Below, in pieces: positions 1-46,071 of a DNA stretch of 46,071 nt. This stretch comes from Parabacteroides distasonis (GTDB taxonomy: Bacteria > Bacteroidota > Bacteroidia > Bacteroidales > Tannerellaceae). Every line of letters starts with the position of its first letter. Within the stretch, counting starts at the first letter, position 1. A model generated the notes under the pieces. That model did not search any database. It saw only the letters and a program-made list of their open reading frames with translations, and was not told where the DNA came from. A program made the position numbers and the translations under genes. The stretch is taken from positions 1 to 46,071 of the forward strand of contig NZ_SRYM01000030.1 in the NCBI RefSeq assembly GCF_004793765.1, given 5' to 3'.

Positions 1-56
1 ACTCTTTCAATTACTGGATAATGTTTAACCCGTCCAACTTTTGGGGGTCACTTCAC
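1..56. mobile_element. Possible end of an IS3-like insertion sequence (relic or element continuing left)
   Basis: Positions 30-53 read gtccaacttttgggggtca followed by cttca. This resembles the terminal inverted repeat of IS3/IS150-like elements in Bacteroidetes and the arms of the palindrome at 38017-38084. One plus-strand frame stays open from position 2 to a TAA at 26-28, as expected for the last codons of a transposase ending just inside its terminal repeat. Only the edge is visible, so a whole element and a solo end cannot be told apart. The family assignment is from memory of such ends. Confidence 0.3.
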
Positions 57-109
57 TACCAATAAGCAGATAAAGGGACCTTTTTTCAAGGAAAACAATT
101 GCTATTATC

Positions 110-2011
110 CTATCGTTTTTTCTTAGCCTCTTGTTGTTTACGCAACGTCTCCTGCTGTGCTCGTTGAGCCTCTTCCAGACGTTTCATGAAACCGGATTTT
201 TTCATCGGCTTACGCTTGTTTGCCTCCAACTTAGCTAACAATTTATCCTCATCGATCGTATAGCGGAAGATCAATGTCTGCGCAATCGTGATCAACGTAG
301 AGATGAAATAGTAATAGGTCAGACCGGAAGCATACTGGTTGAAGAATACCAAGAACATCAACGGCATCATGTACATCATAGCCTTCATACCCGGCATCTG
401 CTGCTGCCCGGTATTCGTCATCTCCATATTATACTTGGTATAAAAAATATTCGTGATCGTCATCAATAAACAGAACAAACTGATGTGATTTCCGAAATAC
501 GGAGTGACAATCGGAATATATTGATTCCAGCTAAAGATAGCGTCGTAAGTAGACAAGTCGTGCGCCCAAAGGAAACTTTGGTGACGTAACTCGATCGCCG
601 ACGGGAAGAACATGAATAAAGCGATCAAGATCGGCATCTGCAGCAACATCGGCAAGCAACCGCTCATCGGGCTCGCCCCCGCACGGCTATATAGCTCCAT
701 CGTCGCTTTTTGCCGTTCCATAGCCTTATCCTGTCCGGGATACTTAGCGTTGATCTCCTCCACTTGCGGACGCAATACACGCATCTTAGCGGACGAGATA
801 TAAGACTTATATGTCAACGGGAAAAGGATGGTCTTCACGATGATCGTCATCAGAAGAATCAAGATACCATAATTATGGATAAACTTACCCAAGAAGTCGA
901 ACAAAGGGATCACGAAATATTGGTTCACCCAACGGAAGATCCCCCAACCTAGCGGAACCAACTTCTCCAAATCCAGTTGCTGCTCGGCAACGACTCCTTT
1001 ATCGAAGGATTTCAACAGGGCGAACTTATTCGGTCCGAAATAAAAGGACAGGTTCGTAGCCTCCTTACCCTGCAAGTCGAAAGGCACGGAAGTGGTCGTC
1101 TTAAATCGTTTCAATATGTCTCCTTCGGGAATCGCTTTCGAATCCAAGGTCGTGGCCTCAAAACCTTCTTGCGAGATCAATACGGAGGAGAAGAACATAT
1201 CCTTATAACCGATCCATTTCAAGCGGTTCGGAATCTGCTTGCTATCGCTCTTCGACTCGCTCATATGTTCCACATCGTCCGCCATGAACTTATAGCTCAA
1301 GGTTACGTAACGGTCCTCAAACTTACGTCCTTTTTCCTGTTGGCGGATATCCTGCTCCCACAATAAATCCAAGGCATTCGTGCTCGGTGCCAAGACACCG
1401 TTCAATCCCGTACCCAGAATCTGGTATAGCACCATATAATCATCCGGTTTCAAGGTATAGGTAAAATCCAGATGACTACCCTCGCCGGTGTTCAAGCGCA
1501 TGATCACGGAATTCGGATCATTGCCTTTAACCGGGGTAAAATACAAATCGCTCGTATTCACGACACGGTTCGTAGCCGTGACCAACGTAAAATTAAAATT
1601 AGACTCTTTCTCATCGAACAAAACGAGAGGCTCGTCATTATACGTATCATACTCCTTCAATCGTGCGTAACAAATACGTCCACCCTTATTGCTGATACGA
1701 AGCTCAACCACGTCATTTTGCAGGGTCGTGTAATCTTCCGTGCCCACCATAGCGTCGCCGAATACACCGAAGCTCTGCCGCAAACGTTGCGCCCGTACCG
1801 AATCCGGCAGGTTCTCCAACGAATCCTCCACTAAAGCACTTTTGTTCTCTTGTTTCTGCAATTCCAGTTGCTGGGCATACTCAATCTTCGCGATTGAATC
1901 TTGGTAACGACGTTGCGCCTCCAACTGCTCAGGCGTTGGCCGGTTGAACCAGCTAAACGCAAATAATACGACACCGATCAGCAGAAAACCTATTAATGTG
2001 TTTTTATCCAT
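110..2011 (-). CDS. yidC: Membrane protein insertase YidC (Oxa1 family)
   Basis: YidC inserts and folds inner-membrane proteins, alone or with SecYEG. The 633-residue product has an N-terminal membrane anchor (about residues 5-22), a long periplasmic domain typical of Gram-negative YidC (about 60-350), and the conserved C-terminal insertase core. The core begins near 'NYGILILLMTIIVKTILFPLT', whose basic residue sits in the first core helix, and contains the proline-rich 'MSGCLPMLLQMPILIALF' stretch. The C-terminus is lysine/arginine-rich, as in ribosome-contacting tails. It starts 10 bases after the stop of pyrG on the same strand, so the two are probably cotranscribed. The length is normal for Bacteroidetes, where YidC is longer than in Escherichia coli. 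The assignment is secure. Confidence 0.97.
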   Translation of the reverse strand: MDKNTLIGFLLIGVVLFAFSWFNRPTPEQLEAQRRYQDSIAKIEYAQQLELQKQENKSALVEDSLENLPDSVRAQRLRQSFGVFGDAMVGTEDYTTLQNDVVELRISNKGGRICYARLKEYDTYNDEPLVLFDEKESNFNFTLVTATNRVVNTSDLYFTPVKGNDPNSVIMRLNTGEGSHLDFTYTLKPDDYMVLYQILGTGLNGVLAPSTNALDLLWEQDIRQQEKGRKFEDRYVTLSYKFMADDVEHMSESKSDSKQIPNRLKWIGYKDMFFSSVLISQEGFEATTLDSKAIPEGDILKRFKTTTSVPFDLQGKEATNLSFYFGPNKFALLKSFDKGVVAEQQLDLEKLVPLGWGIFRWVNQYFVIPLFDFLGKFIHNYGILILLMTIIVKTILFPLTYKSYISSAKMRVLRPQVEEINAKYPGQDKAMERQKATMELYSRAGASPMSGCLPMLLQMPILIALFMFFPSAIELRHQSFLWAHDLSTYDAIFSWNQYIPIVTPYFGNHISLFCLLMTITNIFYTKYNMEMTNTGQQQMPGMKAMMYMMPLMFLVFFNQYASGLTYYYFISTLITIAQTLIFRYTIDEDKLLAKLEANKRKPMKKSGFMKRLEEAQRAQQETLRKQQEAKKKR

Positions 2012-2021
2012 TTATCACCAA

Positions 2022-3641
<1,620 letters not shown>

Positions 3642-3710
3642 TTAGTTATCTTTTTAATTGCACACCTGCATTTCGAAATCGCGAAGTTAGCGATTTTCAT
3701 CGAGACATGC

Positions 3711-3718
3711 CAAATTTA
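3711..3718 (-). promoter_or_regulatory. Possible -7 promoter element for pyrG-yidC
   Basis: On the minus strand this reads TAAATTTG, matching the Bacteroidetes -7 consensus TAnnTTTG, about 80 bases upstream of the pyrG start. No clear TTG box is seen 19-21 bases further upstream, so this is only a candidate. Confidence 0.3.
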
Positions 3719-3805
3719 ATGTTTTTATTTCTTGCGGAATATCTCCGGAACCTACTCGTTTTTTGACAGGACTATTCTGATTCCCGATTCGAAGCACGAC
3801 ATTAA

Positions 3806-3900
3806 AGGCAGTACTTCTACCAGAATTACTTCAATACTCTGCGGGAAGTACCGGAGTACTTCAAGGGAAATACCTCAGTACTTCCTATGGAGTACTGAGA
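3806..3900. repeat. Cluster of AGTACTTC words in the pyrG / DUF3078-gene intergenic region
   Basis: The 428-base gap 3630-4057 has no credible gene. It contains three exact copies of AGTACTTC (3810-3817, 3855-3862, 3877-3884), another AGTACT (3891-3896), and an inverted near-copy gaagtacc (3845-3852). AGTACT is self-complementary, so the cluster can pair with itself in several ways. Its function is unknown. Two other gene-free stretches in the window have a similar architecture with different words. Confidence 0.6.
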
Positions 3901-3993
3901 CAAGTCGTATAAGTCTTGCAAGACACACCTTCGGTCTTCGTTTCTTCACCTCGGTGATCGTAACTTTTACCCAGATAAATATCAAATCGTATG

Positions 3994-4022
3994 TTGTATA
4001 TCATTCTTTTTAGCTAATTTTG
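3994..4022 (+). promoter_or_regulatory. Promoter for the DUF3078 gene
   Basis: TTG (3994-3996) and TAATTTTG (4015-4022) are separated by 18 bases, close to the Bacteroidetes -33/-7 arrangement. Transcription would start near 4029, giving a leader of about 30 bases before the ATG at 4058. Confidence 0.55.
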
Positions 4023-4057
4023 CAACCACTACAATTAATAGATGTAAATAAGGTATT

Positions 4058-5602
4058 ATGATGATGAAGAGGCATGGTGTGTATGCGCTATTATTACTTT
4101 CACTAATTGGCAGCTCGGCATACAGCCAAGAGAACCAATTAGTTACCGGAACGATAGTTCAACGTCCCGCACAGCAAGTCGTATTGGATGATACGATTCC
4201 TGCGATCAATCTTGACGAAGAGGAATTAGACAACATTGTAGACATTCGTAAGCAATTCGAGAAACAAAACAAGACTTACTCGGCGCCCTTGGCCCCAAGT
4301 ACGAATTTACTGCGTTTCTTGAAAAAAGACGAACTGGAGATCTCGGACGAGGCAATGTATTGGGCCCGTCTGGTACGAGACGCTTCCACAGTCTTCGATA
4401 ATACGATGACCTTCCGAGATACCGTGATCGTAAACCCTTTGTTCATGCCGATCGTTTTTCGGGGAGATTACCTACCCAAGAACCTGATATTCTACAACTT
4501 CGATTCATTGAAAGAGAGGACTCCCTATGACAACTTATACCAGACAGATTCCATTTTCAAAGATCTGGAACGAAACAAACAGTTCGAGGAGATGGCTTAC
4601 AAACATGTGCAGAACAATTACCCGACTTATTTCCGCTACTCCGAGAGGGATCTGCCTAATGAGGTGATCAAACCCAAATTCATAAAGAAGAATATTTATG
4701 AGGACTTGCCGATCAAGGTAGAGGCTGATGCCAATTTTGAGGACGTAGACGCTCCCGCCCGTTTTATCCCGGAGCGGAGATACTGGATATCGGCCTTCGA
4801 GAGCGCCATCCAGTTCTCCCAAAACTATGTTTCGGAGAACTGGTACAAGGGTGGAAGTAGCAACTTGAACCTGTTCACCAAGAACAATTTAAAATACGAT
4901 TATAAGAAAGACAAGGTACAAGTAACGAACGAACTGGAATTCAAAGCCAGCGTATATACGGCACCGAAGGATACCTTAAGGAACTATAAGATCGGTGACG
5001 ACGTATTCCGTATACACAGCAACGTGGGTTACCAAGCGTTCAACAGATGGTACTATACGTTCGACGCCGAGTTCAGAACCCAGTTCTTCACCAATTACAA
5101 AGAGAATGAGAATATCAAACAGGCCGCATTCCTAGCCCCGTTCTCTATCAATTTCGGTCTCGGTATGAAATACGAGCTGGAGAAACAATTTACCAATAAG
5201 CATAAGAAGATTAAATTTAGTGCCAACTTGGCGCCAATCTCCTATACATATATGTATGCGACACAAGAGATCGATTATAGCCGTCACGGTTTCAAGAAAA
5301 ACGAGGAAACCGGTGAGTTCAATAATAAGCTAAGCCAAATAGGTTCCACGATCCGTGCAGACCTCGCTTTTGATTTCAACCGTAACGTCAGCTGGCAATC
5401 CCGTCTTTATTTCTTTACCACTTATGGCGATCATACCATCGGGGAGTTCGAGAACACCTTGGTTCTAGCCATCAGTCGCTTTTTCTCCACACGTATCTAT
5501 TTTCATCTTAGATATGATGATGGAGTGGAAAAAACAGACGATAACAAGAGTTATTTCCAACTTAATGAGTTGTTAAGTTTCGGTTTTAATTACAAATGGT
5601 AA
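4058..5602 (+). CDS. DUF3078 family protein, probable outer-membrane beta-barrel
   Basis: The 514-residue protein begins with a signal peptide (MMMKRHG, a hydrophobic core, cleavage probably after 'SSAYS'). A charged N-terminal part runs to about residue 245. From about residue 246 ('WISAFESAIQFSQNY...ENWYKGGSSN') there are alternating aromatic and polar strands, ending in 'LLSFGFNYKW' with an aromatic last residue, typical of an outer-membrane barrel. The 'NWYKGG.SN' element is characteristic of the DUF3078 family, which is widespread in Bacteroidetes and has no established function. It has its own promoter and stands alone upstream of rseC. Family membership is fairly sure; the barrel is inferred from strand pattern; no function can be stated. 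Confidence 0.85.
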   Translation: MMMKRHGVYALLLLSLIGSSAYSQENQLVTGTIVQRPAQQVVLDDTIPAINLDEEELDNIVDIRKQFEKQNKTYSAPLAPSTNLLRFLKKDELEISDEAMYWARLVRDASTVFDNTMTFRDTVIVNPLFMPIVFRGDYLPKNLIFYNFDSLKERTPYDNLYQTDSIFKDLERNKQFEEMAYKHVQNNYPTYFRYSERDLPNEVIKPKFIKKNIYEDLPIKVEADANFEDVDAPARFIPERRYWISAFESAIQFSQNYVSENWYKGGSSNLNLFTKNNLKYDYKKDKVQVTNELEFKASVYTAPKDTLRNYKIGDDVFRIHSNVGYQAFNRWYYTFDAEFRTQFFTNYKENENIKQAAFLAPFSINFGLGMKYELEKQFTNKHKKIKFSANLAPISYTYMYATQEIDYSRHGFKKNEETGEFNNKLSQIGSTIRADLAFDFNRNVSWQSRLYFFTTYGDHTIGEFENTLVLAISRFFSTRIYFHLRYDDGVEKTDDNKSYFQLNELLSFGFNYKW

Positions 5603-5665
5603 GCTAGGTTTTAAGGTTTCGAATAATAAACTTTGTTAATCGTGACATAGTTTCTAAATTATACT

Positions 5666-5673
5666 TACTTTTG
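5666..5673 (+). promoter_or_regulatory. Possible -7 element for the rseC-rnf operon
   Basis: TACTTTTG fits the TAnnTTTG consensus 31 bases before the rseC ATG. The nearest TTTG upstream (5632-5635) is 30 bases away, too far for a normal -33 box, so the assignment rests on the -7 box alone. Confidence 0.4.
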
Positions 5674-5703
5674 CCTTGATTTTGCAATGTCGAGATTACA
5701 AAT

Positions 5704-6120
5704 ATGAGCGAAAGTATAAATCATACAGGATTTGTAGAGAAGATCGATGGTGACACCGTCTTCGTCCGTATTACCCAACAATCCGCATGCTCGGGATGCC
5801 ACGCACAGTCCATGTGCTCGGCTTCCGAGAAAAAGGATAAGATCATCGAGGTACCCGATCGTTCGGGACGGTTTCACGTAAACGAGGAAGTGATGATATG
5901 CGGACAAAATTCCATGGGGCTTCAGGCCGTGTTGCTGGCATTTGTCATTCCTTTGGTGATAATCGTGGGAGCCATCGTGATCGGAACGAATCTACAATGG
6001 GACGAGACCACGAGCGGGTTAACTGGTTTATCGCTTTTGCTGCCTTATTACTGTATACTATACTTAATGCGTGACAAACTTAAAAGACGATTTATATTTA
6101 CTTTGAAAAAACTTAATTGA
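5704..6120 (+). CDS. rseC: RseC/MucC family protein, first gene of the rnf operon
   Basis: This is a 138-residue inner-membrane protein. The N-terminal cytoplasmic part holds a cysteine cluster (CSGCHAQSMC, about residues 31-40) that could bind a metal or an iron-sulfur centre. Two hydrophobic segments follow (about residues 76-96 and 103-121), then a short basic tail. RseC-family proteins are known from the sigma-E locus and from the SoxR-reducing system, and are commonly encoded beside rnf genes in Bacteroidetes. The gene ends 9 bases before rnfB. A role in assembly of, or electron transfer by, the Rnf complex is inferred from position only. Confidence 0.88.
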   Translation: MSESINHTGFVEKIDGDTVFVRITQQSACSGCHAQSMCSASEKKDKIIEVPDRSGRFHVNEEVMICGQNSMGLQAVLLAFVIPLVIIVGAIVIGTNLQWDETTSGLTGLSLLLPYYCILYLMRDKLKRRFIFTLKKLN

Positions 6121-6129
6121 TAATATATC

Positions 6130-6999
6130 ATGATTTTAATTGCCGTTATTTCATTAGGAGCAATCGGGGCGGTCGGAGCGGTTTTCCTCTACGCTGCTTC
6201 CAAGAAATTTGAAGTCTACGAAGATCCTCGCATCGCACAAGTACAGGAAGTCCTTCCCGGGGCGAACTGTGGAGGTTGCGGTTATCCGGGTTGCGCCGGA
6301 TTTGCGGGTGCTTGCGTAAAAGCCGACTCATTAGACGGGTTGCTCTGCCCCGTTGGCGGTGGCCCGGTCATGGCCAAGGTCGCTACGATACTGGGTAAAG
6401 AGGCGGGTACAGCCGAACCCATGGTAGCCGTTGTCCGTTGCAACGGAACTTGTCAGGCCCGCCCACGTACAAACTCTTATGATGGAACGAAAAGTTGCGC
6501 CATCGCCTCTACCCTTTACGGAGGCGAGACGAATTGTTCTTTCGGTTGCCTAGGTTATGGCGACTGTGTGAACGCCTGCGCTTTCGACGCTATCCACATC
6601 AACCCGGCTACGGGTATCGCCGAGGTGGATGAAGAAAAATGTACTTCCTGCGGCGCTTGCGTGAAGGCTTGCCCGAAGAGTATCATCGAGCTGAGAAAGA
6701 AAGGACCTAAATCACGCCGGATTTACGTGTCTTGCGTAAACAAGGACAAGGGAGCTGCCGCTCGCAAGGCTTGTGCCAACGCTTGTATCGGCTGTGGCAA
6801 ATGTGCCAAGGAATGTCCGTTCGAGGCGATCACCGTAACAAATAACGTAGCTTATATCGATTATACGAAGTGCCGGATGTGCCGCAAATGCGTGGCTGTA
6901 TGTCCGACAGGAGCTATTCATGAGCTGAATTTCCCTCCTCGAAAGGAAGCCGCTCCCGCTCCGAAAGCTACAAGTGAAGAAAAAACAAATCTAAATTAA
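6130..6999 (+). CDS. rnfB: Rnf complex subunit RnfB (iron-sulfur ferredoxin-type)
   Basis: RnfB is thought to be the entry point for electrons from reduced ferredoxin into the ion-pumping ferredoxin:NAD+ oxidoreductase. The 289-residue protein has one N-terminal membrane helix (residues 2-22). A four-cysteine cluster follows in 'GANCGGCGYPGC' (Cys47, 50, 55, with Cys73). After a cysteine-containing linker come four ferredoxin-like CxxC...CP sets (CLGYGDCVNAC, CTSCGACVKACP, CIGCGKCAKECP, CRMCRKCVAVCP). This multi-cluster form is like that of anaerobes rather than the shorter proteobacterial RnfB. It is followed after 11 bases by rnfC. Confidence 0.95.
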   Translation: MILIAVISLGAIGAVGAVFLYAASKKFEVYEDPRIAQVQEVLPGANCGGCGYPGCAGFAGACVKADSLDGLLCPVGGGPVMAKVATILGKEAGTAEPMVAVVRCNGTCQARPRTNSYDGTKSCAIASTLYGGETNCSFGCLGYGDCVNACAFDAIHINPATGIAEVDEEKCTSCGACVKACPKSIIELRKKGPKSRRIYVSCVNKDKGAAARKACANACIGCGKCAKECPFEAITVTNNVAYIDYTKCRMCRKCVAVCPTGAIHELNFPPRKEAAPAPKATSEEKTNLN

Positions 7000-7010
7000 A
7001 ATCTAATAGT

Positions 7011-8342
7011 ATGCTAAGGACATTTCGAATCGGAGGTATACATCCCCCCGAGAATAAACTGTCTGCCGGTAAGAAAATTACGGCTCTCGCTACGCCTAAA
7101 CAGGTGATTATCCCCCTCAGCCAGCATATCGGCGCCCCAGCGCAGGCCGTGGTGAAGAAAGGGGATATGGTAAAGGTGGGTACATTGCTAGCCAAGGCGG
7201 GTGGTTTCGTATCAGCGAACATCCATTCTTCCGTATCCGGCAAAGTGAACAAGATAGATAACGCTCTCGACGCTAGCGGATACAAACGTCCCGCTATCTA
7301 TATAGATGTGGAAGGTGATGAATGGGAAGAGACGATCGACCGCAGCGAGGCCTTAGTGAAGGAATGCTCGCTGTCTTCCAAGGAAATCGTGGATAAGATC
7401 GCCGCTTCCGGTATCGTGGGTCTGGGTGGAGCGACTTTCCCTACGCAGGTAAAATTGATGCCACCTCCCGGAAACAAGGCAGAGATCGTAATCATCAACG
7501 CCGTGGAGTGTGAGCCTTATCTTACTTCCGACCATTCATTGATGCTGGAGAAAGGCGAGCAAATCCTAGTCGGTGTCACGATCCTGATGAAAGCGGTCAA
7601 CGTGAACAAGGCCGTGATCGGTATCGAGAATAACAAGCCGGACGCTATCGCCCATCTGCAAAAGTTGGCGGTAAATTATAAAGGTATAGAGATTATGCCG
7701 CTTAAGGTACAATATCCGCAAGGAGGCGAGAAACAATTGATCGACGCCGTTATTCGCCGTCAGGTAAAAAGTGGCGCGCTTCCTATCTCGGCGGGTGCTG
7801 TGGTACAGAACGTAGGAACCGCTTATGCCGTTTACGAGGCGGTACAAAAGAATAAACCGTTGTTCGAGCGTGTGGTGACGATCACGGGTAAGGCGGTAGC
7901 AACCCCTTCCAATTTCTTGGTTCGTATGGGAACACCGATCAGCTGCCTGATCGAGGCCGCAGGTGGCCTGCCCGAGAATACGGGTAAGATTATCGGTGGC
8001 GGACCGATGATGGGTAAAGCGTTGATCAGTGCCGAAGTGCCGGTTTGCAAAGGAAGTTCCGGCGTTTTATTACTGACGAAAGAGGAGTCTGTCCGCAAGC
8101 CGATCCGAGACTGCATCCGTTGCGCCAAATGCGTAGGTGTCTGCCCGATGGGATTAAACCCTACCCTATTGATGAACGCCACGGAATTCCAGAATTGGGA
8201 ATTGGCGGAGAAGAACTATATCACCGACTGTATCGAGTGCGGGTCGTGTAGTTATACCTGTCCGGCCAATCGTCCGTTGCTGGATCAGATCCGGTTGGGT
8301 AAAGGAAAAGTTATGGGTATTATCCGGTCTAGAAAGTCATAA
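7011..8342 (+). CDS. rnfC: Rnf complex subunit RnfC (NADH-binding, FMN and iron-sulfur)
   Basis: RnfC is the peripheral subunit that exchanges electrons with NAD+. The 443-residue protein has an N-terminal barrel-sandwich/lipoyl-like region (about residues 1-105) and a flavin and nucleotide-binding domain resembling complex I NuoF, with 'GLGGATFPT' near residue 140. A SLBB-like segment follows, then two C-terminal [4Fe-4S] motifs (CIRCAKCVGVCP and CIECGSCSYTCP). The length matches the family. It lies between rnfB and rnfD with gaps of 11 and 12 bases. Confidence 0.96.
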   Translation: MLRTFRIGGIHPPENKLSAGKKITALATPKQVIIPLSQHIGAPAQAVVKKGDMVKVGTLLAKAGGFVSANIHSSVSGKVNKIDNALDASGYKRPAIYIDVEGDEWEETIDRSEALVKECSLSSKEIVDKIAASGIVGLGGATFPTQVKLMPPPGNKAEIVIINAVECEPYLTSDHSLMLEKGEQILVGVTILMKAVNVNKAVIGIENNKPDAIAHLQKLAVNYKGIEIMPLKVQYPQGGEKQLIDAVIRRQVKSGALPISAGAVVQNVGTAYAVYEAVQKNKPLFERVVTITGKAVATPSNFLVRMGTPISCLIEAAGGLPENTGKIIGGGPMMGKALISAEVPVCKGSSGVLLLTKEESVRKPIRDCIRCAKCVGVCPMGLNPTLLMNATEFQNWELAEKNYITDCIECGSCSYTCPANRPLLDQIRLGKGKVMGIIRSRKS

Positions 8343-8354
8343 AACAAGAGCAAC

Positions 8355-9323
8355 ATGGAAAATAATTTATACGTATCGCCCTCGCCTCACATCCATGGTG
8401 GCGACAGCATAAGCAAAAATATGTATGGTGTACTGATTGCCCTTATCCCGGCTTTCTTGGTATCCCTTTATTTCTTCGGTCTGGGAGCGTTGATCGTTAC
8501 GGTCGTATCGGTTCTGGCCTGTATGATATTCGAGTATTTGATCCAGCGATTCCTGATGAAAAAGGAACCGACCCTTTGCGATGGCTCCGCTATCCTGACA
8601 GGTGTATTGCTGGCCTTCAACCTACCTTCCAACCTTCCGGTCTGGATCATTATTATCGGAGCGTTGGCGGCGATCGGCATCGGCAAGATGTCTTTCGGTG
8701 GATTAGGTAATAATATTTTCAATCCGGCGTTAGTCGGACGTGTATTCTTATTGATCTCCTTCCCGGCACAGATGACGACTTGGCCGGTGGTAGATGCCTT
8801 GAACGTTTTCCCTATGACTTATACGGATGCCCAGACTGGCGCAACGGTATTGTCATTGATGAACGAAGGCGTGACCGAGCTTCCGTCTTACGGGAATATG
8901 CTTGTAGGAGCTATGGGAGGTAGTCTCGGTGAAGTGAGCGCCGTGGCCTTGATCCTCGGTCTTTTATTCATGCTATGGAAAAAGATTATCACTTGGCAGA
9001 TCCCGGTATCCATCTTGGCTACCGTATTCGTGTTCACGGGCATCATGCACTTGGTGAATCCGGTACAATACGCCAGCCCGTTCGTTCACTTATTATCCGG
9101 CGGTTTGTTATTAGGCTCCATCTTTATGGCGACCGACTACGTAACCTCTCCGATGAGCAAGAACGGAATGCTTGTCTACGGCGTGGGAATCGGAATCCTT
9201 ACCACGGTGATCCGTTTGTTCGGATCTTACCCGGAAGGTATGTCGTTCGCTATCCTGATCATGAACGCATTTACTCCGCTAATCAACAGCTATATCAAAC
9301 CTAAACATTTCGGAGGAAAGTAA
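8355..9323 (+). CDS. rnfD: Rnf complex subunit RnfD (membrane, covalent FMN)
   Basis: This is an integral membrane subunit of 322 residues with many hydrophobic segments, homologous to NqrB. It carries 'DAQTGAT' near residue 155, the motif whose last threonine receives FMN through a phosphodiester bond made by ApbE-type flavin transferases. The start has 'YVSPSPHIHGGDSISKNMYGVLIALIPA', typical for RnfD. It ends 2 bases before rnfG, so translational coupling is likely. Confidence 0.96.
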   Translation: MENNLYVSPSPHIHGGDSISKNMYGVLIALIPAFLVSLYFFGLGALIVTVVSVLACMIFEYLIQRFLMKKEPTLCDGSAILTGVLLAFNLPSNLPVWIIIIGALAAIGIGKMSFGGLGNNIFNPALVGRVFLLISFPAQMTTWPVVDALNVFPMTYTDAQTGATVLSLMNEGVTELPSYGNMLVGAMGGSLGEVSAVALILGLLFMLWKKIITWQIPVSILATVFVFTGIMHLVNPVQYASPFVHLLSGGLLLGSIFMATDYVTSPMSKNGMLVYGVGIGILTTVIRLFGSYPEGMSFAILIMNAFTPLINSYIKPKHFGGK

Positions 9324-9325
9324 GC

Positions 9326-9940
9326 ATGGCAAAATTAAAATCAACATTACCCAATATGCTCCTTTCGCTAACAGGTATTTGCTTGGTAGCAGGGGCGATC
9401 CTTGCCGGAGTGAACCAGTTTACCGCCGGCCCTATAGCGGTAGCCAAAGCGACCGCCTTGGAGGAAGCGATTAAAGCCGTTGCTCCCGAGTTCAACAACA
9501 AACCGACTGAGGACGTCTATATGGCCGTCTCCTCCGATGGTGATTCCCTCAAGATTTATCCTGCCAAGAAAGGCGGACAAGTCGTTGGCGGAGCCGTGGA
9601 GAGTAATACGAAAAAAGGCTTTAGCGGTGAGATACGGGTTATCGTAGGTTTCGATATGGATGGCAAGATCTTGAACTATTCCGTATTGCAACACGCCGAG
9701 ACTCCGGGTTTGGGAGCCAAGATGCAAGAATGGTTCCGTGCGGACAAGAACAAGCAAAGTGTCTTGGGACGTACGATTCCGGACGGAGGCTTAAAAGTAA
9801 CAAAAGATGGTGGCGACGTGGACGCTATCACGGCAGCGACAATCTCCAGCCGTGCGTTCCTCGATGCCGTGAACCGTGCGTATAGCGCATTCGCTGGCGT
9901 AGACGGACTAACGGGTGCCACTTCAACTGATAACAAATAA
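9326..9940 (+). CDS. rnfG: Rnf complex subunit RnfG (periplasmic, covalent FMN)
   Basis: This 204-residue protein has one N-terminal membrane helix (about residues 9-31) and a periplasmic FMN-binding domain like NqrC. The flavinylation site is 'DAITAATISS' (about residues 167-176). The usual glycine of the S/T-G-A-T motif is alanine here, but the acceptor threonine is present, so covalent FMN attachment is still expected. 'HAETPGLGA' is also conserved in the family. It overlaps no neighbour and is followed by rnfE after 17 bases with a clear ribosome-binding site (agggagga). Confidence 0.95.
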   Translation: MAKLKSTLPNMLLSLTGICLVAGAILAGVNQFTAGPIAVAKATALEEAIKAVAPEFNNKPTEDVYMAVSSDGDSLKIYPAKKGGQVVGGAVESNTKKGFSGEIRVIVGFDMDGKILNYSVLQHAETPGLGAKMQEWFRADKNKQSVLGRTIPDGGLKVTKDGGDVDAITAATISSRAFLDAVNRAYSAFAGVDGLTGATSTDNK

Positions 9941-9957
9941 AAAGGGAGGACAGAACA

Positions 9958-10542
9958 ATGAGTAATCTAAAAATATTGATGAATGGTATCATCACGGAGA
10001 ACCCGACATTTGTATTACTGTTAGGTATGTGTCCGACCTTGGGAACGACCTCTTCGGCCATCAACGGCATGAGTATGGGATTGGCTACGATGTTCGTATT
10101 GATTTGCTCGAATATCGTGATCTCCGCCTTGAAAAACGTAATCCCCGACTTGGTGCGTATCCCGGGATATATCGTTGTGATCGCGACGTTCGTAACCGTC
10201 GTGCAGATGTGCATGGAAGCGTTCGTCCCGGCTTTATACGCTAGCTTGGGATTATTTATCCCGTTGATCGTGGTAAACTGTATCGTACTAGGACGTGCCG
10301 AGGCTTTCGCCGCAAAGAACGGCGTAATCCCATCCGCTTTCGACGGAATCGGTATCGGACTGGGCTTCACGATGGCTCTTACGCTGCTGGGCGCTTGCCG
10401 TGAGTTCTTGGGGACCGGTAAATTATTCAACGTAACCTTGATGCCCGAGGAATACGGTTCGCTGATCTTCGTATTGGCTCCGGGAGCGTTTATCGCCTTG
10501 GGTTATTTGGTAGCAATAGTAAACAAACTGCGTAAAGCTTAA
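9958..10542 (+). CDS. rnfE: Rnf complex subunit RnfE (membrane)
   Basis: This 194-residue integral membrane subunit of the RnfA/RnfE (NqrD/NqrE) family has about six hydrophobic helices. The 'LGMCPTLGTTSSA' stretch near residue 21 corresponds to the conserved cysteine half-helix that, with RnfA, holds an iron-sulfur centre in the membrane. 'CREFLGTGKLF' near residue 145 is typical of RnfE. It is preceded by a strong ribosome-binding site and followed by rnfA after 12 bases. Confidence 0.95.
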   Translation: MSNLKILMNGIITENPTFVLLLGMCPTLGTTSSAINGMSMGLATMFVLICSNIVISALKNVIPDLVRIPGYIVVIATFVTVVQMCMEAFVPALYASLGLFIPLIVVNCIVLGRAEAFAAKNGVIPSAFDGIGIGLGFTMALTLLGACREFLGTGKLFNVTLMPEEYGSLIFVLAPGAFIALGYLVAIVNKLRKA

Positions 10543-10554
10543 TAAACGGATCAT

Positions 10555-11127
10555 ATGGAATATATATTGATATTTATCGCCGCCGTATTCGTTAATAACG
10601 TTGTACTGGCACAGTTCTTGGGAATTTGTCCGTTCTTGGGGGTATCTAAGAAAGTGGAGACCGCCGCAGGTATGGGAGCCGCCGTTACGTTCGTGCTTAC
10701 GATCGCAACGATTGTTACCTTCCTCGTGCAAAAATACATATTGGACGCTTTCGGATTAGGGTTCATGCAGACGATCAGTTTCATCTTGATCATCGCCGCC
10801 TTGGTTCAGATGGTGGAAATCATATTGAAGAAGGTCTCTCCCGCTCTTTATCAAGCGTTGGGTGTATTCCTTCCGTTGATCACCACGAACTGTTGTATCT
10901 TGGGTGTGGCTATCCTTGTAATCCAAAAAGAGTATAATTTATTAGAATCTGTGGTATATGCTATCTCGACCGCTATTGGATTTGCGCTAGCTTTGATTAT
11001 CTTCGCGGGTATTCGGGAACAACTAGCCATGACACACGTTCCGGAAGGCATGAAGGGTACTCCGATCGCCTTGATCACGGCAGGTTTGCTAGCTATGGCT
11101 TTTATGGGATTCTCGGGTATCGTATAA
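10555..11127 (+). CDS. rnfA: Rnf complex subunit RnfA (membrane)
   Basis: This 190-residue subunit is paralogous to RnfE with inverted topology. It carries 'FLGICPFLGVSKKVETA' near residue 22 and 'NCCILGVAILVIQKEY' near residue 114, which supply cysteines for the intramembrane iron-sulfur site shared with RnfE. Six hydrophobic segments are visible. It completes the order B-C-D-G-E-A. Downstream galE starts 13 bases later and is probably read on the same transcript. Confidence 0.95.
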   Translation: MEYILIFIAAVFVNNVVLAQFLGICPFLGVSKKVETAAGMGAAVTFVLTIATIVTFLVQKYILDAFGLGFMQTISFILIIAALVQMVEIILKKVSPALYQALGVFLPLITTNCCILGVAILVIQKEYNLLESVVYAISTAIGFALALIIFAGIREQLAMTHVPEGMKGTPIALITAGLLAMAFMGFSGIV

Positions 11128-11140
11128 CAAACTTATCTAA

Positions 11141-12193
11141 ATGAACACTAGAATGAAAAAGAAGATTTTAGTAGCGGGCGGAACCGGTTATATCGGCTCA
11201 CACACCACAGTAGAATTGCAGAACGCCGGATATGAGGTAGTCATTATCGACGATTTGTCAAACTCGAATATCGAGGTACTCGATGGTATCGAGAAAATTA
11301 CGGGCATCCGTCCAGAATTTATCCAATTGGATCTAAAGGATAAGGAAGGAACTCGCAAGGCATTGGAAGCTCACCCGGGTATCAAAGGTATTATCTTGTT
11401 TGCCGCCAGCAAGGCGGTAGGAGAATCCGTACAGCAACCATTGAAGTATTATCGCAATAATATTGTCACGTTGGTGAACTTGTTGGAGATGATGCCTGAA
11501 TTCAATATCGAAGGTATCGTATTCTCTTCCTCTTGTACGGTATACGGACAACCGGACCCGGAAAACTTGCCGGTGACCGAGAACGCCCCGATCAAACCCG
11601 CTATGTCTCCTTATGGAAACACGAAGCAGATCAACGAGGAGATCATCCGGGATACGATCCATGCGGGAGCGCCTTTCAAGAGCATCATCTTGCGCTACTT
11701 CAACCCGATAGGCGCTCACCCGAGCGCAGAGATCGGAGAGTTACCAAATGGTGTTCCCCAGAACTTGATCCCGTACTTGACACAAACGGCTATGGGCATC
11801 CGTAAGAAACTAAGCGTATTTGGCGATGATTATGATACAGCAGACGGTTCTTGCATCCGTGATTATATCAATGTCGTAGACTTGGCGAAAGCACATGTAA
11901 TCGCTATGGACCGTATGCTTGAGAACAAGTCCGATGAGCATATCGAGATATTCAACCTAGGTACCGGCAATGGTGTTTCTGTCCTTGAACTGATCAATAC
12001 CTTCGAGCAGACAACCGGCGTTAAGGTTCCGCACAAGATCGTGGGCCGTCGTGAAGGTGATATCGAGAAGGTATGGGCCAATCCAGAGCATGCGAATAAG
12101 GTATTAGGCTGGACCGCTAAGGAGACTTTAGCCGACACCCTGCAATCCGCATGGAACTGGCAGAAACGTTTGCGGGAACGGGGCATCCAGTAA
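11141..12193 (+). CDS. galE: UDP-glucose 4-epimerase
   Basis: The enzyme interconverts UDP-glucose and UDP-galactose, feeding galactose catabolism and surface polysaccharide synthesis. The 350-residue protein has the NAD-binding glycine motif GGTGYIGSH near residue 14, the serine-containing 'FSSSCTVYG', and the catalytic tyrosine and lysine in 'SPYGNTK'. 'RYFNPIGAHPS' and 'CIRDYINVVDLA' are family hallmarks. Two starts are possible, at 11141 and 11153 (MKKKILVAGG); no strong ribosome-binding site decides. It sits at the end of the rnf unit and is followed by a terminator. Confidence 0.95.
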   Translation: MNTRMKKKILVAGGTGYIGSHTTVELQNAGYEVVIIDDLSNSNIEVLDGIEKITGIRPEFIQLDLKDKEGTRKALEAHPGIKGIILFAASKAVGESVQQPLKYYRNNIVTLVNLLEMMPEFNIEGIVFSSSCTVYGQPDPENLPVTENAPIKPAMSPYGNTKQINEEIIRDTIHAGAPFKSIILRYFNPIGAHPSAEIGELPNGVPQNLIPYLTQTAMGIRKKLSVFGDDYDTADGSCIRDYINVVDLAKAHVIAMDRMLENKSDEHIEIFNLGTGNGVSVLELINTFEQTTGVKVPHKIVGRREGDIEKVWANPEHANKVLGWTAKETLADTLQSAWNWQKRLRERGIQ

Positions 12194-12231
12194 ATCCGAC
12201 GACGAGACGGGATACTTCCTAAGATAACGAG

Positions 12232-12273
12232 AGGTTGCGTGCCAAGGTTCATCCGGATGCGCAGCCTTTTTTT
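12232..12273 (+). terminator. Rho-independent terminator after galE
   Basis: A GC-rich stem pairs aggttgcgt (from 12232) with gcgcagcct (to 12267, with wobble pairs) and runs into seven thymines. It would end the rseC-rnf-galE transcript. Confidence 0.7.
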
Positions 12274-12354
12274 CGTCCGGGCCCCATGCAAGGAAGAATT
12301 GTTTTTTTCTGAAAAAAATCTCCACATTCTTTTACATTTTCATACGAATTCCAT

Positions 12355-12362
12355 TACCTTTG
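12355..12362 (+). promoter_or_regulatory. Possible -7 element for the C10 protease gene
   Basis: TACCTTTG matches TAnnTTTG, about 116 bases before the ATG at 12479. No convincing -33 box is seen. The 285-base gap 12194-12478 otherwise holds only the galE terminator and AT-rich sequence. Confidence 0.35.
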
Positions 12363-12478
12363 GAACGCATCAACTTACATAAGTTTTTCAGATTTTTAGA
12401 TTCCTTTGAGTCCCTCTCGCAATCAACTTAGTTGATATATGTTACATCTATTACTATTTTTTAATAAAAAACTTTATC

Positions 12479-13607
12479 ATGAACACAAAACATTTAAAAC
12501 TATCAGTTTTATTAGCAGTTTGTTTAATATCCTCTTGTACTAATGAGGATATGGGAATTCAATCTGTAAACGATCAGAAGCCAAAAAACACCAACATATT
12601 AAACATTGACGAGGCAAAAAACTTATTAGAAGATTTCGTTGCCGATGCTTTCACCAAGTCTAAATCATCCTTTGAAATCAAGGAGCACAAGACAAAGACT
12701 CTGTACATCGATAATACTGAAGCCTTGCCAGTATCAGTAAAGGATACGATCCCTGTTTATGAATTCACAACCGAAATGGATGGACAAAAAGGCTACTCTA
12801 TTGTTGTAGGAGACAAAAGAATAGAAAAAGTTCATATCTGTACCCATAGGTTCTTTATCGGATACATCGTTCATTGAACCTTTGCGGTTATATATCCAAG
12901 ATATACCAATGTTAATCCGACAAGACCTACAACAATATTACGCAGATATACAAGAGAAAGCAGTCCAAACAAAAATGACCGCAGAAACTTGCTATAAATT
13001 CACATCTACGACATGGGGACAAGGAAGCCCATATAATGCAAAATGCCCAATAAAGTGTGACGACAATGCTCCAGCTGGATGTGTTGCAATCGCAATTGCT
13101 CAAGTTTTAGCATATCACAAAGTTCCATCTACCCTCAATTGGAGTGCGATCTTAGCAAGCGACAAAACAACGTCTTCATCAAGTACTACCGTGAAAAATC
13201 AAGTAAGTACTCTTATCGCAGAGATAGGAACAAAAATAAATATGCAATATGATTGTACAGAAAGTGGTGCTAATACTGCAGATGCACCCAGTCTCCTACA
13301 TTCTTATGGATTAAACTCAGGATCACTAATTCCTTTCTCTATTCTAGATTGTAAATATGCGCTTGAGAATGGAGGACCCACAATTATGAGAGGACAAAAT
13401 AGCGGAAGTACTTCCGGACATGCATGGGTATGTGACGGATGGAAACGTCATATCTACGACGATGCCACCTATTATGACTATTTAAGCATGAATTGGGGAT
13501 GGGATGGTTCATCCAATGGTTTCTATCTAGTGGAGAACCCTATTTCTTTTAGCGCAGGAGGCCATTTATTTAATGAAGGATTCAAGATAATCCATATATA
13601 CAAATAA
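12479..13607 (+). pseudogene. Frameshifted C10 (streptopain-like) cysteine protease lipoprotein
   Basis: The first frame (12479-12877) encodes a lipoprotein signal ('LISSC', then acidic TNED, as in surface lipoproteins) and a propeptide with 'DEAKNLLEDF'. It runs into a stop after 'IEKVHICTH'. The plus-one frame continues from about 12834 ('ISVPIGSLSDTS') to 13607 without interruption and holds the peptidase domain: catalytic Cys in 'APAGCVA' (codon 13080-13082), His in 'GHAWVCDGW' (13419-13421), and 'MNWGWDG'. One inserted base or two lost bases near 12830-12836 explains the break. C10 enzymes are secreted proteases (SpeB of streptococci; Bfp proteases of Bacteroides fragilis). Unless the shift is a sequencing error or is bypassed, a complete proenzyme is not made. 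The TTG at 12882 is unlikely to be a real start. Confidence 0.8.
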
Positions 13608-13631
13608 TACTAACCTATAAATTAAAACATC

Positions 13632-14051
13632 ATGAAGAGAAACATCTTATTCCTTACCTTGTCAGCCCTGTGCATCCTCTCCGCTTGCTCCAACGATGAC
13701 GAGGAATGGAGATATGGCGAGGAGCAAGCGCTCAACGCCACGGAACGGATCCGCATAGGAGCGGTGTACGACGCAGCGGAGAGCTTCTCGCCGATCCGAT
13801 TCCCGAAAGAACAAACGCTGAGCTTCGGGGAAAACGATTTCACGATGACTGCCCAAGGCAGCATCTATGATGAGAAATCGAACAGCATGTGCGACACCAC
13901 CATCACCACCCACGGGAGCTACGAATACAAGCATCCCACGCTGCGAATGACACCGGAAGCGAGCCTTCCCGCCGTGGAGGCCTGGATATCGGCACAAAAC
14001 AAGATCTGTTTTTACGATTCCGAGGATTTCTTCGAGTTCCAACGGAAATAG
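13632..14051 (+). CDS. Small lipoprotein of unknown function, possible C10 protease partner
   Basis: The 139-residue product starts with a lipoprotein signal (lipobox 'LSAC') followed at once by SNDDEE, the acidic pattern of Bacteroidetes surface-exposed lipoproteins. The mature part has about 120 residues with no family I recognise. It begins 24 bases after the protease reading frame and is probably cotranscribed. In Bacteroides fragilis, C10 proteases are encoded with small inhibitor proteins, so an inhibitor or chaperone role is plausible but rests only on position. Its base composition is clearly more GC-rich than the AT-rich protease gene beside it. Confidence 0.65.
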   Translation: MKRNILFLTLSALCILSACSNDDEEWRYGEEQALNATERIRIGAVYDAAESFSPIRFPKEQTLSFGENDFTMTAQGSIYDEKSNSMCDTTITTHGSYEYKHPTLRMTPEASLPAVEAWISAQNKICFYDSEDFFEFQRK

Positions 14052-14132
14052 CCGGCTGAAACGGAAGCCTTCGGCACCCCTCCAAAGACTCTCAAAAATC
14101 CCATGTCCGGTAACGGCGTAGTCCTATAATAT

Positions 14133-14174
14133 AAAGAGAGAGGCATGGTCTTCATTGATCATGCCTCTCTTTTT
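14133..14174. terminator. Bidirectional terminator between convergent genes
   Basis: A perfect 11-bp arm pair (agagaggcatg at 14137-14147, catgcctctct at 14160-14170), extended by inner pairs around a ttcatt loop, is flanked by A-rich and T-rich tails. It lies between the plus-strand lipoprotein gene and the minus-strand DUF1015 gene and can serve both. Confidence 0.8.
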
Positions 14175-14192
14175 AATTTCCTACACGGATTG

Positions 14193-15440
14193 TCAATCCA
14201 GCTTATGAATCACCAGACCAGAGCGAAGTTTCGGTTCGAACCACGTCGTCTTCGGCGGCATGATATTACCCGTATCGGCGATATCCATCAATTGCTTCAT
14301 CGTAACGGGATACAAAGCCAAGGCAACCTTCATCTCACCGCTATCCACACGGCGTTTCAATTCACCCAGGCCACGGATACCTCCCACGAAATCAATTCGC
14401 TTGTCTGAACGTAAATCCTTAATGCCTAAAATCTCATCCAGAATCAAGTTCGAAGAGATCGTGACATCCAATACGCCTATCGGGTCATTATCATCGTACG
14501 TACCGGGCTTAGCGGTCAAAGAATACCATTTCCCTCCTAAATACAGGGAGAAATTGTGCAAGGCACTCGGTTTGTAAATAGCAGAGCCCTTCTCCTCTAC
14601 CACGAAGTTTTTCGTTAATCTCTCAACGAATTGTTCCTCGGTCAAGCCGTTCAAGTCTTTTACCACACGGTTGTAATCGATAATGGTCAATTGGTTGGCC
14701 GGGAAGCAAACAGCCATGAAATAGTTATACTCCTCGTCTCCCTTATGACCCGGGTTTTGCTTGGCCTTCTCCGCTCCTACCAAAGCAGCGGCGGCGGAAC
14801 GATGATGTCCGTCGGCAATATACAACGCAGGCATCTCCCCGAATAACTCCGTGATGCGGGCGATGTCCTTATCCTCATCGATAATCCAGAACGTATGGCC
14901 GAAACCGTCTAATTTCGCCACGAAATTATATTCGGGCTCACGAGCCGTATATTTCATAACGATAGCATCTAGCTCTGAGTTGTCGGGATAAGCGAAGAAT
15001 ACCGGCTCGATATTAGCGTTGTTGACACGTACGTGTTTCATGCGATCCTCCTCCTTGTCACGGCGGGTCAGCTCATGTTTCTTGATCGTGCCATTCATAT
15101 AATCGGGAACATAAGCCCCGACTACCAACCCATATTGAGTCTTGCCATTCATGGTTTGGGCATAAACATAATAGCATTCTTTCTGATCCTGAACCAACCA
15201 ACCTTTTTCCTGAAAATTATTGAAATTGGCGGCGGCCTTCAGGTAAACAGCCGGATCATGCTCATCCGTCCCTTCTGGGAAATCGATTTCCGGTTTAATG
15301 ATATGGTAAAGGGATTTCTCGTTTCCTTCCGCTTCCGCACGAGCTTCTTGCGAGTTCAATACGTCATAGGGACGGGAAGCCACCTCCTCTATAAATTCTT
15401 TTGGCGGACGGACTCCCTTGAAAGGTTTTATTTTTGCCAT
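14193..15440 (-). CDS. DUF1015 family protein in the serine-synthesis operon
   Basis: This is a 415-residue cytoplasmic protein of the DUF1015 family, whose function I do not know to be established. The start MAKIKPFKGVRPP and 'SRPYDVLNS' (residues 22-30) are family signatures. 'IADGHHRSAAAAL' (ADGHHR at residues 209-214) resembles the substrate-binding box of the ParB/sulfiredoxin fold, which also includes the free-serine kinases SerK and SbnI. It is the last gene of serC-serA-DUF1015 on the minus strand, 72 bases after serA. A role in serine or phosphoserine metabolism is inferred from context and motif; no serB is present in this operon. Confidence 0.85.
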   Translation of the reverse strand: MAKIKPFKGVRPPKEFIEEVASRPYDVLNSQEARAEAEGNEKSLYHIIKPEIDFPEGTDEHDPAVYLKAAANFNNFQEKGWLVQDQKECYYVYAQTMNGKTQYGLVVGAYVPDYMNGTIKKHELTRRDKEEDRMKHVRVNNANIEPVFFAYPDNSELDAIVMKYTAREPEYNFVAKLDGFGHTFWIIDEDKDIARITELFGEMPALYIADGHHRSAAAALVGAEKAKQNPGHKGDEEYNYFMAVCFPANQLTIIDYNRVVKDLNGLTEEQFVERLTKNFVVEEKGSAIYKPSALHNFSLYLGGKWYSLTAKPGTYDDNDPIGVLDVTISSNLILDEILGIKDLRSDKRIDFVGGIRGLGELKRRVDSGEMKVALALYPVTMKQLMDIADTGNIMPPKTTWFEPKLRSGLVIHKLD

Positions 15441-15472
15441 GGTAATTAAATCTAATTGGTTTATGTATCAAT

Positions 15473-15500
15473 GTAAAGACGGGGCGTGCCCCGTCTCTAC
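15473..15500. repeat. Short GC-rich palindrome between serA and the DUF1015 gene
   Basis: The arms gtaaagacgggg (15473-15484) and ccccgtctctac (15489-15500) pair with one mismatch around cgtg. Similar 'gacggggcgtgccccgtctctac' hairpins occur as dispersed repeats in bacterial genomes as I remember them. It could attenuate or process the operon message between serA and the DUF1015 gene. Confidence 0.6.
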
Positions 15501-15512
15501 AACCGGATATTC

Positions 15513-16436
15513 TTATTTATTAACCCGATACTTTTCATTGCCATTCACCAAGAAATCAACGATCTGCTTGGCGGCGGCGATACCAGCGTTGATATTAGCC
15601 TCGGCGGTCTGGGCACCCATCTTTTTCGGGGTGCTGAAATAACGACCGGCATATTTCTCGGCCAATTCCGCATGGATAGCGGGCATAATATCTGTCAAGT
15701 ACTTGAAGTCCGGACGCTCTTCCAACATCTTAGCGAGGCCAGCCTCATCCATCACCTCCTTACGAGCCGTATTCACTACTATAGCTCCCTTCGGCATGGA
15801 ATTCATCAACTCGAAATTGATAGAACCCTTCGTCTCAGCTGTAGCCGGAATATGCAAAGAGACGATTTGGCAAGCCTTGAACAAGTCCGCCGTAGAAGCC
15901 ACAGCCTTCACACCATCGGCCTCAATCACGGAAGCCGGACAGAACGCGTCGTAAGCGTAAACCTCCATTCCGAAGCCTTTAGCGATACGAGCCACGTTAC
16001 GACCCACGTTTCCATAAGCCAAGATACCCAATTTCTTTCCTTTCAACTCTGTTCCGGAAGTTCCGTTATAGAAATTACGAACCCCATACACCAACATACC
16101 GAATACCAATTCGGCGACTGCGTTAGAGTTTTGTCCCGGCGTATTCATCACGCATACCTTATGGGCAGTAGCCGCATCCAAGTCCACGTTATCATACCCC
16201 GCACCGGCACGAACCACGATCTTCAGGTTCTTAGCGGCATCCAATACCTCAGCGTCCACCTTATCGCTACGGATAATCACGGCATCGGCATCCTTAACCG
16301 CATCCAGCAATTGCGCCTTCTCTGTATATTTCTCCAAAAGAGCCAGTTCCATACCAGCGCCTTCCACTACCTCTCGGATGCCTTTCACAGCGACAGCGGC
16401 GAAAGGTTTCTCTGTAGCAACTAATATCTTTGCCAT
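15513..16436 (-). CDS. serA: D-3-phosphoglycerate dehydrogenase, short form
   Basis: The enzyme oxidises 3-phosphoglycerate to 3-phosphohydroxypyruvate, the first step of serine synthesis. From the chosen ATG at 16436 (MAKILVATEKPF) the protein is about 307 residues: a D-2-hydroxyacid dehydrogenase with NAD-binding 'LGILAYGNVGRNVARIAKGFGMEV' and the catalytic Arg, Glu and His region ('VNTARKEVMDE' and 'AIHAELAEKY'). The regulatory ACT domain of longer SerA forms is absent, as in many Bacteroidetes. This start is preferred over one at 16484 because it has a good ribosome-binding site (aggagg, 16443-16449 on the minus strand) and does not overlap serC. Confidence 0.93.
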   Translation of the reverse strand: MAKILVATEKPFAAVAVKGIREVVEGAGMELALLEKYTEKAQLLDAVKDADAVIIRSDKVDAEVLDAAKNLKIVVRAGAGYDNVDLDAATAHKVCVMNTPGQNSNAVAELVFGMLVYGVRNFYNGTSGTELKGKKLGILAYGNVGRNVARIAKGFGMEVYAYDAFCPASVIEADGVKAVASTADLFKACQIVSLHIPATAETKGSINFELMNSMPKGAIVVNTARKEVMDEAGLAKMLEERPDFKYLTDIMPAIHAELAEKYAGRYFSTPKKMGAQTAEANINAGIAAAKQIVDFLVNGNEKYRVNK

Positions 16437-16453
16437 GTCTGAATCCTCCTTGA

Positions 16454-17521
16454 TTAATGTTGTTTCTCGAACTCTTTCATGCAAGCAACCAAAGCCTCCA
16501 CGCTGCTCTTCGGCATTGCGTTATAAAGAGAGGCACGGAAACCACCTACAGAACGGTGTCCCTTGATACCTGCCATACCAGCGGCAGTAGCATATTTACA
16601 GAACTCATCCTCCAACTCCTTATACTCATCATTCATCACGAAACAAACATTCATGATCGAACGATCTTCCTCTGCTACCGTACCACGGAACAACTTATTG
16701 CGATCGATCTCATCGTATAAGATCGCTGCGTTCTCAAGATCCTTCTTCTCCATAGCGGCGATACCTCCTTGTTCCTTATACCATTTCAAGGTCTGTAAAG
16801 CCGCGTAAATAGGCAATACAGGAGGTGTATTGAACATGGAATCCTTTTTAATATGGGTAGCATAGTTCAACATGGTCGGGATCGGACGGTCTACATGCCC
16901 TAAAGCGTCCACACGAACGATAGCCAAAGTCACGCCGGCAGGAGCCAAGTTCTTTTGAGCACCCGCATAGATAATATCATATTTGGAAATATCGATCGGA
17001 CGAGAGAAAATATCGGAAGACATATCGCAAACCAAACGTTGCTTCACATCCGGATCCTTACGCATCTCTGTTCCGTAAATCGTATTATTAGAAGTAAAAT
17101 GGAAATAATCCGAGTCATCAGCGATCGCATAACCCTTCGGGATGTAAGTATAGTTCTTGTCTTTGGAAGAAGCGACAACATCTACCTCCCCAAACAACTT
17201 AGCTTCCTTGATAGCGTTCGAAGCCCATGTGCCGGTATCCAAATAAGAGGCTTTCTTATTCAACAGATTGTAAGGAACCATACAGAACTGCATGCTGGCG
17301 CCACCACCCATGAATACAACCTCATAGCCTGCCGGAACATCCAGTAATTCCTTGATCAACGCACGTGCTTCGTCGTTTACGGCTACAAACTCCTTACTTC
17401 TATGAGAGATCTCAAGAAGTGATAACCCCATACCCGCAAAATTTTCTACCGCAGCGGCTGTATTCTTAATTGTATACTCGCTCAAGATAGAAGGACCTGC
17501 ATAAAAATTGTGCTTCTTCAT
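16454..17521 (-). CDS. serC: Phosphoserine aminotransferase
   Basis: The PLP enzyme converts 3-phosphohydroxypyruvate and glutamate to phosphoserine and 2-oxoglutarate. The 355-residue protein starts '[15 protein letters not shown]' and has '[10 protein letters not shown]', '[10 protein letters not shown]' and the PLP lysine in '[12 protein letters not shown]'. It ends with '[16 protein letters not shown]', the substrate-binding tail of SerC. It is first in serC-serA-DUF1015, 17 bases ahead of serA. The length is normal and the assignment secure. Confidence 0.97.
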
Positions 17522-17653
17522 ACCAATGTCTTTTTAGAATGTTATTATAAATAAAGTAACTATTTTTTCAAAAACAGGCGGCTAATGTAACTATTTTTCC
17601 TCATTTGCCGACACTTTTCGAGCATTTTTTAATTTACAATCAGAATATGTCAA

Positions 17654-18925
17654 TTAAAAACGATTTCCCCAAAGACGCCTCATTTGCTCAATTAGTTTGT
17701 GTTCGGCCGGATTTTCCTGTCCCTTCCACAAACGTTCGCCCAAAATTTCCTTCGGAAGATATTCTTGCTTTACAAAATGATTTTCGTAGTCGTGCGCATA
17801 TTTATATTCCTTGCCATACTCCAATTCAGCCATTAATTTGGTAGGCGCATTGCGTAAATGAAGCGGTACGGGTAAATTCCCAGTCCGGTTAACAAGTGCC
17901 AAAGCGTCGTTGATCGCCATATAGGCCGAATTACTTTTCGGGCTGCAAGCCAGATAAACGGTCGTCTCGGCCAGAATGATCCGGCCCTCCGGCCAGCCGA
18001 TCTTCTTCAAGGCATCGAAACATGCGTTCGCCAGCAAAAGCGCATTCGGATTCGCCAATCCGATATCCTCAGAAGCGGAGATCACCAACCGCCGTGCGAT
18101 AAACTCAGGGTCTTCTCCCCCGGCCACCATACGGGCGAGCCAGTAAATGGCGCCATCGGGATCGCTACCCCGGATCGACTTGATAAAAGCGGAGATTATA
18201 TCGTAATGCATCTCCCCTCCCTTATCATACGCCGCAGGGTTCTCCTGCAACCTCTCCACTACCTTCTCATCCAGAATCTCAATATTGTCACTCTCCTCGG
18301 CAGACACCACCAGTTCCAGAATATTCAGCAACTTCCGGGCATCTCCTCCCGAGTAACGTAACATGGCATCCGTTTCCGTCAGCCTTATGTTTTTATCCTT
18401 CAGAACGACATCCTCGGCGATCGCCTTATGCAATAGCGTAAGCAAGTCATTCTTGTCCAGCGATTTCAACACGTACACCTGACAACGGGATAACAAAGGA
18501 CGGATTACCTCGAACGAGGGATTCTCCGTGGTTGCCCCAATCAGCGTCACCACGCCCGTCTCCACGGCGTTCAGCAATGAGTCTTGCTGCGACTTACTGA
18601 ATCGGTGTATCTCATCAATAAACAATATCGGCGATACCGTATTGAAGAAGCGGTTGCTCTTGGCCTTCTCTATCACCTCCCGCACGTCCTTCACTCCCGA
18701 ACTGATCGCGCTTAACGTATAAAAAGGCGCATCCAACTTATTCGCTATGATCTGCGCTAAGGTAGTCTTCCCGACTCCCGGCGGCCCCCACAATATAAAA
18801 GAGGGAACCCGTCCCGCATCAATCATCTTCCTCAACACGGCTCCCTGGCCTACCAGGTGCTTCTGTCCGATATAATCATCCAACGTCTTCGGACGTAATC
18901 TCTCTGCTAATGGTTGACTCATCAT
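17654..18925 (-). CDS. rarA: Replication-associated recombination protein A (AAA+ ATPase)
   Basis: RarA/MgsA is a clamp-loader-like AAA+ ATPase acting at stalled replication forks. The 423-residue protein shows 'LAERLRPKTLDDYIGQKHL', Walker A 'GPPGVGKT' (near residue 47), Walker B with sensor 'LFIDEIHRFSKSQQDSLL', and the C-terminal tetramerisation region ('MVAGGEDPEFIARRLVISASEDIGLANP', 'YKYAHDYENHFVKQEYLP') that separates RarA from RuvB and DnaX. ATG codons at 18925 and 18922 are adjacent; either could be used. It is monocistronic here. Confidence 0.96.
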   Translation of the reverse strand: MMSQPLAERLRPKTLDDYIGQKHLVGQGAVLRKMIDAGRVPSFILWGPPGVGKTTLAQIIANKLDAPFYTLSAISSGVKDVREVIEKAKSNRFFNTVSPILFIDEIHRFSKSQQDSLLNAVETGVVTLIGATTENPSFEVIRPLLSRCQVYVLKSLDKNDLLTLLHKAIAEDVVLKDKNIRLTETDAMLRYSGGDARKLLNILELVVSAEESDNIEILDEKVVERLQENPAAYDKGGEMHYDIISAFIKSIRGSDPDGAIYWLARMVAGGEDPEFIARRLVISASEDIGLANPNALLLANACFDALKKIGWPEGRIILAETTVYLACSPKSNSAYMAINDALALVNRTGNLPVPLHLRNAPTKLMAELEYGKEYKYAHDYENHFVKQEYLPKEILGERLWKGQENPAEHKLIEQMRRLWGNRF

Positions 18926-19189
18926 GGAAGCAAAAGTCGGACATTTTATTTACTTTTCAAAGGATAAGTCAAGAAATTTATCGTATAAAAAGAATGTTAA
19001 ACAACAGGAAATAGTAACATAATGAAAGAGCAATCATCACAAACACACTTTTACCCATATAATATACTAACATTATGACAATAAAAATTTAACATTCCCT
19101 TAGTTCCCTATCCTTTTTATCCCGTACTTTTAGCGATATCTTCTTAACACATTATACCTTTTTTCTTGAAGCATTAAATATCTATCAGC

Positions 19190-19267
19190 TGGTGCATGAT
19201 CGTCCAACAGTTGGTGCATGATCATGCAACGACTGTTAGATGATCATGCACCAATTGTTAGATGATC
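19190..19267. repeat. Intergenic block of inverted and direct repeats (GGTGCATGATC / GTTAGATGATC)
   Basis: In the 481-base gap between rarA and the SusD gene, ggtgcatgatc occurs twice (19191-19201 and 19213-19223) and gttagatgatc twice (19235-19245 and 19257-19267). TTGGTGCATGATCAT (19211-19225) is perfectly inverted at 19240-19254 around a 14-base loop. The block lacks a T-run, so it is not an ordinary terminator. The rest of the gap (18926-19189) is AT-rich with no gene I can support. Confidence 0.7.
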
Positions 19268-19345
19268 TATATTTCCATATAAAACCAATAAGCCTTCCAA
19301 GGAAATGGGATAAGGGAAGCTATCAAAACATGTAAGATATATAAC

Positions 19346-19380
19346 AAAAAAAGATGCCCCTCCATAATCGGAGAGGCACC
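19346..19380 (-). terminator. Terminator of the leftward SusC/SusD operon
   Basis: On the minus strand a stem (gtgcctctcc pairing with ggaggggcat) is followed by seven thymines, 27 bases after the SusD stop. Confidence 0.8.
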
Positions 19381-19406
19381 CTATACATTATATTATATAT
19401 GTTAGA

Positions 19407-20975
19407 TTAGCGAGTTCCGCCAGCCCACCATACAGGCTCTGAATATACGTATTGACCGTCGCCATAAGCGGCTTTTACTTCCGGATTTGATACCACGTCA
19501 CTATTACCATAAGGCATACGAAGAGGGAATTTTTTCGCATTCGCCAATGTCACGAAATTCTCTCCTAATCCTTTCATTCTACGGATATCATTAAAAGTCT
19601 CGGTAGCCTCTCCCGATGCTCCCCACAAAGCCAGATATTTCTGGATCATGGTCTCTTTCAAAGGATTTACAGCAAACAGCGGTTTAACTTGGTTATCGAA
19701 ATATGTATTGGCCGTCTCCTCTGTCATTTTTTCTGAATTCACGACCATTTTGCTACCCATATAAGTGATAGCAGAAGAGACACTTCTTTCAGCATTTGCG
19801 ATTCCGGCAGCTACCGCCTCTTTCAACGCTTTCTCGGCGTCAGACGTACGGTTTAAGCGACATAACGCCTCAGCTTGCAAGAATTTCAACTCATGATAAC
19901 TCATCAACATCGTAGGAGCCGTGTTTGAGTATACAAAGGCGGAAACACCATATTTCTGCATATTCTGCTCAGGAGTACCATTCGGGGCCGGAACTAAGTT
20001 CTTATCAGCAGAGCCTGTAACCTGTACGCGTTTCTTGTCAGCCGTAGTAGGAGAAAGCATCACTCTTTCCAATCGAGGATCTTTACGCTCAATCAACTTG
20101 TCCGTCAAGCTCTGGCTATTGGCAAAACCAGCGCGAGAATCGAAGTAACCAAAGAATGGGTTGATATTATTCGCATCATAGACAGCGTATGCAGCCTCGT
20201 CATCCGCAGAAGTAAAAGATTTTGATACATAGTCCAAAACCTTATTCAAGTCAGCTTGCTTATCCGTGGAACGATTGATCAGACGCATCGTATAACGAGC
20301 CTTCAAACCATAAGCGAATTTAATCCATTTCTTGGCATCTCCATTATACAAATAATCATACGTACCAACCGGTGAACGATCAGACTGATTCAAATCCTCG
20401 ATCGCCTTGTCCAAGGAGGCCATTATAGAGACATAAATCTCCTCTTGCTTATCTATTTTAGGATTCATATTCACCGGTGAGCCATTCTCATCCAATAAAG
20501 AAGCTTCACTATAAGGTGTATCTCCAAATATATCCGCCAATAGAGCGCCATTGTAAGCTTCCATGACCTCAGCGATACCTCTCGTCACTAAATTTCCCTC
20601 ATCACGCTTACCTTCTTGACATTGACCGATAATAACACGAGCGTTCTTCAAGCTTGTATAAACATTTCCCCACGCATTCTCAAACGTAGAAGAGGCAGAA
20701 GGCTCATTCAAACGAATTTCCGCGTTATATAACTGGTTTTCGATACCCACTTCATATTCCACGTAGGAAGATGAATAGGTATTGAAGTCTCCGCTAACGT
20801 TGGAAAATGCAGTAGAAGTAATCAAGTCGGCCAAGATAAATTTGCCATCCACGCTATTTGTATGGCTCGTATCTTGGTTAATCCGATCCATTACATCCTC
20901 GGAACATCCAGCCAATGCCAAGGATACGGCCGACATAACAGCCAACCCTTTAAATGATTTTATTATTGTATTCAT
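19407..20975 (-). CDS. SusD/RagB family outer-membrane lipoprotein (leftward operon)
   Basis: SusD-like lipoproteins cap the SusC pore and bind the nutrient, usually a glycan or peptide. The 522-residue protein has a lipoprotein signal ('LALAGC', then SEDVMD) and the alpha-helical repeats of the family. 'ADIFGDTPYSEA', 'DKQEEIYVSIMASLDKAIEDL', 'WIKFAYGLKARYTMRL' and 'LPLR..YGNSDVVSNPEVKAAYGDGQYV' place it in the SusD-like_2 branch. It is paralogous to the product at 28075-29604, and both end with the same WWAGGTR. It starts 22 bases after its SusC gene. Substrate unknown. Confidence 0.92.
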   Translation of the reverse strand: MNTIIKSFKGLAVMSAVSLALAGCSEDVMDRINQDTSHTNSVDGKFILADLITSTAFSNVSGDFNTYSSSYVEYEVGIENQLYNAEIRLNEPSASSTFENAWGNVYTSLKNARVIIGQCQEGKRDEGNLVTRGIAEVMEAYNGALLADIFGDTPYSEASLLDENGSPVNMNPKIDKQEEIYVSIMASLDKAIEDLNQSDRSPVGTYDYLYNGDAKKWIKFAYGLKARYTMRLINRSTDKQADLNKVLDYVSKSFTSADDEAAYAVYDANNINPFFGYFDSRAGFANSQSLTDKLIERKDPRLERVMLSPTTADKKRVQVTGSADKNLVPAPNGTPEQNMQKYGVSAFVYSNTAPTMLMSYHELKFLQAEALCRLNRTSDAEKALKEAVAAGIANAERSVSSAITYMGSKMVVNSEKMTEETANTYFDNQVKPLFAVNPLKETMIQKYLALWGASGEATETFNDIRRMKGLGENFVTLANAKKFPLRMPYGNSDVVSNPEVKAAYGDGQYVYSEPVWWAGGTR

Positions 20976-20997
20976 ATATATCTGTCTTCTTTATAAA

Positions 20998-23900
20998 TTA
21001 GAAATTTACGTTGACACCAAAACCGTAGCTAGATGTACCCGGTAAGGAGAAACGCTCGAAAGCGCCAGCCATATTGTTATTTCCTTGAGTAGCCTCCGGA
21101 TCGAAGCCTTTTATCTCAGACCATACAATGATATTACGGGCGAAAACATTCACGTTTACATTCAAGTTATCTTTCTTATATACAGGATATGACAATGAAA
21201 GTTCACGCAATTTCAAGAACGAGTTGTCATAGACATAGGCTTCGTCAATGCCCCTCACGCTTTTGAAATACTCCTCTGCATCTGATCCTTTCACTCCACC
21301 CGTATAGGGAACATAGACAGGTTTACCATCCGCATCTACGCCCTTCTGTTCAACAGCAGCATAGTCAAAATGATATTTATCACTCTTACGAACCTCTCCA
21401 GATAACTTACTTGTACCGTAGAAGTTCGTCTCACCAGCCGTACCACTATACATTTGTCCACCTTGCTTCCAGTCAAATACAGCAGCCAAACGGAATTTAT
21501 ACAACTCGATATTCGTATTGAAACCCAAACGGAAATCAGGAGAAACCTTACCGATTACTTGGGTCTCACCAGCCTCTGGTATACCTTTTTCGTTTACGAC
21601 AATTCGTCCTTCGCCATCACGTTTGTAACCAACACCATAGATTACCGGGAATTTATCGCCGATACCTGCACGTACTTGAGGAGTCACGAAACCACCCAAC
21701 ATAATGCTCTCTACGCCCGGAGCCAACTCGTCTACATAATTGTCGATCTTTGAGAAGTTAAAAGCGAAGTCCAGCTTGAAATTCTTCGTATCAACCGGAG
21801 AGATACCTAATGTAATCTCATGTACGTTTGAGTGCATCTTTCCACCATTCATCATCATACTGGAAGCACCTGTGGAGCCAGCCAAAGGCACCTCGAAGAT
21901 TTGGTCTTTCACGTTCTGACGAGAATACGTATAATTCAATGAAACTAAACCATTCAAGAAAGTCAAGTCAGCACCAAGCTCATAAGACTTCGTGTTCTGA
22001 GGCTTCAAGTTCGGATCATAAACCACGAAATAAGGAATATACGCCATATTTCCATTAATCGGATACATAATAGGTGTTCCCTGGAAGAAACCACCACCAT
22101 AACCTGGCGTATAATAATAAGACGGCACATATTCTCCTGCCATACCTACCTCTGCGTAAGAGCCACGGATCTTACCAAATGTCAAGATATCATTCTTCAA
22201 GGCTTCCACTTCCGTGAATACCCATCCAAGGGATACGGAAGGATAAAAGAACGAACGGTTATCTCTCGGCATAGAAGACACGATATCGTTACGTCCCGTA
22301 ACATTCAAATAAAGCATATTCTTCCAAGCCAAAGATAAGCTAGCGAAGTTACCTACCGTACGTTTTCTCTTATACTCATGAGAGCTGTTAAATACAGAAG
22401 CGTTGTTCAAATGGTTCCAGCCCGGGAAGTTGAAGCTATATCCCACGGCTTGAGTATTACTGATTCGCTTATCTACAAGCTCATTACCCAACAAAGCATC
22501 GAATACGAAGTCCTCATTGATATTCCAGTTATACGTAAACGTCAACAATGAGTTCATCTCATTTACCGTAAAACCGTATTCGCTAGCATAACCATTCGTA
22601 TAACCAGTTGTACCGTAGCCGTAAATATCAGAGTAATTGGTCGTATAAGCGTCATCACCAATTTGGTATTTCACATCCAATTTATGATTGTCCGTACCAA
22701 ATTTAGTAGAATACTTCAAGAACGCATTCCCGAAGAAACGTTGAGATCTCTCCGTAAAGCTATTATTGTCGCACGCCCAGTTTCCATCATCGATCCAGTT
22801 CTCACGGAACGTATTCTGAGTATAAGGATCACCTTCGATATGGGAAGGTATGCCCGCCATAGTATAACTGATAGGAGCCGTATAAACCGTAGCGGTAACA
22901 CCGTCATTAGCGGTTCCTTGCTCTTGATCTTTGATGTCACGAAGTTTCCGTTAAAACCAGTCGTCCAGTTATCATGCAATTGTGCCTCACCCGACAGCTT
23001 CACGTTATAACGATCCATTCCCGTAGAACGAACGATACCATCAGAAGTCGTATTACCCAAAGAGAATGAATAGTTTCCTTTATCGAAAGACTGAGCTACA
23101 TTCACGGAGTTACTCCAAGTAACGCCAGTCTGGAAGAAATCCTTCGCATTATTATAAGCTTGGGGAGTAGCCCATGGATCCAATCCTGCCGCAGCACGCT
23201 GAGGCACATAGTATTGTCCATTATGCAATCCACCTTTCGTATATTCATTTTGTACATTACCGCCATATACAGGATCATTCGCCAAGTCAGAGATAGACGG
23301 TCCCCAGCTAAATCCCGAATATGGGTTATAAGCACCTTCATTACCTTGTCCATATTCAGTTTGTAACTCAGGTAATGTAGAAACCTTATCAAACGCAAGA
23401 TTCGTGTTGAATGAGATCTGAGGTTTTCCTTTACGAGCACCTTTTCCGCTCTTTGTAGTAATAACGATCACTCCATTAGAAGCACGCATACCATACAACG
23501 CAGAAGCGGCTTGTCCTTTCAAAATGTTGATACTCTCGATATCGTTCGGATCTAAGTCTACGGCACGGTTCGCATAGTCAGCTCCACTAACGCTACCATT
23601 ATTCATCGTATCCGTATTAACATCCGCCGTAGATGCGATCGGCATACCATCGATCACATACAAAGGAGAGTTATCCCCTGTAAATGAACGGGCTCCACGG
23701 ATCATGATCTTGGAAGATGCGCCTGGCATACCCGATGAGGAAGCGATATCGATACCGGATACTTTACCTTGCAAAGCCCCAGACAAACTAGTGTTAGCAC
23801 CTTGTGTTAACTCATCCGATTTTACATCTTGCACGGCATAACCTAAAGCTTTCTTTTCCTTTGAGATACCCATAGCCGTAACCACGACCTCATCCAAGTT

Positions 23901-24194
23901 TTGGGTATCAGACATCAATGTTACATTTACATTGGGAGACACAACTACCTCCTTGGATTTCATACCGATGTATGAAATAACTAATTGCTTACCATCACTA
24001 GGAACATCCAAAGTAAAATTACCGTCAAAATCCGTAACTGTTCCCACAGTCGTTCCTTTTACGATAATGGACGCACCGATCACCGGCTCACCATCTTCTC
24101 CGACTACCTTACCGGTAACCTTCGAGGTCTGTGCCGAAACTACTCCTACGCTCATCGCAAGAAATAGTAGCACAGAAGTCAACTTTTTCTTCAT
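20998..24194 (-). pseudogene. Frameshifted SusC-type TonB-dependent receptor (leftward operon)
   Basis: Read across one frameshift, this is a SusC porin of about 1060 residues: signal peptide, carboxypeptidase-like N-terminal domain ('KVTGKVVGEDGEPVIGAS'), TonB-box region 'NLDEVVVTAMG', plug, and a barrel ending in phenylalanine ('GFGVNVNF'). The upstream frame goes wrong after 'NGNFVTSKIKS'; the correct frame resumes at once as 'DQEQGTANDGVTATVY'. Comparison with the intact paralogue at 24886 puts the break near 22920-22935, consistent with loss of one base (or 3n+1 bases). ATG 24194 (MKKKLTS) is preferred to the GTG at 24200. Its promoter side faces the invertible segment 24253-24818, in which I see no leftward promoter. 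A sequencing error cannot be excluded. Confidence 0.88.
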
Positions 24195-24252
24195 AGACAC
24201 ATTCTTTTTATTTAAACTAAACTAGAAATTCAATTAAGCTTTCGTGGACTAT

Positions 24253-24269
24253 AGTTCATACAGAACTAC
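24253..24269 (+). repeat. Inverted repeat, left arm of invertible segment 1
   Basis: The arm agttcatacagaactac is the exact reverse complement of 24802-24818. It lies 58 bases upstream of the leftward SusC ATG. The arm itself is partly palindromic (AGTTC..GAACT), as expected for a tyrosine-recombinase crossover site with two binding half-sites. Confidence 0.85.
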
Positions 24270-24725
24270 CAATTTTCAATATTTTATTTAGTGTAGTCAT
24301 ATGAAAAAAAATTATCATATAAGTTTAGATCTATTAAAATTCTGTAATAAATATATTGGATTTGAGAGATATTGTTTATCAGCCATATTGGGAGGATAAG
24401 AAAAGCCAGCCGTTTTTCACAAATATCTACATAAAATAAAGTTGTAAATATTTTTAGTGATAAGCTATATGCTATAAAATATCCAGAATAAGTTGATATC
24501 AAGTCCAATATCATGCCTATAAAGAGTAAGCTCACTATTTGTTACGATAAAATTAAGATAAAAATAATTTTTTTATTTGTCAAAAAGAAACTATCGGCAG
24601 CGATAACTCATTGATTTGTGATACGATCATGTCACCTGAGTCGATTTAGACAGTGGTTATATTGCAAATTGACAGATTTAACAATTAAGAAAACAAAGGA
24701 AATATATCACAATAATAATAATTTG

Positions 24726-24756
24726 TTGTTTTTTTCAGGTATAATTTATAGTTTTG
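24726..24756 (+). promoter_or_regulatory. Rightward promoter inside invertible segment 1
   Basis: TTG (24726-24728), a 20-base spacer and TAGTTTTG (24749-24756) match the Bacteroidetes consensus closely. Transcription would begin near 24763, run through the right repeat arm and reach the SusC ATG at 24886. In this orientation the rightward operon is predicted ON. Confidence 0.7.
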
Positions 24757-24801
24757 CAACCGTTTTTCATTTAATAGGTATGTCGTAAAACATAAAATGG
24801 A

Positions 24802-24818
24802 GTAGTTCTGTATGAACT
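24802..24818 (-). repeat. Inverted repeat, right arm of invertible segment 1
   Basis: The arm gtagttctgtatgaact is the exact reverse complement of 24253-24269; identity stops at both edges. It lies 67 bases upstream of the rightward SusC ATG, within the transcribed leader. Confidence 0.85.
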
Positions 24819-24885
24819 TAGTTAATCAACCATTAAAATGCAGAGAAAACATTTTTAAGTATATAGTTAATAAATAAGTGTGTTT

Positions 24886-27800
24886 ATGAAGAAAAAGTTG
24901 ACTTCTGTGCTACTATTTCTTGCATTGAGTGCAGGTGTGGTTTCAGCACAGACCTCGAAGGTTACCGGTAAGGTAATTGGGGAAGATGGAGAGCCGGTGA
25001 TCGGTGCCTCTATTATCGTAAAAGGGACAACCGTGGGAACAGTCACGGATTTTGATGGAAACTTTGAACTAGAAGTACCTGCGAATGGTAAACAATTGGT
25101 TATTTCATACATCGGTATGAAATCTCAAGAAGTTGCGGCCACTTCTAATGTAAATGTAAAACTATTAGCCGATACCCAGAACTTGGATGAAGTCGTGGTT
25201 ACGGCTATGGGTATCTCAAAGGAAAAGAAAGCTTTAGGTTATGCGGTTCAAGATGTGAAAGCGGATGAGTTGACGAAAGGAGCTAATACTAGTTTGTCTG
25301 GCGCATTACAAGGTAAGGTTTCTGGAGTGGAGATCTCTCCTTCTTCCGGTATGCCGGGTGCCTCTTCTAAGATCACGATTCGTGGTTCCAGATCTTTTAC
25401 AGGGGATAATACTCCTTTGTATGTGATTGACGGTATGCCTGTCGCTTCAACGGCTGATGTGGACACCGGTAGTTCTGTTTCCGGTACGGACTTTGCATCT
25501 CGTGCGGTGGATATCGATCCAAACGATATTGAAAGCATTAATATATTAAAGGGACAGGCCGCATCTGCCTTGTATGGTATGCGTGCAACAAATGGAGTAA
25601 TTGTCATTACGACCAAAAGTGGAAAGGGAGCCCGTAAAGGTAAACCTCAGGTCGCTTTTAATACCAGCTTATCTTTTGATAAGGTTTCAACGATGCCTGA
25701 ATACCAAAAAGTGTATGCGCAGGGTACAAATGGCAAGTATAGCCCGTATGCTTCAACTTCTTGGGGACCACTAATCAGCGAATTGCCTAACGATCCGACT
25801 TATGGAGGAAATACGGATAATGAGTTTACCAAGCAATATGGTAAGCATGAAGGTATGTATTATGTACCTCAGCGGGCCGCTGCGGGATTAGACCCTTGGG
25901 CTCAACCACAAGCTTACGACAATATCAAGGATTTCTTCAACGTGGGTACGACATGGAGTAACTCCGTGAATGTAGCTCAAGCTTTTGATAAAGGTAACTA
26001 TTCCTTCTCGATCGGTAATACTACGCAAGATGGTATTATTCCAAATACAGGCATGGACCGATACAACGCAAAAATGAGTGCCGAAGCTCAATTACACAAG
26101 AACTGGTCTACTGGATTTAACGGTACCTATGTAAATTCGAAGATCAGCAAGCAGTCTAGTGCCAATAATGGAATCTTAGCTACTGTTTACGGAGCTCCTT
26201 CTAGCTACGATTTAGCCGGTATCCCAAGTCATGTTGAGGGTGACCCGTATACACAAAATACATTCCGTAGCACATCAGGTTTTGACGGAGCTTATTGGGC
26301 GGTAGATAACAACGAGTTCTTGGAACGTTCACAACGTTTCTTTGGAAATACTTATTTGAAATATTCTACGAAGTTCAATACCGATAATCACAAATTGGAT
26401 GTCAAGTATCAATTGGGTGTGGACTCTTATACGACTAATTATACGGATTCTTGGGGTTATGGACATGCAAATGGTTATGGAGAGATTGATCACTATGGAT
26501 ATTCAATCACGGAGTTGAACTCTTTGTTGACCGCTGCATATACTTGGAATATCAATGAAGATTGGTTGTTCGATGCCCTTGTTGGTAATGAATTGGTAGA
26601 GAATCAGCGGAAATTTTACGAGTCTTATGGAGCGAACTATAACTTCCCGGGTTGGAATCATATAGATAATGCTACAACTATGGTAGCATCCGAGTCATTA
26701 CGCCGGAAACGCACAGTTGGTAACTTTGCTAGCATTTCATTGTCTTACGCTAACATGGTTTACTTCAACGCAACTGTTCGTAACGATATCGTATCTAATA
26801 TGCCTCGTAACAACCGCTCATTCACTTATCCATCTGTTTCCTTGGGCTGGATTTTCACAGAATTAGAACCATTGAAGAATAATGTCTTGACTTATGGTAA
26901 ATTACGTGCTTCTTACGCCGAAGTAGGACAGGCTGGAGATTATTATGATTCTTATTATACTACACCTGTTTACGGTGGTGGTTTTTATGGTTCTACGCCT
27001 ATACAATATCCTATGAGTGGAATTACGGCGTTCACTCCATATGCTCGTGTGTATGATCCGAATTTGAAACCTCAGAACACGAAGTCTTATGAGTTAGGTG
27101 TGGATTTGACCTTCTTGAATGGTCTGTTCTCATTGAACTATACCTTCTCTCGGCAGAATGTGAAAGATCAGATATTTGAGGTTCCTTTGGCTGGTTCTAC
27201 AGGCTCTGCAGAATTAGTAACCAATGGTGGCGCTATCCATACGAACGCTCATGAGATTACGTTGGGAATCAATCCGATCAATACGAAGAATTTTAAATGG
27301 GATATGGCATTTAACTTCTCTAAGATCGATAACTACGTAGATGAGCTGGCTCCGGGTGTAGAGAGTATTTTCTTGGGAGGTTTCGTTGATCCGCAGGTAC
27401 GTGCGAATATTGGCGATAAATTCCCTGTAATCTATGGTACGACTTTCTTGCGTAATGACAACGGTGACATTGTCGTAGACGAAGATGGCTTGCCTCAGAT
27501 CGGTAGTGAGGGTGTGATCGGTAAGGTTTCCCCGGATTTCCTCTTGGGTTTCAATACTAATTTTGAGATCTACAAATTCCGTATCGGTGCTACGTTCGAT
27601 TGGAAATGTGGTGGACAGATGTATAGCGGTACATTGAACACGTTGAACTATTATGGTACAAGTATGGAGTCTGTTGAAAGTCGTACGGCCGAGACTTTCC
27701 GTTTTAGTCATCCGGCTGTAAAGCAGTTGGAAGATGGTTCCTATGTAGCTAATGACATAGATATCAAAGGCGAAGACGCTTTATCATATTATGACCGCAT

Positions 27801-28059
27801 GACGCTTATTTCCGAAGCTGGTATCTATGACAGTGGTTTCTTGAAACTACGTGAGTTGTCCGTTAGTTATCCAATATGGGATAAGAATGGAATCAACGTG
27901 AACTTAAATGTTTTTGCCAGAAATATCATTCTTTGGTCTGAGTTGAAAGGTTTGGATCCTGAGGCTTCTCAAGGTAATAATAATATGGGCGGTGGCTTCG
28001 AGCGCTTTTCTATGCCGGGTGCTTCGAGCTATGGCTTCGGTTTAAATGTGAAATTCTAA
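24886..28059 (+). CDS. SusC-type TonB-dependent outer-membrane receptor (rightward operon)
   Basis: This intact SusC porin of about 1057 residues imports a substrate through the outer membrane using TonB energy. A signal peptide (cleavage after 'VVSAQ') is followed by the carboxypeptidase-regulatory-like domain (about residues 23-105), a TonB-box region 'NLDEVVVTAMGISKEKKALGYAVQ', and the plug with 'LYVIDGMP' and 'LKGQAASALYGMRATNGVIVITTKSGK'. The 22-strand barrel ends 'YGFGLNVKF'. ATG 24886 is chosen over the GTG at 24880, since MKKKLTS aligns with both other SusC starts. It is closely paralogous to the broken copy at 20998-24194. The promoter inside segment 1 faces it. Confidence 0.95.
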   Translation: MKKKLTSVLLFLALSAGVVSAQTSKVTGKVIGEDGEPVIGASIIVKGTTVGTVTDFDGNFELEVPANGKQLVISYIGMKSQEVAATSNVNVKLLADTQNLDEVVVTAMGISKEKKALGYAVQDVKADELTKGANTSLSGALQGKVSGVEISPSSGMPGASSKITIRGSRSFTGDNTPLYVIDGMPVASTADVDTGSSVSGTDFASRAVDIDPNDIESINILKGQAASALYGMRATNGVIVITTKSGKGARKGKPQVAFNTSLSFDKVSTMPEYQKVYAQGTNGKYSPYASTSWGPLISELPNDPTYGGNTDNEFTKQYGKHEGMYYVPQRAAAGLDPWAQPQAYDNIKDFFNVGTTWSNSVNVAQAFDKGNYSFSIGNTTQDGIIPNTGMDRYNAKMSAEAQLHKNWSTGFNGTYVNSKISKQSSANNGILATVYGAPSSYDLAGIPSHVEGDPYTQNTFRSTSGFDGAYWAVDNNEFLERSQRFFGNTYLKYSTKFNTDNHKLDVKYQLGVDSYTTNYTDSWGYGHANGYGEIDHYGYSITELNSLLTAAYTWNINEDWLFDALVGNELVENQRKFYESYGANYNFPGWNHIDNATTMVASESLRRKRTVGNFASISLSYANMVYFNATVRNDIVSNMPRNNRSFTYPSVSLGWIFTELEPLKNNVLTYGKLRASYAEVGQAGDYYDSYYTTPVYGGGFYGSTPIQYPMSGITAFTPYARVYDPNLKPQNTKSYELGVDLTFLNGLFSLNYTFSRQNVKDQIFEVPLAGSTGSAELVTNGGAIHTNAHEITLGINPINTKNFKWDMAFNFSKIDNYVDELAPGVESIFLGGFVDPQVRANIGDKFPVIYGTTFLRNDNGDIVVDEDGLPQIGSEGVIGKVSPDFLLGFNTNFEIYKFRIGATFDWKCGGQMYSGTLNTLNYYGTSMESVESRTAETFRFSHPAVKQLEDGSYVANDIDIKGEDALSYYDRMTLISEAGIYDSGFLKLRELSVSYPIWDKNGINVNLNVFARNIILWSELKGLDPEASQGNNNMGGGFERFSMPGASSYGFGLNVKF

Positions 28060-28074
28060 TAAAGGAAACAAAAG

Positions 28075-29604
28075 ATGAAACTTCAAAATATCTCAAAAAA
28101 ATTATTGACGGGAGTTGTTTTCACCGCAGCCTTGGTCTCTTGCTCTGAGGATAAGATGGATGAGATCAACAAAGATCATAATCATACCACAGCAGTTCCC
28201 GCAAAGATGATCCTTACGGATGTCATGACTTCGACTGCGTTTAGCGTGGTTAGCGGCGATTTCAATTTATATGGTGGTATGTATGTGGAACATGAGACAG
28301 GTTCGCATAATCAATTCTACTATGCGGAAACCCGTTCTTCTTGTACATCGGCTTCTACCTTTAATAACTCATGGGGGGGAACCTATTCGACACTGAAAGA
28401 TGCTTTGACCTCAGTCAAAATCGCAGAAGAAGAGCAGAACTTCATAACAAAAGGCATTGCGGAACTTTTCGTAGCTTACAATTTGGCGATCTTGACAGAT
28501 ATGTATGGTGATACACCTTGGAAAGAGGCTTGTGACTATACAGTATCTATGACTCCCGCTATCGATAAACAAGAGGAGATTTATAAGGATATCATGGCCT
28601 ATGTGGATGCCGCAATTGAAGATCTTCAGAAATCAGATCTGACGAGCCTGTCTAATCAAGATTTGATTTATAAAGGTGACGCTTCGGCTTGGCTAAAGAC
28701 AGCTTATGGCTTGAAGGCTCGTTATACAATGCGCTTGATGGGACGTAGCGCTGATGTTAAGAGCGATATGGAAAAGGTGTTGGATTATGTTTCCAAGTCG
28801 TACACCTCGGCAGCCGAGCAATGTAGCTATGCTATGTATGGTGTGGGTGTTAATATCAACCCATTTTTCGGAGTATTCTATTCTCGTTTAGGTGAGGTAG
28901 CCAGCCGAAGTATGTTTGATAAATTGAATGAGCGTAATGATCCACGTATCAGACGTTGCTATGTAGAGGCTAACAGCCAAACGATGATTGCTTCTAAGGA
29001 TGATCCATTATTGAATCTTGCTCATAATGGTGATTTAGTGCAAAGTCAGTTAGAATATACTGTTTCCATGTTCTGTGCAGCTCAAACCGCTCCGACTCAC
29101 ATCTTAAGTTATCATGAGGTATTGTTCTTGAAGGCAGAGGCTTTGTGTCGTTTAAATCGTAAGGATGAGGCAAAAGCAGTGTTGAAAGAGGCTGTTGTCG
29201 CAGGTATGGCTAATATGGAGGTTAATATCAAGTCTGCCCTCGCTTCTGATTATTGGGGAGGTTTCTTGAATGTAACAAACGAGGTGACACCGGAGGAGGC
29301 CGCTTCTTACTTTGATGAGAATGTCGCTCCCTTATTCGATGCTAATCCTTTGAAAGAGACGATGATTCAGAAATATATTTCTTTCTGGAACGCAGATGGA
29401 GAGTCTACCGAGTGCTATAATGACGTACGTCGTTTGAAGAGCTTGGGTGAGGATATTTATGGCTTGCAAAATCCGGGTAAGTTCCCGTTAAGATGTCCGT
29501 ATGGTAATGATGATACTACGACTAATCCTAATATACAAGCTGCTTATGGTGATGGTCAGTATGTGTTTACCGAAAACGTATGGTGGGCTGGCGGAACTCG
29601 CTAA
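28075..29604 (+). CDS. SusD/RagB family outer-membrane lipoprotein (rightward operon)
   Basis: The 509-residue partner of the preceding SusC begins 15 bases after its stop. The lipoprotein signal ends 'AALVSC', followed by SEDKMDE. Family elements include 'LTDMYGDTPWKEA', 'DKQEEIYKDIMAYVDAAIEDL', 'WLKTAYGLKARYTMRLMGRS' and the C-terminal 'YGDGQYVFTENVWWAGGTR'. It is a clear paralogue of the leftward SusD, but the loop regions differ (for example after 'VEHETGSHNQFYYAE'), so ligand preference may differ. Substrate unknown. Confidence 0.94.
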   Translation: MKLQNISKKLLTGVVFTAALVSCSEDKMDEINKDHNHTTAVPAKMILTDVMTSTAFSVVSGDFNLYGGMYVEHETGSHNQFYYAETRSSCTSASTFNNSWGGTYSTLKDALTSVKIAEEEQNFITKGIAELFVAYNLAILTDMYGDTPWKEACDYTVSMTPAIDKQEEIYKDIMAYVDAAIEDLQKSDLTSLSNQDLIYKGDASAWLKTAYGLKARYTMRLMGRSADVKSDMEKVLDYVSKSYTSAAEQCSYAMYGVGVNINPFFGVFYSRLGEVASRSMFDKLNERNDPRIRRCYVEANSQTMIASKDDPLLNLAHNGDLVQSQLEYTVSMFCAAQTAPTHILSYHEVLFLKAEALCRLNRKDEAKAVLKEAVVAGMANMEVNIKSALASDYWGGFLNVTNEVTPEEAASYFDENVAPLFDANPLKETMIQKYISFWNADGESTECYNDVRRLKSLGEDIYGLQNPGKFPLRCPYGNDDTTTNPNIQAAYGDGQYVFTENVWWAGGTR

Positions 29605-29641
29605 TCAATATATAAAAGCATAACGAGTGACAACATTCAAA

Positions 29642-29680
29642 AAAGGGGAAGAATATCTTAATGATATTTTTCTCCTTTCT
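29642..29680. terminator. Terminator between the rightward SusD and the recombinase
   Basis: The arms aaaggggaagaatatc and gatatttttctccttt pair with two wobble positions around ttaat, with A and T tracts on either side. It fits as a shared terminator for two convergent genes. Confidence 0.75.
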
Positions 29681-29694
29681 TATAAATCCACATT

Positions 29695-30873
29695 CTAGCC
29701 GAACTTCAATCGTGTCTCAATCTTCTCAAGATCGCGGACAATCGTCATATCCATGATATTGCTATAGATCTCGGTAGTACGAACACTTTTATGCCCTAAC
29801 AACTTTTGTACCGTAGTTATATTCGCTCCATTATATAATAATAAGGTAGCATTTGTATGCCGAGCCGTATGAAAAGATACCTTCTTATCAATACTTGCCA
29901 ATTGGCTGATTCGGCGTAATTGCTTATTCACGTTTGAATTAGAGGATAAGGGAACACCAAACAGGGTTCTCGGCGCATTCTTATATCGCTCATAGATAGG
30001 TAAAGATTTACCCTCGAACAAGAGGAATAGCGGCAAACGGACACTCACATCTGTCTTCACCGATGAATAAACCAGCCAAACCTTATCATCAATAATCAAA
30101 AAGTTCTCTTTCGTTATACTTACTATGTCTGAGAAACGTAATCCCGTGTAGCAACTAAATAAAAACATATCCAGACACCGGCGCAATGTACGCTGCCCAT
30201 CCAGCTTTAAGTTTTCCAAACGACCTAACTCCTCAGGCGTTAAATGAGTACGCTTACTCTCTTGATATTTAATCTTATATTTCCGAAATGGATATTTGTG
30301 CAACTCGAACAACTCCTTATTAATCGCCAAGTTGATATATCGTTTCAAATGCTTCATATGTTTAGCGATCGTATTTCGATGATACTCCTGCTTCAATAAA
30401 AAATATTCAAAATCGCATAAGAAATTGAAATTAATATCCTTAAACAGAACGTCCTTCTTGTATAAGGATAGAACATGCAAAGTGGACAAATGGTTTTTTA
30501 ACGTCGATTCTTTTAAATTACTATGTAAAATCTCCTCACGCATGAAAACAAGAAAAGAGGAAGACGTAGATGTCGAAGAGGTCTCCTCACGCAGATCCTT
30601 CAACGAAAAACCGTTATTCGCTTGTCTCTTCTCCAGCTCATCTCTCTCCAACTCCATAACATAGTTCTGAAGATACAGGTTTAACGCATCCATATTCGGA
30701 TGATTCTTTATGGAACGTCTTTTGTTGTCCCATTGACAAGGTTTCACATAAACCTTCGTTGAAAAATACCTCTTTTGCCTATTCAGATAGGCCTCTACTT
30801 GAATCAAAGCTTTTCCTTCCGCATTCAGTTGCTTTTTTCGATTAAACACTAAGTTATAAATTACTTTTTCCAT
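29695..30873 (-). CDS. Tyrosine site-specific recombinase, candidate promoter invertase
   Basis: From ATG 30873 (MEKVIYNLVFNRKK) the protein is 392 residues. It has an N-terminal arm-type DNA-binding domain (about 1-85), a SAM-like core-binding domain (about 105-200), and a complete catalytic domain: Arg246 in 'TGLRFSD', probable Lys273, His335 and Arg338 in 'HTARH', His361 in 'LGHKS', and Tyr370 in 'EIYSNI'. Such enzymes in Bacteroidales are found on mobile elements and as Tsr-type invertases of phase-variable surface loci. No transfer genes, excisionase or attachment sites accompany it, and it lies between two predicted invertible promoters with related repeats, which favours the invertase role. 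The longer frame to 30942 begins before a likely regulatory palindrome and is not preferred. Confidence 0.9.
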   Translation of the reverse strand: MEKVIYNLVFNRKKQLNAEGKALIQVEAYLNRQKRYFSTKVYVKPCQWDNKRRSIKNHPNMDALNLYLQNYVMELERDELEKRQANNGFSLKDLREETSSTSTSSSFLVFMREEILHSNLKESTLKNHLSTLHVLSLYKKDVLFKDINFNFLCDFEYFLLKQEYHRNTIAKHMKHLKRYINLAINKELFELHKYPFRKYKIKYQESKRTHLTPEELGRLENLKLDGQRTLRRCLDMFLFSCYTGLRFSDIVSITKENFLIIDDKVWLVYSSVKTDVSVRLPLFLLFEGKSLPIYERYKNAPRTLFGVPLSSNSNVNKQLRRISQLASIDKKVSFHTARHTNATLLLYNGANITTVQKLLGHKSVRTTEIYSNIMDMTIVRDLEKIETRLKFG

Positions 30874-30930
30874 GGTACTGATACATTTATTATTATCTGA
30901 TTGTAAACACGAAGGAACAATAATAAGTTC

Positions 30931-30950
30931 TTTGTAGCACAAACTACAAA
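30931..30950. promoter_or_regulatory. Palindrome upstream of the recombinase gene
   Basis: TTTGTAG (30931-30937) and CTACAAA (30944-30950) form an inverted repeat with a 6-base spacer, 58 bases upstream of the recombinase ATG. It could be an operator or a recombinase binding site. The adjoining agttcttt...aaacta echoes the segment 2 arm, but with a longer centre. Confidence 0.4.
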
Positions 30951-31055
30951 CTAAAAGTTTGTTATCACGGGTACCAACTAATAAAAAAACATGTATCCAA
31001 GAAAAAAAGAATCTTCCAAATACATGGCAAACCCAATTTTTCTATCAGATTTCCA

Positions 31056-32516
31056 CTAAAAATCAATAATCTTCACTAGCTCGAACCGCTTGTCTACGCA
31101 AGCGGGTAATTCATGCGGGTAATGGGTTACGTAAATCAAGGTTTTCCCCGGACGATCGCAGAATTGCTCGATAATAGCAGCCGCCTTTTTCTTATTGCTC
31201 ACATCCAGACCGTGGAGAGGCTCATCTAATATAATTAAATCGGGGTCTTTCACGAAAGCTCTCACTAATAAAGCCAAACGTTGTTCTCCCGATGATAAGG
31301 TCAAGAATAAACGATCTTTCAAATGTTTGATACCAAAAACTTTCATCCACTCCAAGGCAACCGTTTCTTGTTCGGTATTACACTTACGAAACAAGCCGAT
31401 CGAATCGAAAAATCCGGAACCTACAATATTCAAGGTAGGAACATTCTCTTTATAATATAAGTGCATCTCCGGCGATACATATCCGATACGCTTCTTGATA
31501 TCCCAAATACTTTCTCCGGAACCTCTCTTTCTATCAAACAAATACAACGTATTCGCATATGATTGAGGATTATCCGCATAAACCAAACTCAGCAAGGTAG
31601 ATTTACCAGCACCATTCGGACCAAATAACGCCCACTTCTCTCCGTTCTTGATTTCCCAATCCAAGTCTTTTAAGATCGTGCGGCTACCATAGCGTATCCT
31701 TACACGTTCCATGCGTAAAGTCACCTCATGGGAAGAGGCTATTTTGTTCATATCCACAGGTAAACAAACCTTACCAACTTCCTCGCACGCATGAATGCCT
31801 TCCGTTGGAAAAAGACGGGTGATTAATTCCGTATCCGTCATAAACTCCTCTCGAGTCAGCGGAGGCAAGCAAGTACGATCATGGATAGGCAATACATGCG
31901 TGATCACAGCCGGTATGTCCTTGGGATTGGATAATAATAAAACGACCTGCACTCCATTCAAATTCGTCATCTGCCCCAACATTTCTACCAATAAATCCCG
32001 GGATGGAGCGTCTAAGCCGATAAAAGGATTATCTAAAATCAAAACACGAGGACGACTAAGCAACGCCCGGACAATCAATAATTTTCGCAATTCACCACTT
32101 GATAAGAATATCAACCGCTTAGGTAATAAATCCTCTATACCGAAAAGAGTCAATATCTTCGCTAAATTATCAGAGCCAGCATATTCCTTCAACAATTCCT
32201 CGACTGTAGGCATCTCATCCGTCTCTGTCGAATGCCAACGTTGTTGGTAATAAGAATTCCGGCAATCTGCTAATGAATATATATCTTTAAACGCTATACT
32301 TTTGATAAAATCACAGACATTCCCGTCTCCTGCGAATACAACCTCCCCTTTCTTAAAAGCGAATTTCCGTTGCATAATGTCTGCTATCAAAGTTTTTCCA
32401 GCGCCATTCGGACCTATCACGGTCCATTGTTGTCCTTCATCAATCCGCCAATTCACGGGTGCCGTAAAACGTAATTCCGGTAAACGGGTAACGATATTCT
32501 TGATATTGATGACCAT
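31056..32516 (-). CDS. Tandem ABC ATPase, ModF-like, without membrane domain
   Basis: The product of about 486 residues is two fused ABC nucleotide-binding domains with no membrane segment, as in ModF/PhrA-like proteins whose cellular role is unclear. Domain 1 has Walker A 'GPNGAGKT', signature 'LSSGELRKL' and Walker B 'VLILDNP'. Domain 2 has 'GPNGAGKS', 'LSSGEQRLALLVRAF' and 'LIILDEPLHGLD'. Domain 1 thus has Asn where the catalytic Glu normally stands, so the two ATP sites are probably unequal. ATG 32516 (MVINIKNIV) has a good ribosome-binding site (aaggaaag); ATG 32534 is an alternative. The start at 32564 is excluded because the -7 promoter box lies at 32554-32561. It is not obviously part of either SusC/SusD operon. 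Confidence 0.85.
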   Translation of the reverse strand: MVINIKNIVTRLPELRFTAPVNWRIDEGQQWTVIGPNGAGKTLIADIMQRKFAFKKGEVVFAGDGNVCDFIKSIAFKDIYSLADCRNSYYQQRWHSTETDEMPTVEELLKEYAGSDNLAKILTLFGIEDLLPKRLIFLSSGELRKLLIVRALLSRPRVLILDNPFIGLDAPSRDLLVEMLGQMTNLNGVQVVLLLSNPKDIPAVITHVLPIHDRTCLPPLTREEFMTDTELITRLFPTEGIHACEEVGKVCLPVDMNKIASSHEVTLRMERVRIRYGSRTILKDLDWEIKNGEKWALFGPNGAGKSTLLSLVYADNPQSYANTLYLFDRKRGSGESIWDIKKRIGYVSPEMHLYYKENVPTLNIVGSGFFDSIGLFRKCNTEQETVALEWMKVFGIKHLKDRLFLTLSSGEQRLALLVRAFVKDPDLIILDEPLHGLDVSNKKKAAAIIEQFCDRPGKTLIYVTHYPHELPACVDKRFELVKIIDF

Positions 32517-32553
32517 CTTTCCTTCTTTTTCCATACTTTCTAAATAAACGGAG

Positions 32554-32561
32554 CAAAGGTA
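32554..32561 (-). promoter_or_regulatory. -7 element of the tandem ABC ATPase gene
   Basis: On the minus strand this reads TACCTTTG followed by C, an exact TAnnTTTG match. Transcription would start near 32547, just upstream of the 32534 and 32516 start codons, which helps fix the true start. Confidence 0.5.
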
Positions 32562-32594
32562 CATAGTTTATTTAAGAATGACAGCATAATGGCA

Positions 32595-32626
32595 AAAAAG
32601 GGGACTACTCGTCACGAGCAGTCCCC
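32595..32626 (-). terminator. Terminator of the third SusC/SusD operon
   Basis: The arms ggggactactcgt (32600-32612) and acgagcagtcccc (32614-32626) pair with one wobble. On the minus strand the stem runs into six thymines, 43 bases after the SusD stop. Confidence 0.85.
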
Positions 32627-32668
32627 CTATAGTATACAGGCACTTGGTCTGTCTATGTTTACTAGTAG

Positions 32669-34189
32669 TTAATGAACGCCTGTACGTGTATCCCACCACA
32701 TTTGTTTACCCCAAAAATTATCTACAACCTCAGCGTTAAACGGCGCATTATTTGTTTTGTTCAACGAAAGCTCCGTATTCGGATAAGGAGAACGGAAAGG
32801 AGGCACATTATGATTCGCATATTTAGTGGCACGTCCCGGAGCGATATAATGAGTCTCGGGAACACCCGTACGACGATACAAAGACCATCCTTCCATGGCT
32901 TGCTTGAACATCGCCACCCACTCCTCGTACCAGATTTGCCTCATGTCGTTCTTAAACTTCCCGGCACCTGCCATATAAACCTCTATAGCGTCTTCCGCTA
33001 CTCCATTTTCCTCCAAAGAAAAGCGAACCGCCTTATTATAGGCCTCCTCCGCAGTCATACCCTTCGTGTTATATCCCAGTTTCGCTGCCTCTGCAATATG
33101 GAAATAAACCTCAGCTACACGCATGTAAGGAGAGAAACCACCTAAATCAACACCATACCGATACCCCCATACGGAATAAAGGCGAGAAGGAGGATTGGAT
33201 GCCGCCCCGATCGTATAACCGCGATAAACCGGGGTTCCATCCGTATAATCGCTCTCCGTATCCCCCTCGGAAGGAGGAGTTTGGCTAGACGGTGTCGGCA
33301 TACAATAAATCGAGATACGCGGGTCTTTATTCTCCAACAAATAATTCACCATCACGTCGGAACAACAGAACTCAGACTTACGCGTACGGTATGCGTCAGC
33401 TATCGGCTCGTAGTAATTGCCATCGCCTCCCAACCACCAGAAGAACGCATTGTCATCGTTATCCTTCATGACCGGGTAACTAACAGGATCAGCCAGCACC
33501 TCTTCCACAGTCTGCTGGGCCAAAACTGGACTTACCTCAGAGATACGGATCGCTAAACGCAAACGCAAGGAGTTGCAATACTTCTGCCACTTCAGCATAT
33601 CGCCATGAAACAATAAGTCGCCACTACTAATATCATCGTCGCCACCGGCTGCGAACCCATCAGCCGCCTCTTTCAATTTCGCCAGCAAAGCCGGATAAAT
33701 ATCCTCTTGCTTGTCATACTTCGGAGTCAACACGCCAGCGGCCATCTTGACTGCGTCAGAATAGGGAACATCGCGCCAACGATCCGTAGCGATCTGGATC
33801 ACGTGCGCCTCCAACACCTTGGCCACGTTCAACATATTCGGGGAAGCTTCCGAACGTCTTTGGATATCCATCACATTGTTAAGCACACGGTAAATATGCT
33901 CCCAGTTCGTATCTTGCACACCCGGACGGAACAGATAACGGGCCTCATCTATATAACTCATCTTGGCTACATATCCACCAAACGACATAGGCTCATCCAT
34001 AGCGAACCAACGATCATAAAAACGATAGGAAGTGTTATATAAGGAATATGCCAACAAATTCTCGGTCGGCACATTTTCCGCATTATCAGGATCTGTATTC
34101 ACTTCCTCGAAGGAATCCGTACATCCTACCATGAACAATGAAGACAAGGCCACACACGCCGTACTTATATTTTTAATATATTTTTTCAT
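32669..34189 (-). CDS. SusD/RagB family outer-membrane lipoprotein (third operon)
   Basis: The 506-residue SusD-like protein has a lipoprotein signal ('LFMVGC', then TDSFEEVNTDP). It shows the family elements 'VIQIATDRWRDVPYSDAV', 'DKQEDIYPALLAKLKEAADGF' and 'KYCNSLRLRLAIRISEV', with a C-terminal 'FWGKQMWWDTRTGVH'. It differs clearly from the two paralogues at 19407 and 28075, so this operon probably serves another substrate. It starts 30 bases after the SusC stop and is followed by a strong terminator. Confidence 0.93.
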   Translation of the reverse strand: MKKYIKNISTACVALSSLFMVGCTDSFEEVNTDPDNAENVPTENLLAYSLYNTSYRFYDRWFAMDEPMSFGGYVAKMSYIDEARYLFRPGVQDTNWEHIYRVLNNVMDIQRRSEASPNMLNVAKVLEAHVIQIATDRWRDVPYSDAVKMAAGVLTPKYDKQEDIYPALLAKLKEAADGFAAGGDDDISSGDLLFHGDMLKWQKYCNSLRLRLAIRISEVSPVLAQQTVEEVLADPVSYPVMKDNDDNAFFWWLGGDGNYYEPIADAYRTRKSEFCCSDVMVNYLLENKDPRISIYCMPTPSSQTPPSEGDTESDYTDGTPVYRGYTIGAASNPPSRLYSVWGYRYGVDLGGFSPYMRVAEVYFHIAEAAKLGYNTKGMTAEEAYNKAVRFSLEENGVAEDAIEVYMAGAGKFKNDMRQIWYEEWVAMFKQAMEGWSLYRRTGVPETHYIAPGRATKYANHNVPPFRSPYPNTELSLNKTNNAPFNAEVVDNFWGKQMWWDTRTGVH

Positions 34190-34219
34190 CTTTCTATACT
34201 ATGACTATAAATGATACTT

Positions 34220-37200
34220 TTAGAATGTCACACCCACTTTCAGTCCAAAACTGCGAGAAGGGGGATAAGAGTTGGACTCAAAACCGACATTTGCATTCGC
34301 CGCACCCGTCGTAGACTCCGGATCCAAATGGATTTGGTTTGATTTATGCACCCAAAGCAACGCAAGGTTCGTTCCTACCAACGACACATGGGCCGCCTTC
34401 AAATATTTCGTCTTTTTCAAGATAGACTGCGGGAAATTATACGTCAAATGAGCCTCACGCAATTTCAGGAAAGAACCATCAACCACGGCCATCTCGCAGA
34501 TCGTATAATAGTTACCAAAGAAGTCCTCAGCGCTAACCGCCGTATTATTGATAGAGCCATCCTCATTCTTGAACACCTTGTCGGTCATCACGTTCTGTCC
34601 GGCAACAACACCTTTCTCACGAAGATCTCCCTCTGCTGTGAAGTCATAGATACCGGTATAAGTACCAAACGCTTGAGAGATTGAATATACATCCCCCCCC
34701 TTACGGAAGTCCAACAAGAAACCAAAACTCCAGTTCTTATAAGAGAACTCATTGTTGAAGCCCATTAACCAATCCGGGGCCACATCACCGATCTCCTTAT
34801 TCTCCTCGTACATCGGCATACCATCTCTAACCAAGATAGCACCATCCTCATCATACACAAAACCCGTACCCACCAAAGTACCCCAACTCTTGCCAGGTTT
34901 TGCGTAGTTATAGCAACTCCAACTAGAACCGATCTCATAAGCATCCAAAGACTCTCCAGTTATCGGATCCGTGTACAACTCCACAATCTTCGATTTATCC
35001 TTAGACCAGTTCAAAGTAGCAGTCCAGTTGAAACCATCCTTATTCTGGATGATATCACCACTCACTTGAAGCTCGACACCCTTATTACTGATCTCGCCAG
35101 CATTGATCATCATCGAACGATAACCGGTAGCTGTAGAAACACGTGCCTGCATGATCTGGTCTGTTGTTGTTTTCTGATAGTAAGCTACATCCAAGTGCAA
35201 ACGGTTCCGCAAGAAATTAGCCTCCACGCCGACCTCCCAAGTCTTCACCATCTCCGGACGTAAATGAGTAGCAGGGAAAGTGATCGGATTATAATACAAG
35301 CTTGTTCCATTAAACGGAGCAGAAAGAACCGAATAATAAGCGTTCGACAAATATGGATCCGTAGCGGAACCAATCTTCGCCCAACCACCCCGCAACTTCA
35401 AGAAGTTCAACCAGCCGGATTCCGTCAAGGAAGGAAGAGTCTCAGTCATGATCCAGCTCGCACTGAACGACGGATAAAAGAACGCATCCTTAATCGTAGA
35501 ATCCCAATCATTACGAACACTAATATCCACGTACGCTTGATTTCTCCAACCAATTGAAGCATTGGCGTAAACCGAGTTGGAACGGCGTGTCTCGTGATTC
35601 TCCGACGCATATACCGAACCTTTGGCATTCGCTACCGTATAAAGCCCTGGCACAGTCAGTTCATCCGCACCGATAGTTTTAATGAAGTAATCATAATCAC
35701 GGTAATTAGCACCTGCCAACGCATTTACCTGAAAATCACCGAACTGTTTGTTAAAGTAAGCAATGAAATCCGCATTCACCTCCGTTGTTCTACGATCGTA
35801 ATCACGGAAATAACCATCCGGGTAATCGATACTCCATTCGATGTTAGACAACTGACTGGAGAAATAGGTATCCAAACCGACACGTCCCTCGAACTTCAAC
35901 CAATCCGTCGGCTTATACCACAAAGATGATTTACCGAACATACGATCGCGTTTATATTTGTTCAAGTTCTTATTCAACACCCAATAAGGATTAGTAGCAT
36001 AAGATTTCTGCCAGTTATAATGCGTATAAGCACCGGTCTCATCTTTCTGATCCCAATTAGCCTTCAAGTCATTCATATCGATTTGGCGACCATGCCATTG
36101 CAACAAGGACTGCATAACATTGGCCCCATCATAACCGGTACCCGGAAGATTCCCGCTAGTCGTACGTACATAATTGGCGGAAAGATCAAACTCTATATAT
36201 TTATTAAAGTTCATCTTCGTATTCAAAGAGGCCGCATAACGTTGCATATCCGTATTCGGAGTCGTACCCTCTTGACCTCGATAAGAGATAGAAGCACGAG
36301 TAGACGATTTTTCCGTAGCGGCAGTCAAGCTGATCGTATGGCTCGTCGAATAACCCGTTTGGAAGAAATCCTTAATGTTATTCGGCTGAGAAACCCACGG
36401 AGTAGCCTGCCGAACCCCATTCACCACCGGGCTATTAAATTGAGGCAATTGCAAACCGATATCCAAACGAGGTCCCCAAGACTCATCCGCATTATCATTA
36501 ATACCGCTACCATTTCCATCTACATAAGAATATCCCATAGAAGAGGCGAAATCCTGATAAGAACCATCGAAACCGCTGGCCTTCCAATCAAACTCAGAAC
36601 CATAGTAACCTTGTCCGTACTTATTCTGCAAACCCGGCAAATTATAAATACGATCCATCGTAATATCTCCATCATAACTTACCGAAATACCTTTGTCTTT
36701 TTTTCCCGACTTCGTAGTAATCAAAATAACACCGTTACCGGCACGCATACCATAAAGGGCAGCAGAACCTCCTTTCAAGACAGAGATAGACTCAATATCC
36801 TCCGTATTGATATCATTCAATCCCGATCCCAAGATAACTGCGCTACCCGTAGGGTTATCGTTCGTCATAGGCACACCGTCTACAACGATAAGAGGCTGGT
36901 TATTTCCGAAGGAAGAGTTTCCACGGATCACGATATTCTGCGAAGCGCCAATTTGTCCACCTTGAGCGGTGACTTGTACCCCGGCAATCTTTCCGGACAA
37001 CGAATTGGCAACATTCATCTGTCCCGCTTTCGTTATATCCTCCGATTTTACTTCTTGCAGCGCATAGCCCAATGATTTTTTCTCGCGTGTCAACCCCATG
37101 GCTGTTACGACCACCTCATCCAACGCCTTGGAATCCGAGTCTAGCATAACATTCACTACCGGAGCTACCGCCACTTCCTTCGTTTTCAATCCTACGTAAG

Positions 37201-37420
37201 AGATAAAAATCGTCTTAGCGTCTCCTGGCACATCTAAAGTAAAGTTACCCTCAAAATCCGTAACCGTACCTATCGTAGTGCCTTTCACAACAACCGCCGC
37301 ACCAATCACGGGTTGCTGATCTTCCGATGATATAACATTTCCTGTTATCTTCATCGTCTGTGCCGTTGCGACTCCTATGCCTATAAACAAGCATAATAAT
37401 AAAAAAGTCAATCTTTTCAT
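34220..37420 (-). CDS. SusC-type TonB-dependent outer-membrane receptor (third operon)
   Basis: This intact SusC porin of about 1066 residues has a signal peptide (cleavage after 'GVATAQ'), the carboxypeptidase-like domain ('KITGNVISSEDQQPVIGAA'), and TonB-box region 'ALDEVVVTAMGLTREKKSLGYALQ'. The plug has 'LIVVDGVPMTNDNP' and 'LKGGSAALYGMRAGNGVILITTKSGK', and the barrel ends 'SFGLKVGVTF'. ATG 37420 is used because MKRLTF aligns with the other SusC starts; the GTG at 37426 is less likely. The leader just before ATG (aagtgtgttt) is the same as for the SusC at 24886. A promoter inside predicted invertible segment 2 faces it. Confidence 0.95.
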   Translation of the reverse strand: MKRLTFLLLCLFIGIGVATAQTMKITGNVISSEDQQPVIGAAVVVKGTTIGTVTDFEGNFTLDVPGDAKTIFISYVGLKTKEVAVAPVVNVMLDSDSKALDEVVVTAMGLTREKKSLGYALQEVKSEDITKAGQMNVANSLSGKIAGVQVTAQGGQIGASQNIVIRGNSSFGNNQPLIVVDGVPMTNDNPTGSAVILGSGLNDINTEDIESISVLKGGSAALYGMRAGNGVILITTKSGKKDKGISVSYDGDITMDRIYNLPGLQNKYGQGYYGSEFDWKASGFDGSYQDFASSMGYSYVDGNGSGINDNADESWGPRLDIGLQLPQFNSPVVNGVRQATPWVSQPNNIKDFFQTGYSTSHTISLTAATEKSSTRASISYRGQEGTTPNTDMQRYAASLNTKMNFNKYIEFDLSANYVRTTSGNLPGTGYDGANVMQSLLQWHGRQIDMNDLKANWDQKDETGAYTHYNWQKSYATNPYWVLNKNLNKYKRDRMFGKSSLWYKPTDWLKFEGRVGLDTYFSSQLSNIEWSIDYPDGYFRDYDRRTTEVNADFIAYFNKQFGDFQVNALAGANYRDYDYFIKTIGADELTVPGLYTVANAKGSVYASENHETRRSNSVYANASIGWRNQAYVDISVRNDWDSTIKDAFFYPSFSASWIMTETLPSLTESGWLNFLKLRGGWAKIGSATDPYLSNAYYSVLSAPFNGTSLYYNPITFPATHLRPEMVKTWEVGVEANFLRNRLHLDVAYYQKTTTDQIMQARVSTATGYRSMMINAGEISNKGVELQVSGDIIQNKDGFNWTATLNWSKDKSKIVELYTDPITGESLDAYEIGSSWSCYNYAKPGKSWGTLVGTGFVYDEDGAILVRDGMPMYEENKEIGDVAPDWLMGFNNEFSYKNWSFGFLLDFRKGGDVYSISQAFGTYTGIYDFTAEGDLREKGVVAGQNVMTDKVFKNEDGSINNTAVSAEDFFGNYYTICEMAVVDGSFLKLREAHLTYNFPQSILKKTKYLKAAHVSLVGTNLALLWVHKSNQIHLDPESTTGAANANVGFESNSYPPSRSFGLKVGVTF

Positions 37421-37470
37421 AAACACACTTTTTGTTTAACAATTAATATTTAAAAAAACACTTCATATAT

Positions 37471-37494
37471 CATAGTTTATGAAGAACTATTTCC
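37471..37494 (+). repeat. Inverted repeat, left arm of invertible segment 2
   Basis: These 24 bases are the exact reverse complement of 37895-37918; identity stops at both edges. The core agtttatgaagaactat matches the segment 1 arm at 13 of 17 positions in the same inward orientation. It lies 50 bases upstream of the SusC ATG. Confidence 0.9.
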
Positions 37495-37593
37495 AATATC
37501 AAATAGATTATAGATGTATCATGTAAAATCACATCAAGGCAAACAGCCTTATTTTTACAAAATAAATACATAATCAGCATGATCTTCACTTTG

Positions 37594-37626
37594 CAAATAT
37601 ATGAAATATTTTTTATTAAAAACAAA
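37594..37626 (-). promoter_or_regulatory. Leftward promoter inside invertible segment 2
   Basis: On the minus strand, TTTG (37623-37626) is followed after 21 bases by TATATTTG (37594-37601), an excellent Bacteroidetes promoter. Transcription would start near 37587 and pass through the left repeat arm into the SusC gene. Confidence 0.7.
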
Positions 37627-37894
37627 TAAATACACAATCTAATGTTATCATAACATCATTCATTGAAGCAAAAAGATATTTACAGAGATTAAAAACAAAC
37701 ATTTTATCATTGTAAAAATATCATAATATCACAAAACAAACCTTCCTATTGTTATTTTCAGTTCATCTTCCTCTCCAAAGCGAAGAATATACAGGTTTTT
37801 AATATCATTTTAACAGATTTATAGATATCAGTAAAAAAAGAGGGTTAATTTCTATAGTTCATTACTTTTATCACATTTTACCTGTGACTATAAA

Positions 37895-37918
37895 GGAAAT
37901 AGTTCTTCATAAACTATG
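37895..37918 (-). repeat. Inverted repeat, right arm of invertible segment 2
   Basis: Exact 24-base reverse complement of 37471-37494. It includes agttcttcataaact, with no coding start next to it on the right. Confidence 0.9.
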
Positions 37919-38016
37919 CTTCCTTCAAAATAAATGGATATCAATGTGTGGCAGGTAATAATAAATAAGGTATTAAGCTATGCCAAAATTTTTGACAATA
38001 TATTCCAAAGACAGGT

Positions 38017-38084
38017 CTGTCTCATTTTGAACTGCCCCCAAAAGTTTTTTGTCTAACTTTTGGGGGCAGTTCAAAATGAGACAG
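38017..38084. mobile_element. MITE-like palindrome made of two IS3-type ends
   Basis: A perfect 30-bp stem (38017-38046 with 38055-38084) has an 8-base loop. Each arm contains gaactgcccccaaaagtt, resembling the terminal repeats of IS3/IS150-like elements of Bacteroidetes and the sequence at 30-53. It could be a miniature element without transposase or the scar of an element that lost its interior. It begins 8 bases past the argB stop on the minus strand, so it may also end argB transcription, although no T-run follows. Confidence 0.55.
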
Positions 38085-38091
38085 CCACCTA

Positions 38092-38859
38092 TTAAAAAAC
38101 TCTTGTTCCTTTTCCTTGGTGAATCTCCGAGGCTTGCGTAATGATCACTTGCTTCACCCCGGCGTCTATCGCTTGGTAAGCGTTTTCCAGCTTCGGGATC
38201 ATGCCCCCTTGAATAATTCCTTGTTCCACATATTCCCTAAACGCTATACGATCGATTTCCGGAATCACGCTCTCGTCATCCTTCTCGTCCCGCAAAACCC
38301 CTTTCTTCTCGAAACAGAACACCAATGTCACCTCAAAATGTTTCGCCAACGCTTTAGCGGCTTCTCCTGCTATCGTATCAGCGTTCGTATTCAACATATG
38401 ACCTTGCTTATCATGAGTAAGAGGAGCCAGTACCGGCACGATACCTTGATGGATAAGAGAGGCTAGCAAATCGGCGTTCACCTCTTTCACGTCGCCTACG
38501 AAACCATAATCCACCTCTGCCACGGGACGTTTGTCGGAGCGCATCAAATTCATATCCGCCCCGGTCAAGCCTAAAGCGTTTACACCCAACGCTTGCAAGC
38601 CCGCTACGATGTTTTTGTTCACCAAGCCTCCATAGACCATTGTCACGACCTTCAAGGTCTCGGCATCCGTAATACGACGACCGTTCACCATTTTACTCTC
38701 GATCCCTAATTGGGCGGCAAGCTTTGTAGCCGAGCGTCCTCCCCCATGAACCAAGACCTTATATCCCTCGATTGCAGCGAAATCATTTAACAATTGACGA
38801 AGCGTTTCTTCTTCCTCAACGATCTTCCCTCCTACCTTTATCAAGATTAGTTTTTCCAT
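38092..38859 (-). CDS. argB: Acetylglutamate kinase family enzyme (arginine synthesis)
   Basis: The enzyme phosphorylates N-acylglutamate in arginine synthesis. The 255-residue amino-acid kinase has 'LIKVGGKIVEEE' and 'LVHGGGRSATKLAAQLGIESKMVNGRRITD' at the N-terminus, 'NADTIAGEAAKAL' for nucleotide binding, and 'GGMIPKLENAYQAIDAGVKQVII' near the end. All are ArgB hallmarks. Work on Bacteroides fragilis showed that its arginine pathway uses succinylated intermediates, so the true substrate here may be N-succinylglutamate. It stands alone on the minus strand; no other arg genes are in the window. Confidence 0.93.
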   Translation of the reverse strand: MEKLILIKVGGKIVEEEETLRQLLNDFAAIEGYKVLVHGGGRSATKLAAQLGIESKMVNGRRITDAETLKVVTMVYGGLVNKNIVAGLQALGVNALGLTGADMNLMRSDKRPVAEVDYGFVGDVKEVNADLLASLIHQGIVPVLAPLTHDKQGHMLNTNADTIAGEAAKALAKHFEVTLVFCFEKKGVLRDEKDDESVIPEIDRIAFREYVEQGIIQGGMIPKLENAYQAIDAGVKQVIITQASEIHQGKGTRVF

Positions 38860-38944
38860 TTCCTATACATTATTATATTATAAACGAATCCTTCCAACAT
38901 TCCACGCCTCCTTTCCGATAAGCAAACGCAAGGGTGTCCGGATA

Positions 38945-38980
38945 ACAAAAAAGCGACCGTATATATTTCTATACGGCCGC
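38945..38980 (-). terminator. Terminator after tRNA-Gly
   Basis: On the minus strand an 11-bp stem (right arm tatacggccgc 38970-38980, left arm gcgaccgtata 38953-38963) is followed by six thymines, 16 bases after the tRNA 3' end. Confidence 0.85.
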
Positions 38981-38996
38981 CTGATTATCAAGATAG

Positions 38997-39069
38997 AGCG
39001 GTAGGCGAGGCTCGAACTCGTGACCCTCAGCTTGGGAAGCTGATGCTCTACCAACTGAGCTACTACCGC
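38997..39069 (-). tRNA. tRNA-Gly, anticodon CCC
   Basis: The 73-base minus-strand sequence folds as a cloverleaf. The acceptor stem is GCGGTAG with CTACCGC, the D arm includes AGCTCAGTTGGTAGAGC, and the anticodon arm TCAGC-TTCCCAA-GCTGA has loop anticodon CCC. The T arm contains the invariant GTTCGAG. No CCA is encoded and the discriminator base is T. It has its own promoter and terminator and is a single gene. Confidence 0.97.
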
Positions 39070-39079
39070 ATTGCGGACG

Positions 39080-39109
39080 CAAATATAGCTATTATTTTTC
39101 TCTAAGCAA
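39080..39109 (-). promoter_or_regulatory. Promoter of tRNA-Gly
   Basis: On the minus strand TTG (39107-39109), a 19-base spacer and TATATTTG (39080-39087) match the Bacteroidetes promoter consensus, with the -7 box about 10 bases before the mature tRNA 5' end. Confidence 0.75.
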
Positions 39110-39334
39110 GGTTTTCGAAAGAAAAATTAAGGTAATCGTACCCAAATTGTCATTTTGACACTTTGTAATCTAAACACCCGGAGAATCGATTATTTCGAGA
39201 CAAGGTAGGGCTTGCTTCCAAATCCGAGAATATTTTTCCACAACAACCTATCAGACAGAACACTAAGTATTTTCGCCAATTTATTCTAGCAAAGGATCTC
39301 CTCTCTTGCTGGTCAAAAACAGACAAACAAGAGA

Positions 39335-39473
39335 CTTTTCATCCGAATACAATAGGCTTTTCACCCGAATACATGCGGGTTTTCGGTCGAAAACAATAAG
39401 AATCATAGTCGAAAACAACTTGCAACGCCATCATAAACACCTTACTATTGGATCATAAACACCTTGCAATGCC
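39335..39473. repeat. Four consecutive word pairs in the tRNA / DUF4105-gene intergenic region
   Basis: Within the 653-base gap 39070-39722, which has no credible gene, four different words each occur twice. They are cttttcAyCCGAATACA (39335-39351, 39357-39373), GTCGAAAACAA (39386-39396, 39408-39418), TTGCAAyGCC (39420-39429, 39464-39473) and ATCATAAACACCTT (39430-39443, 39452-39465). The last two pairs are nested. The function is unknown. The remainder (39110-39334 and 39474-39690) shows nothing else. Confidence 0.65.
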
Positions 39474-39693
39474 TATTCATACATCCGAAAAACGGCAAAA
39501 TACGCTATTTCCGCCTTCCCTTTCTCTCTATTTTAGCTTTCCCACAAAAAGCATCTGCCATCAAAAAGCCTTTATTCCAGTCAAAACAATAGAAAAAAAG
39601 GATTTTAGGTGACATCAAGGATCGGAAGACTTACATTTTGGCTCAGTTGCCCTAGGCCTATTCCAACTTTTATCTTTATAGAAAAGAAATGAT

Positions 39694-39701
39694 TACCTTT
39701 G
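39694..39701 (+). promoter_or_regulatory. -7 element of the DUF4105 gene
   Basis: TACCTTTG matches TAnnTTTG exactly. Transcription would start near 39708, which rules out the TTG at 39699 as a start codon and supports the ATG at 39723. No clear -33 box is seen. Confidence 0.45.
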
Positions 39702-39722
39702 CGGCAAATAATCAAGAAGAAG

Positions 39723-40910
39723 ATGAAAAAGATATTATTTCTATTCCTGCTGGGGATTCTTTCCCTATCGGCGATGGCGCAACCCAAACTGAGCGAGGAA
39801 GCCCGTATCAGTCTGATGACCAGCGCACCGTACGACGAGGAAGTATTCACCGTGTACGGGCATGCCGCTCTACGCATACACGATCCCAAGCAGAATATCG
39901 ATTATATATTCAATTATGGTATATTTGATTTCTCCAAGCCTAATTTTATCTACCGATTCGCTAAAGGAGAGACGGATTATAAACTGGGAGTGGCTGATTT
40001 CCAAGACTACGTGATCGAGTACCAAATGCGGGGCAGCGATATCACGGAGCAAGTATTGAACCTCACCCAAGAAGAGAAAGAGCACATATGGGATGCCCTG
40101 CTTATTAATTACAGGCCGGAGAACAGGGTATATCGTTATAACTTCTTCTTCGATAATTGCGCTACCCGCCCTGCCGCGATCTTGGAAAAGGAGATCAACG
40201 GGAACGTCGATTATCAGTATCCCTTTCAATCCCAGACCTTCCGGGATCTTATTAATTATTGTACCCGAAACCATCCGTGGCTCACATTCGGATGCGACCT
40301 AGCGCTAGGCAGCCCTACCGACCGGAAGGCCACCCAGCACGAGATGCTCTTCCTCCCCCCTTATCTAAAAGAAGCGTCCGCTAAAGCCACCATCACGGGC
40401 CCGGACGGGACAATCCGCCCATTGGTGAGCGAGACCCACGTGATCGGAGCCGGGGAAGCCGACGAGCCGGAAAAAGACATCTGGGATTTATTCACTCCTT
40501 TAGTCTGCGCTTGGCTCCTGTTCGGAATCGTTTTAGGGCTTACTTGGACCGAATGGCGCAAAAAAAAATACTTCCTATGGGTGGATTGTGTCCTTTTCTC
40601 GGTAGCCGGAGCCGGAGGTGTCATCCTCTTCTTTCTTAGCTTCATATCCGTCCATCCCTGCACGTGGCCGAACTGGTCTTTGGTATGGTTACAGCCGCTC
40701 GATTTGATCGCTGTTATTTTGTTTTGCGTAAAAAAGCTGAAGAAGGCTGCATATTACTATCATTTTATTAACTTTGCGGCGCTTACGCTGATGTTACTGG
40801 GATGGCATTTCATTCCGCAACATCTAAACAGTGCCTTTATTCCGCTTGTAGCCTCGATTTGGGTTCGTTCGGGTTGGGGTGTTTACAGAAATATATGGAG
40901 AATCGGATGA
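39723..40910 (+). CDS. DUF4105 family membrane protein, probable permuted NlpC/P60-like fold
   Basis: From ATG 39723 the protein is 395 residues. A signal peptide (cleavage after 'LSAMAQ') is followed by a periplasmic DUF4105 domain (about 21-230). A C-terminal part has about four or five hydrophobic helices (from near residue 257). The domain holds 'YGHAALRI' (His47) and 'FFFDNCATRP' (Cys146), an order of histidine before cysteine expected of circularly permuted papain/NlpC-P60-like enzymes. Hydrolase or acyltransferase activity is inferred from these two residues only. Its stop overlaps the start of the next gene (ATGA), so the two are probably translated together. Confidence 0.82.
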   Translation: MKKILFLFLLGILSLSAMAQPKLSEEARISLMTSAPYDEEVFTVYGHAALRIHDPKQNIDYIFNYGIFDFSKPNFIYRFAKGETDYKLGVADFQDYVIEYQMRGSDITEQVLNLTQEEKEHIWDALLINYRPENRVYRYNFFFDNCATRPAAILEKEINGNVDYQYPFQSQTFRDLINYCTRNHPWLTFGCDLALGSPTDRKATQHEMLFLPPYLKEASAKATITGPDGTIRPLVSETHVIGAGEADEPEKDIWDLFTPLVCAWLLFGIVLGLTWTEWRKKKYFLWVDCVLFSVAGAGGVILFFLSFISVHPCTWPNWSLVWLQPLDLIAVILFCVKKLKKAAYYYHFINFAALTLMLLGWHFIPQHLNSAFIPLVASIWVRSGWGVYRNIWRIG

Positions 40911-42493
40911 GAAAAATTATAACGTCACTTATCGCTATCCTCGTGGTAACAAACCTCGAGGCGCAGCAACGTACCCCCAAATTGGTGGTATGTATTACTG
41001 TGGATCAGCTAAGGGGCGACTATATAGAATACTTTTATAATACATTTGGCGAACGGGGCTTCAAGCGTTTGATGAACGAAGGGTTGGTGTATAACAATAT
41101 CCGCTTCGAGTTCTCGGACATAGACCAAGCCAGCGCGTTCGCTACTCTTTTTACCGGAAGCAACCCTTGCTTCAGCGGTATCGCCGGAGATAAGACGTTT
41201 GATTTCGAGAAAGAGAAAGAGGCCTCGATCTTAAACGATCCCGAATATCTGGGTAACTACACGAAAGAGAATTATTCGCCCAAGAATTTATTCAGTTCCA
41301 CGATCGGCGACGAATTGAAAATCGCCTCTCAAGGAAGAAGCGACGTATATTCCATCGCCCCGGATGCCGAGGGCGCCATCCTTTCCGCCGGACATGCGGC
41401 GAACGGAGCTTTCTGGATGGATAACACCAACGGGAAATGGGCTACCACGACGTACTACAAGGGAATCCCTTGGTACGTAGACCGCTATAATAACGGCCCG
41501 GAATCCTTGGCGTCACGCTTAGAAACCATGGTATGGACTCCTACCCTTCCGATGGAGAAATACGATGCCTTTCCTTACGTATTGGATGATCTTCCTTTCC
41601 GCTATACGTTCAGCGAGAAGTTCGCGAACTGCTATCCGAACCTGAAGACCTCGCCGTTTATCAATAAGGAGATCAATCGCTTGGCCCTCCAGTTCCTAGA
41701 GTACGGAGGGTTTGGTACACGCAGTTGCCCGGATATGTTGTCTATCACGTACTATGCGGGCAATTACCGGGGTACGATGAGCAAGGAATACACCCGGGAG
41801 ATTCAAGATACGTATTACCAACTCGATCAAGATATCGAGAAGCTACTGGATGCGATCGACAAGAAAGTGGGCTTGGCCAATACATTGGTAGTCTTTACAG
41901 GTTCCGGTTATTATAAAAGCGAGGAGTCTTATCCGGACGGCTTGATGGTGAACGGTGGCGAGTTCCACCCGAAACGTTGTCTGGCCCTGCTTAATATGTA
42001 CTTGATGGCCATTTACGGCCAACATACCAGTTGGGTACAAGGATACTACGACAACCAGATCTACTTGAACCGCAAGGCGATAGAAGACGCCAAGCTGGAT
42101 CTGACAACTTTACAAAACAAGGCCGCCGAATTCATACAGGAATTTAGTGGCATACAACTCGTCACCACAGGTAGAAGCTTGCTTATGGGCGACTGGAACG
42201 AGGGAACCGCCCAATTCCGTCAAGGTACGCACCATCTGAGACGGGGCGATCTGATCATCGAGTTGCAACCCGGTTGGAAAGTGAACCTCGACAATCCGAA
42301 AGAAAAAGTCAAGATTATACGCAATAATGCTGTTATCACCCCGCTGGTATTTATGGGCAACGGGTTGAAACCCCAACATATCTACCGCGAAGTCAAGGCC
42401 ACTGAGGTAGCCCCCACGGTAACCCATGTGCTAAGAATCAGGCCACCAAACGCTACTCAAAGCTTGCCGCTCTGGGAGCTGACAACCAAATAA
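40907..42493 (+). CDS. Alkaline-phosphatase-superfamily protein lacking the catalytic residues (pseudoenzyme)
   Basis: The 528-residue protein starts at ATG 40907 (MRKIITSLIAI), which has a ggag ribosome-binding site and overlaps the previous stop. A signal peptide ends near 'LEAQ'. The fold of PafA-like phosphatases is recognisable: 'VVCITVDQLRGDY' (Asp33 present), 'LFTGSNP', 'YYQLDQDIEKLLDAIDKKVGLANTLVVFTG', and 'TPLVFMGNGLK...EVAPTVTHVLRI'. The active site does not survive. The usual T-x-x-G-H-A is QASAFA, D-Y-x-G-H is YYAGN, T-A-D-H-G is TGSGY, and the late H-V-P-L is VITPL. It is therefore probably a structural or binding protein. Alignment was by eye. Confidence 0.85.
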   Translation: MRKIITSLIAILVVTNLEAQQRTPKLVVCITVDQLRGDYIEYFYNTFGERGFKRLMNEGLVYNNIRFEFSDIDQASAFATLFTGSNPCFSGIAGDKTFDFEKEKEASILNDPEYLGNYTKENYSPKNLFSSTIGDELKIASQGRSDVYSIAPDAEGAILSAGHAANGAFWMDNTNGKWATTTYYKGIPWYVDRYNNGPESLASRLETMVWTPTLPMEKYDAFPYVLDDLPFRYTFSEKFANCYPNLKTSPFINKEINRLALQFLEYGGFGTRSCPDMLSITYYAGNYRGTMSKEYTREIQDTYYQLDQDIEKLLDAIDKKVGLANTLVVFTGSGYYKSEESYPDGLMVNGGEFHPKRCLALLNMYLMAIYGQHTSWVQGYYDNQIYLNRKAIEDAKLDLTTLQNKAAEFIQEFSGIQLVTTGRSLLMGDWNEGTAQFRQGTHHLRRGDLIIELQPGWKVNLDNPKEKVKIIRNNAVITPLVFMGNGLKPQHIYREVKATEVAPTVTHVLRIRPPNATQSLPLWELTTK

Positions 42494-42627
42494 TAGAGAA
42501 TTGATCATTAAAAGTTGATAATTATCAAGGGTTGTGTGGCTCTTCCTTTATTTATTATTATCTAATTATTCAAACAACAAAGTAATAACAGACGATAGTT
42601 GCTCAACTATCCATTAACATAAGAATC

Positions 42628-45600
42628 ATGGGATTTAATGAGTTTATGACGAAGCTGTTCGGCAATAAGTCGCAGCGTGACCTTAAAGAAATCACACCTT
42701 ACGTAGATAAGGTAAAGGCCGTATATCCGTCAATCAAGGCACTCTCGAACGACGAGTTGCGTGCGAAAACAGATGAGATCAAACAGCGTATCCAAGACTA
42801 CGTAGCCGAAGAGAAAGCCCAAGTGGAAGAGCTTCGTAAAGGCATCGAGGATAAGGAACTGGAAGAACGTGAGGCGATCTGGGCCGAGGTAGATAAAATT
42901 GAGAAAGCTATCACGGACAAGATGGAAGTGGTACTGGAGCAATCCTTACCCGAGGTATTCGCCATCATGAAAGATACGGCCCGCCGTTTCGCCGAGAATG
43001 AGGAAGTGGTAGTTACCGCTAACCAATTCGACCGGGATCTGGCCGCTCGTTTCGACTTTGTACGCATCGAGGACGATAAGGCGATTTACGCCAATCACTG
43101 GAAAGCCGGGGGAAACGAGATCACTTGGGATATGGTCCATTACGACGTTCAGCTATTCGGTGGCGTCGTTCTTCATAAAGGTAAGATCGCTGAGATGGCG
43201 ACCGGTGAAGGTAAGACCTTGGTGGCTACCCTTCCGGTATTCTTGAACGCTTTGACACGTAACGGCGTACACGTGGTAACCGTGAATGATTACTTGTCAA
43301 AACGTGACTCCGAATGGATGGGCCCGCTTTATATGTTCCACGGACTTTCCGTAGACTGTATCGACAAACACCAGCCGAATTCCGAGGCTCGCCGTAAGGC
43401 TTACGAGGCGGATATCACGTTCGGTACGAACAACGAGTTCGGCTTCGACTACTTGCGAGACAATATGGCGATCAGCCCGAAAGACTTGGTACAACGCAAA
43501 CACAACTATGCCATCGTCGATGAGGTGGACTCCGTATTGATCGATGACGCTCGTACGCCGTTGATCATCTCCGGACCGATCCCTCGCGGAGAGGAACAAT
43601 TATTCGAGCAGTTCCGCCCGAACGTGGAGGTTGTCGTGAATGCGCAGCGTAACCTTTGCTCACAATTGCTGATCGAGGCCAAGAAGAAAATGACTAGCAG
43701 CGACCCGAAAGAGGTAGAGGAAGGTACCATCCAATTGTATCGCTCTTTCAAGGGATTCCCTCGCAACAAGGCTTTGATCAAGTTCCTAAGCGAGGAGGGC
43801 ATAAAATCACAGATGTTGAAGACTGAGGAATATTTCATGTCCGAGAACATGCGCCATATGCACGAGGCAACCGATGAGCTGTATTTCGTGATCGATGAAA
43901 AGAACAATAGTATCGAATTAACGGATAAAGGTCTCGACTTATTAACCGGCAAGATGGACGACCCGACATTCTTCGTACTTCCCGATATTACTTCCCAATT
44001 ATCCCAATTGGAGAATATGACAGGAACCGAGGAAGAGAAACAGGCCCAAAAGGACGAGATATTGGCGAACTATTCCGTCAAGAGCGAACGTGTACATACC
44101 ATCAACCAGCTGTTGAAGGCATACGCTTTGTTCGAGAAGGATATCCAATACGTAGTTATGGACAACAAGGTCATGATCGTCGACGAGCAGACGGGTCGTA
44201 TCATGGACGGACGCCGTTATTCCGATGGCCTGCACCAAGCGATCGAGGCTAAGGAACGTGTAAAGGTAGAAGCCGCTACACAAACATTCGCCACGATCAC
44301 CTTGCAGAACTACTTCCGTATGTACCATAAGCTGTCCGGTATGACCGGTACGGCGGAGACGGAAGCAGGCGAGTTTTGGGACATCTACAAATTGGACGTA
44401 GTAGTGATCCCGACCAATCGCCCGATCGCCCGTAACGATATGAACGATCGTATCTATAAGACAAAACGTGAAAAATATAATGCCGTCATCGAGGAAGTCG
44501 TACAGCTGACAGAGGCAGGTCGTCCGGTATTGGTGGGTACAACATCCGTAGAGATCTCCGAATTATTGAGTCGCATGCTTACGATGCGTAAGATCCAGCA
44601 CAATGTATTGAACGCTAAGTTGCACCAGAAAGAGGCCGAGATCGTGGCCTTGGCAGGTCTGAAAAGTACGGTTACGATCGCTACCAACATGGCCGGTCGT
44701 GGTACCGATATCAAACTATCTAAAGAAGTTAAGGATGCCGGCGGTTTGGCGATCATCGGTACGGAACGTCACGAGAGCCGTCGTGTAGACCGTCAGTTAC
44801 GTGGTCGTGCCGGACGTCAGGGAGACCCGGGCTCATCCGTATTCTTCGTATCTTTGGAAGACGACTTGATGCGTTTGTTCGCCTCCGAGAAGATCGCCGG
44901 CTTGATGGATAAGCTTGGTTTCAAGGAAGGCGAGGTTCTGGAGCACAATATGTTGAGCAAGTCCGTAGAACGTGCCCAGAAGAAAGTAGAGGAAAACAAC
45001 TTCGGTATCCGTAAACGTCTGTTGGAATACGACGACGTGATGAACTCACAACGTAACGTAATCTACACCCGTCGTCGCCACGCCTTGATGGGAGAGCGTA
45101 TCGGTCTGGACGTATTGAACACGATTTACGATACTTCTACAGCAATCGCCGATCAACATGCCGAGGACTTCGAAGGCTTCAAGTTGGAATTGTTCAAGAC
45201 ATTCGCCATGGAAAGCCCGTTCACGGAAGACGAATTCAAGAGCATGAAACCGGAGCAACTCGTAGAGAAATTGTTCGAGGAGGCATTGAAGACTTATAAA
45301 CGTCGTATGGAACGCATGACGCAAGTCGCTCATCCGGTTATCAAGCAAGTATACGAGAATCAAGGAGCGATGTACGAGAACATCATGATCCCTATCACGG
45401 ACGGCAAGCGCATGTACAATGTATCTTGTAACCTGAAAGAGGCTTACGACACAGAATGTAAGGCTATCGTTAAATCCTTCCAGAAATCAATCGTATTGCA
45501 TATGATTGACGAGGGATGGAAAGAGCATCTACGTGAGATGGACGAGCTGCGCCACTCCGTACAGAACGCTAGCTACGAGAACAAGGATCCATTGTTGATC

Positions 45601-46008
45601 TACAAACTTGAATCTTACAACCTGTTCAAGACGATGGTGGACAACATGAACCGTAAGACAGCCGCCATCTTGATGCGTGGACAGATCCCGGTACGTGAGG
45701 AGCCGACCGAGGAACAACGCCAAGCCATGCAAGCCCGTCAAGCGGCCGTAGCCCAGCAAGCCGCCCAAGCGATCGCCGAGGAAAGAGCCCGTCAACGTAT
45801 CGCCGTACAAGAGGCCGCCCCGGAGAAGCACGAGGATATGAGCCGTTACCGCACGGAGAAAACAGACTTGAGCGGAAACAACTCACAAGCCGAGGCACCT
45901 CAACCGAAGCAAGCTCCGGTTCGTGCCGAGAAACGAGTAGGACGTAATGATCCATGTCCTTGCGGAAGTGGCAAGAAATACAAAAACTGCCACGGACAAG
46001 GTTTATAA
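42628..46008 (+). CDS. secA: Protein translocase ATPase SecA
   Basis: SecA drives preproteins through SecYEG. The 1126-residue protein has the complete motor: Walker A '[14 protein letters not shown]' (near residue 190), Walker B '[17 protein letters not shown]', the preprotein cross-linking region, the second motor domain ('[15 protein letters not shown]', '[11 protein letters not shown]', '[22 protein letters not shown]'), and the C-terminal zinc-binding SEC-C motif '[16 protein letters not shown]'. It is longer than the Escherichia coli protein because of inserts in the N-terminal motor and an extended glutamine/alanine-rich linker (about 1020-1100), usual in Bacteroidetes. The 134-base gap upstream is AT-rich with no clear promoter. 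Confidence 0.98.
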
Positions 46009-46020
46009 GGAACTAGAAAC

Positions 46021-46068
46021 ATAAAAAGGGGGAGTACGCCGGAATTCCGGCGTACTCCCCCTTTTTAT
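46021..46068 (+). terminator. Terminator of secA, perfect 48-base palindrome
   Basis: Each half of 24 bases is the exact complement of the other, centred on ggaattcc, with A-rich start and T-rich end. It begins 12 bases after the secA stop and can act in both directions. Confidence 0.9.
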
Positions 46069-46071
46069 GTT

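Follow-up and report, generated by a model that had tools for sequence, protein, structure and literature searches.

A candidate invertible promoter between two head-to-head SusC/SusD operons of Parabacteroides distasonis, found in opposite orientations in related genomes

The window, a 46,071-nucleotide stretch of DNA from Parabacteroides distasonis (contig NZ_SRYM01000030.1), carries two head-to-head SusC/SusD operons that flank a segment of 566 bp, both of its perfect 17-bp inverted-repeat arms included, and a gene for a tyrosine recombinase that converges with the right operon. The features of the locus are as follows:

19407..20975, minus strand: left SusD-like protein (PF12771)
20998..22860, minus strand: left SusC, C-terminal part, in another frame
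22716..24194, minus strand: left SusC, N-terminal part, frameshift-broken in this assembly
24253..24269, plus strand: left inverted-repeat arm, AGTTC-ATACA-GAACT-AC (AGTTCATACAGAACTAC), predicted recombinase crossover site
24270..24801, no strand: interior of the predicted invertible segment, agreeing with genome G016 at 532 of 532 bases after reversal
24407..24445, plus strand: partial second copy of the promoter leader, matching D4 and D3 and lacking an exact promoter match
24726..24756, plus strand: predicted promoter, TTG (24726-24728), N20 and TAGTTTTG (24749-24756), directed at the right operon as assembled here
24802..24818, minus strand: right inverted-repeat arm, complementary to the left one at every base
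24886..28059, plus strand: intact right SusC (TIGR04056), towards which the promoter points in the window orientation
28075..29604, plus strand: right SusD-like protein (PF12771)
29695..30942, minus strand: tyrosine recombinase (Arm-DNA-bind_5, Phage_int_SAM_5, Phage_integrase)

That the two operons are paralogous had been claimed in an earlier note on this DNA, and the comparison of their products bears it out. The left and right SusC proteins, both taken from the genome G016, are identical at 762 of 1071 positions (71%), and this identity is unevenly distributed, with 93% over the first 60 columns and 48-52% over columns 540-599 and 900-1019; in the SusD pair, 270 of 525 positions agree. Alternative receptors or alternative antigens would be expected to be related yet diverged in this manner. 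The closest solved structures to the right operon are BT_2264 (5fq6) for SusC and 3fdh for SusD, and of the 21 window proteins scanned none was recognised as a glycoside hydrolase; a protein with a Peptidase C10 (streptopain-family) domain is encoded at 12882-13607. Relative to its G016 homologue, which is intact (1067 aa) as is the left SusD there, the left SusC of the window (20998-24194) differs by a one-base indel outside any long repeat tract. Slippage-type phase variation was rejected on account of that position; the frameshift is either a mutation or an assembly error, and the flipped state in the window's genome or assembly may consequently be without a full receptor, the left SusC being broken.

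The arms and the length of the segment were re-found as first described. The inner 15 bp of each arm form the palindrome AGTTC-N5-GAACT. Just two copies of the arm occur in the window at up to three mismatches, a number reached in none of 100 shuffles, and the 4.21-Mb genome holds, at up to two mismatches, these two exact copies and two more with two mismatches each. The latter were dropped, as the stretches surrounding them gave no nucleotide match to window positions 17001-33000. The segment had also been called gene-free, and its only ORF of at least 80 aa lying wholly inside (83 aa, 24284-24535, minus strand) is without supporting evidence and was not recognised as a gene.

Invertible promoters of gut Bacteroidales consist, according to the available text of one report, of a promoter between short inverted repeats with a -7 box of the form TAnnTTTG (PMC4747536). 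Short perfect repeats around an intergenic segment and a promoter of the Bacteroidales type within it are both found here. The promoter at 24726-24756, which had been singled out as the one strong promoter, facing right, contains the sole exact TANNTTTG of the segment on either strand; it is predicted to be active. Promoter and leader are alike at seven aligned loci (the window, G016, G001, G050, G005, G042 and G012, the first two being identical), where AATTTGTTG is kept with one change (G050), the TAnnTTTG -7 box with one change (G005), and the start of the leader is likewise conserved. The partial leader copy at 24407..24445 is a possible relic. The absence of a leftward consensus promoter, also asserted previously, holds for exact matches, none of which points leftward between 24200 and 24886, but not for weaker ones: five-of-six near-matches to the promoter box lie on both strands, and a weak leftward promoter may exist within the segment.

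The segment was used as a query against 41 genomes, of which seven matched, the window's own included. The assembly of G016 consists of one contig (4,811,379 bases), and the window belongs to a draft of 177 contigs. All 566 of 566 bases agree with G016 when the segment is reversed, versus 58% when it is not, while beyond either arm the two genomes agree at 200/200 bases, in collinear order. Outer flanks of 50 bases, one from each side, are just 50% alike when compared with each other, which places the exchange at the arms. The SusC that the promoter faces in G016 is the intact homologue of the left one, and the flipped -7 box lies 120 bases from its ATG, as compared with 129 bases between the -7 box and the ATG of the right SusC (24886) in the window, in agreement with the prediction that inversion would leave the promoter at a similar distance from either start codon. 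The G016 locus is approximately 99% identical to the window over 7.3 kb to the left and 6.3 kb to the right, as far as compared; window positions 4000-12200 are only 96-97% identical to G016, and the higher identity at the switch locus suggests that this locus was recently exchanged, or that the flip is recent.

A second pair of genomes, G042 and G012, presents a comparable situation. In both, two head-to-head SusC genes adjoin the recombinase and are bounded by AGTTCTATCAGAACT pairs; their left SusC proteins share 94% identity, and from the recombinase onward the DNA runs collinear (83% over 6.1 kb). Within the segment, alignment to G012 covers 281 of the 479 bases of G042 when one of the two is reversed, at 73%; with both read the same way it is limited to the arm regions. 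The sole exact box of the G012 segment faces left, and the G042 box homologous to the window promoter faces right. One exact TANNTTTG also occurs on the other strand in G042, so the two-ended, one-promoter reading is less clean there. Comparing orientation in related genomes had been proposed as a check on inversion, and both orientations between the same flanks, as in known Bacteroidales invertible promoters, were thus encountered between genomes, G016 being reversed relative to the window and G042 opposed to G012. As a separate observation, G012 carries three sites with the same spacer (L042 9102, 9510 and 11086), the third of which precedes another SusC; two of its SusC proteins share an identical 400-residue N-terminal part, one being truncated, in what resembles a small shufflon-like extension.

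From these comparisons of sequence, the segment very probably flips, with the cell making one receptor or the other. The most serious competing explanation is an on/off switch of the right operon only, with the left operon decaying or served by a promoter of its own and no either/or choice involved. The frameshift in the left SusC of the window would fit such decay, as would G001, which keeps the right operon, the promoter and one arm and is without a partner. Against this, both left genes are intact in G016 with the promoter facing them, no exact leftward box was found that could serve the left operon, and SusC genes also stand on both sides of recombinase-linked sites in G042, G012 and the MAG SIG124. 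An on/off switch of one operon consequently seems improbable, though worth keeping in mind. In SIG124 (L068 1941-2562) the sites lie within SusC coding sequence: the N-terminus of one SusC is inside the segment, and the opposite SusC is homologous only from approximately residue 65, such that a flip would pass start and N-terminus to that gene. Exact boxes are present on both strands of the SIG124 segment.

The earlier note had offered a regulator-binding site in each leader as an alternative to inversion; under that reading, the inverted arrangement of the arms would merely reflect the divergence of the operons. The 15-bp core is indeed an operator-like palindrome, and each copy is situated in a leader. 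The family of AGTTC-N5-GAACT sites in the genus speaks to the question. The core was searched for in 38 genomes, and pair statistics were drawn from 11 genomes with site lists, which are not a random draw, using 50 of the 54 sites of G018 (P. gordonii) and all sites of the others, G004, G044 and G011 among them. Neighbouring sites no more than 2 kb apart formed 37 pairs, 34 of which were inverted with identical spacers; the remaining three comprised one direct pair with the same spacer (G012) and two unmatched pairs (G004 and G018). Excluding G018, 17 of 19 pairs were inverted and spacer-matched. When spacers were shuffled within genomes, matched pairs averaged 0.70 and never exceeded 4 in 2000 runs. 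Since the N5 spacer differs between pairs and matches within them, as strand exchange would demand and an operator would not, the sites are better understood as recombinase crossover sites. Together with the exact reversal of the G016 segment between its arms, this led us to reject the regulator-site reading, which we regard as very unlikely.

Homologous, RecA-type recombination between the 5' ends of the SusC genes would have long imperfect inverted repeats to work with, as arms of 409 nt that are 84% complementary flank the segment. Arms of 17 bp are too short for efficient homologous recombination. The collinearity of G016 outside the arms and the dissimilarity of the outer flanks place the exchange in or near these short arms, and with junctions of such precision this route was also rejected and has hardly any probability left. 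Least probable of all is that the segment was wrongly oriented in one of the two assemblies, to which the draft state of the window lends some colour and to which the single contig of G016 and the opposed second species pair run counter; an assembler choosing between orientations would itself suggest that both were present.

The site family extends to a second predicted invertible segment in the window:

37471..37499, plus strand: left arm of the second predicted invertible segment, core AGTTTATGAAGAACT
37594..37601, minus strand: -7 box TATATTTG inside the second segment, facing SusC3 (34220-37426)
37890..37918, minus strand: right arm of the second predicted invertible segment

This segment (37471-37918) measures 442 bp between core ends, and no reversed copy of it was present among its matches in G001, G016 and G050. 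Neither it, the left SusC frameshift nor the adjoining recombinase had figured in the earlier note. Close by, at 38017-38084, the two 30-nt halves of an inverted repeat match perfectly around an 8-nt loop; other parts of the genome and other species contain pieces resembling it, and it is a repeat element or a terminator. Sites are abundant in G018, with 54 cores as compared with 2 for a reversed-pattern control and at least 17 spacer-matched inverted pairs. An exact TANNTTTG is held by 13 of these 17 segments (a count made without a chance control), and eight adjoin a SusC homologue. By a crude ORF rule, genes point away on both sides in seven of the 17, on one side in nine and on neither in one, and two-ended arrangements may be common. 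The spacers TTGCA and ATACA are shared among some pairs of G018, which would make larger rearrangements possible. Several contigs begin within approximately 60 bases of a core site (G041 C77:6 and C143:4; G004 C220:2 and C353:45; G018 C2:20; G044 C300:43), which fits assemblies broken by mixed orientations, albeit without a chance control.

The product of 29695-30942, in which the usual C-terminal motifs HTARH, LLGH and IYS are present and whose start is probably an internal ATG giving 392 aa, was proposed as the flippase because of its proximity, and it is rather likely to be the enzyme that inverts the segment. Spacer-matched pairs occur within approximately 6 kb of the recombinase in six of 33 scanned genomes (the window, G016, G012, G042, MAG SIG124 and MAG MI.5_5), the other 27 neighbourhoods being without a pair; no site pair was found in the examined recombinase neighbourhood of G018, with its wealth of core sites. 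At E<=1e-60 the recombinase is matched in 25 of the 38 genomes of the genus. Genomes judged by eye to be site-rich (10 or more core sites, exceeding the control count more than threefold) numbered seven among these 25 and two among the 13 without a strong match, a difference too small to convince. The two are G044, which has a 71% fragment at a contig end, and G004, where three site pairs stand without a close recombinase (approximately 30% identity at best). In an order-wide search, three of 149 genomes gave a match at E<=1e-80, and two of the three belong to Parabacteroides, numbers too small to speak to the link outside the family. The gene mgsA lies near the recombinase in 16 of 22 neighbourhoods (L015, L016 and L040-L059). 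No SusC match separates the two in 12 of the 22 (in 11 they are within approximately 300 bp, in one approximately 2 kb apart), and SusC genes lie between them in four (G016, G001, G050 and G005). In the window (17654-18925) and its relatives, SusC is either between recombinase and mgsA or not, as if this were an insertion slot.

Taking the evidence together, we hold with good confidence that the 566-bp segment is a promoter cassette inverted by a recombinase, with its single promoter driving either the right or the left SusC/SusD operon. As a proposed mechanism, a tyrosine recombinase, for which the product of 29695-30942 is the likeliest candidate, would bind both AGTTC-N5-GAACT sites, and strand exchange within their identical 5-bp spacers would invert the DNA between them. 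The promoter would thereby be directed to the right operon, as in the window, or to the left, as in G016, roughly 129 or 120 bases from the respective start codon, and one paralogous receptor pair would be transcribed at a time with the other left promoterless. Expression would then be exclusive to one operon, the silent operon presumably having no other promoter, and flipping would be frequent and reversible within one strain; these last points are inferred from compared sequences.

Among known systems, the nearest is that of B. fragilis, where a single tyrosine recombinase, Tsr0667 (BF0667), flips SusC/SusD clusters and nine other regions, according to the available text of two reports (PMC4747536; PMC11852207). 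The gene adjoining the right operon of the window likewise encodes a tyrosine recombinase, the likeness seen here being at the family level. Whereas the B. fragilis SusC/SusD clusters are described as multi-site shufflons, here one pair of sites would move the promoter only, from one to the other of two complete, divergent operons; two exact sites were found at the window locus, rather than several per SusC/SusD cluster, and three in G012. The missing shufflon at the window locus does not exclude the Tsr0667 type, because that enzyme flips other regions too. The consensus of Tsr0667 sites is reportedly AGTYYYN4GDACT, which the window site fits when read as AGTTCTGTATGAACT, the opposite reading failing at the sixth base. 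The Hin system of Salmonella is an invertible promoter that provides a choice between two surface proteins, has its serine recombinase inside the segment and acts via a repressor. The choice between alternative surface proteins is alike in the two, but the window segment contains no recognised gene; a serine recombinase within it was not found, the 83-aa ORF being the only one of at least 80 aa wholly inside, and the neighbouring enzyme is a tyrosine recombinase. The latter also distinguishes the locus from Mpi, a serine recombinase. Moreover, Mpi, Tsr19 and the PhaseFinder invertons serve one operon in the available text of their descriptions, whereas the window segment faces an operon at both ends. 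In the Region EE shufflon (ragA/susC) of B. fragilis NCTC 9343, inversion picks the SusC/SusD pair to stand behind one promoter (PMC5729914, available text); there, as far as that text describes it, genes are brought to the promoter by repeats lying over the start codon, and here the promoter would be brought to the genes. SIG124, with its sites inside SusC coding sequence, is intermediate between Region EE and the window.

For P. distasonis, numerous inversion sites are mentioned in the available text of one report (PMC5903667), and PhaseFinder was run on this species according to that of another (PMC10939037). The literature on this or similar loci, taken without the supplementary tables of the screens, gave no description of the present locus, and it is quite possible that the segment is already listed in earlier genome-wide screens. 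The locus represents a variant form of the SusC/SusD inversions already known for the Tsr0667 type, from which it differs by its promoter-only, two-ended form with both states seen. More tentatively, and with the odds somewhat against so broad a scheme, one conserved Parabacteroides tyrosine recombinase, often encoded next to mgsA, may serve flip sites throughout the genome, the 5-bp spacer acting as an address such that only partners with the same spacer recombine. The recombinase-linked locus would then be an exchangeable slot for head-to-head SusC/SusD pairs that differ between species and are governed by one two-ended promoter switch, ranging from promoter-only (window, G016, G042 and G012) to promoter plus signal peptide (SIG124).

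The paired genomes supply the exact junctions of the inversion, and from the spacer-matched site family a set of candidate flip loci throughout Parabacteroides can be taken directly. On/off switching is the usual interpretation of invertible promoters in gut Bacteroidales. If the switch described here is two-ended, one of two receptors would always be available and the function never lost, and the population would hedge between a pair of nutrients, or a pair of phage or immune targets.
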